Shown here: positions 1-58,754 of the stretch, piece by piece
Layout: each line of letters opens with the position of its first letter
Numbering within the stretch: the stretch's first letter is position 1
Notes under the pieces: generated by a model
Database searches by the model: none
Told to the model about the DNA's origin: nothing
What the model saw: only the letters and a program-made list of their open reading frames with translations
Translations under genes and position numbers: made by a program
DNA from: Micavibrio sp.
Lineage (GTDB): Bacteria > Pseudomonadota > Alphaproteobacteria > UBA9219
Assembly (NCBI GenBank): GCA_020718105.1
Contig: DYDA01000014.1
Span: forward strand, 1-58,754
Direction: 5' to 3'
Length of the DNA: 58,754 nt

Positions 1-25
1 CCTTGCAAAAACAGCGTGCAGAAAA

Positions 26-269
26 CCAATCCTTGAACTGTTTTTGGTATATACCTCTTCCACTTCAAGAGTTGGGTTTCTTTAAGACAAAAAAAACAAA
101 AAATGGGATGCCTTCGCTGGCATGACGGGGGTTTTAAGGAAATAGCTTTCCTTTAGCGTCATCCCCGCGCCCTCGTCACGCCGCTCTTGCGGCGTGCGAA
201 GAGAGTGGGGCGGGGATCCCATTTGGTTTCTTTTTCACTTGCCAACTCTTCAACTGTTTTTGGTATATA
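26..269. repeat. composite inverted/direct repeat block
   Basis: A 28-base motif of the form CCAACTCTTGAAC followed by TGTTTTTGGTATATA occurs twice in the same direction (26-53 and 242-269, about 25 of 28 bases alike). Inside it an inverted half, TTCAAGAGTTGG at 64-75, faces CCAACTCTTCAA at 242-253, so 64-253 is an element with 12-base terminal inverted repeats. Its core (103-226) is a family A palindromic repeat: left arm GGGATGCC..GGCATGACG, right arm CGTCATCCCCGC..GGGGATCCCATTTG. The open frame through this stretch on the minus strand is repeat translation, not a gene. Confidence 0.7.
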
Positions 270-430
270 TGGATCGCAATCTGGCGCTTGAGCTGGGGCG
301 TGTAGTCGAGGCGTCGGCGCGATATGGATTGATTTTTTAGACGATTTTTGCATCGCCTTGTCGCTATCCGCCTTTTATAGTAGAATGTGCCTTTTCAACG
401 AATGATGCCCGTATTGAAAGGCGGCTCCCG

Positions 431-898
431 ATGCATGACCTTATCCGTTTTGATTATTTGAATGAGGTGGTGGGGCTGACTGGCTTTCTAGCTCTTCGTT
501 TCTTAGGCGATGATTTAAACGATGTTTATATTGATGACGATGACCTTGATGCTTTCGTCAAAGAGTATCGTGCGCATTATAAAATTCGAACGGTTAAAGA
601 GCGCTATTTTGATCCGCAAAGCCTCCAAAAGATCGCTTATAGGTTGCCGTATGAACAAGGCTTTGAAGAGTGGGCTTCTAAAAACAGCAACTGCATCAAT
701 CAACTGGATGAACTTGTTTTTCTTTTAAACACGACAAACGATATGGCGGAGTTTAGAGGCGCGTATAACGAGATGTGGTCTTGCTTGCGGCAGAAGGGGC
801 GTTCGTGCGTATCGCTTTGCGAGATTAAGCCAAGTGAGCCTGTGCAACGATCCGTTAAAGGAATCCAACTCTCGGACTGTTTTAAGTGTAAGCCCTAA
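431..898 (+). CDS. hypothetical protein, 155 aa
   Basis: I do not recognise this acidic 155-residue protein. The N-terminus has a run of aspartates at about residues 26-40 and a D-Y-L-N-E-V-V motif at 8-14. The C-terminal half contains several cysteines, including CFKC just before the end. There is no signal peptide or membrane span. A weak AAGGCGG ribosome-binding site lies about 10 bases before the ATG. The opening resembles, loosely, the D-Y-F-N-x-F-N-E-V-V segment of the hypothetical protein at 40061-40534, so the two may be distant relatives; this is by eye only. It is convergent with yejF, with one base between the stops. Codon use looks like its neighbours. Confidence 0.6.
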   Translation: MHDLIRFDYLNEVVGLTGFLALRFLGDDLNDVYIDDDDLDAFVKEYRAHYKIRTVKERYFDPQSLQKIAYRLPYEQGFEEWASKNSNCINQLDELVFLLNTTNDMAEFRGAYNEMWSCLRQKGRSCVSLCEIKPSEPVQRSVKGIQLSDCFKCKP

Positions 899-899
899 T

Positions 900-2651
900 T
901 TATAACGCCGCTCTGAGAAGCGCTTTTGTGTATTCTTTTTGTGGCGCTTGAAACAGGGAATCCGCTGCGCCTTCTTCCACCACGTGGCCATCCTTCATCA
1001 CGATGACGTAGTTTGACAAAGCTTTCACGACGCGCAGGTCGTGGCTGATAAATAGGTAGGCAAGGCCATAGCGTTTTTGAAGATCACGCAAAAGGTCGAT
1101 GATTTGCGCCTGTACTGAGCGATCCAGCGCGGACGTTGGCTCATCCAAGATCACCAGCTTGGGACGTAGGATCATGGCGCGGGCAATTGCGATGCGTTGA
1201 CGCTGCCCGCCCGAAAACTCATGCGGAAAGCGTGTCTGCAAAGCGGGATCAAGGCCGACATCGCTCATGGCGGCTTCAATGCGGCTCTGGCGTTCTGCGG
1301 CGCTGCCCACAAGGCCGTGAATGTCGAGACCCTCTGCGATAATATCGCCCACCGTCATGCGGGGGCTGAGGCTGCCATAGGGGTCTTGAAACACGACTTG
1401 CATCGCTTGCCGTAAAGGCCGCATGTCCTTGCGTGAAAGGCTTTCTATGGACTGTCCATCAAAAATAATTTTGCCCGTGCAATCCGTGAGCCGCAAAAGC
1501 GCAAGCCCTAGCGTCGTCTTGCCGGAGCCGGACTCGCCAACAATGCCGATGGTCTCGCCAGCACGTAGGGTAAGGCTGATTCCATCCACGGCGCGGATGG
1601 TATCCGTCACGCGGCGCAGCAAGCCCGTCTTGATCGGAAAATGAACCTTGATGTTGTCGGCCTTCATCACCAGAGGCGCATCGGGCGCGGCCTTGGGCGC
1701 AAGCCCTTTGGGTTCTGAAGCCAGCAGCATTTTCGTATAGGGATGTTGGGGCGCGGCAAAAATTTCGTTGGTCTTGCCGCTTTCCACAATCTCGCCCGCT
1801 TTCATCACGCACACGCGATCCGCGATACGGCGCACGATGCCCAGATCATGTGTGATCATCAAAAGAGCCATGCCCATTTTTTGCTGAATATCTTTGAGAA
1901 GCGCCAGAATCTGCGCCTGAATGGTCACGTCCAGCGCGGTGGTGGGTTCATCCGCAATAAGCAGGTCGGGATCGTTCGCCAAAGCCATTGCGATCATCAC
2001 GCGCTGACGCTGCCCGCCCGACAGCTCATGCGGGTAGGCGGTCAGGCGTTTTTCGGGATCGGGCAGACCGACCAGCGCAAGAAGCTCTAGAATGCGTGTT
2101 TTGGCCGCTGTTTCGCTTAGTCCCTTATGGACAAAAAGAACTTCACCAATTTGTTTTTCAATCGTGTGCAGTGGGTTGAGCGAGGTCATTGGCTCTTGGA
2201 AAATCATCGCGATCCGATTGCCGCGAAGGTTTTGGATGGGGGTTTCGCTTTCATCCGTCATCGTCATCGCGAGGGGCGTAGCCCCGTGGCGATCCAGCGC
2301 CGCGCGTCCGCGCGGCAGAGGACTCCTTTGCGCGGTTAGCCTGCCCCGTGCTCGACACGGGGCCGCGCAGCTGGATTGCTTCGCTGCGCTCGCAATGACG
2401 GATGGGGGGGTGTCAGCATCGCAATGACGGTTGAGAATGACCAACCCATCAAACACAATCTGTCCCATCGGCTCTATAGGCAGAAGGCGCAGGATCGACA
2501 GCGCCGTGACGGACTTGCCAGAGCCGGACTCGCCCACCAGTGCCAAAGTCTCGCCTTTATTGATCGTGAACGACACGCCGCGCACGGCTTGCATCGCGCT
2601 CTCGCCGCTTCCAAACGTGACGCATAAGTTGGAGACGGAGAGGAGGGTCAT
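900..2651 (-). CDS. yejF: YejF-type dual ATP-binding ABC transporter subunit
   Basis: Cytoplasmic ATPase that powers peptide import through the YejB/YejE permease pair (in E. coli the Yej system takes up peptides, including microcin C). Two ABC modules are fused in one chain, as in YejF. Module 1 has Walker A GESGSGKS at residues 40-47, Q-loop FQEPMTSLNPL near 150, signature LSGGQRQR and Walker B LLIADEP. Module 2 has Walker A GESGSGKT near 370, Q-loop VFQDPYGSLSP, signature FSGGQRQR and LVILDEP. The start ATG overlaps the yejE stop by four bases (ATGA). Odd point: residues of about 84-130 of module 1, between Walker A and the Q-loop, are encoded by a dispersed palindromic repeat (2262-2400) in frame, making the protein longer (583 aa) than usual. 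Confidence 0.93.
   Translation of the reverse strand: MTLLSVSNLCVTFGSGESAMQAVRGVSFTINKGETLALVGESGSGKSVTALSILRLLPIEPMGQIVFDGLVILNRHCDADTPPSVIASAAKQSSCAAPCRARGRLTAQRSPLPRGRAALDRHGATPLAMTMTDESETPIQNLRGNRIAMIFQEPMTSLNPLHTIEKQIGEVLFVHKGLSETAAKTRILELLALVGLPDPEKRLTAYPHELSGGQRQRVMIAMALANDPDLLIADEPTTALDVTIQAQILALLKDIQQKMGMALLMITHDLGIVRRIADRVCVMKAGEIVESGKTNEIFAAPQHPYTKMLLASEPKGLAPKAAPDAPLVMKADNIKVHFPIKTGLLRRVTDTIRAVDGISLTLRAGETIGIVGESGSGKTTLGLALLRLTDCTGKIIFDGQSIESLSRKDMRPLRQAMQVVFQDPYGSLSPRMTVGDIIAEGLDIHGLVGSAAERQSRIEAAMSDVGLDPALQTRFPHEFSGGQRQRIAIARAMILRPKLVILDEPTSALDRSVQAQIIDLLRDLQKRYGLAYLFISHDLRVVKALSNYVIVMKDGHVVEEGAADSLFQAPQKEYTKALLRAAL
2262..2430. repeat. family B palindromic repeat inside yejF
   Basis: The element runs from CGTCATCGCGAGGGGCGTAG to CGCTCGCAATGACG, with arms that are imperfect inverted copies and an inner GC-rich palindrome. 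Its plus-strand ends match those of the copies at 23009-23132, 23617-23750 and 50568-50677. A second short CGCAATGACGG at about 2420-2430 repeats the right end (2391-2401), possibly a partial duplication. The yejF frame stays open through the whole element. Confidence 0.85.
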
Positions 2652-3694
2652 GCGCCGCCCCCCGTCGTTTTGCGCGCATCGAACGCATCGCGCACGGCCT
2701 CACCGATAAAGATGAGCAGCGTGAGCATAAACGCAAGAATAGAAAAAGCGCTGATGCCCAGCCACGGCGCTTGCAGGTTGTTCTTGCCTTGGTTGAGTAG
2801 TTCGCCCAGCGAGGGTGATCCGGGTGGCAGGCCAAAGCCAAGGAAGTCGAGCGCCGTCAGCGTCGTAATGGAATGGTTGAGCACAAACGGCAAATAGGTG
2901 AGCGTCGCGACCATCGCGTTGGGCAAGACATGCTTAAACATGACAAGCGTATCGCCAGCGCCAAGAGCCTTAGCCGCGCGAACGTAATCAAGATTGCGGG
3001 CTCGTAGAAACTCGGCCCTCACGACATGAACCAGCGACATCCACGAAAACAACAGCATGAGAATAAGGAGCCACCAAAAGTTGGGTTGCACAAGCGAGGC
3101 CATGATGATGAGCAGGTAGAGGACGGGCATCCCCCCCCATATTTCCATCACGCGCTGCATCAAAAGATCGGTGAGGCCGCCGAAGTAGCCCTGCACCGCG
3201 CCAGCGCACACGCCGATGATGGACGAAAATAGCGTGAGTGTCAGGCCGAACAAAACCGAGATGCGAAAGCCATAGATCATACGCGCCAAAACGTCGCGGC
3301 CTTGATCGTCTGTGCCCAGCCAGTTATCCGCCGAAGGCGGTGCGGGCGCGGGGACGGTTAGATCATAATTGATCGTGTTATAGGAAAACGGAATAAGCGG
3401 CCAGATCATCCAGCCTCCCTTTTCAGCGATCAGTTTTTTCAGGTAAGGCTCGCGGTATCGCGCTTCAGTTTCAAACTCGCCGCCAAAGGTGGTTTCGGGA
3501 TAGGCCTTAAAAATCGGCGCAAAGGCCTCGCCGTTCACATAAAGGAGGAGAGGCTTGTCGTTTGCGATCAGTTCTGCCGCCATCGCCAAAATAAACAAAA
3601 GCAGGAAAAGCCAAAACGCATAATAGCCACGCTTGTTGGCTTTAAAGCCATCCAAACGGCGGCGGGTGAGGGGGGAGAGGGAAGAAAAACCCAT
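2648..3694 (-). CDS. yejE: YejE-type ABC transporter permease
   Basis: Inner-membrane permease of the Yej peptide importer, partner of YejB and YejF. An N-terminal cytoplasmic stretch (about residues 1-25) leads into one membrane span, then a large periplasmic loop and a C-terminal bundle of about five spans. The binding-protein-dependent permease signature is visible (EFLRARNLDYVRAAKALGAG, followed by HVLPNA), the site that docks the ATPase. The start ATG at 3694 shares one base with the yejB stop (TGATG), and a GAGGAAG ribosome-binding site lies upstream. A GTG three bases earlier is possible. Its stop overlaps the yejF start by four bases, so translation is coupled. The 348-residue length is normal. 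Confidence 0.92.
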   Translation of the reverse strand: MGFSSLSPLTRRRLDGFKANKRGYYAFWLFLLLFILAMAAELIANDKPLLLYVNGEAFAPIFKAYPETTFGGEFETEARYREPYLKKLIAEKGGWMIWPLIPFSYNTINYDLTVPAPAPPSADNWLGTDDQGRDVLARMIYGFRISVLFGLTLTLFSSIIGVCAGAVQGYFGGLTDLLMQRVMEIWGGMPVLYLLIIMASLVQPNFWWLLILMLLFSWMSLVHVVRAEFLRARNLDYVRAAKALGAGDTLVMFKHVLPNAMVATLTYLPFVLNHSITTLTALDFLGFGLPPGSPSLGELLNQGKNNLQAPWLGISAFSILAFMLTLLIFIGEAVRDAFDARKTTGGGA

Positions 3695-4812
3695 CACGTC
3701 TTCCTCGCTTCGAAATCAATGCGGGGATCAACGGCCACGTACATCAAATCGCCAATCAGTTGCAGGATAAGCCCCAGCAGCGTGAAAAAATAAAGCGTGC
3801 CGAACATGACGGGATAGTCGCGGTTGATCGCGGCCTCAAAACCCAAAAGCCCCATACCGTCCAGTGAGAAAATGACTTCGATCAGCAGGGATCCTGTGAA
3901 CAAAATCCCGATAAACGCCGAAGGGAATCCGGCGATAACGATCAGCATCGCGTTACGAAACACATGGCCATACAGCACGCGGGTTTCGCTAAGACCTTTG
4001 GCGCGGGCGGTCAGGACGTATTGCTTGTTAAGCTCATCCAAGAACGAATTTTTTGTGAGCATGGTCAAACTGGCAAAGCCGCCAATCACCATCGCCGTGA
4101 GGGGCAGAGCCATATGCCAAAAATAATCACCGATCCGCGCAGGCCAACTTAAATCTTGCCAGTTGTCGGACACAAGGCCGCGCAGGGGGAACCAGTCCAG
4201 ATAGCGTCCGCCCGAAAAAACGATGATGAGTAATACGGCAAACAAAAAACTGGGAATCGCATAGCCCGCGATAATCGCCGCGCTTGTCCATAGATCAAAC
4301 GGCGAGCCATCCTTGACCGCTTTGCGAATGCCAAGTGGGATGGACACCAGATAGATGATGAGGGTTGACCAAAGGCCTAGCGAAACCGACACGGGCATTT
4401 TGGCAATGACGAGATCCATCACTTTTTCATCGCGGAAATAGGACGTGCCGAAATCAAAGCGCACGTAATTCCCGATCATCTTGAAAAAGCGCTCATGCAG
4501 CGGTTTATCAAAACCGAATTGTTTTTCAAGCTCTAGGATTAATTCAGGATCAACGCCTTGCGCGCCTTTATAGCGCGAAGGTACGGCGCTGGTGGCGGCG
4601 TTGTTCTCGCGCATGTTCTGCCCCGCGCTGGCCGTGTCGCTGCCTGCGCCTGACACCCGCGCCGTTGCCTCAACCGCGTTGCCTTGCAGTTTGGCGACGA
4701 TTTGCTCAATGGGACCCCCGGGGGCGGCTTGAACAATCGCAAAGTTCAGCACCATAATCCCCAGCAACGTGGGGATCATCAGCAACAGGCGGCGAAGGAT
4801 ATAACTAACCAT
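3694..4812 (-). CDS. yejB: YejB-type ABC transporter permease
   Basis: First permease of the Yej peptide importer. I place the start at 4812 (M-V-S-Y-I-L-R-R), where the first membrane helix of the DppB/YejB family begins; a longer frame to 4893 would run into the glycosyltransferase gene. One N-terminal span is followed by a long periplasmic loop containing a low-complexity Gly/Ala/Ser segment (about residues 50-85) common in alphaproteobacterial YejB, then five or so spans with the EAA-type motif ([12 protein letters not shown]). The yejBEF genes overlap end to end. No yejA gene for the periplasmic binding protein is present here; it must be elsewhere or be replaced by another binding protein. 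Confidence 0.9.
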
Positions 4813-4861
4813 GATGGGATGAGAGATTAGCTGGATGCAGTGTGAATGGGAAGGGGCGCGA

Positions 4862-6028
4862 TTAGCGGCGCTGTTTTTTGAGAATGTCGGCATAGACCCG
4901 CGCTATGGGCGGCCAATCCCACGAAAGCAGGGCAAACTCGGCAATGGCTTTGATCGGTTGAGCCAAAGGCAGCGAAATCGGGAAAGCCTTTAGTTTTTCA
5001 TACCATACGGCGGCGGTGCGCTCAGCGTTGTCGGGCCACACTTCGGCAAGGTGCAGATGCGGCGCAGCGGGGGCGCAGCCCTGCGCTGTTTCCGGTGCGC
5101 ACAAAACGGGAAGACCGCAAGCCATCGCTTCTTGAATGACAAGAGGAAAACCCTCGCCGTAACTGGGCATCAGCAAAAGGTCGGCGGCTTGATAAAGCTC
5201 AGCAAGGCTTTGTCCCTTACGATCGGAAAAGACGTGAACATTGGGAAGAAGCCATGTTGTCGGATCGATGGCGCCGGTTCCCGCCAGCCAAAACCGCCAA
5301 TCGGGAAAAAGGGTGGCAAGGCGGCGCAGAACGTCCAGCCCTTTCTTTTCAACAAAGCGACCCACGAAAAGCAAAACGGGTTGATCGTTTTTTAAAGCGA
5401 ACTGTTGGCGCAAAAAGCGACGGTTTTCTGCAATAGGGGGATGAAACAGGCGCACATCAACGCCGTTTGGAATAACCTTGATCGGTTTTGTGAATTTGAC
5501 GCGGCGATAATAATCATCGGCAACGCGGTCGCTGATAAAGATAACGTCGTCAGCGTTTTTCAGCATAGGCGCGGTGATCCCTTTATCCGCAAGGCGCATA
5601 AGCCATCGCAGAAGCGGATTGCGATAGGGAATGGGCGCGATATGTTGCGTGATGATGATGGGTTTGCCTGCTCGCTTGGCAAACAGGAAGGCCAAGATAT
5701 TGCCGACATAAAGCGTATCGTGCAGCCAAAGAAGATCGGCTTTTTGGATGGTGCGGCGCAGGTTGCGCAGGCTACGCCAGCCCCACAAAGGCATAGGCAA
5801 ACCAAGAACGCGTTCAATCACGTTGCACGATGTCATGGGGCTCATCGTCTGCCCCTCAATAACGGGGGCGGGGTCGCAATCGCTGGCCATCCAGATAAAG
5901 TGAAAATCGCCCAAGCTGGCTACTTCGTGAATCAATTTTTGAGCGACTTGTTCGATGCCGCCGCCATGACCGTTATAATAATGCGTCACAACGGCGATTT
6001 CGATTTTTTTATTCGGTGTGGCGGTCAT
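4862..6028 (-). CDS. GT4-family glycosyltransferase
   Basis: A 388-residue cytoplasmic retaining glycosyltransferase of the GT-B fold, family 4. The N-terminal domain carries the glycine-rich acceptor loop ([13 protein letters not shown], about residues 17-29). The C-terminal domain has [17 protein letters not shown] and the donor-binding E-x7-E region, [20 protein letters not shown]. Donor and acceptor cannot be told from sequence. It starts three bases after the stop of the Gfo/Idh/MocA oxidoreductase gene, so the two are very likely co-translated and may act in one sugar pathway. yejB follows 49 bases downstream. Confidence 0.85.
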
Positions 6029-6031
6029 GGG

Positions 6032-7084
6032 TTAAGTGTTTTCTGTTAAAGCCTGCACGGCTTGTTGTTGTTGTTTTAAAACGGCCAACGCGGCTTGCGG
6101 CCCGATAAGCGCATCGGGCGCGCCTGTGTGAAGGGCGGTTTCAAAACGGCGCATAATCTCATCGTTACCATAGTCAAGGCGTCCACGCAAAAGAGCAAGG
6201 CCATTGGGCCAATGTTGGCAAAAATGTTGCCCAAAGGCATAGGCGCTGGTGCGTAGAATCTGCGCCGCGTTATGCTGGCCATCGTTGGGAAGGCGGATAT
6301 AGATGTCGCGGAAAATATCAAGAATCCCGACAGCTTTTTCGCCTGTCACCATAACATGCCACTCGCTGATCGCGCTGTCGAATTGGCAGTCGATGGTGAT
6401 GGGGATTCCGCTTTCATCGCGGTAGAGAAGGTTCACAAGAGACGGCGTGTTCTCGCCTTTTTGCCCCTTAACGCCATGCGCGTGGATAAGGTTCATGCGG
6501 CCTTGCGCCAATCCTTGCAGCAGGTAAAAGAAGTGCGGGCTTTCGTCATAAAAAAGGCCTAGCGGCAGGCTTTCATACCAAGCGGGAAGGCGGCGCAGGG
6601 GGTTGCCCAGCTGATGGGCTGCGATGCGCCGCAAAGGGCCAAGGCGGCCACAAGCCAAATCGCGACGAAGCTTTTGCGCGGCGCGGCCAAACTGAAAGTT
6701 ATGCACGATGCAAAGTGTTTTGCGGGCTTGCTGCGCGGCGGCAACCATCGCTTCGCCTTCGGCCAGCGTCAGCGCAAAGGGTTTTTCAACCAGCACATGC
6801 TTGCCTTTGGCCAGAGCGGCCAGAACGAGGGGCGCATGAGCGGCGGGCGGCGCGGCGATGGTCACGGCATCCACCTGATCCAGCCAATCCACCGCGTCTA
6901 AACAATCCGTTTGCGCGTAAAAGCGAAGGTTATGCTTCTTGGCAACCTGCGCCGCCAGCCCTTGATGACGATCAACCACGCCGACCAGCGAAAGGGAGGG
7001 GGCGCGATGAAGGGCGGGGATATGCCTGTGCAACGCTACCCAGCCAAGCCCAATGGCGGCGACGCGAAGCGGGGCGGGGATCAT
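6032..7084 (-). CDS. Gfo/Idh/MocA family NAD(P)-dependent oxidoreductase
   Basis: A 350-residue dehydrogenase-like protein. The N-terminal Rossmann fold shows V-A-A-I-G-L-G-W-V near residue 8 and the acid that binds the cofactor ribose (VVDR, near 36). The family hallmark E-K-P follows (HVLVEKPFALT, about residues 96-106), then the C-terminal alpha/beta substrate domain. Members reduce or oxidise sugar derivatives such as inositols or amino sugars; the substrate cannot be predicted. The start overlaps the end of the AAA ATPase gene by four bases and the stop is three bases before the glycosyltransferase gene, which supports one operon. Confidence 0.85.
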   Translation of the reverse strand: MIPAPLRVAAIGLGWVALHRHIPALHRAPSLSLVGVVDRHQGLAAQVAKKHNLRFYAQTDCLDAVDWLDQVDAVTIAAPPAAHAPLVLAALAKGKHVLVEKPFALTLAEGEAMVAAAQQARKTLCIVHNFQFGRAAQKLRRDLACGRLGPLRRIAAHQLGNPLRRLPAWYESLPLGLFYDESPHFFYLLQGLAQGRMNLIHAHGVKGQKGENTPSLVNLLYRDESGIPITIDCQFDSAISEWHVMVTGEKAVGILDIFRDIYIRLPNDGQHNAAQILRTSAYAFGQHFCQHWPNGLALLRGRLDYGNDEIMRRFETALHTGAPDALIGPQAALAVLKQQQQAVQALTENT

Positions 7085-7959
7085 CCTATGGCCAGCTTGT
7101 TCAGCCCTGTTTCAGAAGAAAGGGCGGCGGCGATAGAATCGTTATCCAATTCATCCGTCACGCCCTTCATGATGGCGTGGGCGCAGGCCTGATCCATCAT
7201 GATAATCGATTTATCGGGGTTGTTGCGGTTGCGAACATAGCGATCCGTTAGCTTGACGATGCGATCAATGGTGGCATCCGAAATCTTGAATTGATAGTGC
7301 GTTTCGAAATTGGGCCGCAGATAGCGCAAGATGCTGGCGGTCATCACAAGGTCGGGCACTTCTAGTGTGACTTTTTGAAAACGACGATCAATGGCAGGTT
7401 CTTGTTTGACGTAGTCGTCGTATTCCTCTGCCGTTGTGGCGCCGACGACAAAAAGATCGCCGTTGGTCAAGTAGGGCTTCAGCAAATCGGCGATGCCGCT
7501 AAAGCTAGAGGCTTTGAAAGAAATCATCAGCTGATGAATTTCATCGATGCAAAAAATGATGGGGGGAGATTGTTTTGAGGCGTTACGTTCAGCGACGCCT
7601 TTGACAATAGGAATCAACCGGCCTTCCAACTCGGCGCGAGAGGAGGAGCCAGCGCCGATCATGGACATTTCCAGTTCAATCACGCGCGCGCCTTGTAGAA
7701 GTTTGGGCACTTTGCCCGCGTTGATCAATTGGGCGAGGCCAACAAACAGCGCCGTTTTTCCAACGCCAGCGGGGCCAATCAGCATTGCGTTTTTGCGCAA
7801 GCGTTGAAGGAGGATGAGAACGACGTTTTGCAATTCTTGATCGCGGCCAGAGATGGGATCAAAGCGTCCCGCCTTGTCTTGTTCGGTGAAATCACGTGTG
7901 TAACGGGAAATAAGACCGTTCAATTCATCATCACTGATGATAAAGGAGGGCGTGGCCAT
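7081..7959 (-). CDS. single-module ClpA/ClpB D1-like AAA ATPase
   Basis: A 292-residue protein that is only one AAA module, closest by eye to the D1 domain of ClpB/ClpA. After FDPISGRDQEL come Walker A GPAGVGKT (about 64-71), Walker B IIFCIDEIH, sensor 1 VVGATTAEEY and an arginine finger in AIDRRFQKV, then the small helical lid. It lacks the ClpB N-domain, middle coiled coil and D2 module, and it has no ClpP-binding loop that I can see. All ATPase residues are present, so it should be active, probably as an oligomer. It lies 71 bases after the aconitase-like gene and overlaps the next gene by four bases. A remodelling role on one of these neighbours is an inference. Confidence 0.85.
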   Translation of the reverse strand: MATPSFIISDDELNGLISRYTRDFTEQDKAGRFDPISGRDQELQNVVLILLQRLRKNAMLIGPAGVGKTALFVGLAQLINAGKVPKLLQGARVIELEMSMIGAGSSSRAELEGRLIPIVKGVAERNASKQSPPIIFCIDEIHQLMISFKASSFSGIADLLKPYLTNGDLFVVGATTAEEYDDYVKQEPAIDRRFQKVTLEVPDLVMTASILRYLRPNFETHYQFKISDATIDRIVKLTDRYVRNRNNPDKSIIMMDQACAHAIMKGVTDELDNDSIAAALSSETGLNKLAIG

Positions 7960-8030
7960 GGACGGGACTCTTTTCTTTGGAAAAGCAAAAGGGGGAATCA
8001 GTAAGCTCTAAGATTTTGTCATAAAAAGCA

Positions 8031-10604
8031 TCAAACAGCCACAGGAATCAAGTTTCTGGCTGTCATCGCCCAAAGAGAGCCTTGTTCGAAGAGAGCGCGA
8101 TCCTCTGGCTCATCAAGGCGGCAAAGAAGCATATACCGATCGATATCATAACCGCGATCAATCGTCATCATCACCTCGCTGCGCGGCGTGACAAGTTCGG
8201 GGATGCCCACAAAACTGACGGTTTCTTTACCCGTAAGGTTGAGGCTCGCCAAAGACAGCCCCGCTTTAAGTTGAAGTGGCAATAGCCCCATGCGAATAAG
8301 ATTGCGACAGAATGAGGCGTTATAGCTTTGAGCAATAACAATCGTGACGCCAGAAAAACAAAGGGCTTTGGCGGCCCATTCTTGTTGCGCGCCTTTTCCA
8401 AAATCTGTGCCTGCCATCACGATCATCGGCGTTTTGTCTAAGGCATAGCGTTTGGCGGCCTCGCCGATGGGCATGGAAAGGCCGGTGGGAACATGCATGG
8501 TCATGCCCACCGCGTTAGGGTCTTGCAGCATTTTGTTTTCCAGCAAGGGGTGACCGAACGCACCCGCGATCATCTTTTCGAAATGACCTGTCGGGGGCAT
8601 CGTGGAAAAAGTCGTGGGGTCTGGCCCTATCCAACTGGCCTGCACACAATCGCCCCATAGGGCTAGAATTCGGGCATCGATAACATTGGTTTTTTTAAGC
8701 GGGGCTTTGGTGAACCCTTGCAAGGTCGGCGGCTCCCTTAACGCTGAAGAAACCTCGGCCCAAGGAAAGGTTGTTCCTTCCGGCGCTTTGATGTCTTGCC
8801 ACGCTGCCAAGGGTGGGGCGGTGAGAGGGGAGGGCTGCGACTCCGTCAAAGCATGAGGCGGCAAGGTTTCAAGAAAAGCGTTGATTTTTGCTGGGCTAGG
8901 CCAAATGTCTTTGAGGCTGACGGGTTTGCCATCGGCCCCCATCCCTAAGGTTTTTCCGGCAAGGTCGCTTGTTAAATTACCTAGAAGGGCATAGGCGATG
9001 ACAAGGGCGGGTGAGGCAATGAGGTTGACGCCGCAAGCGCGGCGAAGAGGCGTTGACGCAAAAGGAATTTCCTCTGTGCCAAGAGTGCAAACCGTCAGGT
9101 TCTTTCCTTTTATGGCGTTGAGAATAGGCGGGGAAAGGGGGGCTTGGCTTTGGCTTTGGGCGTAGGCGTCCTTTTGGCGAAAACCTAAAGAATCGAACGC
9201 TGTTTGAAGTCCCGTTTCTTTCAAGAACGAAGCCAAAGGAACGGGCATATCCGCCATAATGGTTTTGACCCATGGCTTGACAACCAACCCTTTTTCTTTG
9301 GCTTCACGAGCGAGAAGGGCGGCAATCACCAGCTCTGTTGGATGCGAGGGGGCGGACGCGCCGCCTAGGCTGGCCAGCAAAATATCCCCCTGTTTGACGG
9401 GCGCAAGAGGATCATAAGAGCCGCTGGGCAGAGAGGCTGTTTTTTCGAAGAAAGAAGCAACCTCGCTTAAGGGAAGAACGGTTCTTGATGAATCGCAAAA
9501 ACGAACGACAGGACGAATGGTGTCCAGATCAAGCTCAATCAGTGTATTGAAAGTGGGGTTTTGGGGGGAATCGACCCCGCTTTCTCGCCACAGGCCTTGG
9601 GCGCGGGCATAGGCTTCAATGAGGGCGGTGCGATCCGAATCTTGACTCGTTTGATTGCGGTGAGAAATTGTGGCGGCATCAATGGGAAAGAGAGTCGTTA
9701 AAACACCTTCTTGTTGCTCGGCCATAAGGGCAATGGTGGCGCGATCAGCAAGGCTTAAATGGTCAAGGCCAGCGCCCAAGAATTCAATAACCTTGCCTTC
9801 GGCTTCGCCTCGGTGAAGAAGAAGCATGATGGTAAGGGCAATGTCCGTGATGCCGATTCCCTTATGCGGTTTACCCGTTATTTTAAGGCCTATCAGAGGG
9901 GGGACGGTTAGTTTCATGGGATGGCCGAGCATCAGGCTTTCAAGTTCAAGAACCTCTGTGGGCCAACCAAGAACGCCCTTATGGCCAAGGACAGGAATGT
10001 TCCGTTGCGAGCCCATAATCGTTTCAGGAAAAACAAGATCGTTTTCCATCGTTGGGCTTGGCTCAACGTGAAGGGTGGGAACAATGTTGGCCAGCGGGCT
10101 TTGCGCTTCCTCAGCGCTTTGCTGCGGGAGGAGTTGAAGGGCCGTCAGATTCTTTTCGGCCCATTTAAGAAGCTTATAGCGTTCGCCTTTTTGATCGGCA
10201 GAGGCGGGCTCTTGCGCGATGGCAATGGTTAAAGGATAGGCCGAGGCAACCGGCGTTGCGGTTTCGATTTGGCTGGCGGCCAGTGTGTTGGCGAGGCTGA
10301 TGATATCGGTAAGCGCCGAAACGCCCTCTGCCTCATCCATGGCAAGGCGCGAGGGATGAAAAACAATTTTCGGCTGGCTTTTTTGTAAAGCATGCAGCGC
10401 TGTGAGCGAACGCATATCATCAACGGTGACGTTCTGGGCATCTTCGTGACGCAGAAGATTCTCAAGCAAGATAAGGAAAAAATAAGGCAAATGGGAAAGG
10501 TCGCCTAAGGTGTTTTCCGCAGTCTTCAGGTTATAAAAACCATAGTGTTTTTCACCAACTTGCAGCGTGTCATAGCTGTGAAGGGTATTGAGGCTAAAAG
10601 ACAT
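8031..10604 (-). CDS. aconitase A-like pseudoenzyme lacking iron-sulfur and catalytic residues
   Basis: An intact 857-residue protein with the full AcnA/IRP domain order. Clear landmarks are LLENLLR near residue 35, VLGW..LE.E..MLGHP near 205, EFLGAGLDHL.LADRATIA near 260, FPIDAATI, AYA.AQGLWRESG, KPWVKT, LKDIWPS, GARILALWGD-like text (DARILALWGDC) near 650, and AGTDFGKGAQQEWAAKAL near 740. Every functional motif is changed. The first cluster cysteine motif SCTN is SLGGAS near 410. The GCTTCIGN pair is AYAQSQSQ near 480. DSHT is GSQRN. DSVTTDHISPAG is DCVQASWIGPDP. GSGSSRDW is GKGAQQEW. It cannot hold a 4Fe-4S cluster or isomerise citrate. The frame is long and free of stops, so it appears to be under selection for another role, such as RNA or partner binding. 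The start at ATG 10604 follows an AAGG site; TTG 10613 is an alternative. Confidence 0.85.
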   Translation of the reverse strand: MSFSLNTLHSYDTLQVGEKHYGFYNLKTAENTLGDLSHLPYFFLILLENLLRHEDAQNVTVDDMRSLTALHALQKSQPKIVFHPSRLAMDEAEGVSALTDIISLANTLAASQIETATPVASAYPLTIAIAQEPASADQKGERYKLLKWAEKNLTALQLLPQQSAEEAQSPLANIVPTLHVEPSPTMENDLVFPETIMGSQRNIPVLGHKGVLGWPTEVLELESLMLGHPMKLTVPPLIGLKITGKPHKGIGITDIALTIMLLLHRGEAEGKVIEFLGAGLDHLSLADRATIALMAEQQEGVLTTLFPIDAATISHRNQTSQDSDRTALIEAYARAQGLWRESGVDSPQNPTFNTLIELDLDTIRPVVRFCDSSRTVLPLSEVASFFEKTASLPSGSYDPLAPVKQGDILLASLGGASAPSHPTELVIAALLAREAKEKGLVVKPWVKTIMADMPVPLASFLKETGLQTAFDSLGFRQKDAYAQSQSQAPLSPPILNAIKGKNLTVCTLGTEEIPFASTPLRRACGVNLIASPALVIAYALLGNLTSDLAGKTLGMGADGKPVSLKDIWPSPAKINAFLETLPPHALTESQPSPLTAPPLAAWQDIKAPEGTTFPWAEVSSALREPPTLQGFTKAPLKKTNVIDARILALWGDCVQASWIGPDPTTFSTMPPTGHFEKMIAGAFGHPLLENKMLQDPNAVGMTMHVPTGLSMPIGEAAKRYALDKTPMIVMAGTDFGKGAQQEWAAKALCFSGVTIVIAQSYNASFCRNLIRMGLLPLQLKAGLSLASLNLTGKETVSFVGIPELVTPRSEVMMTIDRGYDIDRYMLLCRLDEPEDRALFEQGSLWAMTARNLIPVAV

Positions 10605-10675
10605 GGGGGGCAAGCCTTACAGAAAAAGTCCTAAGGACGATGATCTCAAAAGTTGGTAAGATGAGCCACATCAAT

Positions 10676-10735
10676 CACCCTCCCGCAAGGGGAAGGCGAT
10701 TTTAGTGCCAACTCTTGACCCGTTTTAGGTATAGA
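10676..10735 (+). repeat. intergenic repeat plus recurrent TATA-containing motif
   Basis: The stretch 10676-10716 matches 48992-49032 at 37 of 41 bases (core GGCGATTTTAGTGCCAAC). It runs into a copy of the 28-base motif (10708-10735: CCAACTCTTGACC, then CGTTTTAGGTATAGA) also present at 26-53, 242-269 and 45439-45466. It sits directly before the DUF1036 gene. It could carry that gene's promoter, but no pair of -35 and -10 hexamers with good spacing stands out. Confidence 0.5.
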
Positions 10736-10746
10736 CTATTTTTACA

Positions 10747-11220
10747 ATGATTCTCCAACCGTTTTTATGCGTGCGCATGACCTTGATTCGCTTTTTTCTT
10801 TTTTCGGCCTTCTTGTTGGTGTCTATGGGGTTGTCCTCTGCGGCGCAGGCGGCTTTTTTGTTTTGTAACAAAACAGGCGTCGTGATTGAGGCTGCCTTTG
10901 GCCATCGGGATGAGAATGCTTGGATTTCTGAAGGCTGGTGGCAGATTCAGCCGGGGCAATGCTCACGCGTGTATCACAAACCGTTGTCGCAAAGGTTCTA
11001 TTTTTATTACGCCCGCGCGTTGGATTCGCCTTCTAAAGGCGGCAAGGAACCTATGGTCTGGGCGGGGAAATACTCCTTTTGCGTGGACTCTAAGGCCTTT
11101 CGCGTGGAAGGGGATAATTGCGCGGCGCAGCATTACCAAACAAAAGGCTTTCAAGAGGTGGATGTCGGCCTCCGTCAAAAGGATTATACCTTGACCTTTC
11201 ACGGGCAAGATGGTCAGTAA
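10747..11220 (+). CDS. DUF1036 family exported protein
   Basis: A small secreted or periplasmic protein of the DUF1036 family, common in Alphaproteobacteria and of unknown function. The N-terminus is a signal peptide: basic start, hydrophobic core (LFSAFLLVSMGLSSA) and an A-x-A cleavage site (AAQAAF) near residues 34-36. The mature part starts with the family pattern FCNKTG, then GWWQIQPGQC and further paired cysteines (FCVDS, DNCAAQH). ATG at 10777, giving a more typical signal peptide, is an equally good start, as neither has a clear ribosome-binding site. The gene is divergent from the aconitase-like gene. plsC follows in the same direction 67 bases on. Confidence 0.8.
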   Translation: MILQPFLCVRMTLIRFFLFSAFLLVSMGLSSAAQAAFLFCNKTGVVIEAAFGHRDENAWISEGWWQIQPGQCSRVYHKPLSQRFYFYYARALDSPSKGGKEPMVWAGKYSFCVDSKAFRVEGDNCAAQHYQTKGFQEVDVGLRQKDYTLTFHGQDGQ

Positions 11221-11287
11221 GAAGCGGTTTTCAGCCTATTGTTAAAGCCGTTTTGTGCAGATTGACGTACTCTATCAGGAAATAAAA

Positions 11288-12124
11288 ATGCCTTTTCAAT
11301 CCGAAATGACATCGGGCGCACGTGTTGTCGCTATAGCGTGGCTGCGGGTTGCTGGCTTTTGGCTTTTGGTGGCCGCGATGGTTCCTCTTTTTTTGGGGCT
11401 GCGCATGGCGCGCAGTCCCAAAGAAAAGACCATGCCTCTTCTTTTTCATCGCCTGCTCGTTCGTCTTTTGGGTTTTAAAGTCCGTGTGCGGGGCCAAATG
11501 GCGCAGCGCGAGGGAACCGTGCCGATTTTGTTTGTCTCTAATCATGCATCATACTTGGACATTCCTGTTTTGGGCTCCGTTATTCCTGCCAGCTTTGTGG
11601 CTAAATCAGAAGTGGCACGCTGGCCGTTTATTGGCATGATGGCGCGTCTTCAAAAGACGGTGTTTGTTGAACGCCGTTCGATAAGGGCCGCCAATCAGCG
11701 CGATGGGTTGCGCGAAGAAATGGAAAACGGCAAAAGCTTGATCTTGTTTCCCGAAGGAACCTCGTCGGATGGTATGCGTACGCTGCCTTTTAAAAGCAGT
11801 TTGTTGAGCATCGTTGAAAAACCGTTTCAAGGCGGGGCGTTTGCCAAGGTTCAGCCTGTGACGATTTTATGCACGGAAATAGGCGGCTTTCCTATCGGGC
11901 GCTCATGGCGGCCTTACTATGCTTGGTATGGCGATATGACGCTGATCAAGCATGTTTGGGACGTGTTTAAGATAGGCGATTTCACGGTGGATGTGATCTT
12001 TCATCCTGCGGTGACCGTTCAGGATTTTGGCAGCCGTAAGCTTCTCTCCGCGTATTGCGAACGGACGGTTGCCAAGGGCGTGGATCAATGCGTAACGGGA
12101 AGATTTGAGAAGGGCTATGCGTAA
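11288..12124 (+). CDS. plsC: 1-acyl-sn-glycerol-3-phosphate acyltransferase
   Basis: Transfers an acyl group to the sn-2 position of lysophosphatidic acid, giving phosphatidic acid at the inner membrane. The 278-residue protein has an N-terminal hydrophobic helix (about residues 15-40), the catalytic H-x4-D box NHASYLD near 80, the KSEVARWPFIG block and the FPEGTSSDG motif that binds the phosphate. The start at 11288 is chosen for the AGGAAAT site upstream; an in-frame codon at 11255 has none. Its last eight bases overlap miaB, so the two are probably co-transcribed. Confidence 0.88.
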   Translation: MPFQSEMTSGARVVAIAWLRVAGFWLLVAAMVPLFLGLRMARSPKEKTMPLLFHRLLVRLLGFKVRVRGQMAQREGTVPILFVSNHASYLDIPVLGSVIPASFVAKSEVARWPFIGMMARLQKTVFVERRSIRAANQRDGLREEMENGKSLILFPEGTSSDGMRTLPFKSSLLSIVEKPFQGGAFAKVQPVTILCTEIGGFPIGRSWRPYYAWYGDMTLIKHVWDVFKIGDFTVDVIFHPAVTVQDFGSRKLLSAYCERTVAKGVDQCVTGRFEKGYA

Positions 12125-13448
12125 AAAACTTTTTATCAAGACGTGGGGCTGCCAGATGAACGTGTATGACTCGGCGCGGATGGCCGATGTCTTGGCGCCT
12201 CTTGGCTATGACCGCACCGAGGATCAGACGCAGGCCGATTTGATCGTTTTGAACACCTGTCATATCCGTGAAAAAGCCAGCGAGAAGCTTTTTTCAGAAT
12301 TGGGGCGCCTTCGCGCTGTGCAAACGGCGCGGGCGGCGCAGGGCGTGGTGGTTACGATGGTGGTTGCGGGTTGCGTAGCGCAAGCGTTGGGGGAAGAAAT
12401 TGCGCGTCGTGCGCCCTATGTCGGGTTGATCGTGGGGCCGCAGGCCTATCATCATTTGCCTGAAATGCTGACGCGGGCGGCGCAGCAAAAGGCAGGCGGG
12501 GCTTGCGTTTTGGACACAGAATTTCCGGCGGAATCCAAGTTTGATTTTCTGCCGCAAGAAAATGGCAACCAAAAAGGCATCAGCGCTTTTTTGGCGGTGC
12601 AGGAAGGTTGTGATCGCTTTTGCAGTTATTGCGTTGTGCCTTATACGCGTGGGCTGGAATACTCGCGGCCTTGGGCGGCGCTGGTGGATGAAGCGCGTGT
12701 TTTGGTGGAAGGTGGCGCTAAGGAAATCACGCTGCTGGGGCAAAATGTGAACGCGTATCATGATGAAGCTAGCGGCAAGCGCCTTGCCGATGTGATCGAA
12801 AAACTGGCGGCGATAGACGGTTTGCTGCGCATCCGTTATACGACCTCGCACCCACTGGACATGAACGATGCGCTGATCGCCGCGCATCGCGATGTGCCAA
12901 AGCTTATGCCGTTTTTGCATTTGCCTGTGCAAAGCGGATCGGACAAAATCTTGGTGGCGATGAACCGCAAGCATAAGGCGGATGATTATCGTCGCGTGGT
13001 GGAGAAATTGAAGACGGCGCAGCCGAAGCTGGCCTTGTCTTCTGATTTTATCGTCGGTTTTCCGGCGGAAACGGAAGAGGATTTTGAAGCGACGATGCAG
13101 ATCGTGCGCGACGTGACCTATGCTCAGGCCTTTTCGTTTAAGTACAGTCGCCGCGCCGGAACGCCCGCCGCCGTTATGCCCGCGCAGGTTCCCGAAGAGG
13201 TGAAGGAGGAGCGTCTTGCGCGGCTTCAAGCCCTTTTGCGGCAGCAGCAAACGGACTTTAACAAAGCCTGTGTGGGGCAAAAGATGAGCGTTCTGGTTGA
13301 AAACCCCAGTCGCCATGAAGGTTTCATGTTTGGCCGCTCGGCCTATATGCAAGCGGTGCGCCTGAAGGGCGATAGCGCGATGGAAGGAACAGAACAACTT
13401 GTCCTCATCACCCGTGGCGACCCTAACAGTTTGACGAGCGAAGCGTAA
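12117..13448 (+). CDS. miaB: tRNA-2-methylthio-N6-dimethylallyladenosine synthase MiaB
   Basis: Radical-SAM enzyme that adds a methylthio group to i6A37 in tRNAs reading UNN codons. The 443-residue protein has the three-domain order of the family: N-terminal UPF0004 domain with cysteines in TWGCQMN (about 9-15), LNTCHIREKA and VAGCVAQ for the auxiliary cluster; the radical-SAM CX3CX2C motif CDRFCSYC near 162; and a C-terminal TRAM domain. The start ATG at 12117 follows GAGAAGG inside the end of plsC. All six cluster cysteines are present. Confidence 0.95.
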   Translation: MRKKLFIKTWGCQMNVYDSARMADVLAPLGYDRTEDQTQADLIVLNTCHIREKASEKLFSELGRLRAVQTARAAQGVVVTMVVAGCVAQALGEEIARRAPYVGLIVGPQAYHHLPEMLTRAAQQKAGGACVLDTEFPAESKFDFLPQENGNQKGISAFLAVQEGCDRFCSYCVVPYTRGLEYSRPWAALVDEARVLVEGGAKEITLLGQNVNAYHDEASGKRLADVIEKLAAIDGLLRIRYTTSHPLDMNDALIAAHRDVPKLMPFLHLPVQSGSDKILVAMNRKHKADDYRRVVEKLKTAQPKLALSSDFIVGFPAETEEDFEATMQIVRDVTYAQAFSFKYSRRAGTPAAVMPAQVPEEVKEERLARLQALLRQQQTDFNKACVGQKMSVLVENPSRHEGFMFGRSAYMQAVRLKGDSAMEGTEQLVLITRGDPNSLTSEA

Positions 13449-13813
13449 AAAGGTTGGGTCTATAAGGGCAACAAAAAGCTCCCTTAAAGTAACACTATTT
13501 TATGTAGAAAGCACATCAACGCTAGGCCTGTTTTAAGCATGCTGTGATGCGGGTAATTTCCTGCGCTACCCCAACAAGGAAAAATCATTTTAGATCACTC
13601 AGCGCTCATCCTAACGCAAATGCTGGCCTATCTAATGGTGTATTTGGCTTGCGTTGTGTTTTTGAGGGTCAAAAAGGAGCGTTTTTGGACTATCCGCCTT
13701 AATCATTCCCGTATCAAAACGAATTAAGGAATTGGCAACTTTCAGACCTGTATAATCACCACATTCTTACAAGGGTGCAATGTCCTTTATGAAATTTTTT
13801 TTAGGGAGCAGTA
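13449..13813. other. 365-base intergenic stretch, possible promoter near 13751
   Basis: No conserved gene is visible. TATAAT at 13751-13756 could be a -10 element for the gene at 13814, with only a poor -35 upstream; the bases before it (GGCAACTTTCAGACC) recall the recurrent CCAACTCTTGAAC motif. A 35-codon frame at 13620-13727 is listed separately. Confidence 0.4.
13620..13727 (+). CDS. possible 35-aa membrane peptide
   Basis: ATG at 13620 opens a frame starting MLAYLMVYLACVVFLRVKKE and ending at TAA 13725-13727. One hydrophobic span is followed by a basic tail. An AAGGAA site at 13576 is too far for this ATG but well placed for an in-frame ATT at 13587. Another frame over the same bases is also open, so this may be chance. 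Confidence 0.2.
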   Translation: MLAYLMVYLACVVFLRVKKERFWTIRLNHSRIKTN

Positions 13814-14494
13814 ATGTCGGATCCAATAAAACAATTAGCAGAGTTAGAAGCACTTCTTGATGACAAGATGGTGGTTCTTTTAAAAAAGCAAAATGAAATT
13901 CTAATCTTTGTCGATACCGATCACAAAGCCAAGGCGACAAAGGCGTATCAAAAGGAAATTCATGATCTGACCGTTCAAACGAACAAGCTGGTCGTTCAGG
14001 CGATAGAAAAACGAATGGAAATGGGGCTCTTGGAAAAGGAAGCCAAACGTCTTTCTCAAAGCAGCCAGTTCTTGTACGCCCTTGGTAGCGACTTGAAACA
14101 AATTCTGGATCTTGACTTAGCGCGTTGCGAAAAAAAGGAAGCGTTCGACATTGTAAAAGTCGTGGGAAGCGTTGTGGGTCTGGCGGCGGGGTTTGTAACG
14201 GTAGCAAAGAACACGTTCGATCCTAGCTCTTCTCATGCGACGTATGAAGTTGCGGCTGGTGCGACGACAGGACTTGTCATTACATCGCACAAAAGCATAT
14301 CTGCCGTATTTTCTGGGTGCGTTAAATACTTGTGCAATACCAACGCGAAAATTTGCAACAGCTTTGCCTTATATTACGCAGTGGAAAGCGCAAAAGATTC
14401 TGCGAGATATTCTCTAGCGCCCTTAAGAAACGAAAAATCGTTTTTGATTATCGGAAACAACCCGAATCCTATGAAGGGTCGTGATCCAAGCTAG
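13814..14494 (+). CDS. hypothetical protein with helical N-half and hydrophobic centre, 226 aa
   Basis: Not recognised. The start is well supported by AGGGAG eight bases before the ATG. Residues 1-95 are charged and heptad-like, probably a coiled coil. A hydrophobic glycine/alanine-rich segment (IVKVVGSVVGLAAGFVTVA, about 113-131) could be a membrane hairpin or span, and a second weakly hydrophobic part follows near 150. Cysteines cluster near residues 168-182. No homologue comes to mind. The 3' end overlaps the convergent small gene at 14469-14666 by 26 bases. It is flanked by miaB and uvrC, neither of which suggests a role. Confidence 0.6.
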   Translation: MSDPIKQLAELEALLDDKMVVLLKKQNEILIFVDTDHKAKATKAYQKEIHDLTVQTNKLVVQAIEKRMEMGLLEKEAKRLSQSSQFLYALGSDLKQILDLDLARCEKKEAFDIVKVVGSVVGLAAGFVTVAKNTFDPSSSHATYEVAAGATTGLVITSHKSISAVFSGCVKYLCNTNAKICNSFALYYAVESAKDSARYSLAPLRNEKSFLIIGNNPNPMKGRDPS

Positions 14495-14666
14495 AGCTGG
14501 ATGATCGATTTTGAGGATCACAGCGCGAAGGCGAAGCGGGATGGTTTGTGGAATGTTTATTAAAATGTTTATCCCACTTACCTTTTGCATAGACACAGCC
14601 ATATCCCAAGACTGCGCCTGAGGCTATTCCCAGCACAATCTCTATTGCGGCCTTTTTAAAATCCAT
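14469..14666 (-). CDS. small membrane protein, 65 aa
   Basis: The start is fixed by a strong ribosome-binding site, GGAGGCGATTATG (ATG at 14666). The protein begins MDFKKAAIEIVLGIASGAVL, one predicted membrane span of about residues 6-27, and ends in a polar serine-rich tail (SSSSS near 57-61). No family recognised. The tail overlaps the end of the convergent gene at 13814-14494. A frame extending upstream to 14720 exists but lacks a ribosome-binding site. Confidence 0.5.
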   Translation of the reverse strand: MDFKKAAIEIVLGIASGAVLGYGCVYAKGKWDKHFNKHSTNHPASPSRCDPQNRSSSSSLDHDPS

Positions 14667-14806
14667 AATCGCCTCCGTTCTTGGTAAGGCTACACTGCGC
14701 TTCTTCTGCAAAAAGCTCAAGAATGTTAACCAATTGTTTTTAGTTTCATGCGACGGGGAAGGTCGGTATGGTTAAGGGGATAGATTAACTTAAGGCCTTT
14801 TTCTTG

Positions 14807-16693
14807 ATGGCAGACTCTCTATCCTCTGACAGGTTGCAAAAAGGCGCGGGCGGGTATGACCGTGGCGCGGCGGCGATCCGTGAGCAGTTGAAAACCATGC
14901 CCGAAAACGCGGGCGTGTATAGGATGCTGGCTGCCGATGGCGCTGTCCTTTACGTTGGCAAGGCCAAGAACCTAAAGCGGCGCGTGGTGTCCTATACCCA
15001 GCGCGCGCGGTTGCCTAACCGCTTACAGCGGATGGTGGCGCAAACCCGATCCATGGAAATCGTGGTGACGCACACGGAAACCGAAGCGCTTTTGCTGGAA
15101 GCCAATTTGATCCAGCGTTTTATGCCGCCGTTCAATGTTCTGTTGCGCGATGATAAAAGCTTCCCGTTTATTTTTATCCCGCGTGATCATCCGTTTCCGC
15201 CGATGATCAAGGTGCGCGGTGCGACAAAACGCAAGGGCTGGTCTTTTGGCCCCTTTGCCAGCGGCGGCGCGGTGACGGAAACGCTTATCCTTTTACAACG
15301 CGCTTTTATGCTGCGAACCTGTAGCGATGGCATGTTCGCGCAGCGATCAAGGCCTTGCCTTCAATATCATATCAAGCGTTGCACAGCGCCATGTTGCGGT
15401 AAGGTGAGCGAGGCTGACTATGCTCTGCAAGTCAAGGAAGCGTGCGCGTTTTTAAGCGGCTCCAGCCAAGCGGTGCAGGAAAAACTGGCGGCGCAAATGC
15501 AAAAGGCCAGCGAGGCTCAAGCCTATGAACGCGCCGCTCTTTTGCGTGATCGCATTCGCGTTTTAACAAGTCTGCAAACCAAACAGACCATCAACGTCGC
15601 AGGCCTTGGCAATGCCGATGTGATCGCGCTGCACAGGCAAGGCGGCATGACGGCGGTGCAGATTTTCTTTTTCCGTGCTGATCGCAATTTCGGCACGCGC
15701 GTTTATTTTCCCGCGCACGACAAAAGCGTGGAGAGCGGCGAGGTTCTGGCCGCTTTTATCGCTCAATTTTATGCGGAAAGGGAGCCGCCGCCGCTGTTGT
15801 TGCTGAGCGAGGCGCCGGATCAAGCGACGCTTTTAGCGCAAGCGTTATCGGAAAGGGCGGGGCGCAAGGTTGCTCTTCTTGTTCCTCAAAAAGATAAAAA
15901 GAAAAGGCTTGTTGAGCATGCTTTGGCGAATGCGGCGGGGGCGCTTGCGCGACGGCAAGCGAACAGCGCAGAGCAAAAGAAGCATTTGGTGCAGGCGGCC
16001 TTCATTTTTGGTTTAAAGAAACCGCCGAAACGCATTGAGGTTTATGATAATTCGCATACCTCTGGCACGTATGCCGTTGGCGCGATGATCGCGGCAGGGG
16101 CGGAAGGTTTCCTGCCCAAAACCTATCGCAAGTTCAACATCAAAACCGCGCCAAGCAACGACGATTTTGCAATGATGAGCGAGGTTCTCACGCGTCGTTT
16201 TTCTCGTCTTTTGGATGAAGACCCGCAGAGGCAATCGGGCCTGTGGCCCGACGTGCTGCTTATCGATGGCGGGGCGGGGCAGGTGGGCAAAGTCCGCGCC
16301 GTGTTGGCGGAATTGGGCGTGAGCGATGTGGCGCTGGTCGGCATAGCCAAAGGGCCTGACCGCAACGCGGGGCGTGAGCATTTCTATGTGGAGGGACGCG
16401 CTCCTTTTATGCTGCCTGCCGATGATCCCACCCTTTATTACCTGCAACGCCTTCGTGACGAGGCTCACCGTTTTGCCATTGGCACGCATAGGGCGCGGCG
16501 AGCCAAGGCTTTGACAGGCTCACCCTTGGATGAAGTGGCCGGTATCGGGGCGGTTCGCAAACGCGCTCTTTTGCGTGTTTTTGGCTCAGCCAAGGCCGTT
16601 AAAGATGCCGGAGTCGAAGACCTTTCCCGCGTCTCTGGCATTAGCCCTGCGTTGGCCAAGAAAATATATGACAGTTTTCATGAAAACGGGTAG
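14807..16693 (+). CDS. uvrC: excinuclease ABC subunit C
   Basis: Makes the 3' and 5' incisions of nucleotide excision repair together with UvrB. The 628-residue protein has the N-terminal GIY-YIG nuclease (AGVYRML...VLYVGKAKNLKRRV, about residues 36-60), the UvrB-contact UVR region (about 220-250), the RNase H-like C-terminal nuclease with its aspartate near 420 (EVYDNSHTSGT) and LLIDGGAGQ, and a terminal helix-hairpin-helix pair (VAGIGAVRKRALL, VSGISPALAKKIY). The family A cysteine block CLQYHIKRCTAPCCGK is also present. ATG 14807 is preferred to the TTG just before it. Confidence 0.95.
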   Translation: MADSLSSDRLQKGAGGYDRGAAAIREQLKTMPENAGVYRMLAADGAVLYVGKAKNLKRRVVSYTQRARLPNRLQRMVAQTRSMEIVVTHTETEALLLEANLIQRFMPPFNVLLRDDKSFPFIFIPRDHPFPPMIKVRGATKRKGWSFGPFASGGAVTETLILLQRAFMLRTCSDGMFAQRSRPCLQYHIKRCTAPCCGKVSEADYALQVKEACAFLSGSSQAVQEKLAAQMQKASEAQAYERAALLRDRIRVLTSLQTKQTINVAGLGNADVIALHRQGGMTAVQIFFFRADRNFGTRVYFPAHDKSVESGEVLAAFIAQFYAEREPPPLLLLSEAPDQATLLAQALSERAGRKVALLVPQKDKKKRLVEHALANAAGALARRQANSAEQKKHLVQAAFIFGLKKPPKRIEVYDNSHTSGTYAVGAMIAAGAEGFLPKTYRKFNIKTAPSNDDFAMMSEVLTRRFSRLLDEDPQRQSGLWPDVLLIDGGAGQVGKVRAVLAELGVSDVALVGIAKGPDRNAGREHFYVEGRAPFMLPADDPTLYYLQRLRDEAHRFAIGTHRARRAKALTGSPLDEVAGIGAVRKRALLRVFGSAKAVKDAGVEDLSRVSGISPALAKKIYDSFHENG

Positions 16694-16707
16694 GGTGGAA
16701 TCAAGCG

Positions 16708-16792
16708 CGTCATCCCCGCGAAGGCGGGGATCCCATTTGTTATTGCAATTGTAGAAAAAACAAAATGGGATGCCAGCCTGCGCTGGCATGAC
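16708..16792. repeat. family A palindromic repeat between uvrC and pgsA
   Basis: Two hairpins face each other: CCCCGCGAAGGCGGGG and GCCAGCCTGCGCTGGC, each with an outer GTCAT/ATGAC end, and GATCCCATTTGTT pairs with AACAAAATGGGATGCC across the middle. It may also act as a transcription stop or processing site between the genes. Confidence 0.8.
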
Positions 16793-16820
16793 AGAGAGAC
16801 TTTTAAGGCAGCCAGTGACC

Positions 16821-17372
16821 ATGTTCAATTCTCTCGCCAATAAGCTCACCCTCTCGCGGATCGTGATGATCCCGTTGATCCTGCTTTTGCTTGTTCTGCC
16901 TTATGGCTGGGCGGCATGGGCGGCATGGTTTTTGTTCACGGTTGCGGGAGTCACGGACTTTCTGGATGGCTATATGGCGCGGCGCGATAATCAGGTTTCG
17001 CGCCTTGGTCAGTTCCTGGACCCCATTGCGGATAAACTTTTGGTTTCTGCCGTATTGTTGCTTTTGGTTTACAATCAAAAAATTGATGGGCTGACGGTTC
17101 TGCCCGCCGTGATTATTTTGTTGCGCGAGGTCGCGGTGTCAGGCCTGCGCGAGTATCTGGCGGGTCTTAGCGTTAGCGTTCCTGTCAGCCAATTGGCCAA
17201 ATGGAAAACGACGATCCAGCTTGTCGCGTTGGGCTTTCTTATTGTCGGCAGCGATAATGCGCCTCTTTGGATTCCCGCTACGTTGATCGGTGACATTCTT
17301 TTATGGATCGCCGGAGCCTTCACGGTCATCACGGGCTATGACTATTGGCGCGCCAGCCTCAAGCATTTTTAA
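16821..17372 (+). CDS. pgsA: CDP-diacylglycerol--glycerol-3-phosphate 3-phosphatidyltransferase
   Basis: Inner-membrane enzyme for the first committed step to phosphatidylglycerol and cardiolipin. The 183-residue protein has the CDP-alcohol phosphotransferase signature D-G-x2-A-R-x8-G-x3-D-x3-D, seen as DGYMARRDN, then RLGQFLDPIAD (about residues 49-71), and about four to five membrane spans. The start MFNSLANKLTLSR at 16821 is the family N-terminus; the frame continues upstream only because the repeat at 16708-16792 happens to be open. Confidence 0.93.
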   Translation: MFNSLANKLTLSRIVMIPLILLLLVLPYGWAAWAAWFLFTVAGVTDFLDGYMARRDNQVSRLGQFLDPIADKLLVSAVLLLLVYNQKIDGLTVLPAVIILLREVAVSGLREYLAGLSVSVPVSQLAKWKTTIQLVALGFLIVGSDNAPLWIPATLIGDILLWIAGAFTVITGYDYWRASLKHF

Positions 17373-17391
17373 GACGCTTGCGCTCCCCCCT

Positions 17392-18633
17392 TTACAGGCC
17401 TTTCTTGAAAGGGAAGGCGTGTGGAATAAAAAGAAAGCCTGCTGGCACAACAATCTGCTTCACGAACAAACCCAGCATAAGGCCGTTGACGCTCCCCACA
17501 ATCAAAGAAACATAGACGACAGGAATCGTGACAATCAAGTTTGTTACAGTAAAACTTAACAAACGACGCGAGCCTGCTTTGGCAAAGACATTGTGAGAGC
17601 AAAAAAACTCAAACGAAATGCCGCAAAGCAAAAGACCCGACAAGGCCACGGATAAAAAATCATAGCGATAAGCCTCGCCAAAAATAGAAGGCGACAGATA
17701 ATAAAAGGCGATGACATAAACAAGGGCCACCAAAGGCACGAGAGCAAAGGCATAAAAAGAGCGCTTCTTATCCTTTTGGCCTTTGGTGAAAAACAGGGTT
17801 CGATAGAAAAGGGGGATCATCGCATCGAAAAGACGTGAACCTTCCTGTGGAACCATGATCAAGAGGGAATAGCTGGCCAACGCCGCGGCGCCAACTTCAT
17901 GCCGCAGCCATAACTTATCAACCGAAAAAGCCGCCGTATAAGCAAGACCTGCCAGCGTCATGCTAAGCGCTGAATAAAGGGTGCGGCGCGTCGCCTCGCT
18001 CAACCATGAGTCTTTGAGATTCTTGTTTTTGTTAGTGCACGCGTTTCTTTCTCGCAGAGCCACGGGAAAAAAAACGATAAGCGTCGGGATAATGAGCGCC
18101 AGCAGATACGCAGGAAACAGAGCAATAGGCGCAAGCTTCATTCCATAAATAAAGCCCCAAAAAACGATAAGAAGAAGAAGGCTGAATAAGCGCGTGCGCA
18201 ATAAAAGATTCAAAGAAACATCACGGAGTCTCATCCCAATTAGATAGTTGCGATAGCCTGTTCCTGTTTCAAAAAAGGGCAGCAAAACGACCATAACGAA
18301 AAGAAAAAAGCGCAAAGAGGCGCTCAATCTATCCTCAAAAATCAAAAGGCCCGCAAGCAGCAGGCAAGAGCCGAAAAGGGCAAAGATGAATCTTAAGGTG
18401 AAAATGCGCAAAAGGCCGATGGCGCGATTCATATGACTGTTGCGAAGAATGATGGAGTCGTAGCCTGACAAAGAAAACGCCATCAAGAGAGGGAGCAATG
18501 TCATGGCGGTTCTAAGCTCACCATAGTCATCTTGTGATAAACATCTTGCGCCGCCGATGACAAAGAGCAAGCTGATCAACGCATTCAATCCATGGGCAAA
18601 GCCGTTTTTGAAAACGAGTTTTAAGCCGCGCAT
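17392..18633 (-). CDS. polysaccharide flippase-like membrane protein
   Basis: A 413-residue polytopic protein with about 12 hydrophobic spans and the N-terminal pattern of the Wzx/MATE-like flippase superfamily (F-x-N-G-F-A-H-G-L-N-A-L, then G-A-R-x-L-S-Q-D-D-Y-G-E). Such proteins move lipid-linked sugars across the inner membrane. The start at 18633 gives the usual first helix and overlaps the deacetylase gene by 13 bases; the frame reaching 18690 lies inside that gene. With the deacetylase, methyltransferase and divergent polymerase-like gene it forms a small surface-polysaccharide group. Confidence 0.75.
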   Translation of the reverse strand: MRGLKLVFKNGFAHGLNALISLLFVIGGARCLSQDDYGELRTAMTLLPLLMAFSLSGYDSIILRNSHMNRAIGLLRIFTLRFIFALFGSCLLLAGLLIFEDRLSASLRFFLFVMVVLLPFFETGTGYRNYLIGMRLRDVSLNLLLRTRLFSLLLLIVFWGFIYGMKLAPIALFPAYLLALIIPTLIVFFPVALRERNACTNKNKNLKDSWLSEATRRTLYSALSMTLAGLAYTAAFSVDKLWLRHEVGAAALASYSLLIMVPQEGSRLFDAMIPLFYRTLFFTKGQKDKKRSFYAFALVPLVALVYVIAFYYLSPSIFGEAYRYDFLSVALSGLLLCGISFEFFCSHNVFAKAGSRRLLSFTVTNLIVTIPVVYVSLIVGSVNGLMLGLFVKQIVVPAGFLFIPHAFPFKKGL

Positions 18634-19460
18634 GAGCCTTGCGCCTTTCCCTTGATAAAACGCATGGCGGCGGAAATTCTGTCGCCCCAACCTTCCACAT
18701 AAGCCTCAACCACAAAGGGCAGGCGAAGGCCTATGTTCGTGCGCTTAAGAAGCAAGGAGCCTTTGGAATCTTCTAAAAAACCTGAATCAGAAGTGAAGCC
18801 ATAGGCATAACCAGCGGTCTTTACATCTTGCGCGATCACAGAATCATAAAGGCCAAAGGGATAGGAAAAACAGCGCACTTTTAGGCCTAGTTTTTCTTCT
18901 AGCGCGGCGCGGTCTTGGGCTATAAGGGGCGGGCGATCCTCTGGCCTTGCGGTCAGCATGTTGGTGTGCCCTCGCCCATGCCCCCCTATTTCTGCCCCTT
19001 GCTTAGCCAAAGAGGCCAATTGGTCCCATGTCAAGGAAGACTCTTGCCATGTTTTGATGCGTTCTTGGCAATAACGCTTTGCCGCCACGTCATCCAATCC
19101 GACAAAATCAGAACTGACAAACAAAAGAGGCTTCACCCCATGCGCCGCAAAAAGCCGCGCTCCCGCCTCAAACCAAGAACGATAGCCATCATCAAAAGCC
19201 ACAATCACATTGATCTGCGTTAAAGATTTTTTGCCTTGCAGATAGTCATCAAAGGAAAGCAGATGATAACGCCGCGTCAAAGTTTGTAGAATGCGATCAA
19301 ACAGCGCCGCATCGTCAAGATGATGAAAAACAAGGACGCGTGTTTTGCCATGATCACGTGCGGCCAGTGACGGCATCACAGCGCGAGTTAAAAGGCATAA
19401 CGCGCCCGCCAGATAAGCGCGGATACGACTGCGGATCATGATAGAGCGATTGCCTGCCAT
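18621..19460 (-). CDS. polysaccharide deacetylase (NodB homology, CE4-like)
   Basis: A 279-residue protein with a short hydrophobic N-terminus (about residues 12-28, perhaps a membrane anchor) and the NodB fold. Motif 1 is VIVAFDDGY near 95, motif 2 H-G-x-x-H is represented by IGGHGRGHTNM near 160 (family: S/T-H-S-x-x-H), and FSYPFGLYD near 205 is the later family motif. It likely removes N-acetyl groups from a cell-surface glycan. ATG at 19439 is an alternative start. It lies 7 bases after the methyltransferase gene. Confidence 0.8.
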   Translation of the reverse strand: MAGNRSIMIRSRIRAYLAGALCLLTRAVMPSLAARDHGKTRVLVFHHLDDAALFDRILQTLTRRYHLLSFDDYLQGKKSLTQINVIVAFDDGYRSWFEAGARLFAAHGVKPLLFVSSDFVGLDDVAAKRYCQERIKTWQESSLTWDQLASLAKQGAEIGGHGRGHTNMLTARPEDRPPLIAQDRAALEEKLGLKVRCFSYPFGLYDSVIAQDVKTAGYAYGFTSDSGFLEDSKGSLLLKRTNIGLRLPFVVEAYVEGWGDRISAAMRFIKGKAQGSCAA

Positions 19461-19467
19461 AAAAAGC

Positions 19468-20160
19468 CTAAATCGGTTTCAGAAAATAACAGGCCTCGCC
19501 TCGCGTAAAGGAAAGGCCATGCTTTGCTGCTAAATGGCGCATGCGACGTTCGGTCAACCCAAAGCCCATATCGAAATAGCCAAGGCCAAGAAAACCGACA
19601 AGAATCGCGCCGTCCGGTTTGAGCATCGTGCGATAAGTATCCAGCATAACTTCGAAATGATGGCGACAACAAGCGTAACTGCTGATGTCGTTATCGACAA
19701 TGTAATCGAAACCTTTGCCCAACAAAGCGATGTCACCCGTGTATTTGTTGCTAAGGTGCGCTTGATACGCGCCGCCCAACGCTTGGGGCCATTGTTGCTG
19801 CGCGTAATCAAGCTCATCTTGAACAATGGTCACGCCGACAAAGCGGCTTACGCGATTCTTCAACAGACGATAAAGACTGGAATTGCCGATCCCCGCTTGA
19901 AAAACAGCCAAACCCTCTTTTTGCTCAAGCAAAAAAGCCTGAATGCGTTTTAAGTCTGCGGTCGTTCCCCGATTGATCCACGAACCATCCGAATAACGAA
20001 TAGAAGGTTGAGCCAAATCGTGGCAACGCTTGGGAAAGAAAATATAACGCAGCTCTAACCCGATATTATAAAGCCACAGAGGAACTTTACGCCTTATCTT
20101 GCCAACAATGATCTTGGTGGAAAAGCGTTTCTCACGGAAAGTTTGAAGCGTGTAGGACAT
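19468..20160 (-). CDS. SAM-dependent methyltransferase-like protein
   Basis: A 230-residue protein whose middle follows the class I methyltransferase order: a degenerate motif I (AVFQAGIGNSSLYRLL near residue 86), an acidic end to strand 2 (VTIVQDELDYAQQQW) and motif IV (FDYIVDNDISSYACC near 152), then MLKPDGAILVGF. Motif I lacks the usual E/D-x-G-x-G-x-G, so the cofactor site is unusual. Sitting before a deacetylase and a flippase, it may modify a glycan or a lipid carrier. Substrate unknown. Confidence 0.6.
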   Translation of the reverse strand: MSYTLQTFREKRFSTKIIVGKIRRKVPLWLYNIGLELRYIFFPKRCHDLAQPSIRYSDGSWINRGTTADLKRIQAFLLEQKEGLAVFQAGIGNSSLYRLLKNRVSRFVGVTIVQDELDYAQQQWPQALGGAYQAHLSNKYTGDIALLGKGFDYIVDNDISSYACCRHHFEVMLDTYRTMLKPDGAILVGFLGLGYFDMGFGLTERRMRHLAAKHGLSFTRGEACYFLKPI

Positions 20161-20364
20161 AGAAAAAAAAGACCCGTTCAGAAGCGGTTGAGAGGCTTAA
20201 GCATCATGCGATACTATTCGTCACAAAAAATCAGGGGGCGATTCGTGCCCACCTGTCAGGTTGATGCAAGAATATATATCAGTAACCTTGCCTTTAAGGC
20301 ATGGAAAATGTACATAAGAGGGCTCTTTGTGCTCCCCTTCTCGCTAAAATCTTCTTGAAAGAAA

Positions 20365-21429
20365 ATGAACGTATTGAAACACAAAACCTTTCTTGTTCAA
20401 AAGTGGAAAGAGATGCAGGAATCGGCAGGCGCTCTGGCTCTTGATCCTGCTTATCTGGTTCGTTCTATGGCTCTCTTGCTTCTGGCTTTTGCCGGATGGA
20501 ATCTTATTGCGTTTTATTTCATAAGAGAATCCGTTGAGCCTGTTGTCAGCGCCGTCCGTCTTTTGATTGAAGGCGTTTTTGTGTACGGCCTTTTCCGTTG
20601 GATTCCCAAAGCACCGCCATGGATTATGAAGGCCGTCCTTATTCTTTCCAGCCTTAGCAGTCTTGTCGTTTTCATCCAAATTCTTGAAGAAGCCAAAATT
20701 TTGCCGACAAATTTCCGCTGGATCATGACGGATTTTTGGCATCTTTATCCTGAAGCCAGCCGCAAAACAGGGCTGCTGAATAATTATCAGGTTTCATCCT
20801 TTCTTGGCTTTTTGGCTGTCGTTCTGCTTATCAATCGCAAAAAAACGACATCGGTGGCTCTTGCCGTTGTCAACGGATTTTCCGTCCTTTTTGGCGCGCG
20901 CACGCTTTTCCTGATCTGGCCTTTTTTACTCATGGTCAATAAGCGAGTTCTTATCGCCATGATTCTAACGCTCTCGGCCTTGTATATGTTGGGAACGCCT
21001 GAGCTGAAGAAGCTCCTTATTTATCATGTTGAGTTGCGTCTTGCCCCTGCTGTCCTTGTGGTTTCAACGGGCGATTTCAAGAAAGATTATTCCGCAAAGG
21101 ATACGTTGTTTCAATATAAAGCGCCTCAAGACATTCAAACCTTTTGGCTTGGCAATGGTCAGCCTCGTTATTCTGAAGGGGGCGGCTTTGATCCCGTTGC
21201 AAGCCGTTGGCTTTTACAATCGGGCCTTCCTTCTATGATTTTAGTGCTTGCCATTTCTTTTCTGGTGATTGCGAAAATTGCGGTGAAGAAAGGGCTGCAA
21301 AATAAAGTTTTTGCGGTGGCGCTTTTGTTGCTTATTGTTAAAGGGGAAACAATCACGTCAACATTGGGATTCCCTCTTCTTCTCCTTTATGGCTTTTCTC
21401 CTCCAGAAGAAGAGGAAGAAAAGGCTTAA
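20365..21429 (+). CDS. polytopic membrane protein, O-antigen polymerase-like
   Basis: A 354-residue inner-membrane protein with about nine or ten hydrophobic spans and a larger outside loop (about residues 215-280) that includes the text GNGQPRYSEGGGFDP. The layout, with a periplasmic loop before the last three spans, is that of Wzy/O-antigen ligase-like proteins, but sequence similarity is too low for certainty. The C-terminus ends in a run of glutamates. It is divergent from the polysaccharide genes at 17392-20160 and 21 bases upstream of ubiT in the same direction. Confidence 0.55.
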   Translation: MNVLKHKTFLVQKWKEMQESAGALALDPAYLVRSMALLLLAFAGWNLIAFYFIRESVEPVVSAVRLLIEGVFVYGLFRWIPKAPPWIMKAVLILSSLSSLVVFIQILEEAKILPTNFRWIMTDFWHLYPEASRKTGLLNNYQVSSFLGFLAVVLLINRKKTTSVALAVVNGFSVLFGARTLFLIWPFLLMVNKRVLIAMILTLSALYMLGTPELKKLLIYHVELRLAPAVLVVSTGDFKKDYSAKDTLFQYKAPQDIQTFWLGNGQPRYSEGGGFDPVASRWLLQSGLPSMILVLAISFLVIAKIAVKKGLQNKVFAVALLLLIVKGETITSTLGFPLLLLYGFSPPEEEEEKA

Positions 21430-21450
21430 AAAAACAGCTATGGTCTTTTG

Positions 21451-22002
21451 ATGCAAAAACGATTGTTTCCTTTAACCTTGGCTAAAATGGCGCTTACGGC
21501 GGCCCCGCCATCGGTTGTGGCGCGAGCAACGGAAATCGTTGTGCAGCGTATTCACAGACGTCATCCCAAGCTGTTCGCCAATCTTGCAAAGCTTAGCAAG
21601 GCCGTTGTTTTTTTTGAGCCGACGGACGCTGCGCCCTATCGTTTTGCTTTAACACTGGGGCAGGCGCCTGTGCGTTTTTTCGTTCTTGCTCCTCATGAAC
21701 AACAAGAGCAACCTGACGCCACGATTTCTGGCTCGTTGCAAGATTTAATCGCGATGCTAGAGGGGCGCGAGGATGGCGACACGCTCTTTTTCTCTCGCGC
21801 TATTCAGGTTGTTGGCGATACGTCCGTGATCGTGGGTCTTCGTAACACGCTGGATCGTGAGGAAATGGATCTTAGGGATGAGATACTGTCCCTCTTTGGT
21901 CCCTTCGCAAAACCGGCAGAGGCTTTTTTATCGCTGGCGGATACGTTTGGCATGCGCCTTTATGAACGGATAAAGACGATTCATGAAACCTCCCTATCTT
22001 GA
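21451..22002 (+). CDS. ubiT: UbiT, SCP2-domain accessory factor of O2-independent ubiquinone synthesis
   Basis: A small protein of about 183 residues with an SCP2 sterol-carrier-like domain, matched to UbiT (YhbT) by fold pattern and by direct linkage to ubiU and ubiV. In E. coli UbiT, UbiU and UbiV replace the oxygen-dependent hydroxylases; UbiT is thought to bind the lipid intermediates. Visible features are RFALTLGQAPVRFFVL near 60 and DATISGSLQDLIAMLEGRED near 90. The ATG at 21451 is preferred to a TTG three bases before. The stop overlaps ubiU by 20 bases. Confidence 0.85.
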   Translation: MQKRLFPLTLAKMALTAAPPSVVARATEIVVQRIHRRHPKLFANLAKLSKAVVFFEPTDAAPYRFALTLGQAPVRFFVLAPHEQQEQPDATISGSLQDLIAMLEGREDGDTLFFSRAIQVVGDTSVIVGLRNTLDREEMDLRDEILSLFGPFAKPAEAFLSLADTFGMRLYERIKTIHETSLS

Positions 22003-22981
22003 ACTGGTCTGCCCTGCGGGCACGCCTGCCGCGCTTCGCGCTGCCATCGATGCGGGGGCGGACACGGTCTATGTTGGGTTTCGCGACAGCACGAACGCGC
22101 GGAATTATCCAGGACTGAACTTCGATGTTGAGGAAATGGCCGAAGGCGCAACCTATGCTCATGAGCGCGGGCGTAAGCTGCTTGTCGCCATCAACACCTT
22201 TCCCCGCGCGGGCGAGGCAGAGCCATGGCATACGGCCATCGCCAATGCGGCGGCGATTGGTGCGGATGCGGTGATCATGGCCGATATCGGCCTTTTGGAT
22301 TATGCCTCGCGCAAACACCCAAACCTCAGGCGGCATTTATCGGTTCAGGCGGCGGCCTCAAACCCGCTTTCTATCGCCTTTTATCGTGACAATTTTGACA
22401 TTAAACGGGTCGTTTTGCCGCGTGTTTTGTCGGTCGAGGAAGTGGCCGCGATTATCGGTGAAATACGCATTGAAACAGAAGTGTTTTGCTTTGGCAGCGT
22501 TGGCACGATGTCCGAGGGCCGGTGCTTTTTGTCTTCGTATATGACGGGGCTATCGCCCAGCCATGATGGCGCTTGCGCCCCCGCCAGCCATGTCGCTTAT
22601 AAGGAAGAAGAGGGCGGCTGCCGCCTTGCCTGCCTTGGTGATGTCACGCTTAATCGTTTTGGCAAGGATGAGGCCGCATCCTATCCCACGCCTTGCAAAG
22701 GGCGCTATGTCACGATGGGGCAACCTTCGTATTTGTTCGAAGAGCCTGTAGGGTGGAACGTGATTGATATTCTCCCTCAGCTGAAAGCGGCGGGCGTCAC
22801 CGCGTTGAAGATTGAGGGCAGGCAACGCTCACGCGCCTATGTCACGCAGGTTGTCGGCACTTTTCGGCAAGTGCTGGACGCGCTGGCGCGTGGTGAGACG
22901 GACGTGGACACCGGCGCTTTGCATCAGCTTGCCGAAGGGGGCCGCCAAACCCTTGGCGCGTATCAAAAGGGGTGGCGATGA
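21983..22981 (+). CDS. ubiU: UbiU, U32-family component of O2-independent ubiquinone hydroxylase
   Basis: A peptidase-U32-family protein (332 aa) that with UbiV carries out oxygen-independent hydroxylations of the ubiquinone ring. It starts ELVCPAGTPAALRAAIDAGA and has the family DTVYVGFRD and SVQAAASNP blocks. E. coli UbiU binds a 4Fe-4S cluster through cysteines spaced C-X6-C-X16-C-X38-C. Here C181, C198 and C238 fit the last three, but the residue seven before C181 is G174. Other cysteines nearby (C169, C213, C217) might substitute. ATG 21983 lies inside the end of ubiT. Confidence 0.92.
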   Translation: MKPPYLELVCPAGTPAALRAAIDAGADTVYVGFRDSTNARNYPGLNFDVEEMAEGATYAHERGRKLLVAINTFPRAGEAEPWHTAIANAAAIGADAVIMADIGLLDYASRKHPNLRRHLSVQAAASNPLSIAFYRDNFDIKRVVLPRVLSVEEVAAIIGEIRIETEVFCFGSVGTMSEGRCFLSSYMTGLSPSHDGACAPASHVAYKEEEGGCRLACLGDVTLNRFGKDEAASYPTPCKGRYVTMGQPSYLFEEPVGWNVIDILPQLKAAGVTALKIEGRQRSRAYVTQVVGTFRQVLDALARGETDVDTGALHQLAEGGRQTLGAYQKGWR

Positions 22982-23008
22982 TGGGATATTTATCGATTCA
23001 TAGCCCCC

Positions 23009-23132
23009 CGTCATCGCGAGAAGGCTCGAAGAGCCGACGTGGCGATCCATCTCCAAAACTTTCCGCTATCGTCTTTGTTGCTTTTTGCAGGAGTTGGATT
23101 GCCACGCTCCCGTTGGTCGCTCGCAATGACGA
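23009..23132. repeat. family B palindromic repeat between ubiU and ubiV
   Basis: Starts CGTCATCGCGAGAAGGC and ends GCTCGCAATGAC, with GGCGATCC and GGATTGCC as inverted inner arms. It separates ubiU from ubiV, which are usually adjacent, by 175 bases. A second member of the same family lies in frame inside ubiV. Confidence 0.85.
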
Positions 23133-23156
23133 TATTTCTTGTTGGGATCAATTGTC

Positions 23157-24200
23157 ATGACCGCCTCTCTCACCCTTGGGCCGTTGCTTTACAATTGGCC
23201 GCCGGAAAAGAAGCGGGATTTTTATTTCCGCATCGCGGATGAAGCGCCTGTCGATTGCGTATATGTGGGCGAGGTCGTGTGCTCAAAGCGCGAGCCTTTT
23301 TTCAATCCTTATCATGATGAGGTGATTGAAAGGCTGGAAAAAGCAGGCAAGCAGGTTGTTCTTTCTACATTGGCGCTGCTCACTTTGCCGCGTGAGGTGG
23401 AGGCTTTGCGCGATAGGGTAGCGGAAAACCGCCTTGTTGAAGCCAACGATGTGTCGGCTCTTCAGGCCTTGGGAGGCAAGCCCTTTGTCGTCGGCCCTAT
23501 GATCAACGTGATGAACGAAGGCACCATGGCGGCCATGGCCGCCCACGGTGCGGTGCGTGTCGTTTTTGCGTCAGAGATGTCAGGCAAGGCGATCAGGACG
23601 TTGGCGAATTATTCGTCGTCATTGCGAGCAAGCGTATGCGAGCGCGGCAATCCAGTTAGCGCCACGTCTGTGGCGCATAAGACTCATGCGCCGCGTGGAC
23701 ACGCGGCGGCTGGATCGCCACGCTCCGCCTTTGGCTCCGCTCGCGATGACAATGGCGGAATTGAAACCGAAGTCCAAGTCTTTGGGCGGCAGTCTTTGGC
23801 GATTTCCATGCGATGCTATCACGCCCGCGCTCATGGCCGCGATAAGGATCATTGCCGCAGAGTATGCATAAACGATCCCGATGGCCTTGATGTCGATACC
23901 ATCACGGGGCAGCCCCTTTTGACCGTTAACGGCACGCAGACCCTCACGCATGGCTATGTCGTGTTGCTGGATGAAATGCGGGTTATGGCGGGGCAGGGTG
24001 TCACGCATTTCCGCCTTTCACCCCATGCTATGGATATGGTCAAGGTCGCGCAGTTGTATCGCGGCTTTTTAGAGGGGCGATTCGAATCGGAATTGGTTCT
24101 TAATGAGTTGAAGTCGCTTCATAAATCCCTTTCTGCAATCAATGGCTTTTATCATGGGCAAGAGGGAAAAAGGTTTGTTGTTCCGTCTCTAACAGACTGA
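23157..24200 (+). CDS. ubiV: UbiV, U32-family component of O2-independent ubiquinone hydroxylase
   Basis: Partner of UbiU. The 4Fe-4S cysteines of the family are all present: C in GEVVCSKR (residue 42) and C-X12-C-X3-C in MRCYHARAHGRDKDHCRRVC. The start at 23157 gives MTASLTLGPLLYNWP, the family N-terminus. Odd point: residues of about 154-198, between AIRTLANYSS and EVQVFGRQSLAISM, are encoded by a family B palindromic repeat, in frame, which lengthens the protein to 347 residues. The insert precedes the cysteine triplet, so it should sit on a surface loop if the protein works. No strong ribosome-binding site is seen. Confidence 0.9.
   Translation: MTASLTLGPLLYNWPPEKKRDFYFRIADEAPVDCVYVGEVVCSKREPFFNPYHDEVIERLEKAGKQVVLSTLALLTLPREVEALRDRVAENRLVEANDVSALQALGGKPFVVGPMINVMNEGTMAAMAAHGAVRVVFASEMSGKAIRTLANYSSSLRASVCERGNPVSATSVAHKTHAPRGHAAAGSPRSAFGSARDDNGGIETEVQVFGRQSLAISMRCYHARAHGRDKDHCRRVCINDPDGLDVDTITGQPLLTVNGTQTLTHGYVVLLDEMRVMAGQGVTHFRLSPHAMDMVKVAQLYRGFLEGRFESELVLNELKSLHKSLSAINGFYHGQEGKRFVVPSLTD
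23617..23750. repeat. family B palindromic repeat inside ubiV
   Basis: Begins CGTCATTGCGAGCAAGCG and ends CCGCTCGCGATGAC. Inner arms GCAATCCAG and CTGGATCGC are inverted, and GCCGCGTGGACACGCGGC forms a central hairpin. The ubiV frame is open throughout. Confidence 0.85.
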
Positions 24201-24464
24201 CAAGAAGCATTATTATAGCAAAAGAGGGGGGGCTCTTTCCCTTTTCAAAGGAAGAACGCTGCCGTGTTACCCCCAATTCCATCCCCAGAATTCGTCCCAT
24301 CCTTTGGCGTTGGTCGATTTATTTTTGGTGTCAAATATGCTATTAAGACTCCTCCCATTGATACGAACCCGTATTGATAGGCTGATAGGTTGAATCGTGT
24401 CAGAATCGTGGCGGTTTGGGGTTAATCTTTGGTCATCTCTTTTAACCAATCTTTTTGTTGGGGC

Positions 24465-24478
24465 TTGACATAGATCAA
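24465..24478 (+). promoter_or_regulatory. FNR/FnrL binding site of nrdD
   Basis: TTGACATAGATCAA is a perfect TTGA-N6-TCAA palindrome. Its centre (24471.5) is 41.5 bases before 24513. A TTAAAT at 24501-24506 would then occupy -12 to -7, the class II FNR-activated layout. This predicts induction of nrdD without oxygen. Confidence 0.8.
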
Positions 24479-24484
24479 TAGGTC

Positions 24485-24500
24485 ACACTACATTTTGTGT
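24485..24500 (+). promoter_or_regulatory. NrdR box 1 of nrdD
   Basis: ACACTACATTTTGTGT matches the NrdR consensus (ACACWATATWTTGTGT type) at about 14 of 16 bases. It lies between the FNR site and the presumed -10, where a bound repressor would block RNA polymerase. NrdR represses ribonucleotide reductase genes when dATP is high. Confidence 0.7.
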
Positions 24501-24516
24501 TTAAATGCTCTCACGC

Positions 24517-24532
24517 CACCTTCATCTTGTGG
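24517..24532 (+). promoter_or_regulatory. possible NrdR box 2 of nrdD
   Basis: CACCTTCATCTTGTGG matches the consensus at about 10 of 16 bases, strongest in the right half. It starts 32 bases after box 1, the three-helical-turn spacing typical of paired NrdR boxes. Weak on its own. Confidence 0.4.
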
Positions 24533-24585
24533 GCGCATACAAAATTACTAATTGACTTTAGCAAGAAGTCCTTGGGAGGAAATAC

Positions 24586-26601
24586 ATGCTCGATCTCGCC
24601 ACAGCTCAAGTTATCCCGTTCGAACCACGTCCCGCTTCGCAAGACCAAGAACAGAAAAATACGGGCACAAGAATCAATTGTTCCGATTCCGTGGATGAGT
24701 ATCTCTCCAAGTCTGATTGGCGCATTAACGCCAACGCGAATGTCGGCTATAGCCATGCTGGACTCGTCAACAATCTTGCGGGAAAAGTGATCGCCAACTT
24801 TTGGCTGGATCAAGTCTATACGCAAGAAGAGGGCGCGGCGCACCGTGAGGGCGATTATCATATCCATGACCTTGATAGCCTTGCTGGCTACTGCGCGGGG
24901 TGGAGCCTCCGTCAACTTCTCAGCGAAGGCTTTAATGGCGTAACGGGGCGCGTGTCCTCACGTCCTCCGCGTCACTTCCGTGAAGCTTTGGGGCAGATGG
25001 CCAACTTCCTTGGTATTTTGCAATCCGAATGGGCGGGGGCTCAGGCTTTTTCTTCGTTTGATACTTATCTGGCGCCTTATGTGTTCCGCGATCAGTTGGA
25101 TGATAAGGAAATCAGCAAGGCAATCCGTCAATTCGTTTATAACCTGAATGTGCCTGCGCGGTGGGGACAGTCACCTTTCACCAACGTGACACTCGACATC
25201 ACGGTTCCCGACGATTTAAAGCCCCAAATGCCGATGGCCAAGGGTGATCATCTGTTCGCAAACCTTAAGCAAGACGAAGCCGATAAGCTTTTGGCGCTGG
25301 CCAAGTATCGTCGTCCAGAGCTAAAAAGTTTGTCTGAGCTGACGTATGCCGATTTCGTCCCTGAGATGGAGCGTATCGTTCTTGCCTATTATGACGTGAT
25401 GACAGAAGGCGATAGCACGGGGCAACCCTTTACCTTCCCGATTCCGACGGTCAACATCACCGAGCAATTTGACTGGAACAACAAAATCGCCGATGCGATC
25501 TTTGAAAACGCCGCCAAGGTGGGAAGTTCATACTTCCAAAACTTTATCGGCAGCCAATATAAGTTGGACGAAAATGGCAAGCTGGTTGAGAACCCTGAAG
25601 CCTATAAGCCTAACGCGGTGCGCTCGATGTGCTGCCGCTTGCAGTTGGATTTGCGCGAGTTGCAAAAGCGCGGCAACGGCCTGTTTGGCTCTGCTGAAAT
25701 GACGGGCTCTATCGGCGTTGTCACGCTGAACATGGCGCGTCTTGGCCACAAGTTTAAGGGCGATGAGACCGGTTTGATCGCCGAGATTGAGCGCCTGATG
25801 GATATGGCCAAAAGCACGTTGGAGAAAAAGCGCGTCTTTGTGAACGAGATGTTTGAGCGCGGCCTTTATCCTTATAGCCGTCGTTATTTGTCGTCTTTCC
25901 GTAATCACTTCAGCACCATTGGCGTCAATGGCATGAACGAGATGATTGAAAACTTCACGGACGGCAAGCACGACATGACCGATCAAGAAGGCATCGCGCT
26001 CACGCTGCGTCTTTTGGATCATATCCGCGCGCGCTTGCGCACATATCAAGAAGAGTCGGGCAACCTGTACAATCTGGAAGCTTCTCCGGCAGAAGGCGCG
26101 ACGTATCGCTTCGCCAAGGAAGATTTAAAGCGTTTTCCGGGAATCAAACAATCCGGTAGCGGCCCCAATATCTATTACACGAACAGCAGCCAGCTTCCTG
26201 CCAGCTGCACCGAGGATCCGTTCGAAGCCTTAGACCTGCAAAACAAACTGCAATGCAAATATACGGGCGGCACAGTTTTGCACATGTACATGAACGAAAA
26301 GCTGGATACGGCGGACTCTTGCCGTCAGTTCGTGAAGGCGGTTTTGACCAATTATCAGCTGCCTTATATCACGATCACGCCTGTCTTCTCGGTCTGCGAT
26401 GAGCATGGCTATTTGAAGGGTGAGCAGCCAACGTGCCCGCATTGCGGTGAAACAACGCAAGTTTGGACACGCGTGATGGGTTACTTCCGCCCCGTGGACA
26501 GCTTTAATATCGGCAAAAAGGGTGAGCATCGTGAGCGCGTCCACTTCACCGAAGACGCGATCCGTAAGCATCACACCTGCACAACAGGTTGCTGCAACTA
26601 G
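24586..26601 (+). CDS. nrdD: anaerobic (class III) ribonucleoside-triphosphate reductase
   Basis: Glycyl-radical enzyme that makes deoxyribonucleotides without oxygen. The 671-residue protein has no N-terminal ATP-cone. Visible parts are the REGDYHIHDLD entry block, the core with NANVGYSHAGL, a cysteine-bearing segment AVRSMCCRLQLDLRE, the zinc-site CPHC near 625, and the C-terminal glycyl-radical loop TRVMGYFRPVD with the radical glycine near 640. It ends with a TTGCC-type cysteine tail. The start follows GGAGGAAATAC. nrdG lies 113 bases downstream. Expression is probably FNR-activated and NrdR-repressed. Confidence 0.95.
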   Translation: MLDLATAQVIPFEPRPASQDQEQKNTGTRINCSDSVDEYLSKSDWRINANANVGYSHAGLVNNLAGKVIANFWLDQVYTQEEGAAHREGDYHIHDLDSLAGYCAGWSLRQLLSEGFNGVTGRVSSRPPRHFREALGQMANFLGILQSEWAGAQAFSSFDTYLAPYVFRDQLDDKEISKAIRQFVYNLNVPARWGQSPFTNVTLDITVPDDLKPQMPMAKGDHLFANLKQDEADKLLALAKYRRPELKSLSELTYADFVPEMERIVLAYYDVMTEGDSTGQPFTFPIPTVNITEQFDWNNKIADAIFENAAKVGSSYFQNFIGSQYKLDENGKLVENPEAYKPNAVRSMCCRLQLDLRELQKRGNGLFGSAEMTGSIGVVTLNMARLGHKFKGDETGLIAEIERLMDMAKSTLEKKRVFVNEMFERGLYPYSRRYLSSFRNHFSTIGVNGMNEMIENFTDGKHDMTDQEGIALTLRLLDHIRARLRTYQEESGNLYNLEASPAEGATYRFAKEDLKRFPGIKQSGSGPNIYYTNSSQLPASCTEDPFEALDLQNKLQCKYTGGTVLHMYMNEKLDTADSCRQFVKAVLTNYQLPYITITPVFSVCDEHGYLKGEQPTCPHCGETTQVWTRVMGYFRPVDSFNIGKKGEHRERVHFTEDAIRKHHTCTTGCCN

Positions 26602-26713
26602 AGTTCAGAGATCGGAGCTCAGAGTTTAGGGGGGGAGGGAAAATAACCCTTTCCCCCTTTCTCTTTTGACGCTCCAATCATCGAACGCTGGCCTCTGAAC
26701 TCTGGACTCTGGA
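26600..26713. repeat. two opposed heptanucleotide tandem arrays
   Basis: After the nrdD stop come four 7-base units of the GAGTTCA type (26601-26628: GAGTTCA, GAGATCG, GAGCTCA, GAGTTTA). Just before nrdG come three units CTCTGAA, CTCTGGA, CTCTGGA (26693-26713), the same unit on the other strand. The arrays give an exact 11-base inverted repeat (26600-26610 with 26693-26703), so the nrdD-nrdG transcript could fold into a long stem whose right arm covers the nrdG start region. Confidence 0.65.
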
Positions 26714-26714
26714 C

Positions 26715-27602
26715 ATGCCTTCTCTTTACGACATCACTCCCTTTTCTCTCCTCGACTACCCAAACGAAATGTCCTGCATCGTTTGGGTGGCGGGGTGCAA
26801 TATGCGCTGCGTTTACTGCCATAATCCTAACATTGTTTTAGGGAAGGGAGAGAAAGAGGACGCAGAGATTTTGGCCTTTCTGGAAAAGCGCGTTGGCAAA
26901 TTATCCGCCGTTGTTTTTTCAGGGGGGGAGGCGACGCTTTACGCCGGATTGCCTGACCTGATGCGTCGCGTGAAGGCGATGGGCTTTAAAATCAAGCTGG
27001 ACACCAATGGCTCTCGCCCCGAAGTTCTACGCGGTCTGTTGGCTGAGGGTCTTGTGGATTATGTCGCGATGGATTTCAAATGCCCGCCGGAAAAAATGGG
27101 GGCGCTGATCGGCACAACCAAATTATGGGAGCCGTTTACGCAAAGTCTGGCGCTGTTGATAGAGGCGGCATCCCCTCCCAAAAACCATGTCATGCCCGCG
27201 AAGGCGGGCATCCAGCCTGTCGGGTCGAAGCTGCGCAGCAGCGTAGCCCGATGCGCAGCTAAAGCGGCGCAAGAAAAGAGTCTTATGCCGCGCGGACGCG
27301 CGGCGCTGGATCCCGCTTTTCAGCGGGATGACGATAAAGGAGAGAGTTTTTCCGGCCCCCCAACACACCCTCTCACCTTTGAAATCCGCACCACCGTTCA
27401 TCCCGATTTGCTGGATGGAAAAGACCTGGCATGGATGGTCGCGTTTTTGGATGAGGCAGGCTATCGCGGGACATACTATATCCAAAACATCGCCTCCACA
27501 GGCGATAAAACCATCGGCAACGTCGCCAAGCCAGAGCGTGTGCTAGACCTTACGTTGATCCCACCTCCGAAGGGGTTTGCGCTGGCGTACCGAAATTTTT
27601 AA
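26715..27602 (+). CDS. nrdG: anaerobic ribonucleotide reductase-activating radical-SAM protein
   Basis: Installs the glycyl radical on NrdD. The 295-residue protein has the radical-SAM motif CNMRCVYC (about residues 29-36) preceded by FSLLDYPNEMSCIVWVAG, the typical NrdG-type opening, then VVFSGGEATL and LDTNGSRP for SAM binding. Odd point: residues of about 158-206 are encoded by a family A palindromic repeat (27189-27333, reading VMPAKAGIQP...) in frame, between the core barrel and EIRTTVHPDLL. There is no standard ribosome-binding site; heptamer repeats (CTCTGGA) lie immediately before the ATG. Confidence 0.88.
   Translation: MPSLYDITPFSLLDYPNEMSCIVWVAGCNMRCVYCHNPNIVLGKGEKEDAEILAFLEKRVGKLSAVVFSGGEATLYAGLPDLMRRVKAMGFKIKLDTNGSRPEVLRGLLAEGLVDYVAMDFKCPPEKMGALIGTTKLWEPFTQSLALLIEAASPPKNHVMPAKAGIQPVGSKLRSSVARCAAKAAQEKSLMPRGRAALDPAFQRDDDKGESFSGPPTHPLTFEIRTTVHPDLLDGKDLAWMVAFLDEAGYRGTYYIQNIASTGDKTIGNVAKPERVLDLTLIPPPKGFALAYRNF
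27189..27333. repeat. family A palindromic repeat inside nrdG
   Basis: Starts GTCATGCCCGCGAAGGCGGG and ends GCTTTTCAGCGGGATGACG. The inner part has CGGACGCGCGGCGCTGGATCC and a matching arm upstream. The outer ends match the copies at 16708-16792 and 45332-45421. The nrdG frame reads through. Confidence 0.8.
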
Positions 27603-28168
27603 AGCCCTAGCTTTTCAGAGAAAGAAGCGACAAGAGCGGTTTTGATCTGATTGCGGAAATGGTGATCGACAGGGGCGGCATAGGTTCTTGCCAAATCTTT
27701 CACGGCCTTTTGGCCTGAAGCAATCTCAATTTCTGCGCGTCCAATCTTTTCCATAAAGGGCGCAAAGGCTTGAAGGGCAAGATTTAAACGCAAGGCATCA
27801 TAAGCCGCGCTCATACGTGTTACCGAAGCTGACTTCTTGGGGCAAGGCGTCGTAATTTCATAGATGGCTTGAAAGCGCTTATTTTCCATCGATTTTAAAC
27901 AATTGTTTTTTGTTTCAGGAAAATGATTTTTTAAAATCTTTGATAGAAGATCAAGGCTTACAGACGCCGTGCGCAAAGTGTCATAAGACAGCAAAGTTGT
28001 TCTTATATCCAAAACAACTTGATCCGGTTCTTCGCGGTAAAAGAGCGTGCTGATGATATCTTGAGGGGATGCTTTGTCCTTGACCATGGTCATCGTCGTG
28101 TCATGAAGCGACTTAAAGCTTTTTTGAAGCCGCTCGGAAATCTCTGTCGTCGTCATTTCTTGGGTCAT
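27599..28168 (-). CDS. hypothetical protein, 189 aa
   Basis: Not recognised. The start MTQEMTTTEISERLQ at 28168 is chosen because AGGAG lies seven bases before it; an ATG six bases upstream is too close to that site. The protein is soluble and mostly helical by composition, with scattered cysteines (CLKS, CPKKS). Its stop overlaps the convergent nrdG stop by four bases. The gene at 28204-28833 lies just upstream with 35 bases between, so the two probably form an operon. Confidence 0.6.
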   Translation of the reverse strand: MTQEMTTTEISERLQKSFKSLHDTTMTMVKDKASPQDIISTLFYREEPDQVVLDIRTTLLSYDTLRTASVSLDLLSKILKNHFPETKNNCLKSMENKRFQAIYEITTPCPKKSASVTRMSAAYDALRLNLALQAFAPFMEKIGRAEIEIASGQKAVKDLARTYAAPVDHHFRNQIKTALVASFSEKLGL

Positions 28169-28203
28169 GTTCATTCTCCTGATAAAAAGGGGGCAAAAAG
28201 AAT

Positions 28204-28833
28204 TTAGCCTAGATTAGGGGATGGAGCGGAAGGGGCGCGGCTGATTCCTAAACCCAAATCACGCAGCTTCCCTAAGCCTTGCGCATTCAGAACATTTTTT
28301 ATAAAAGCGCCGCGTTCTTCTTGGGGAAGAGCCATAGCAACCAAGGCCTCAACTTTTTTATGAGCCTTTGTCAATTCAGCATGAGCTTTTTTATAAAGCG
28401 CCAAGCGATAAGCGCATCTCACAAGGTCCAAATCTTTCTGTGAACAAGAAAGTGTCAGCATCATGCTGCTTTTAAGATTCTTGATCGGGCGACCATGAAC
28501 GGAAGCCTTGGGTATCGTAGAGGAAAAGGTGGGCGTTACAGCGCCGGTATGATGAAGGCCAGCAGGAATATAGGCATAGTCTTCTTGAATATCTTTTTGG
28601 GAAAGGCCTGCGGTTAAGAACGTCTTTTTGAAATCTTTGACGCAATCTAATCCAGAATCCATGAAATGTGATTCCGGTGTTGTATCCAAATGAACCACAA
28701 CCATATCGGCCACCTGTACAAAAGAGATCGCTTCTTTTTGACCATCCTTGGGGTAATCCATGGCGAGAGCGAAAAGATTTTGAAATTCTTCTTTGATGCT
28801 TTGATAAAGGGATTTGTTGTTGGCTTCGGTCAT
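28204..28833 (-). CDS. hypothetical protein, 209 aa
   Basis: Not recognised. The start MTEANNKSLYQSIK at 28833 follows a strong GGAGG site eight bases upstream. The protein is soluble, with a helical C-terminal half (ALYKKAHAELTKAHKKVEAL, about residues 148-167) and a glycine/proline-rich tail. It is similar in size and character to the product of the following gene, and both may belong to one lineage-specific family, but I see no clear shared motif. Divergent from glmS. Confidence 0.6.
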   Translation of the reverse strand: MTEANNKSLYQSIKEEFQNLFALAMDYPKDGQKEAISFVQVADMVVVHLDTTPESHFMDSGLDCVKDFKKTFLTAGLSQKDIQEDYAYIPAGLHHTGAVTPTFSSTIPKASVHGRPIKNLKSSMMLTLSCSQKDLDLVRCAYRLALYKKAHAELTKAHKKVEALVAMALPQEERGAFIKNVLNAQGLGKLRDLGLGISRAPSAPSPNLG

Positions 28834-29066
28834 ATAAATGCCTCCTGCGTATAGGGTTGTGCGACGAAATCGACGAAATGTTGCATGAGAAAAGACAGAT
28901 GACAAGGTTGCAAGTAAAAATATATTGGTTAATCACACTGTTTTCTTCTCGAGCCGTAACATTTTGTCGCGCAAGTTGACGGGCAAGGGGATTGCCAAGA
29001 CGCGTGATGCGGCGCAAAAAGGGGGCAGTTATTTCCTTCCTTTTCTTTTTAAGGAGTCCCCTTCTC

Positions 29067-30887
29067 ATGTGCGGTATCGTTGGTATTTTAGCGCAGCGTC
29101 CTGTCGCCGCTGTCTTGGTTGATGGCCTCAAAAGGTTGGAGTATCGCGGCTATGACAGCGCGGGCGTGGCGACTTTGGTTAATGGCTGCATTGAAACGCG
29201 CCGCGCTGTGGGCAAGCTTCAGGCGCTGGCAACCAAGCTAGAGCAAGAGCCATTAGCGGGCGATGTCGGAATCGGTCACACACGCTGGGCCACGCATGGC
29301 CGCCCGACAGAGGATAACGCGCATCCCCATTTTTCCGCGCAAGTCGCCGTCGTGCATAACGGCATTATCGAAAATTATCGCGAGCTGCGTAAGGAGCTGG
29401 AGGCCAAAGGCCATGTCTTTAAATCCGAGACGGATACCGAGAGCATCGCGCATCTCATCACCGATTATCTGCAAGGCGGTTTGACGCCGCAAGCCGCAAC
29501 GGCCAAAGCGCTTAAAAGGCTGGAGGGCGCGTTTGCCCTTGCCATTATTTTTACGGGACATGACGGTTTGCTGATCGGCGCGCGGCGCGGCAGCCCGCTT
29601 GCCATCGGTTATGGCGGTACGGAAATGTATCTGGGCTCAGACGCGCTGGCGCTTGCGCCGCTGACGAACCGCATTTCCTATATGGAGGAGGGCGACTGGG
29701 TTGAGCTGACGGCCGGAAAAGCCATCGTTCACGATAAAGACGATCACATTGTTGAGCGCAAGATTCAAGAAACGGCGCTTTCTGGCGCGGTGATAGGCAA
29801 GGGCGAGTATCGCCACTTTATGCTCAAAGAGATTTTCGAGCAGCCCGCCGTGATCGGCGACACGATGAACGCGCTGGCAACCGCCGAGGGGCATTTGTCG
29901 ATGCCACCGTTGCCGTTCGAATGGAAAGAGATTTCACGTCTCACCATCGTGGCGTGCGGCACGGCGTATTATGCGGGCATGGTGGCCAAGTATTGGTTTG
30001 AACAGTTGGCCGGATTATCGGTTGAGATTGATGTTGCCTCCGAGTTCCGCTATCGCGGCTCGCCCATGCCTGAGGGCGGCGCGATGATTGTCATCTCGCA
30101 GTCAGGCGAGACGGCGGACACGCTCGCCGCGCTGAATTATGCCAAGCAGCATGGGCAAAAGATTTTGGCCGTCGTCAACGCGCAGCACAGCACGATTGCG
30201 CGGCAGGCGGATGCCATAGTGGCAACGCTTTGCGGCCCCGAAATCTCTGTCGCGTCCACCAAGGCGTTCACGACGCAGCTGACTGTTTTGCTGTGTCTGG
30301 CGTTGGATGCGGCAAAGGCGCGTGGCACGCTGTCCGTTGAAAAAGAATCTGAAATTTTGCAAGCCCTGCGCGAGGTTCCGGCCAAGCTCAACGACGTTCT
30401 GCGCGAAGATCACAAGATTCAGGAACTGGCGCAAAAGATTTGCGATGCGAAGGACGTGCTTTATCTGGGGCGCGGGTTGATGTATCCCGTCGCGCTTGAG
30501 GGCGCTTTGAAGCTGAAAGAAATCTCGTATATTCATGCGGAAGGTTATCCGGCGGGAGAGCTGAAGCACGGCCCCATCGCGCTGATTGATGAGACGATGC
30601 CTGTCGTCGTCGTCGCGCCGCATGATGCGCTGTTTGAAAAGACGGCCTCTAACATTCAAGAGGTCGTTGCGCGGGGCGGCAAGGTTGTTCTTTTCACCGA
30701 CAAGGCTGGCCTTGCCAACATGGGCAGCAAGCCATACTGGGTCACGACGCTGCCGGAATGCCACCCCGTCGTCGCGCCGATCCTTTATACCATTCCTGTG
30801 CAGCTTCTGGCCTATTACACCGCGTTGGCCAAAGGCACAGACGTTGACCAACCCCGCAACCTCGCCAAAAGTGTGACGGTGGAGTAG
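29067..30887 (+). CDS. glmS: glutamine--fructose-6-phosphate aminotransferase (isomerizing)
   Basis: Makes glucosamine-6-phosphate from fructose-6-phosphate and glutamine, the entry to peptidoglycan and lipopolysaccharide sugars. The start at 29067 exposes Cys2 of MCGIVGIL, the glutaminase nucleophile, and follows AAGGAG. The glutaminase domain (HTRWATHGRPTEDNAHPH) is followed by two SIS isomerase domains (VACGTAYYAG near 290, SQSGETADTLAAL, LGRGLMYPVALEGALKLKE) and the C-terminal LAKSVTVE. The 606-residue length is normal. A terminator follows at 30919-30944. Confidence 0.96.
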   Translation: MCGIVGILAQRPVAAVLVDGLKRLEYRGYDSAGVATLVNGCIETRRAVGKLQALATKLEQEPLAGDVGIGHTRWATHGRPTEDNAHPHFSAQVAVVHNGIIENYRELRKELEAKGHVFKSETDTESIAHLITDYLQGGLTPQAATAKALKRLEGAFALAIIFTGHDGLLIGARRGSPLAIGYGGTEMYLGSDALALAPLTNRISYMEEGDWVELTAGKAIVHDKDDHIVERKIQETALSGAVIGKGEYRHFMLKEIFEQPAVIGDTMNALATAEGHLSMPPLPFEWKEISRLTIVACGTAYYAGMVAKYWFEQLAGLSVEIDVASEFRYRGSPMPEGGAMIVISQSGETADTLAALNYAKQHGQKILAVVNAQHSTIARQADAIVATLCGPEISVASTKAFTTQLTVLLCLALDAAKARGTLSVEKESEILQALREVPAKLNDVLREDHKIQELAQKICDAKDVLYLGRGLMYPVALEGALKLKEISYIHAEGYPAGELKHGPIALIDETMPVVVVAPHDALFEKTASNIQEVVARGGKVVLFTDKAGLANMGSKPYWVTTLPECHPVVAPILYTIPVQLLAYYTALAKGTDVDQPRNLAKSVTVE

Positions 30888-30918
30888 GGTCTAGAAAAGC
30901 AGGCCAACGAGGCTCAAG

Positions 30919-30944
30919 AGAGGGGGCAAAGTAACCCCCTTTTT
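30919..30944 (+). terminator. rho-independent terminator of glmS
   Basis: AGAGGGGG, loop CAAAGTAA, CCCCCTTTTT: a stem of about eight pairs with a T run, 32 bases after the glmS stop. Confidence 0.7.
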
Positions 30945-30986
30945 GCCCTCCTTTTGACCTCTTTTTCGCCCCCTTTTTCGCCTCAT

Positions 30987-31023
30987 AAAAAACCCAATAG
31001 AATCAACGAATCTTGGGTTTTTT
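30987..31023. terminator. second hairpin terminator, both directions
   Basis: AAAAAACCCAA (30987-30997) pairs exactly with TTGGGTTTTTT (31013-31023) around a 15-base loop, giving T runs on both strands. Confidence 0.65.
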
Positions 31024-31424
31024 ATCGATTCTCAGCCCGAAGAGCGTAGGATTGTGCCTCTCGATCGCCTTCCGCTCAAAGTTAATGCCGTAACCCATTG
31101 AAATATAAGAAAACTGACTCGGTTTTGGGCAGCAGCTAACTCATTGATTCATAAAGCTTTTGTAAGCGTCGCCCGATTTTGGATCGCCAAAAGCAAAAAT
31201 GCGTGACGATTGGGAGGCAGGGACTTGGGGCTAGGGGCTAGGGACTAGGGGAGGACTCTCCCTCCTGCCGTCCGCACGCAGGCCTTGACGAAGGCCAAGG
31301 CCGAAGATGCGGAATGACGATGGGTTATGCAAGAGGTCTATTAACTCGTTGGTATTAGTCAATTGCGAATCCGTATGAAAACAGGCAAATTGACAATGGC
31401 TTTTGATGAAAGGATTTTTGCCCC
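31024..31424. other. 401-base stretch before fhs with repeat remnants
   Basis: No gene seen. 31221-31255 is a heptamer tandem array (listed separately). 31256-31320 is GC-rich with GTCCGCACGC and GCGGAATGACG, a probable worn palindromic repeat. TTGACA at 31391-31396 might be a -35 for fhs, but no good -10 follows, and AAAGGA precedes the start by 11 bases. Confidence 0.4.
31221..31255 (+). repeat. heptanucleotide tandem array GGRCTAG
   Basis: Five consecutive 7-base units: GGACTTG, GGGCTAG, GGGCTAG, GGACTAG, GGGAGGA. Different unit from the arrays at 26600-26713 but the same period, like the short tandem heptamers known from filamentous cyanobacteria. Confidence 0.7.
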
Positions 31425-33101
31425 ATGACCGCGCCTCTTGATGACATCACAATTGCCCGCAACACCAATCTTGCCCCCATTGAGGACATTGGCGCGAAGA
31501 TCGGTCTTTCGGCGGCCTCGCTGTATCGCTATGGCCCCTATAAGGCCAAGATCGATATGGAGACGATCACGGGCATCGCAGCCAAACCGGCTACGGGCAA
31601 GCTGATCCTTGTCACCGCGATTAGTCCCACGACGGCGGGCGAAGGCAAGACCACCACCACCATCGGCCTTGGCGATGCGCTGACGCGGCGCGGCAAAAAG
31701 ACTCTCATTTGCTTGCGTGAGCCTTCGCTTGGCCCCTGCTTTGGCATGAAGGGTGGCGCGACAGGCGGCGGCAAGGCGCAGGTCGCGCCGATGGATGAGA
31801 TCAACCTGCATTTCACGGGCGATTTCCACGCGATCACCTCGGCCAACAATCTGCTGGCCGCGATGCTGGACAACCATATTTACTGGGGCAACGCACTGGG
31901 CATCGACCCGTCCAAAATCACATGGCGGCGCGTGATGGATATGAACGACCGCGCCCTTCGCCAAATCGTCGTTGGTCTTGGCAACAACGGCCAAGTGCGC
32001 GAGGACGGCTTTGATATTTCGGTGGCGTCCGAGGTCATGGCCATCTTCTGCCTTGCCCGCACCTATCAAGATTTGGAAGAGCGCCTTGGCAATATCATCC
32101 TTGGCCAGAAGTTTGACAAAAGCTTTGTCCGCGCCCGCGACATCATGGCCGCACCCGCGATGACAGCGCTTTTGCGCGATGCGCTTCAACCCAACCTTGT
32201 GCAAACGCTGGAAGGCACGCCTACGCTTATTCACGGCGGCCCCTTTGCCAACATCGCGCATGGCTGCAATTCGGTCATCGCAACGGAAACCGCGCTACGG
32301 CTGGCCGACTTCGTGGTAACCGAGGCTGGCTTTGGCGCGGATTTGGGCGCGGAAAAGTTTTTGAACATCAAATGCCGCCAAGCAGGCCTTGCACCTGCCG
32401 CCATCGTCGTTGTCGCCACCGTTCGCGCCCTGAAGATGCATGGCGGCGTGGCCAAAGACCAATTGGCCACCGAGAATGTGGAGGCCGTCCGCGCAGGCCT
32501 TGGCAACCTGATCCGCCATGTTGAAAACGTGCAGAAGTTCGGCGTGCCCGCGCTGGTTGCCATCAACCAATTCACCAGCGATACGCAAGCCGAGATGAAC
32601 GTGATCCATGAAGCTTGCACCAAAATCGGCGTTTCCGCCCATTTCTGCAACCATTGGGCAGAGGGCGGCGCGGGCGCTTTGACTCTCGCCGACGAAGTGG
32701 CCACCGTGGCGACATCGGGCAAAGCGGCGTTCAAAGTGCTTTATCCGAATGAGATGAAACTGGTCGATAAAATCCGCACCGTAGCGCGAGAAATTTACCG
32801 CGCCGACGACATCGACCTTGCCCCCGCTGCTGCGCGGAAGTTGGAATTGTTCGAAAAGGAAGGGTATGGCCATCTGCCCGTCTGCATGGCGAAAACGCAG
32901 TATAGCTTTACCGCCGACCCCACGCGCTTTGGCGCTCCCGATGGGCATATCACGCCTGTGCGCGATGTGCGGCTGTCGGCAGGCGCAGGGTTTGTTGTGG
33001 CGCTGTGCGGTGAGATTATGACGATGCCGGGCCTCTCGCGCACCCCAGCCGCGCACAAAATTCACGTCAACAAAGAAGGCCAAATTGACGGGCTGTTTTA
33101 A
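31425..33101 (+). CDS. fhs: formate--tetrahydrofolate ligase
   Basis: ATP-dependent ligation of formate to tetrahydrofolate, giving 10-formyl-THF for purine synthesis and one-carbon metabolism. The 558-residue protein has the family P-loop region [18 protein letters not shown] (about residues 66-83), [19 protein letters not shown] and the [13 protein letters not shown] block. In an organism able to live without oxygen, it can use formate as a one-carbon source; purH in this window consumes 10-formyl-THF. The start follows GAAAGGA. Confidence 0.96.
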
Positions 33102-33105
33102 CGGT

Positions 33106-33942
33106 TCAGCGCGTTATTTCTTCTGCCAGCCAACCGCTCTCGCGCAAAGAGCGTAACGTCTGTGCGTTCTCGCGCTTGGCAAGGCGACGACCATCTGCGC
33201 CAAGGATTAAGGGATGATGATGGTATTCTGGTGTTGGTAAGCCCAACAAAAATTGCAAGAGGCAGTGAAGATCGGTGGCGGGAATCAAATCTGCCCCTCG
33301 CGTGACCAACGTCACGCCTTGTAAAGCATCATCCACCACAACGCTTAGATGATAGCTGGTTGGCACGTCGCGGCGAGCAAGGACAACATCGCCAAAGCGC
33401 TCTGGCTGCGCGATCACGTCACCCACGCCGCGATCATGCCAGCGCAAAGCGCCGCCTTTGCCCACTTTCGCCAACGCTTTTTGCATATCAAGGCGCCAAA
33501 CAGGGGCGCGCTGCGCTTCTTTTTCTTTGGCTTCTAAAGACGTCAAACGGCGGCACGTTCCGGCATAAAGAACCTCTCTTGCCGTAGCCCCTTCTTGCGG
33601 CGCGAAGCCCGAAGCGGCAGCCTCGGCCTCCACCTCTTTGCGCGTGCAATAGCAGGGGTACACCAAGCCCATGGCTTTCAATGTGTCCAGCGCTTGCCGA
33701 TAATCTTCCTGATGTTCAGATTGGTGGCGCACAGGCGTTGGCCAATCCAGCCCTAGCCATTTCAAATCTTCATAGATTCCCTCGATAAAAGAAGCCTTGC
33801 AGCGCACTGGGTCGATATCCTCAATACGCAGCAAAAACAGCCCACCTTCTTCCATGGCGGCGCGATAAGCGAACAGGGCTGAAGCTGCGTGACCTCGGTG
33901 AAGCGCCCCCGTTGGGCTGGGCGCAAAGCGCGTGATGATCAT
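33106..33942 (-). CDS. gluQ: glutamyl-Q tRNA(Asp) synthetase
   Basis: A truncated glutamyl-tRNA synthetase paralogue that attaches glutamate to queuosine in tRNA-Asp. The start at 33942 gives MIITRFAPSPTGALHRGH, the class I HIGH-type motif, after an AAAGG site. The zinc-binding cysteines (YPCYCTRKE and YAGTCRR) and the KMSKS equivalent (RRLAKRENAQ near 255) are seen. The anticodon-binding domain is absent, as expected at 278 residues. Convergent with fhs, four bases between stops. Confidence 0.93.
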   Translation of the reverse strand: MIITRFAPSPTGALHRGHAASALFAYRAAMEEGGLFLLRIEDIDPVRCKASFIEGIYEDLKWLGLDWPTPVRHQSEHQEDYRQALDTLKAMGLVYPCYCTRKEVEAEAAASGFAPQEGATAREVLYAGTCRRLTSLEAKEKEAQRAPVWRLDMQKALAKVGKGGALRWHDRGVGDVIAQPERFGDVVLARRDVPTSYHLSVVVDDALQGVTLVTRGADLIPATDLHCLLQFLLGLPTPEYHHHPLILGADGRRLAKRENAQTLRSLRESGWLAEEITR

Positions 33943-34092
33943 AAAAGAACCTTTGTTTGAAAGGACAAACAGGGACTCTGATGGAAATTTTAGGTGATGG
34001 ATCGCTTTCCCCGCATCAAGGACAGGGTCGCAATGGCGGTTGTGCAAAGAAGGCTATAAAACCAATAAAACGCCCCCATGCCACAAACCGCG

Positions 34093-35352
34093 TTAAGCGC
34101 TGGCTTCTGCTGCTTTAGGTTCGGCGTGAACGACGATAGGCTTGGCTTTGCCTTCAACAACATCGCGGTTAACGACAACTTTTTCGATACCCTCCGATCC
34201 GGGAAGATCGAACATGGATTCCAGCAAAACACCTTCCATGATGGAGCGAAGCCCGCGCGCGCCTGTCTTGCGAATGATCGCCTTTTGCGCAATCGCGGAC
34301 AGGCCGTCATCCGTCACATCCAGAGAAATATTCTCCATCTCAAACAACCGCTGGAACTGTTTGACGATGGCGTTCTTCGGCGTCGTCAAGATATCAACCA
34401 ACGCCGATTCATCCAGATCCGATAACGTCGCCAAAACCGGCAAACGTCCAATAAACTCTGGGATCAAGCCGAATTTAAGCAGATCGTCCGGCTCAACCTC
34501 GCGCAAAATATCACCTTGACGACGTTCATCCGGACCACGCACATCCGCGCCAAAGCCGATGGAGGAACCACGTCCACGCGCCGAGATAATCTTGTCCAGC
34601 CCCGCAAAAGCGCCGCCGCAGATAAACAAAATGTTCGTCGTATCAACCTGTAAAAACTCTTGCTGAGGATGTTTGCGTCCGCCTTGCGGGGGTACGGCAG
34701 CCACCGTGCCTTCCATAATTTTGAGAAGCGCTTGTTGCACGCCTTCGCCCGACACGTCACGCGTGATCGAAGGATTATCGGATTTGCGGCTAATCTTATC
34801 AATCTCATCGATATAGACGATGCCGCGCTGGGCGCGCTCCACATTGTAATCAGACGCTTGCAGCAGTTTCAGGATGATATTTTCAACGTCCTCACCAACA
34901 TAACCAGCCTCGGTCAGCGTTGTGGCGTCCGCCATCGTAAAGGGCACATCAATGATTCGCGCCAGTGTTTGGGCGAGAAGTGTCTTGCCGCAACCCGTAG
35001 GGCCAAGGAGAAGAATGTTAGACTTGGCCAGCTCAACCTCGCCACTGCGAGCGCCCGCCGCAAGACGTTTATAATGGTTATGAACGGCCACCGAAAGAAC
35101 GCGCTTGGCATGATCTTGCCCGATGACATAATCGTCCAAAACGGCCTTAATATCCTTAGGAACAGGCACGCCATCACGCGACTTCACCAGCGTCGTTTTG
35201 CTTTCTTCGCGAATGATATCGGTGCAAAGTTCCACACATTCATCGCAAATAAACACAGTCGGACCCGCAATCAACTTACGAACCTCATGCTGGCTTTTGC
35301 CGCAGAATGAGCAATACAACGTGCTCTTCGTGTCGCTGCTCTTTGTCGTCAT
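34093..35352 (-). CDS. clpX: ATP-dependent Clp protease ATP-binding subunit ClpX
   Basis: AAA+ unfoldase that feeds substrates to ClpP. The 419-residue protein has the N-terminal zinc finger (YCSFCGKSQ ... [10 protein letters not shown], about residues 13-42), Walker A GPTGCGKT near 120, Walker [11 protein letters not shown], the pore and ClpP-binding regions, sensor 2 [11 protein letters not shown] and the [13 protein letters not shown] end. clpP lies directly upstream (71 bases), the usual order. Confidence 0.97.
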
Positions 35353-35423
35353 AACGACTTACTCCTTTAAACGATACCCACGGCCACCCTAGCGGTCGTT
35401 GGTTACCCCTTTATTAATAAACC

Positions 35424-36074
35424 TCAAGCTGCCTTCTTCTCGCCTTCGGGCGCTTCAGGACGCTTGTTCACAACTTCATCAATCAAGCCAAAGGCTTTGG
35501 CTTCTTCCGCCGACATAAAGTTATCGCGCTCCACCGCCGCCGAAATAGCCTCCAGCGTCTGCCCCGTATGTTTGACATAAATCTCATTAAGGCGAACGCG
35601 CAACTTAAGAATCTCACGCGCCTGAATCTCGATATCCGTCGCTTGACCTTGCGCGCCGCCTGATGGTTGATGAATCATGATGCGGCTGTTGGGCAACGAG
35701 AAACGCTTGCCCTTTTCACCCGCCGTCAAAAGGAGCGATCCCATGGAGCACGCCTGCCCCATGCACACCGTTGAGACGGGGCATTTGATGTATTGCATCG
35801 TGTCGTACATGGCCAAACCCGACGACACAACGCCGCCCGGTGAATTGATATAGATCGAGATTTCCTTGTTTGGATTCTCAGATTCCAAGAACAGCAATTG
35901 GGCGCACACAAGGCTAGAGATATGATCATCCACCTGCCCCATCAGAAAAATGATGCGTTCCTTCAGCAAACGGGAATAAATATCGAACGAGCGCTCTCCA
36001 CGAGAGGTTTGCTCAATGACCATAGGGACAAGATTGGCAAGAACGTCCACAGGATGTTTGTCAGCGAAGGTCAT
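35424..36074 (-). CDS. clpP: ATP-dependent Clp protease proteolytic subunit
   Basis: Serine peptidase that forms the double-heptamer chamber used by ClpX. The 216-residue protein shows the nucleophile in [10 protein letters not shown] (about residue 108), the histidine in MIHQPSGG and the start [21 protein letters not shown] at 36074, which removes a 16-residue upstream extension. All three catalytic positions appear intact. First gene of a clpP-clpX pair, transcribed away from typA's 3' end. Confidence 0.96.
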
Positions 36075-36235
36075 AGGAAAAGCCCCCTTACAAGGAACAA
36101 AAGGATGGAAAAGAACAAGCAACCGAAAGGCCGTGAATCATACGAACGTGATCCGTGAGACGCAGCATAGCAGGCCACACGCCGGCAGGGCAAGAGGCTC
36201 GTCATAGCAATAAGAACAGACGTGACTCGTTGCTC

Positions 36236-38059
36236 TTAATCGTCCGACTTCTTGGCCATGCGCTTACGTGTGTTGGGGTCAAGGTAGCGCTTGCGAAGAC
36301 GAATGGTTTTGGGCGTGACCTCCACCAATTCATCATCATTAATATACGCAATAGCCTTTTCCAATGTGAGTTGAAGCGGCGGTGTCAGGCGGATCGCCTC
36401 ATCCTTGCCCGAGGCGCGCATGTTGGTCAGCTGTTTACCGGTCAGCACGTTCACGTCCAAATCATTGTCCTTGCTGTTCTCACCGATAATCATGCCCTCA
36501 TACACCTTGACGCCCGGCACGATGATCATGGGGCCTCTGTCTTGCAGTTTCCACATGGCATAGGCCACGGCCTCGCCCTTGGCATTTGAAATCATCACAC
36601 CCGTGCGCCGCGACTGGATAGGGCCTTTATAGGGCATATAGCTGTGGAACAGACGGTTCATCATGCCCGTTCCTCGCGTGTCTGACAAAAACTCGCCATG
36701 ATAGCCGATAAGACCGCGAGCAGGGGCCAAGAACGTGAGGCGCACTTTGCCGCCGCCAGAGGGGCGCATATCGGTCAGCTCAGCTTTACGCTCAGACATC
36801 TTGCTGACAACATTGCCAGAAAATTGCTCATCAACGTCAATCTGCACTTCCTCAATCGGCTCCATCTTCTGACCGTCAATTTCTTGATACAAAACGCGCG
36901 GACGGCTGATCGTCAACTCAAAGCCTTCGCGCCGCATCGTCTCAATCAAAATGCCCAGCTGCAATTCGCCACGACCCGCAACTTCAAAGCTATCCTTTTG
37001 CTCTGTTTCATTCACGCGAATGGCGACGTTGCCTTCAATCTCGCGCATCAAACGATCACGGATCATGCGGCTTGTGACCTTATCGCCTTCGGTTCCGGCA
37101 AGCGGCGAATCATTCACCGAAAACGTCATCGCAATCGTCGGCGGATCGATAGGCCGCGCGTGCAGCGCCTCAGTCACCAAAGGATCGGCCAGCGTATCGG
37201 CCACGGTCGCCTTGCTAAGCCCCGCGATTGAGACAATATCCCCCGCCTCAGCCTCTTCAAGAGCAACGCGCTCAAGCCCACGGAAGGCCAGAATCTTAGT
37301 GATACGCCCCGTTTCAACAAGCGTCCCATCATGACGCATCGCCTTGATCGCCATATTGGGCTTGATGCGACCCGATTGAATGCGCCCTGTAAGCAAGCGG
37401 CCCAAATAGGGATTCGCCTCAAGAAGCGTGGCCAGCATCGTAAAGGACACTTCAGGATCAACAGCAGGGGCGGGCACATGCTTAAGGATCAAATCAAAAA
37501 GAGGCGTCAGATCCTTATCTTCCTTAGTGGCATCCTCTAACTTTTCAACGGCCCAACCCTGACGACCCGAAGCGAACAAAGTTGGGAAATCCAACTGTTC
37601 ATCCGTTGCGTCAAGAACGGCAAACAAATCAAAAACTTCGTGATGCACTTCATTGACACGCGCATCGGGACGATCAACTTTATTAATAATCACCATCGGC
37701 TTCAGGCCAATCGCCAAAGCTTTTGACACCACAAATTTCGTTTGTGGCAACGGGCCTTCAGCGGCATCCACCAAAAGAACCACGCCATCAACCATCGAGA
37801 GGATGCGCTCTACCTCGCCGCCGAAATCAGCGTGTCCGGGCGTGTCAACGATATTAATACGCATATCATTGTGCATAATGGATGTGCATTTTGCCAAAAT
37901 GGTAATGCCACGCTCACGTTCAAGATCGTTGCTGTCCATCGCGCACTCAGCCACCTGCTGGTTGTCGCGAAAGACGCCAGATTGGCGCAAAAGGGCATCC
38001 ACAAGCGTCGTTTTTCCATGGTCAACGTGCGCGATAATAGCGATATTACGAAGTTTCAT
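36236..38059 (-). CDS. typA: translational GTPase TypA/BipA
   Basis: Ribosome-associated GTPase of the EF-G family linked to stress and cold growth and to 50S assembly. The start at 38059 gives [20 protein letters not shown] with the P-loop at residues 11-18; the frame extends far upstream without meaning. G-motifs [14 protein letters not shown] and NKVDRPDA are present, and the C-terminal TypA-specific domain ends [17 protein letters not shown]. The 607-residue length is normal. Confidence 0.96.
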
Positions 38060-38082
38060 TTTTGTCTCTTCCATCTTTCTTA

Positions 38083-38742
38083 TTATAAAAAGTTTCTTAA
38101 GCCCACACCAATTGCCCAAAAAGCGATTGCGACAAGGATAACAGCCGTCACGCGATTGAGCGTCATCACGCCTTTTTCTGTAAAGCGCTTGCGAAACAAC
38201 GCGACGCCTCCACTTAGCATCAACCACCACAGCGACGATCCAGCAAAAATCCCCGCGATCATCACGCCCGCTTCTGGACGATGCTGCAACCCGCCGAGTG
38301 TTGCCACCACCGCCATCACGCCAAAGATCGTAGCGGGATTCGTGATTGTGATCACAAAACTGGTCGCCATCGCCTTTATCGCGCCGTGCAAATGAGCGCG
38401 TTTCAAATACTTTTTCTCAACCTCTTTCGTGTCCGCCGCGCGCGGCTTGTCATGCCACGTATGCCACGCCACAAGAACAAGAAATGCCCCACCGATCACA
38501 TGAATAGGGTCATTATAGACCTGCAAAATGTCCGTAAGCGCTGTGACACCAAACGCCGCCAACGCGCTAAAAAACGCATCGGCAAAAGCCGCCCCAAAAC
38601 CAGAGGCAAACCCAACCAGAAGACCCTTTTGGATCGTGCGCCTTATACACAAAAGCCCCACCGGCCCCACGGGAGCCGCCACCATAACGCCAAGACCAAG
38701 GCCGCGCACAAAAACGTCGATATCACTCAACAAAACGGCCAT
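38083..38742 (-). CDS. LysE/RhtB-family amino-acid exporter
   Basis: A 219-residue inner-membrane protein with about six spans. The family opening is seen after the first residues ([20 protein letters not shown], about residues 18-37), followed by [15 protein letters not shown] and ITNPATIFG. Members export lysine, arginine, threonine or homoserine lactones; the substrate is unknown here. The start at 38742 is chosen because it begins the first helix. It lies 23 bases upstream of typA and may share its transcript. Confidence 0.82.
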
Positions 38743-38851
38743 CCCATGAAACCAGACTTCTTGACGGCAGCTTATGGCAGACGAACAGCAGGATGGCAAG
38801 GAAAAGCCTACCTAAAGCCATTTGACATTAAGATGCCTTTAAAAGGGAGGG

Positions 38852-39649
38852 CTAAAACTTCACGCTCTTGATTTCATAGCGGCGCCCAAGAAAAGCGGGA
38901 AGCTTGCTGCCCGACTGGCTTCCTGGAAATTGCGCCATTTGATAGGAGGGATCCGTTTTGGTGCGATAGCTCCACAGCGCGTCGGGGTTTTGGTGATAGA
39001 AAATGTCCGCCACCGCCTCAGTGCGCACCCAATCAATCACTTGCTTGCGATGCATAATCTTCCAAACGCCCGCCACGCCCGAAGGGCGACGCTCAAAGCG
39101 ATCCAAATAGCGACTGCCCATAAAGACATCTTCACGCCCTGTAGGCTTATCCATGCGGAAATGCGCCGTAGCGTACGATTCAACCAAGGCGACATCGCCC
39201 TCTAGCGCTGGAAGTATGTTGCCAATCAAATGATGGGAAGAGCGAACCTGCCCCATCACGCCAACAACCCAATGCATATAATCATTGGAGGTGCCTTGAA
39301 ACATTCCCGGCCCTAAATCAATGGTCGCATCATGGTGAAAAACAGAGCGCAACTGCGTTTCATCGATACGATCAAGACCCCGCGCAAAACGATAAAGAAC
39401 TTCGCTGATTTCACTTTTATCAAGAACGGCCTGCATCGAGGCGGGCAAGCGCGTTGCCGCTGGATGAGCCACAGAGCGCGTTACAGAAGACAAAGCTTCT
39501 TTTGCGGCAGAGGGAACAACCACCTTTTTCTTTTTGACAGGAACAACGGTCTTTTTCGATCCCGCCCCTGTTTTTACAAGAACCTTGGGCGCGGCTTTAA
39601 CCGTGGCCATTTTTTGCGGTTTTGCCGCTTTCTTTTTTACTATCGCCAT
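38852..39649 (-). CDS. SnoaL-like/NTF2-fold protein with lysine-rich N-terminal tail
   Basis: A 265-residue two-part protein. Residues 1-55 are lysine-, alanine- and valine-rich (MAIVKKKAAKPQKM..., KKKKVVVP), like histone H1-type or DNA/RNA-binding tails. Residues of about 75-225 fit a SnoaL_4/NTF2 fold (EISEVLYRFARGLDRIDETQ, FHHDATIDLG, SSHHLIGNI, YLDRFERR), seen in dehydratases and ring-hydroxylation small subunits. The start follows GAGGCATGTT. No signal peptide. The tail may tether the domain to nucleic acid or the membrane surface. Function unknown. Confidence 0.7.
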   Translation of the reverse strand: MAIVKKKAAKPQKMATVKAAPKVLVKTGAGSKKTVVPVKKKKVVVPSAAKEALSSVTRSVAHPAATRLPASMQAVLDKSEISEVLYRFARGLDRIDETQLRSVFHHDATIDLGPGMFQGTSNDYMHWVVGVMGQVRSSHHLIGNILPALEGDVALVESYATAHFRMDKPTGREDVFMGSRYLDRFERRPSGVAGVWKIMHRKQVIDWVRTEAVADIFYHQNPDALWSYRTKTDPSYQMAQFPGSQSGSKLPAFLGRRYEIKSVKF

Positions 39650-40060
39650 AACATGCCTCGAATCCTGAGCTTGTCAAAAGTCTTTCCGACTCTAGGTTTA
39701 GCACGGGTCGTTGCGATTTCGTACATTTTTTTCAATCCGTTAGAGCGGGCAAAACACAAGACAGACAAAGATACCACAATTTAAGAATAAAACATCTGTA
39801 TTAAAACATAAAAACAGCAACGATTAAATCATTCTGCAAATGATGGTAATTGTAGTATTGTTTTTATAAATCTGATTTCTTTATAAGAATTTTCTTTTAT
39901 TCTTTTATTATATTTTAATAACCTTCGTTATTGCGATTATGTCTTTTATTGTTATAGACATTTTACCCCCGTCAACCCAAACCAAAAGTTTTCTCTTTCT
40001 TCAACGCGCCCGTCTCCATTTTAATTAATTATTAGGTCTGCTCCCTCACAATGAGCCGCC
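39650..40060. other. 411-base AT-rich intergenic stretch
   Basis: Divergent promoters for the genes at 39649 and 40061 must lie here. The part 39780-39960 is markedly AT-rich, with several TATAAA-like words (for example TTTTTATAAAT near 39860), but I cannot single out a promoter. No gene or RNA is seen. Confidence 0.5.
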
Positions 40061-40534
40061 ATGACTTCTTTAGAACAATATAAAGAGCGCGTTGAGGGAA
40101 CCAACATCGATCCCCGCTCCCTCTTATCAACCGACTACTTCAACCACTTTAACGAGGTGGTCATGATGCTCGGCATGGCTGGCGATATGCCTGAACTTCT
40201 TGACGACATCGATACTTGGGACTTCAAAACCTACCGTGAACACTTTATGGAAAGCGGTCTTGGTTTTGCTCCTTTGGCCATTGAATGTTACGAAGTCTCA
40301 CCCCCAGAGCTGCGCGAACGGTTTGAAAAAGTCGCCACACAAATGAGCATGCTCATCGTTGAAACGCGCCTTAAGCTTCGTCAGGCTTTGGAAGCTGGTG
40401 AAATGGATAGGTTTAAAGACATGGCCAACCTGCACTCTATGGAGCTGCAAGGCATGATCGACGATGGCGCGGCTATCGTTCATGGCTACACCGTCGCCCT
40501 TGATCAAAGCAAAATCGACGACATGTTCGCTTAA
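40061..40534 (+). CDS. conserved alphaproteobacterial hypothetical protein, 157 aa
   Basis: A soluble acidic helical protein. The block [17 protein letters not shown] (about residues 23-39), then [12 protein letters not shown] and YREHFMES is a pattern I associate with short uncharacterised proteins of Rhodospirillales-type Alphaproteobacteria, without known function. No signal peptide or membrane span. There is no strong ribosome-binding site. It ends overlapping the convergent purH stop by four bases. The protein at 431-898 may share the D-Y-x-N...E-V-V segment. Confidence 0.7.
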
Positions 40535-42114
40535 TGATAAAAGTGCCGGATGCCTGTCATCACCATGGCAATGCCCGCCGCATCCGCCGCCGCAATCACA
40601 TCCTCATCACGAATAGACCCGCCTGGTTGAATCACACAGCTTGCGCCCGCTTCAATCGCTGAAAGCAACCCATCCGCAAAAGGAAAGAAAGCGTCACTTG
40701 CGGCAGCGCAGCCTTTGGTCAGCGGCTCGGCAAGACCCAAGGCCGTTGCTGCATCCTGCGCCTTACGCGCCGCGATGCGGGCGCTGTCCACACGGCTCAT
40801 CTGCCCCGCACCAATACCAACGGTTGCCCTATCCTTGGCATAGACGATGGTGTTGGACTTCACATGCTTGGCGACGGTAAACGCAAAGATCATATCGCGC
40901 ATCTCAGCCTCAGTCGGCTGGCGCTTGGTCACACAGCGAAGCGCCGCCGCATCAAGGATCAGGTTATCCCGCGATTGCACGAGAAGGCCTCCCGCTACGG
41001 TTTTCATAAAACGTCCCTTAGCCATAGGATCAGGCATGGTGCGGGTCAGCAAAACACGCAGATTCTTTTTAGCCGCAAGGATGTCCTTGGCTTCGTCATC
41101 CATATCAGGGGCGATAATGACTTCCGAGAAAATTTTAACAATCTCCGCCGCTGTCTTACCATCCAGCGGACGGTTACACGCGATAATGCCACCAAAAGCG
41201 CTTGTGCTATCGCAAACCAACGCGCGTTTATACGCCTCACATAAATCTTCGGCCACCGCCACGCCGCAAGGATTGGCGTGCTTGATAATCGCAATCGCGG
41301 GACTATCCGTAAATGCGCTGACAAGCTCAAACGCCGCGTCGGTGTCGTTGATGTTGTTATAGCTAAGCTCCTTGCCCTGCACCTGAATCGCTGTGGCAAT
41401 CGAGGGGCGCGACAGATCGGTCGTGTAAAACGCCGCTGTTTGATGAGGGTTTTCGCCATAGCGCAGGGATTGCCGCAAGGAGGCCGATACGGTCAACGTA
41501 TCAGGATACTCTTGCCCAAGCTGCTGCGCAAACCAACCGCTCACCGCCGCGTCATAGCTGGCCGTGTGGGCATACGCTGCCGCCGCGCAATTCTTGCGGA
41601 AAGGCAGCGTTGTGCCGCCCCTGTTCGCCTTCATCTCGGCCAGCAGCGATTCATATTGCGCAGGATCGGTGAGAACCGTCACAAACGCATGGTTTTTGGC
41701 GGCAGAGCGTACCATCGCAGGGCCTCCAATATCGATGTTTTCGATGCACGCTTCAAAGGCCGCGCCCTTCGCGACCGTTTCGCGAAACGGATACAGGTTG
41801 ACAATCACCAAATCGATAGGCGGAATGCCATGCTTTTTAGCCTCGACGTTATGCTTGTCATTATCGCGCACCTGCAAAAGGCCGCCATGAATCTTGGGGT
41901 GCAGTGTCTTGACGCGCCCATCCATCATTTCAGGAAAGCCCGTGTAATCGCCGACTTCAACAACAGGCACGCCCGCTTGGCGCAACGCTTCGGCGCTACC
42001 GCCCGTGGAGAGAATCTCAACGCCAAGCGCCGCCAAATCCTTGCCCAAAGCGGCAAGCCCCGCTTTATCGGAAACAGAGATCAACGCACGTGTGATTTTG
42101 ATAGATTCAGGCAT
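40531..42114 (-). CDS. purH: bifunctional AICAR formyltransferase/IMP cyclohydrolase
   Basis: Performs the last two steps of IMP synthesis, using 10-formyl-THF. The 527-residue protein has the N-terminal MGS-like cyclohydrolase domain ([37 protein letters not shown]) and the C-terminal transformylase ([46 protein letters not shown]). All landmark motifs are intact. Links functionally to fhs in this window. Confidence 0.97.
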
Positions 42115-42153
42115 GGGGATTCCTTAAAAGAAAAACGGATCGTTTGACGTGTC

Positions 42154-43173
42154 TTACAACTCCCGATGCAACAGCGCCTGCTCGGCTTGGCGCACCAGTT
42201 CGGTGAGGATCGTATCAACGGGTTGTTCTTCCTTGACCAGACCAACAATCTGCCCCGCCATGACCGAGCCATTTTCGATGTCGCCATCAACGACCGCGCG
42301 GCGCAAAGCGCCCGCCCAGAAATGCTCAATCTCCAGCTGCGCGGCCTCTTTGGTCAGTTCGCCCGAGTCAAACTTGGCAATCGCCTCACGCTGTTTTTCC
42401 ATAAAATGCTTCGTGCCTTCGTTCACAACCGCGCGAACGGGAATAACGGCAAAGCGCGGATCTATTTGCTGCGTCGGCACGGCATCACGTGCGGCGGCGC
42501 GGATAAACGCCTTCTTAAAGTTTTCATGCGCGATGCATTCGGATGAGCAAACAAACAACGTGCCGAGTTGCACGCCCGCCGCGCCCATTTCCAAATAGGA
42601 TACGATGGCCTCACCGCGCCCAATGCCGCCCGCCACAAAAACGGGAACCTTGTCGTGCAGTTCAGGAAGAATTTCCTGCGCCAGCACCGTCGTGCTGATG
42701 GGGCCGATATGGCCGCCCGCTTCCATGCCTTCAATGACCAACGCGTCTGCGCCGTTGCGGATCATGCGTTTACCAAGGGAAAGGGCGGGCGCAAAGCAAA
42801 TCACCTTCGCCCCACCATCTTTAATGCGTTTGATCGAAGGCGCTGAAGGCACGCCCCCCGCCAAAACGATATGCCCGACTTTTTCTTCAAGGCACACATC
42901 AATCAGCGCATCAAGCATGGGGTGCATGGTGATCAGGTTCACGCCAAACGGCAGACGGGTGAGCGTTTTTGTGCCTTGAATCTCGGCACGCAGCAAATCA
43001 GGGGTCATAGAACCGCAGGCGAGCACGCCAAAACCGCCCGCATTCGATATGGCGGCGACAAGGTTGCGCTCAGACACCCAACTCATCGCGCCGCCCATCA
43101 CGGCCAGCTTCGTGCCCAGAAAATCGCAGCCGCGCTGCATGAGCGGCTTAAGACGAGAAGAAATAGTTACCAT
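42154..43173 (-). CDS. nitronate monooxygenase / 2-nitropropane dioxygenase family flavoprotein
   Basis: A 339-residue FMN-dependent TIM-barrel protein. Visible are GGAMSWVSERNLVAAISNAG near residue 28, the VEGMEAGGHIGP-type motif (VIEGMEAGGHIGP near 146), VFVAGGIGRGEAI and GAAGVQLGTLF. The family includes nitronate monooxygenases and FabK-like enoyl-ACP reductases. The GGHIGP histidine fits either, so the exact substrate is open. It lies between purH and lysC in the same direction. Confidence 0.8.
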   Translation of the reverse strand: MVTISSRLKPLMQRGCDFLGTKLAVMGGAMSWVSERNLVAAISNAGGFGVLACGSMTPDLLRAEIQGTKTLTRLPFGVNLITMHPMLDALIDVCLEEKVGHIVLAGGVPSAPSIKRIKDGGAKVICFAPALSLGKRMIRNGADALVIEGMEAGGHIGPISTTVLAQEILPELHDKVPVFVAGGIGRGEAIVSYLEMGAAGVQLGTLFVCSSECIAHENFKKAFIRAAARDAVPTQQIDPRFAVIPVRAVVNEGTKHFMEKQREAIAKFDSGELTKEAAQLEIEHFWAGALRRAVVDGDIENGSVMAGQIVGLVKEEQPVDTILTELVRQAEQALLHREL

Positions 43174-43221
43174 GGGATCAGTTCACCTGTGTCATTACAA
43201 AACAATTTTAAAGCCTCAAGC

Positions 43222-44457
43222 TTATTCCTTATCCAACCCGAAGGCTTTATGCAAGGCGCGCAGCGCCAGCTCAAGATACTCGGCGGCAACCAGCACGCTG
43301 ATATTAATCTCGGACGTTTCAATCGATTGGATGTTGACCCCCTTTTCCGCAAGCGTCTTAAACATCAACGCGGCCACGCCGGGGTGCGTCCTCATCCCAA
43401 GGCCAACCAACGATATTTTGGCAACGCTTTTATCTGTCAGCAAATGCTGAAACCCAACGACAGCCTGTTCATCGCGCAAGGCTTGCTCAGCTCGCTCCAA
43501 ATCGCCCTGAGGCACAGTAAACGATAAATCCGCCGTCTGTCCGTTTTTAGACCCCGTTTGCACAATCGTGCCCACATTAATGCCTGCCTGCGCTAACGCT
43601 CCGAAAATGGCGGCGGCAACCCCCGGCTTGTCGGCAACATCAGCCAGCGTGATACGAGCCTCACCCAAAGAATGGGCAATGCCTGTGACAGAGTTGTTTT
43701 CCATGGTTTCATCCTCGTCGGTTACAAGAGTGCCGGGCAAATCGCTGCCAAATTCGTTGGCAAAGGTTGAAAGAACTTGAATCGGTATGCGATAACGCAG
43801 CGCCATTTCGACGGAGCGCGTTTGAAGAACCTTGGCACCGAGAGCCGCCAGTTCTAGCATTTCTTCATACGATATTTCCGAAAGCTTTGTTGCGTTCGCC
43901 ACGATGCGCGGATCCGCCGTATAAACACCATCCACGTCCGTATAAATATCGCAGCGATCCGCGCCAAGAGCAGCGGCCAGCGCCACCGCCGACGTGTCTG
44001 AGCCTCCACGCCCCAAGGTCGTGATGCTGCCATCCTCACCAAGGCCTTGGAAGCCCGCCAAAACAGCCACCTCGCCTTGTTCCAGACGCGCCTTCATCGT
44101 TTTTGTATTAATCTCTAAAATACGGGCCTTGGTGTGATCATTGTCGGTCAACAAAGGCATCTGCCAGCCTTGCCACGAACGGGCGTTCAGGCCGCGCTGC
44201 TCCAACGCCAAGGCCATCAGGCCTGCGGAAACCTGCTCACCCGTCGCGGCAATGGCGTCGATCTCACGCGGGTTGGGGTGTGGCGTGACACTGCGGCAAT
44301 AGCCCAAAAGCTGATCCGTCGCCCCCGCCATGGCGGAAACAACGACAACAACTTTATGTCCACGACGCACTTCTTCGGCAACTTTGCTGGCGGCATTTTT
44401 AATCCGCTCAATCGTGCCGACGGACGTGCCGCCGAATTTCGCTACCAAAAGAGCCAT
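43222..44457 (-). CDS. lysC: aspartokinase
   Basis: Phosphorylates aspartate, the first step toward lysine, threonine, methionine and diaminopimelate. The 411-residue protein has the kinase domain with KFGGTSVG (residues 7-14), VVSAMAGATDQLL, TLGRGGSDTSAVALAA and YTDVDGVYTADPR, then two C-terminal ACT domains (from about 265 and 345) typical of feedback-controlled enzymes. Normal length. No leader or riboswitch is visible upstream. Confidence 0.95.
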   Translation of the reverse strand: MALLVAKFGGTSVGTIERIKNAASKVAEEVRRGHKVVVVVSAMAGATDQLLGYCRSVTPHPNPREIDAIAATGEQVSAGLMALALEQRGLNARSWQGWQMPLLTDNDHTKARILEINTKTMKARLEQGEVAVLAGFQGLGEDGSITTLGRGGSDTSAVALAAALGADRCDIYTDVDGVYTADPRIVANATKLSEISYEEMLELAALGAKVLQTRSVEMALRYRIPIQVLSTFANEFGSDLPGTLVTDEDETMENNSVTGIAHSLGEARITLADVADKPGVAAAIFGALAQAGINVGTIVQTGSKNGQTADLSFTVPQGDLERAEQALRDEQAVVGFQHLLTDKSVAKISLVGLGMRTHPGVAALMFKTLAEKGVNIQSIETSEINISVLVAAEYLELALRALHKAFGLDKE

Positions 44458-44547
44458 GGCTCTACCCTTGTTTTCCTGTGACGAAGAGGCTTATGTTATG
44501 GCACAAAGCACGCGTTTTCCAACCTCCTTTTTGCTTTCAGGGTCATA

Positions 44548-45282
44548 ATGTCCACAGCTTTTTTATCCGGCATCTGCCCAGACGACGTTGAGCGTTTTTC
44601 GACGCAAGCGTCAGGATGGTGGGATCCTCACGGCTCTTTTCGCATTCTGCATGACCTGATGCCATTGCGAGAACAGTATGTGAGCGATCAGATTGAGGCC
44701 GCTTTTCCAAAAAAGAAAGCGCCCACCCTCTCCGTCCTTGATATCGGCTGCGGCGGCGGCCTGATGGCCGAGGCCATGGCCACTCAAGGCCACCGCGTTG
44801 TGGGAATCGATGCCTCGCCTGAGGCCATCGAAATCGCCAAAGATCATGCCCATCAGTCTGGTTTATCCATCGACTACCGCCAAAACACGGCAGAAGGTCT
44901 TGCCCAAGCCAAGGAACGTTTCGACGTGATTCTTGCACTGGAAATCGTTGAGCATGTTCCCGACGCCAAGGCGTTTATGGCCGCTGTGGCCACCTTGCTT
45001 AAACCCAAGGGCCTTGTGATCGTCGCCACGATGAATCGCACCAAACGCAGCTTTTTGCTGGGGGTCGTGGCCGCCGAATACCTTCTGGGCTGGATTCCCG
45101 CCGGAACCCACGACTGGGATCGCTTTGTTAAACCGTCTGAGCTTGCCGCGCTTTGGGAAGAGCATTCCATAAAACCCCTTGATTGCACAGGGTTTGTCTT
45201 TAATCCCCTCTCGCGGCGCTTTGCACTAAAAAAACACAGCACCGCCATTAACTATTTTATGGCTGGAAAAAAGAACGGTTAA
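44548..45282 (+). CDS. ubiG: ubiquinone biosynthesis O-methyltransferase
   Basis: Methylates both hydroxyls during ubiquinone synthesis. The 244-residue protein has the UbiG-specific opening (ERFSTQASGWWDPHGSFR) and SAM motif I VLDIGCGGGLMAEAMA (about residues 67-82), then LALEIVEHVPD and LLKPKGLVIVATMNRT. The amphipathic region after it, used by UbiG to bind the membrane, includes AAEYLLGWIPAGTHDW. It complements the UbiTUV genes at 21451-24200. Divergent from lysC, 90 bases apart. Confidence 0.95.
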   Translation: MSTAFLSGICPDDVERFSTQASGWWDPHGSFRILHDLMPLREQYVSDQIEAAFPKKKAPTLSVLDIGCGGGLMAEAMATQGHRVVGIDASPEAIEIAKDHAHQSGLSIDYRQNTAEGLAQAKERFDVILALEIVEHVPDAKAFMAAVATLLKPKGLVIVATMNRTKRSFLLGVVAAEYLLGWIPAGTHDWDRFVKPSELAALWEEHSIKPLDCTGFVFNPLSRRFALKKHSTAINYFMAGKKNG

Positions 45283-45293
45283 CCCCTCGTGAA

Positions 45294-45466
45294 TGAAGAG
45301 TTGGTTTTCTGGCAGCAGAAAAAAACAAGAAAACGGGATCCCCGCTTTCGCGGGGATGACGCTAAAGGGAGATAAAACCACAAAAAACTCCGTCATGCCC
45401 GCGAAAGCGGGCATCCCGTTTGTTTTCTTTGCCGTTTGCCAACTCTTGAACTATTTTAAGTATTAA
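45294..45466. repeat. composite inverted-repeat element with family A core
   Basis: Outer ends are TGAAGAGTTGG (45294-45304) and CCAACTCTTGAA (45439-45450). Inside, 45332-45421 is a near-perfect long palindrome: AAACGGGATCCCCGCTTTCG and its opposite GCGAAAGCGGGCATCCCGTT, with hairpins in each arm. The right end continues as a copy of the recurrent 28-base motif (to 45466). The same layout occurs at 64-269. It looks like a small non-coding mobile or folded-RNA element. Confidence 0.75.
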
Positions 45467-45538
45467 CAAATAAAGAGGGTTGGAAAGCTTGACTCATGCT
45501 CCCTCGCCCCCTATAAATCGCCGCTCTAAGCGATCACT

Positions 45539-45575
45539 GCGCTGGTTTTGGGCTGGCGGCAGCGTTGCTTTTTTT
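45539..45575 (+). promoter_or_regulatory. possible attenuator in the rpmB leader
   Basis: GCGCTG pairs with CAGCGT around a 15-base loop, followed by TGCTTTTTTT (T run 45569-45575). A second small hairpin, GCGGGA/TCCCGC at 45596-45610, lies just before the rpmB ribosome-binding site GAGGAAA. Together they suggest leader control, by eye only. Confidence 0.35.
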
Positions 45576-45620
45576 GGGTTCACCTTTTAAAGATTGCGGG
45601 ACACTCCCGCCGAGGAAAAC

Positions 45621-45920
45621 ATGGCACGTGTATGCAGCGTAACCGGCAAGAAGCCGCAATTTGGAAACAGCGTGAGTCACGCGAACAACAAGAATCGCCG
45701 CCGTTGGCAGCCGAACTTGCAGGTTTGCTCTTTCCCCTCTGACATCTTGGGCAAGGCCGTGACACTGCGCCTGACCGCTCGCGGCATCCGCACGGTTGAG
45801 CACAATGGCGGGATCGACGCTTGGGTCTTGGGCGCGCGCAAAAGCCGCCTTTCCGATGACGTTTTGAAGATTCGCAAAGCCATGGAAAAGAAAGTGGCCG
45901 TTGCCACCAAGGCCGCGTAA
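45621..45920 (+). CDS. rpmB: 50S ribosomal protein L28
   Basis: A 99-residue basic ribosomal protein. It begins MARVCSVTGKKPQFGNSVSH and continues NNKNRRRWQPNLQ, the L28 signature, then LTARGIRTVEHNGG. The start at 45621 follows GAGGAAAAC; the frame upstream is leader. Length is right for the alphaproteobacterial form with the C-terminal extension. A strong terminator follows. Confidence 0.96.
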   Translation: MARVCSVTGKKPQFGNSVSHANNKNRRRWQPNLQVCSFPSDILGKAVTLRLTARGIRTVEHNGGIDAWVLGARKSRLSDDVLKIRKAMEKKVAVATKAA

Positions 45921-45947
45921 GCTTCCTTTGCTTTATGCTTTTAAAAA

Positions 45948-45974
45948 GGCTCGCCCCTCGGCGGGCCTTTTTTT
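45948..45974 (+). terminator. rho-independent terminator of rpmB
   Basis: GGCTCGCC, loop CCTC, GGCGGGCC, then TTTTTTT: eight pairs with one G-T. Confidence 0.85.
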
Positions 45975-46061
45975 ATCCCCCCCACCTTTGACCCCGCGCA
46001 GCATCAGGACGTTGAATAAGAAAAGCTTGTTCTTTTTCTGCCTGACTTTATAAAGACCCCT

Positions 46062-46724
46062 ATGACAACCAACCCCATCATCATTGCCGTGGATGGCCTT
46101 GCCGCAACAGGTAAGGGCACCATCGCCCGCCGCCTTGCCGCGCATTTGGATTTTGCCTACCTTGACACAGGCGCGCTTTATCGTGCCGTAGGGGTTGCCG
46201 TGTTGAAAGCGGGGGGCGATCCGGCTGACGCGCAGGCGGCGCAAAAGGCTGCCCTCGCCCTTAACCCCTCTTCGGTTCAGGCTCTTATGGACGATCCAGC
46301 GCTACGCATGCCTGCCGCCTCGGAGGCCGCCTCTAAGGTTGCCGCAGTCCAAGACGTTCGTGATGCCCTGTTGAAATTCCAAAAGGATTTCGCCGTCCAC
46401 CCACCAGCAGGCAAAAAAGGTGCTGTTTTAGATGGCCGCGATATCGGCACAGTGATCTCTCCCCAAGCCAATGTTAAGATTTTTGTCGAAGCCGCATCGG
46501 AAATAAGGGCGCACAGGCGCTTTCTAGAGTTGCAGGGGCGGGGAGAAAATGTTACTGAGGCCGCTGTTCTTGCAGATATGACCGAGCGCGATGCGCGAGA
46601 TGCCTCAAGAGCAACAGCCCCGACGAAACCGGCGGATGACGCGGTCATTTTGGATACGTCTGATTTAAGCGCGGATCAGGCCTTTGAAAAGGCGGTCGGG
46701 ATTGTGGAGAAAAAGATAAAGTAG
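46062..46724 (+). CDS. cmk: cytidylate kinase
   Basis: Phosphorylates CMP and dCMP. The 220-residue P-loop kinase has IIIAVDGLAATGKGTIARRL (about residues 6-25), then YLDTGALYRAVG and LDGRDIGTVI for the nucleobase-binding region, and TERDARDASRATAP in the lid. It precedes rpsA, the usual cmk-rpsA order, here split by a repeat. Confidence 0.94.
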   Translation: MTTNPIIIAVDGLAATGKGTIARRLAAHLDFAYLDTGALYRAVGVAVLKAGGDPADAQAAQKAALALNPSSVQALMDDPALRMPAASEAASKVAAVQDVRDALLKFQKDFAVHPPAGKKGAVLDGRDIGTVISPQANVKIFVEAASEIRAHRRFLELQGRGENVTEAAVLADMTERDARDASRATAPTKPADDAVILDTSDLSADQAFEKAVGIVEKKIK

Positions 46725-46881
46725 CCCGCATGGTGCTGGCGACGGATAAAGACGAAACAAAAGAACGGCCTTGCTTTCAGCCTCTTTCGTTTTTCTTTAT
46801 CTGACGGCAACGCCCCCTTGATCGGGGCACAACAGAAAGCAGCGGAATATTTTTGGGACTCAGTTTCCCCTTTCCTTTTTT

Positions 46882-47006
46882 GTCATCCCCGCGCCCTCGT
46901 CCCGCCGTCCTTGCGGCGGGAGAAAAGAGGGGGGCGGGGATCCAGGGGACTGGGGAATAACCTTGGGTGTTAAACCCCCTAGATTCCCGCCTTCGCGGGA
47001 ATGACA
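46882..47006. repeat. family A palindromic repeats between cmk and rpsA
   Basis: Starts TGTCATCCCCGCGCC, contains CCCGCCGTCCTTGCGGCGGG and GGGGCGGGGATCC, and ends ATTCCCGCCTTCGCGGGAATG. Almost the same left arm and inner hairpin occur at 157-220. The long open frame ahead of rpsA is produced by this element. Confidence 0.8.
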
Positions 47007-47113
47007 CGGGGTTTAAAGGATTTAAGGACAGTCTAAAAACTTTTCCGCATCGTGCCGGAGGCCTTAACGGGCAGGCGCGGCGATCCCAAGGGATCAGAAA
47101 GAGAAAATCTAAC

Positions 47114-48859
47114 ATGGCTAAATCAAGTGCAAAACGTCTTTTCAAAGAAGACATGGTCGGCGCCGATGCGCCCACAAGCGGCTTTGCCGCTCTGCTCGAA
47201 GGCTCCTTTGGTAAAAAAGGCAGCATGGAAGGCACCGTTATCAAGGGTCTTATCACGCGCATCGAAAAAGATTGCGCAATCATCGATGTGGGTCTGAAGG
47301 CCGAAGGCCGCGTCCCCTTAAAAGAATTCGCCGCACCGGGCATGCCCTCTGAAGTCAAGGTTGGCGACACTGTCGAAGTGTTCTTGGAGCGCATGGAAGA
47401 TCGCAACGGCGAAGCCTCTCTTTCACGCGAAAAAGCGAAGCGCGAGGAAAGCTGGACCGTTCTTGAGAAACTTCACGAAAAGACCGAGCGCGTCATTGGC
47501 GTGATCTTTGGCCGCGTCAAGGGTGGCTTTACAGTTGACCTTTCAGGCGCTGTCGCGTTCCTGCCAGGCAGCCAAGTCGATATCCGTCCCGTGCGCGATA
47601 TCACGCCGCTGATGGGCACGCCTCAACCCTTCCAGATTCTGAAAATGGATCGCGCCCGTGGCAACATCGTTGTCTCGCGCCGCGCCGTTCTTGAAGAGTC
47701 TCGCGCCGAAGCTCGCAGCGAATTGGTCGCCAACCTTAAGGAAGGCCAAGTGCTGCAAGGCGTCGTCAAGAACATCACCGATTACGGCGCGTTCGTCGAT
47801 CTGGGCGGTGTGGATGGTCTTTTGCACGTCACCGACATCGCGTGGAAGCGTGTCAACCATCCTTCAGAAGTCCTGCAAATCGGCGCTCAAGTCACCGTTC
47901 AGGTCATTCGCTTCAACGCCGAAACACAGCGCATCAGCCTTGGCATGAAGCAACTGGAAGCCGATCCTTGGGAAGGCGTTGTCGCCCGTTACCCCGCCAA
48001 CCTTAAGTTGAAAGGTCGCGTGACCAACATCACCGATTACGGCGCGTTTGTTGAACTAGAGCCCGGCATCGAAGGACTGGTTCACGTTTCCGAAATGTCA
48101 TGGACAAAGAAGAACGTGCATCCCGGCAAGATTGTGGCCACAAGCCAAGAGGTTGAAGTTATCGTTTTGGAGATCGATTTGTCCAAACGTCGCATCAGCC
48201 TTGGCATCAAGCAGTGTATCGATAATCCTTGGGAATCGTTCCGTGCAAACCACAAGATTGGCGAAACGCTGTCGGGTGAAATCCGCAACATCACCGAATT
48301 CGGTCTGTTTGTCGGCATGCCGGGCGACATTGATGGCATGGTTCACATGTCGGATTTGTCGTGGGATAAGGCTGGCGAAGAAGCCATCCAAACCTATCAA
48401 AAGGGCCAAATGGTTGAGGTCAAGATTCTTGACATCGATGTCGAAAAAGAACGTGTCAGCCTTGGCATTAAGCAGATGACAATCGATCCGTTTGAAGGCA
48501 TGGCCGTCAACTTTAAGAAGGGCGATGTTGTCACCTGCACCGTTACCGCCATTAATGACGGCGGAATCGAAGTGAGCTTAGGTGATCAAGCGGATTCCTT
48601 CTCTGGCTTCATCAAGCGTGGCGATTTGGCGCGTGATCGCGCCGACCAACGCACGGATCGCTTTGCGGTCGGTGAAAAGGTCGATGCCAAAATCACCATC
48701 GTTGACAAAGCGGCACACAAGGTCAACTTGTCAATCAAGGCTCGTGAAGTCGAAGAAGAAAAGAAAGCTATGGCCGAATATGGATCGTCCGACTCGGGCG
48801 CTTCGCTTGGCGATATTTTGGGCGCGGCCATCAAGCGCGCTCAAAAGAAAGACGAGTAA
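47114..48859 (+). CDS. rpsA: 30S ribosomal protein S1
   Basis: mRNA-binding ribosomal protein (581 aa) with six S1 repeats. GxVxNITDYGAFVDLG occurs near residue 218 and again near 300 (GRVTNITDYGAFVELEPG), with two degenerate N-terminal repeats and two more after. The start MAKSSAKRLFKEDM at 47114 is the alphaproteobacterial N-terminus; the upstream frame is repeat. The ribosome-binding site is weak, as is common for S1, which is autoregulated. A terminator follows at 48921. Confidence 0.95.
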   Translation: MAKSSAKRLFKEDMVGADAPTSGFAALLEGSFGKKGSMEGTVIKGLITRIEKDCAIIDVGLKAEGRVPLKEFAAPGMPSEVKVGDTVEVFLERMEDRNGEASLSREKAKREESWTVLEKLHEKTERVIGVIFGRVKGGFTVDLSGAVAFLPGSQVDIRPVRDITPLMGTPQPFQILKMDRARGNIVVSRRAVLEESRAEARSELVANLKEGQVLQGVVKNITDYGAFVDLGGVDGLLHVTDIAWKRVNHPSEVLQIGAQVTVQVIRFNAETQRISLGMKQLEADPWEGVVARYPANLKLKGRVTNITDYGAFVELEPGIEGLVHVSEMSWTKKNVHPGKIVATSQEVEVIVLEIDLSKRRISLGIKQCIDNPWESFRANHKIGETLSGEIRNITEFGLFVGMPGDIDGMVHMSDLSWDKAGEEAIQTYQKGQMVEVKILDIDVEKERVSLGIKQMTIDPFEGMAVNFKKGDVVTCTVTAINDGGIEVSLGDQADSFSGFIKRGDLARDRADQRTDRFAVGEKVDAKITIVDKAAHKVNLSIKAREVEEEKKAMAEYGSSDSGASLGDILGAAIKRAQKKDE

Positions 48860-48920
48860 GCGGCTCCTGTTGAGGGTAAGGTGCGACGCAGCTCTTACCC
48901 CCTTCATACCCAACAAAAAG

Positions 48921-48950
48921 CCCCGCTGGAGCAATCTGGCGGGGATTTTT
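48921..48950 (+). terminator. rho-independent terminator of rpsA
   Basis: CCCCGC, twelve-base loop, GCGGGG, then ATTTTTGTTT. Confidence 0.8.
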
Positions 48951-48991
48951 GTTTAATAGACCCTGCATGAATGAAATGTTGTTTTTTAACC

Positions 48992-49032
48992 CACCCTCCC
49001 CCAAGAGGATGGCGATTTTAGTGCCAACCCTT
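48992..49032 (+). repeat. intergenic repeat, second copy
   Basis: 41-base copy of the sequence at 10676-10716 (37 identities; core GGCGATTTTAGTGCCAAC). It lies between rpsA and prfA. Confidence 0.6.
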
Positions 49033-49142
49033 AAGGCGAAAGAGGCATAATTCATCAAACCAGTTGGTTCAAGGCACTATCTTTAGCGACGCAACAACTA
49101 TTTCCCTTGATTTTCAAGCATCCAAAAGCCACTTATGATCCT

Positions 49143-50216
49143 ATGTCTCTTATCCAAACCTATGACCGCGTGCTGTCGCGGCAAGATGAACTGCGTGAGC
49201 TTCTTAGCGCGGCATCAATGCCTGCCGACCAATTCACAAAACTCTCCAAAGAATACGGCGACCTATCACCTGTGGCCGATGCTATTATAGCGCTGCGAAA
49301 AACTGAAAGTGAGCTGGCGCAGGCGCAAAGCCTTTTGACTGATCCCGACTTTCGCGCCGAGGCGCAAAAGGAAATCGACACCCTACGGGACGCAATGCCC
49401 GCCCTTGAAAAACAGGTGCAGCGTCTTTTACTCCCCAAAGACATCGCCGACGAACGCAATGCGATTTTAGAAGTCCGTGCAGGCACAGGCGGCGACGAGG
49501 CGGCGCTGTTCGCCGCGCTTTTGTTCGATATGTATCGTCGCTATGCCGCCGTCCACGGCTGGCGGTTTGAAGTCATGGACTTGGCCGAAAACGACCTTGG
49601 CGGCCTGAAGGACGGCACGGCGCTGATCACGGGTCGCGGCGTGTTTGCCCGCCTGAAGTTCGAAAGCGGCGTGCATCGCGTGCAGCGCGTGCCGCAAACG
49701 GAAAGCCAAGGCCGCGTCCATACCTCTGCCGCGACCGTAGCGGTCCTGCCCGAAATGGAAGAGGTGGACGTTAAGATCGAGGACAAAGATTTACGCATCG
49801 ACACCTATCGCTCATCGGGCGCAGGTGGCCAGCACGTCAATAAGACCGACAGCGCCGTGCGCCTTACGCACTTGCCCACGGGCATTGTCGTGGCGATGCA
49901 AGATGAGCGCTCTCAAATTAAAAACCGAGCCAAGGCCATGAAGGTCTTGCGCTCGCGCATCTACGAAAAGCACCGCGCTGAGCGCGACAGCGCCTATGCC
50001 GCCGTCCGTAAGGAACAAGTCGGTTCTGGCGATAGGTCTGAGCGCATCCGCACCTATAACTTTCCACAAGGCCGCGTGAGCGATCATCGCATTGAACTGA
50101 CGCTCTACAAGATTGACGATGTCGTGAACGGAACCGCGCTGGATGAAATTATCGACCCCCTTATCCAACGCGACGAAGCCGAACGCCTCGCCGCACTAGC
50201 CGATGCGAACGCATGA
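49143..50216 (+). CDS. prfA: peptide chain release factor 1
   Basis: Reads UAA and UAG stop codons. The 357-residue protein has the P-x-T-type codon-recognition motif ([10 protein letters not shown], about residues 184-193) and the catalytic GGQ in [17 protein letters not shown] near 232. The start [20 protein letters not shown] at 49143 is the family N-terminus; the frame upstream has no ribosome-binding site. It overlaps prmC by four bases, and PrmC methylates its GGQ glutamine. Confidence 0.96.
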
Positions 50217-51202
50217 GCGCCGCACCGTCTTTATCCGCCCTTATCCAAAAGGCCACCACACAACTTCGCGCCGCTGGCGTTGATGATCCCGCCCGCGATG
50301 CGCGGCTTTTGATTGCGCATGCGCTAGGCTGTGACCGTCTCGCGCTCGCCACAAACAGCGAGCGCGTTTTATCAGAAAACGAAACGGCGGCGATTGAGGA
50401 AATCATCACGCGGCGCGAAGCGCGTGAGCCTGTCCACCGCATCCTTGGCTGCCGCGAGTTTTGGGGGCTACCCTTTGCCCTTAACGAAGCGACATTAGAA
50501 CCGCGCCCCGATAGCGAGACGCTGATTGAAGTGGCGCTGAATTTTTTTGCAACACAACCTAATCTTCCGTCATTGCGAGCCCCCGAAGGGGGCGCGGCAA
50601 TCCATCTCCCGCATGCTCCACCAGAATCCCCCTCTGCCCTTTCAGGAGATGGATTGCTTCGCTTCGCTCGCAATGACAAATCCATCGAGCCGTTCCCCTC
50701 TCGCCTCCTCGACCTCGGCACGGGGACGGGCTGCCTTCTCCTTTCGCTGCTTCACGAATGGCCGGACGCGACAGGCCTTGGCATCGACAAAGCACCCCGC
50801 GCTATCGAACAAGCCACGCTCAATGCGCAGCGCCTTGGGCTGGACACCCGCGCCGTTTTCCGCGTCGGCGATTGGCTGGATGGCGTTGAGGAAAAGTTCG
50901 ACCTTATCCTTTGCAACCCGCCCTATATTCCCTCACGCGAAATTGGAGCGCTGCAACCCGAAGTGCGCGAGTATGATCCAACGGACGCGCTGGACGGGGG
51001 CATAGACGGGCTTAATCCTTATCGTCATTTGATCCCGCTCTTGCCACGCTTTTTAAGTGCAAATGGCGTCGTTCTTTTTGAAGTCGGGATCGGGCAAGCA
51101 CAAGACGTTGCTGCGATGATGGAAAAGGCCGCCTTCAAAACCATCACCATAACGGACGACCTTGGCGGCGTGCCGCGCTGTGTCAGCGGCACTATCGGTT
51201 AG
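50213..51202 (+). CDS. prmC: peptide chain release factor N5-glutamine methyltransferase
   Basis: Methylates the GGQ glutamine of release factors 1 and 2. The 329-residue protein has the helical N-domain (about 1-95, ending [14 protein letters not shown]), SAM motif [16 protein letters not shown] near 165 and the catalytic NPPY ([13 protein letters not shown] near 232). Odd point: residues of about 118-155, just before the Rossmann domain's first strand, come from a family B palindromic repeat (50568-50677), in frame. It is translationally coupled to prfA (ATGA). Confidence 0.94.
50568..50677. repeat. family B palindromic repeat inside prmC
   Basis: Starts CGTCATTGCGAGCCCCCG and ends CGCTTCGCTCGCAATGAC. 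Inner arms GGCAATCCATCTCC and GGAGATGGATTGCTTC are inverted copies. Open in the prmC frame. Confidence 0.85.
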
Positions 51203-52260
51203 GGCGCAGGCGCAGCGGCCACACCCGATTCCAGAATCGAAAACGCTTTACGCTCACAATCAATCTCAGCCATCGCGCCCGTGGGCAAAACCATTTGTGG
51301 TGCACTGTGTCCGAAATCCATCTGCGTCATGATCGGTAAATCGGGCAGACCGCATTCGTCACGCACAAACGCCTGCAACACGACATCGTACTGCGTCATC
51401 AAGGCGGGATCAGGATCAACCATAGGCCGCCCCAACAGAATGCCGCTGACACGATGAAACACCCCCATCGCCGCCAAGGGACGCAGCATGCGCGTAAATT
51501 GCTGGGGCGTCGGGTTTTCCTCGGACGTTTCCAAAAACAGGAGAGCGCCATCCCATGCGGTTGGCTCTGGCCAAAGCGGCGTGCCGCGCAGCCAATCCAA
51601 AACCTCAATGCACCCGCCCATCAGCTGACCTTTTACAACGCCGCGCCCCTGCAAAAGTTGATAGCCAAGAGGCTTATGCCTTGTGCGCTTCATCATCGCA
51701 TTTTCAGGAACAGCCCACTCCAGATACTCGCCCGTCCATTCCTCGGACGGCGCGATCTCGCCAATCGTCTCTGCGGAAAACAATGTCTTCCACACCGAAT
51801 CGACCATATAAGAAAATGGTTCAACATTTTCGTCGAAATCAGCCAGAATCGAGGGACCATAGAATGACGAAAGACCCGCCTTCAAACACATGAAGTGAGT
51901 CACGGTTGTATCCGACATGCCCATAAAGATTTTTGGATTCTGGGCAATCACACCAAAATCGACATGCGGCAACAGCCGGATCGAATCCTCACCCCCGACA
52001 ATACTAAAAATGCCCTTAACCTGCGGATCGGCAAAGGCCTCCATCAAATCATCTGCGCGAGCCTTGGGATTGGCGGCAATCCACGCGGCATCACGAAGCG
52101 CGTGGCGCGTTTCGACAACCTGCACACCGAGACTTTCCTGCAATCGCTTTTTGCCCAGCGCGTAACGGTCGGGAAACGTCGCCGCCCCGCCCCACGACAA
52201 CGTGATCGCCGCCACCTTGTCACCCGCGTGAAGTTGGGGAGGTTTTATAAGCTCCAACAT
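51199..52260 (-). CDS. S66-family serine carboxypeptidase (LdcA/MccF-like)
   Basis: A 353-residue peptidase S66 protein. It has FSIVGGEDSIRLL, the nucleophile elbow MGMSDTTVTHF (serine near residue 113), LKGQLMGGCIEVLDWL-like text (VVKGQLMGGCIEVL), LLFLETSEE with the catalytic glutamate and the histidine in DFGHSAPQM. The family includes LD-carboxypeptidases that trim murein peptides and MccF, which inactivates microcin C. The length and the long insert (residues 150-205) look more like MccF. The window also holds yejBEF, a known microcin C import route. Overlaps prmC by four bases, convergent. Confidence 0.82.
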   Translation of the reverse strand: MLELIKPPQLHAGDKVAAITLSWGGAATFPDRYALGKKRLQESLGVQVVETRHALRDAAWIAANPKARADDLMEAFADPQVKGIFSIVGGEDSIRLLPHVDFGVIAQNPKIFMGMSDTTVTHFMCLKAGLSSFYGPSILADFDENVEPFSYMVDSVWKTLFSAETIGEIAPSEEWTGEYLEWAVPENAMMKRTRHKPLGYQLLQGRGVVKGQLMGGCIEVLDWLRGTPLWPEPTAWDGALLFLETSEENPTPQQFTRMLRPLAAMGVFHRVSGILLGRPMVDPDPALMTQYDVVLQAFVRDECGLPDLPIMTQMDFGHSAPQMVLPTGAMAEIDCERKAFSILESGVAAAPAP

Positions 52261-52272
52261 TCCAACCGCCTT

Positions 52273-52788
52273 CTAACTAACAAGCTTGTTTTTCAAAGAA
52301 ATATAAAAACTTTCGTGCGGAGGAGCAGCAGGTCTTATAGGAAATATTGGCTCAGGTACACTTTCAAATCGAGCCATAAGCGAGAGAAACTGAATCTGAT
52401 GGGAGAGCTTCTCAAAATGGAATAAATGTTTGTCATCCTTTTGGCCATAAGAAAAGGGTATCTCCTTCTCAGCCAAAAAATCTCTCACGCCTTCAAGGTA
52501 AAAACGATCAATATGAGGGTTTGTTTTTTCCATAAAATAAAGATGTTCCGTCTTCTTGACCTCTTGATCGCCAAAGAGCGTCAAATTACAGACCAGCCCT
52601 TCCAGCATATTGGGGCAACCAATCCAAATACCCTTTTCATCGCCCTTATTGACGATGCCAAATTGAACGCTTGGAAACCCCAAAGAAACGGCTTTTTGCC
52701 TATATTTCTGCGCTATCTGGGTAAGCTTCTGATCCTCAGGCGCCGGAACAACCATAATAACTTTCCAAAAAGGATACGGTGCTGTCAT
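52273..52788 (-). CDS. hypothetical protein, 171 aa
   Basis: Not recognised. Start MTAPYPFWKVIMVV at 52788 after AAGGACA. A soluble protein with mixed composition. It lies 12 bases before the S66 gene, in the same direction, so they may share a transcript. Confidence 0.6.
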   Translation of the reverse strand: MTAPYPFWKVIMVVPAPEDQKLTQIAQKYRQKAVSLGFPSVQFGIVNKGDEKGIWIGCPNMLEGLVCNLTLFGDQEVKKTEHLYFMEKTNPHIDRFYLEGVRDFLAEKEIPFSYGQKDDKHLFHFEKLSHQIQFLSLMARFESVPEPIFPIRPAAPPHESFYISLKNKLVS

Positions 52789-52838
52789 TTTTATTGTCCT
52801 TCAAAATTAATAGTCATCGTTATTCAAGCCGCCTAGAC

Positions 52839-53639
52839 CTAAGGCGCGAGGTCAAGAACAGGATGTGCTGCCCGCCCATTTTTCTTATGGTTCCGTTTTG
52901 GCTTTTCAGGGCTAGAAACAATTTCCTTCGCGGCGATAGCCTCGGAAAGATTTTTCAACGCCACATGAATATCTTTGTTCTCTTCTAGAACAAGCATACC
53001 TTTAAGCTTGCGCAAATGTTGATCGGGCAAAACAGCAACCCCATCCTCAAGATTCTCAACCATGCTCGACATGATGGACAGAGCCTTAATACGAGTCGCT
53101 GTATCATTTTCAGCGAATTGGTCATTCCGCGCTTTGTTAATAAGCCCCGCAAACAATTCAGTCACAACGGAAGCCGAAGCTCTTGACGCAAACACGCCAA
53201 CAAGCCCCAGCGAAAGCGTTTTGTTTTCTGGACAAATTAATTGTCCGTCTCGATCTTCCCAAACAATAGCGCGCAAAGCCACGTCCAAAAGAGCCTTGCC
53301 AACAGTCATCGTCAAATGTTGTTGGGGCAAGGCCTCTATAGCTTGGTTTAAAAGGCCGAACAAACCGCTTTTAGCGCCCCTAAAGTTTCCTTGCGAAGAA
53401 AACCGTTTCTCTGAATCACCGCTCTCGGCATAATAATTAATCGTCACAAAAGATTGGCTCACAAACTCTCGTGCGCCATGGGCAAGGTTTTCAATGAGGG
53501 CTTCGCTGATCGCAGGATCGCGGGCCTCAACACAGGCGGGAATTAAAAAGCTCAGTCCTTCTAAAGACGGGCATTTTTTTTGATGTAAGGCGCTTCTAAT
53601 CTTCACGCTCATCTTATTTATCCGTTCCGCTTTATTCAT
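52839..53639 (-). CDS. hypothetical protein, 266 aa
   Basis: Not recognised. The start MNKAERINKMSVK at 53639 follows AAAGGAAG; five more upstream codons are open but lack that support. The protein is largely helical, with repeated A-x-x-x-L text (SEALIENLAHGAREFV, LLNQAIEALPQQHL, VTELFAGLINKARN), like an all-helical repeat, and ends in a basic tail (KPKRNHKKNGRAA). It lies 50 bases upstream of the gene at 52273. Confidence 0.6.
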   Translation of the reverse strand: MNKAERINKMSVKIRSALHQKKCPSLEGLSFLIPACVEARDPAISEALIENLAHGAREFVSQSFVTINYYAESGDSEKRFSSQGNFRGAKSGLFGLLNQAIEALPQQHLTMTVGKALLDVALRAIVWEDRDGQLICPENKTLSLGLVGVFASRASASVVTELFAGLINKARNDQFAENDTATRIKALSIMSSMVENLEDGVAVLPDQHLRKLKGMLVLEENKDIHVALKNLSEAIAAKEIVSSPEKPKRNHKKNGRAAHPVLDLAP

Positions 53640-53737
53640 TCTTCTTCCTTTCAAAAATCCACGCGATGTCTCTCTCCCTTGAAAATAAACATGGTGCTGT
53701 TCAATTTGTCAAAACAAACCTGCGCTTATAGCCTGTC

Positions 53738-54091
53738 TCAAGTAAAGTAAGCAGGCACAGTCACGCGAGCATACAGGTTAGAACACATAAAACATTTGCG
53801 TGTGGGGTGATACTCTGCCAAGGGCGCAAAGGCTTTGACGTCTATCATTGACGATTTTCTGCCTTGAGAGCTGCTTTCTTTTTTATCGGCTCTAATAAAG
53901 GTTGGGTTCGCGGTTGTTTTTTCTTTTGACTCTGGAGACGCTTCGACCGATTGTTTCAATCCATTCAATCGCAAAAATTTTTCATAAAGGGCGCGTTCAT
54001 CTTTATACTCGTTTCCATAGCGTTTGCTATCAAGGGGCTGAAACTGAGATGGCGACACATCACAATAACAATTTGCATTTTCTTGCCACAC
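53738..54091 (-). CDS. uncertain ORF, cysteine-containing, same frame as upstream gene
   Basis: From GTG 54091 the frame gives a 117-residue polar protein with CYCD near residue 8 and CFMCSN near 100. The frame is also open upstream to the stop of the gene at 54155, in the same reading frame, giving plausible text (FGVKNGIPVFVWQENANC). The two could be one gene split by a single TGA, or a separate gene with an unusual start. A perfect hairpin (AAAAACGG/CCGTTTTT, 54092-54112) lies at the junction. Confidence 0.35.
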   Translation of the reverse strand: MWQENANCYCDVSPSQFQPLDSKRYGNEYKDERALYEKFLRLNGLKQSVEASPESKEKTTANPTFIRADKKESSSQGRKSSMIDVKAFAPLAEYHPTRKCFMCSNLYARVTVPAYFT

Positions 54092-54112
54092 AAAAACGGG
54101 GATGCCGTTTTT
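54092..54112 (-). terminator. hairpin after the gene at 54155
   Basis: AAAAACGG, loop of five, CCGTTTTT: eight perfect pairs with T run in the 3' arm. Confidence 0.45.
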
Positions 54113-54154
54113 TACGCCGAAATTTGAGTTTAAACTCTTTGGCCAACTTTTAGG

Positions 54155-54778
54155 TCATTCCCAAATATAAGCTTTCTTTTCAACAACAAAACGCCCAGCA
54201 TCTAAGTGAATACGAACGGTTGATCCTTCGCCTTTTCCCATGACCGTTCCAAAAGAGTGCGGCAATAAAAATTCTTCCCCCTCCTCAAAATCAGACAAAC
54301 GATCAAGGATTATTTGATCCTTTTCATAAGAAACAACATGAATTTTCTGTTGCGCAACAATATGCCCAACCATACCACTCACCCCAGCAGTACGATCAGC
54401 CTGTTTTTTTATGTCAGTAGCTTTTTGCTCCACAGCACGCTGCCCTGCATCTCTTCTGTTTTGTATATCTCTATCATGAGCCACCCCCAAAGCAGCAATA
54501 GAGGCAAAACAAACACAGAAAGCTGTTTTTGGAAACGCCTTAAGAACCTTTCCGATTCCATCTATCACAGGAAGAAGTATTACACCCAAAGCAGCAAGAT
54601 CAGCTGAAAAAACAGGGGGAACAAAGGGCTCGTTTTTCGAGGGGCCATCTCTTAAAGTATGATATATTTCGCTAGTATTATAAAGCGTAGGGTGCCCAGT
54701 TGCATTCCAGTTATTATATTGTGTTCCGCTCAGCTTGCTTGGGTCAACCATCACGTCGTTAGGATCAAAATCACTCAT
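54155..54778 (-). CDS. hypothetical protein with central hydrophobic segment, 207 aa
   Basis: Not recognised. Strong GGAG site before ATG 54778. Residues 1-55 are polar, 58-105 hold two hydrophobic stretches (LAALGVILLPVIDGIG and TAFCVCFASIAALGVA) that could be membrane spans, and a charged helix and a beta-rich C-domain follow (FLLPHSFGTVMGKGEGSTVR). First of the four unknown minus-strand genes beside the rRNA operon. Confidence 0.6.
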   Translation of the reverse strand: MSDFDPNDVMVDPSKLSGTQYNNWNATGHPTLYNTSEIYHTLRDGPSKNEPFVPPVFSADLAALGVILLPVIDGIGKVLKAFPKTAFCVCFASIAALGVAHDRDIQNRRDAGQRAVEQKATDIKKQADRTAGVSGMVGHIVAQQKIHVVSYEKDQIILDRLSDFEEGEEFLLPHSFGTVMGKGEGSTVRIHLDAGRFVVEKKAYIWE

Positions 54779-54938
54779 GTCTATCTCCTTTATAGTTTAT
54801 TGAGCCATTCAATAACGACAGCCACTTGATCCCTCATTTTCATCATAATATGATCGTTAGTACAAGCACGCTCAACGCTTTCAGGCATAAAAAGCCTGCT
54901 ATCCATCGGCGCACGATCTTGGGACAGGTGTTTTCACG
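54779..54938. other. spacer between unknown gene and rRNA terminator
   Basis: Holds the upstream region of the gene ending at 54778 and a small CAGGC/GCCTG hairpin near 54882. Nothing else seen. Confidence 0.4.
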
Positions 54939-54971
54939 AAAAAACCCCCATGGAAAAACCATGGGGGTTTT
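54939..54971 (-). terminator. rRNA operon terminator
   Basis: CCCCCATGG (54945-54953), loop AAAAA, CCATGGGGG (54959-54967): nine perfect pairs, followed on the minus strand by TTTTTT, and by TTTT on the plus strand. Confidence 0.9.
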
Positions 54972-55069
54972 AAATTGGCTTGAAACAGGATTTGAACATT
55001 ACTTGATGCGAACGTTTTGCGCTTACGCGCACAAACGCCTGCATCCTTCTTCTTTTTCTGCCCAGAAGA

Positions 55070-55184
55070 TCTGGCAGTGACCTACTCTCCCGGGCCTTAA
55101 GGCAAAGTACCATCGGCGCAGAGGGTTTTCACGTCCGAGTTCGAGATGGGATCGGGTGCAGGCCCCTCGCTGTAACCACCAGAT
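55070..55184 (-). rRNA. rrf: 5S ribosomal RNA
   Basis: On the minus strand reads ATCTGGTGGTTACAGCGAGG, then the conserved CCCGATCCCATCTCGAACTC, and ends ACTGCCAGAT; the ends pair as helix I. Boundaries are within a few bases. Confidence 0.95.
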
Positions 55185-55286
55185 CATCAGGGCAGAAAGA
55201 AAAGAAGCAATGAAAGCGTCTACAGTCAGAGTTAGGGCGCTGGATTTTACGGCCAACGCCTCACTTTTATAAATATCTGATTTCAG

Positions 55287-58040
<2,754 letters not shown>

Positions 58041-58403
58041 TCAGAAGCCAGATGTTCTCATGAGCTTGTACCAAACAAAACTCCATCTTGCGCTTGCAGG
58101 GCTGACATATGGGCCCCAGCTCCTTCGGAGAAACTGTCCAGACCTTTAGGTAAATCTGGGTGGGCCTGCCTGCAGGCTAACTTCTGACTGTCTTGCTTTA
58201 CGCTTTCCCGCTCCTCTTGCACTCGACATGCAAGGTTTGCGCGCAAAACAAAACGCTTTCATTGCGATTGCCCTTATCATCATCACAATGACAGGTACAA
58301 TCAGTTCAAATCCTATTCACAATGGCCAAGAACATCCGCCGCACCCCGAAGAGCGGGGCGGAAACTTTTTTCTCCTCACAAAGGTTTTTAAAACGCGTAA
58401 AGC
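58041..58403 (-). other. tRNA-Ala to 23S spacer
   Basis: About 360 bases of processed rRNA leader. It should hold the 23S processing stem and antitermination sites, which I do not mark. An inverted GGGGCGG/CCGCCCC-like pair (CGCACCCCG..CGGGGCGG near 58340-58362) is present. Confidence 0.6.
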
Positions 58404-58479
58404 TGGTGGAGCTGATCGGGATCGAACCGACGACCCTCTGCTTGCAAAGCAGATGCTCTCCCAGCTGAGCTACAGCCCC
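58404..58479 (-). tRNA. tRNA-Ala (TGC)
   Basis: 76 bases on the minus strand with encoded CCA. Acceptor GGGGCTG/CAGCTCC, anticodon loop CTTTGCAAG, T-arm GTTCGATCC. Confidence 0.97.
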
Positions 58480-58501
58480 GTTAGCTTATCGCGCTAAAAA
58501 A

Positions 58502-58578
58502 TGGTGGGCCTGGTAAGATTTGAACTTACGACCTCACGCTTATCAAGCGCGCGCTCTAACCAGCTGAGCTACAAGCCC
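58502..58578 (-). tRNA. tRNA-Ile (GAT)
   Basis: 77 bases on the minus strand with encoded CCA. Acceptor GGGCTTG/CAGGCCC, anticodon loop CTTGATAAG, T-arm GTTCAAATC. Confidence 0.97.
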
Positions 58579-58741
58579 GCTTTAGACACAAGCCCGAATG
58601 AGCTTATGTCATACCTTTGGAGAAGGGATACGTAGACGGCGGCGCCGGACAACCCGCGTGATTTGGGTCATCAAGAACATCAAGTACTAAGTTTTGATGT
58701 GAAGGTGTCCGAAGACGACGATCAAACATCAAAATCCTTAG

Positions 58742-58754
58742 AAAGGAGGTGATC
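58742..58754 (-). rRNA. rrs: 16S ribosomal RNA, last bases only
   Basis: The window ends in GAAAGGAGGTGATC, the complement of the 16S 3' terminus GATCACCTCCTTTC with the anti-Shine-Dalgarno sequence. The gene continues beyond the window. Confidence 0.9.

Follow-up and report, generated by a model that had tools for sequence, protein, structure and literature searches.

AcnA and cytosolic aconitase form the IRP1 family (PF00330 plus PF00694), and the second job of the bacterial aconitase has been hard to part from catalysis because one protein does both. According to the excerpted text of PMC7430163, the aconitase CitB of B. subtilis moonlights as an RNA binder upon loss of its cluster, and it and other moonlighting bacterial aconitases are AcnA-type proteins with a possible second, non-catalytic role. 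These proteins are catalytically active and switch once the cluster has gone. Vertebrate IRP2, as presented in an excerpt of PMC4056636, is homologous to aconitase but has neither cluster nor enzyme activity; it is kept for another role and acts beside IRP1 by IRE binding. AcnB, LeuC/LeuD and aconitase X belong to the same superfamily but differ in domain order or size. No bacterial pseudo-aconitase and no matching metabolic pattern was found in the searches made of open-access papers, which agrees with the remark in the original prediction that no described bacterial family of the kind is known.

This gene, hereafter acn, lies at 8031-10604 on the minus strand of the window (the whole stretch of DNA that was analysed, 58,754 nucleotides) as an open frame of 857 aa, with an ATG at 10604, a stop at 8031-8033 and a possible alternative start, TTG, at 10613. 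Its initial identification as an aconitase homologue of 857 residues is borne out by frame, Pfam and PDB sequence matches alike. Aconitase (PF00330) matches residues 77-482 at 159.3 bits (gathering cut-off 28.7) and Aconitase_C (PF00694) residues 673-784 at 74.1 bits (gathering cut-off 22.8), in the AcnA domain order, and IRP1 chains match over almost the full length at E 4.4e-95 and 3.5e-90. However, the protein falls below the NCBIfam AcnA cut-offs (TIGR01341, 437.4 vs 945; NF006757, 493.4 vs 686; NF009520, 484.9 vs 905). It was also rejected as a 2-methylisocitrate dehydratase AcnD (TIGR02333, 288 vs a cut-off of 1419.85 bits), and its matches to AcnB, LeuC/LeuD and aconitase X are weak in sequence or fold; by sequence, place and tree it is of the AcnA type. 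The predicted fold is that of an aconitase, as had been supposed (pTM 0.81, in a model that was built on an ordinary-AcnA alignment and leans to the AcnA fold), with the old active-site loops among the low-confidence parts. Its best structural match is the AcnA-IDH model 9a4j (Z 44.7). No second aconitase-domain gene was found in the genome (96% complete), and acn, the sole one found, does not sit as a paralogue next to a normal acnA, as had been considered, but is the acnA orthologue itself.

What has been lost is the catalytic equipment. Residues were mapped to IRP1 numbering, with the columns of C503, C506, R536 and R541 placed by motif because pairwise alignment misplaced them. None of the three [4Fe-4S] cysteine ligands is present in acn: C437 is replaced by A416, and the C503/C506 loop, formerly GCTTCIGN (residues 479-488, 9141..9170, model pLDDT <50), is replaced and shortened. 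Along the minus strand, the former GTDSHT segment of the active site now reads GSQRNI (residues 198-203, 9996..10013), the SCTN loop around C437 reads GASA (residues 415-418, 9351..9362), the GNRNFEGR segment with R536 and R541 (residues 511-519, 9048..9074) has lost both arginines, TTDHISPAG has become QASWIGPDP (residues 655-663, 8616..8642), and the catalytic GSGSSRDW has become GKGAQQEW (residues 736-743, 8376..8399). The claim that the cluster cysteines and active-site motifs are replaced is thus upheld, the Ser/Arg/His residues having gone with the cysteines. Only the by-eye pairing of SCTN with SLGG needs correction, as it was about 3 residues off, which leaves the conclusion unchanged.

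Matching losses are shared by seven species (in column order G000, G005, G001, G004, G002, G003 and G013), whose proteins we call the degenerate forms. C503 and C506 are missing from all seven, and the C437 column reads A, P, E, R, H, S, C, such that a single lone cluster-type Cys persists, in G013. The R536 column reads I, A, D, Q, P, D, D and the R541 column P, P, P, E, Y, S, P; R713 is T in 7/7, R780 is Q in 6/7 and K in 1, and S778/S779 are gone in 7/7. We take S778 and R780 to be the catalytic Ser and Arg of aconitase, and R536 and R541 its substrate arginines; all four are lost throughout. The motifs DSHT, ICHQ and DHISPAG are absent, with isolated residues persisting (D205 in G004, H207 in G001, D125 in G003 and G013). 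Cysteines conserved elsewhere in the chain would have provided a substitute, but no column holds Cys in 7/7 degenerate forms, the best being C828, an ancestral Cys present in 6/7.

The decay is selective. At positions that do not vary in 16 ordinary AcnAs, the degenerate forms have a mean identity of 0.12 for C (3 columns), 0.16 for H (6) and 0.21 for S (12), and 0.92 for K (4), 0.86 for W (7) and 0.66 for P (25); W743 in the former catalytic segment is kept in 7/7. Residues 1-50 (10455..10604, minus strand) have a mean identity of 0.51 in six of the degenerate-form species vs 0.53 in the 16 ordinary AcnAs. In control AcnAs from other bacteria, SCTN, the CxxC loop, RNFE and RDW are kept in 80/80 named sequences. 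A strict count of six patterns matched all of them in 65/80 and missed at least one in 15, four of which missed CxxC; these four read GCTSCIGN, GCTTCMGN or GCMTCMGN, and looser patterns restore 80/80. The AcnAs of G018, G011 and G026 fail the GNRNFE pattern, as they read SNRNFE.

The original prediction could have foundered on a lone decaying copy, and this is not what we see. There is indeed a clade lacking the cluster ligands: 7 of the 33 genomes of the order (mostly draft assemblies, listed in full for PF00330) carry matching losses, namely G013 and every one of the 6 in the genus. The degenerate forms make one clade in the AcnA tree with support 100/100, a result weakened by long branches, and in all 7 species the gene occupies the ancestral position of acnA, next to the same neighbours. 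Trees of the neighbouring genes give no clear order among G010, which has an ordinary acnA, G013 and the genus, so that the ligands may have been lost once, as in the AcnA tree, or twice. These trees place G012 outside all of them. The AcnA of G012 keeps its cysteines and has lost the catalytic serine pair, and citrate synthase was not found in that genome; G012 may therefore be a half-way state of aconitase decay or, given its position in the neighbour-gene trees, a parallel one. The gene can also be lost outright, since in G006 its usual place holds no acn and in G007 no aconitase-domain match was found.

In a PF00330 screen of 241 genomes of the class, no further degenerate clade emerged from seven of the lowest scorers among the matches listed, where a strong LeuC could mask a degenerate AcnA in the same genome. 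When read, G097, G196 and G276 proved to be what we take to be intact AcnB; G234 was intact as well, but an aconitase of a different type. The other three, G051, G078 and G156, are short partial matches only. A weak 890-aa match in G008 was considered as a very degenerate relative and not counted, as its neighbours differ from those of acnA and its start is, as far as we recognise it, AcnB-like.

The species with degenerate forms also appear to lack the surrounding pathway. Citrate synthase, a PF00180-type isocitrate dehydrogenase and 2-oxoglutarate dehydrogenase E1 were found in none of the seven genomes, the PF00180 matches in 2/7 both being LeuB; citrate synthase is present in 17/18 members of the order with an ordinary acnA. 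The link is not strict within the family, as G006 has citrate synthase without acn and G021 (82% complete) shows the reverse. Annotation by homology could label acn an aconitase and so draw a TCA step that does not exist.

Despite these losses, acn is under purifying selection. Its dN/dS in the closest pair (G000-G005) is 0.174 by NG86 and 0.190 by YN00 (bootstrap 0.14-0.22), not near 1 as in decay; purifying selection is well measured for this one pair, the dS of 2.2 for G001 being near saturation. No internal stops were reported within the matched frames of the 7 species, and the G000-G005 pair shows none, as against the 26 or so that would be expected if selection were absent (at least 12 in each of 200 runs). 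On the other hand, the identity of acn between G000 and G002, G003, G004 or G013 is 34-42%, as against 71-76% for the neighbouring AAA gene, and its dN/dS is the highest of seven genes compared with G005, which indicates that much constraint has gone. In other words, acn has what defines a pseudoenzyme (homology to an enzyme, lost catalytic residues, an intact frame and purifying selection), with non-catalysis predicted from its residues, and neither the broken frame nor, in the one pair measured, the dN/dS near 1 of a pseudogene.

We propose, with a probability of roughly 0.75, that acn is a vertically inherited acnA that turned pseudoenzyme after pathway loss and has been retained under purifying selection for a non-catalytic role. 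As we infer the order of events, citrate synthase, isocitrate dehydrogenase and 2-oxoglutarate dehydrogenase E1 would have disappeared from the lineage; aconitase catalysis would then have been useless, and the active site and [4Fe-4S] ligands would have decayed, while the protein was nonetheless maintained by selection. Because the gene is kept under purifying selection with its active site decayed, its product most likely works non-catalytically, by way of the surface of its fold. The original idea that function lost with frame kept points to another job has thus survived on clade, dN/dS and cysteines. Binding of a partner would be the likeliest role, protein being more likely than RNA, and the constant N-terminal 50 residues together with the domain 1-2 core are a candidate binding surface.

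The closest known analogue would be eukaryotic IRP2 (6vcd; Z 34.6 against the acn model), which like acn is an aconitase homologue kept for another role, the inactivity of acn being predicted. However, IRP2 acts beside IRP1, whereas acn is a bacterial orthologue and the sole aconitase found; the moonlighting bacterial aconitases, for their part, switch upon losing a cluster whose usual ligands acn does not have. At least seven species have had cluster ligands and catalytic residues removed and the protein kept, and they are accompanied by a partly decayed relative and by relatives without the gene, which makes the question of what aconitase does besides catalysis directly testable. Tentatively, and with more doubt than belief, we speculate that the two lives of aconitase have been separated in this clade: the catalytic half would have been erased once the citric acid cycle had gone, and the gene would have been kept for an ancient non-catalytic role that predates the clade and is perhaps common to ordinary bacterial AcnAs, with G012 half-way or on a second path. 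In the boldest form, a new His/Glu site centred on H421 and E424 would occupy the old cluster site.

The original prediction offered RNA binding, as by apo-IRP1, as an example of such a job, and a regulator of the apo-IRP1 or IRP2 kind, fixed in the RNA-binding state and controlling mRNAs, has precedents in B. subtilis CitB (PMC7430163, excerpt) and the cluster-less IRP2 (PMC4056636, excerpt). The acn model also matches RNA-bound IRP1 (3snp) at Z 40.4, but with an rmsd of 9.1. We nevertheless consider it unlikely, as the contact residues are mostly lost. The contacts of IRP1 given in the excerpt of PMC4184891 are R269, S371, K379, T438, N439, S681, P682, R713, R780, D781 and W782; of these, W782 and an acidic residue at 781 are the only ones kept in 7/7 degenerate forms, P682 is kept in 4/7, and the others are not kept as a set. 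Because the ordinary AcnA of G010 also has A in place of S371 and R in place of K379, absence of those two says little; S681, R713, R780, T438 and N439, however, are present in G010 but lost here. Charge also argues against RNA, as acn is acidic (pI 5.49, 69 K+R vs 88 D+E) and the seven degenerate forms (pI 5.4-6.6, two computed on partial frames) show no shift to the basic side relative to five ordinary ones (5.9-6.7), although the G012 frame, whose start position is uncertain, has a pI of 8.98.

There is a slim chance that acn is instead a new enzyme, its cleft rebuilt around the invariant polar residues H315 (9660-9662, minus strand), H421 and E424 (9333..9344, minus strand) together with the ancestral D309 and possibly binding one metal ion in the old cluster place. 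H315, R364, H421, E424, T672 and R771 are invariant in 7/7 degenerate forms and present in at most 2/16 ordinary AcnAs, and the clade-specific H421 and E424 follow closely on the old C437 loop along the sequence. However, some chance invariants are expected among only 7 sequences, several may be packing changes, and the old cleft loops have pLDDT <50.

It is similarly improbable that acn works as a scaffold or adaptor paired with the AAA protein beside it as chaperone or motor. This neighbour, ancestrally downstream of acnA in the order, is a stand-alone ClpB/ClpV D1-like AAA ATPase of 292 aa (7081..7959, minus strand), highly conserved and with both Walker motifs (A and B) intact, and the acn-AAA order is found in all 7 genomes with degenerate forms and in G009, G010, G012, G025 and G029. 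However, the AAA gene stays in G006 without acn and stands apart from acn in G016 and G017, and therefore does not depend on it. A shared operon with unrelated genes accounts equally well for the order; the further syntenic neighbours encode a Gfo/Idh/MocA oxidoreductase (6032..7084, minus strand) and a group 1 glycosyltransferase (4862..6028, minus strand), and a DUF1036 gene (10747..11220, plus strand) is the divergent ancestral neighbour upstream.

Finally, a relic in slow decay, its function gone and the gene not yet lost, would fit the strong acceleration of acn relative to its neighbours and its absence from some relatives, but is already disfavoured, and highly improbable, in light of the dN/dS of 0.17-0.19 and of reading frames that have stayed free of internal stops in 7 species.

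The gene at 8031-10604 on the minus strand (acn*) is a single uninterrupted frame of 857 codons plus a stop and, judged by its matches, is an AcnA/IRP1-type aconitase over its whole length. It scores 159 bits against PF00330 and 74 bits against PF00694 in Pfam, and IRP1 crystal sequences match it at E values of 4.4e-95 and 3.5e-90. Against TIGR01341, the NCBIfam AcnA model, it reaches 437 bits for a cut-off of 945, far under NCBIfam AcnA cut-offs. In columns fixed by motif, the cluster ligands C437, C503 and C506 are replaced or deleted, as are H126, H178, D205, S206, H207, R536, R541, H673, R713, S778, S779 and R780, under IRP1-style labels, some of which are approximate. Both losses named in the original prediction, of cluster ligands and of active-site residues, are thus borne out. 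No substitute cysteine was found, none other being invariant across the seven species with such degenerate forms, and the window's genome yielded no second aconitase-domain gene that could be a normal acnA.

A PF00330 search of 33 genomes of the order, 24 of which belong to the family, places the degenerate form in seven: all six among them from the window's genus (G000-G005) and G013 of genus g9. The gene is complete on a single contig in five and divided over two contigs in G001 and G004; no stops were reported inside the seven matched frames. Fifty-eight columns invariant in 16 ordinary AcnAs, including C503 and C506, are changed in all seven, while 71 near-invariant columns (at least 15 of the 16) are retained in all seven. 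C437 is gone in six, and G013 has a lone cysteine at that column. SCTN, the CxxC loop, RNFE and RDW are retained in all 80 named AcnAs of other bacteria. In a tree of 33 AcnA sequences the seven form one clade (support 100/100), with the partly decayed gene of G012 as sister (99/93) and then the ordinary gene of G010, although the tree software flagged long branches and unusual composition inside the clade. The cysteine-less clade that was to be looked for therefore exists, save for the one cysteine in G013, and by this sequence evidence the degenerate gene is a clade rather than an accident. The ligands may have been lost once or twice, as the AcnA tree has a single degenerate clade and neighbour-gene trees are not decisive. 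The genomes are mostly drafts (G001 is 78% and G013 62% complete), and absences hold at profile sensitivity.

The surroundings of the gene bear on its origin. In five of the seven (G000, G005, G002, G003 and G013) one contig holds acn between a divergently oriented DUF1036 gene and the gene for an ATPase of 292 aa (AAA); in G001 and G004 DUF1036 and the start of acn share one contig, and the remaining acn and AAA another. A Gfo/Idh gene follows AAA on the same contig in six, and in G002 lies on the contig carrying the remainder of AAA. Since the same order surrounds the ordinary acnA of G010, G009, G029 and G025 (in G009 and G025 other sequence separates acnA from AAA) and the G012 gene, acn* is the acnA orthologue, most simply inherited in place rather than acquired or duplicated. 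Loss of acn is possible in the order. In G006 (99% complete, citrate synthase present) DUF1036 and AAA are both there and nothing of acn is left in the gap (L190, G006:C8); the one PF00330 match of G006 has a LeuC-sized frame of 485 aa. G007 has no aconitase-domain match in the PF00330 search. The stand-alone ClpB/ClpV D1-like AAA (7081-7959) has intact Walker motifs. Relatives sharing 54-96% identity with it occur in 30 of the 33 genomes, window included (absent from G008, G019 and G023); matches in 26 other genomes of the class reach at most 40%.

Selection maintains the degenerate gene. The G000 and G005 copies of acn* are 82% identical (dS about 0.6), with dN/dS of 0.174 (NG86) or 0.190 (YN00) and a bootstrap range of 0.14-0.22, not the value near 1 of a decaying copy; against G001 dN/dS is 0.19, with dS near saturation. 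No stops were observed, against a mean of 26 and a minimum of 12 in 200 runs of a simple neutral simulation. This dN/dS is the highest of seven genes compared, near that of Gfo/Idh (0.17-0.18) and followed by a glycosyltransferase (0.14-0.15), MiaB (0.07-0.08) and the far more tightly constrained AAA (0.025-0.027, rounding to 0.03). Between G000 and G002, G003, G004 and G013 identity is 34-42% for acn and 71-76% for AAA; in six ordinary pairs it is 72-78% and 65-75%. Because dN/dS is low yet the protein evolves much faster than its neighbours, constraint has been lifted from only part of it. Cysteines, histidines and serines at ancestrally invariant columns are lost; lysines, tryptophans, prolines and alanines there mostly persist. 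Residues 1-50 are about as conserved in the degenerate forms as in ordinary AcnAs (means 0.51 and 0.53), and dN/dS by stretch has its minimum, 0.09, in both residues 1-96 and residues 192-286, and its maximum, 0.38, in residues 97-191.

The preserved AcnA/IRP fold that had been proposed is also predicted by an AlphaFold2 model (mean pLDDT 79.8, pTM 0.81), which may lean to the AcnA fold because its input aligned acn* with 41 ordinary AcnAs. Its top structural matches are the AcnA-IDH model 9a4j (Z 44.7) and IRP1 2b3x (Z 42.4), with RNA-bound IRP1 (3snp, Z 40.4, rmsd 9.1; 3sn2, Z 40.1) and IRP2 (6vcd, Z 34.6) lower. Most segments with pLDDT below 50 (127-132, 163-168, 479-488, 516-520, 522-524, 587-597, 663-673 and the final three residues) lie at or beside former active-site loops.

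The pathway around aconitase was not found either. Citrate synthase (PF00285), searched in all 33 genomes, occurs in 20: in 17 of 18 with ordinary acnA (all but G021, whose genome is 82% complete), in three of seven without an AcnA-type gene and in none of the seven degenerate-acn genomes. The 18 were counted by PF00330 score and frame length, with motifs inspected in nine plus the partial G021 gene. No isocitrate dehydrogenase of PF00180 type, the family covered, was found in the seven degenerate-acn genomes; PF00180 matches occur in two of them, both LeuB over its cut-off (one read in part). Also absent from the seven is 2-oxoglutarate dehydrogenase E1 (TIGR00239), present in five of the 15 genomes searched. 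At 24586-27602 the window encodes a radical SAM activase-like protein and an anaerobic ribonucleoside-triphosphate reductase; together with two U32 peptidases upstream (21983-24200) and a formate-tetrahydrofolate ligase, they fit an anaerobic, fermentative life. Iron-sulfur proteins seem to be still in use, because MiaB and the activase-like protein retain CxxxCxxC motifs.

With the pathway not found, ligands and catalytic residues gone, and the frame intact and constrained, a non-catalytic role is the likeliest. We lean towards the hypothesis that acn* would bind a protein partner, or serve as a scaffold, via its N-terminal region and domain 1-2 core. H315, R364, H421, E424, T672 and R771 (acn* numbering) are newly invariant in the degenerate forms, which leaves room for a rebuilt site around them. 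RNA binding in the manner of apo-IRP1, as originally suggested, has low probability because the pocket residues (contacts from PMC4184891, mapped by alignment) are not retained and the pI, at 5.5, is acidic, although two of these contacts are missing from the ordinary G010 AcnA as well and aconitase can bind RNA less specifically, CitB having also bound a negative-control mRNA (PMC7430163). As a class, pseudoenzymes are well documented (PMC7435893). The nearest precedent for acn* is IRP2, described in PMC4056636 as an aconitase homologue without iron-sulfur cluster or aconitase activity. Searches of the open-access literature found no report of a bacterial pseudo-aconitase, in agreement with the original remark that no such family was known.

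The gene of G012 (L007, G012:C66) may illustrate an intermediate. It retains all three cluster cysteines, R536, R541, R713 and R780, but the serines S778 and S779 have become T and P, the DHISPAG histidine is Q and SCTN reads SCAS; the genome (98% complete, 6% contamination) has no citrate synthase match. If G012 is truly sister to the degenerate clade, this suggests that loss of the pathway preceded loss of catalysis, and that loss of the cluster came last. Neighbour-gene trees place G012 outside the group of G010, G013 and the window's genus, so it may instead be a parallel case.

Elsewhere in the window, 900-4893 encodes two microcin C transporter permeases, of YejB and YejE type, that exceed NCBIfam cut-offs, and a YejF-like ATPase that falls short of its own. 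ORFs of 226, 432 and 354 aa (13814-14494, 17392-18690 and 20365-21429) have no Pfam match at E 1e-4. Close to the contig end, at 55069-58578, the minus strand carries two tRNAs together with genes for 5S and 23S rRNA.
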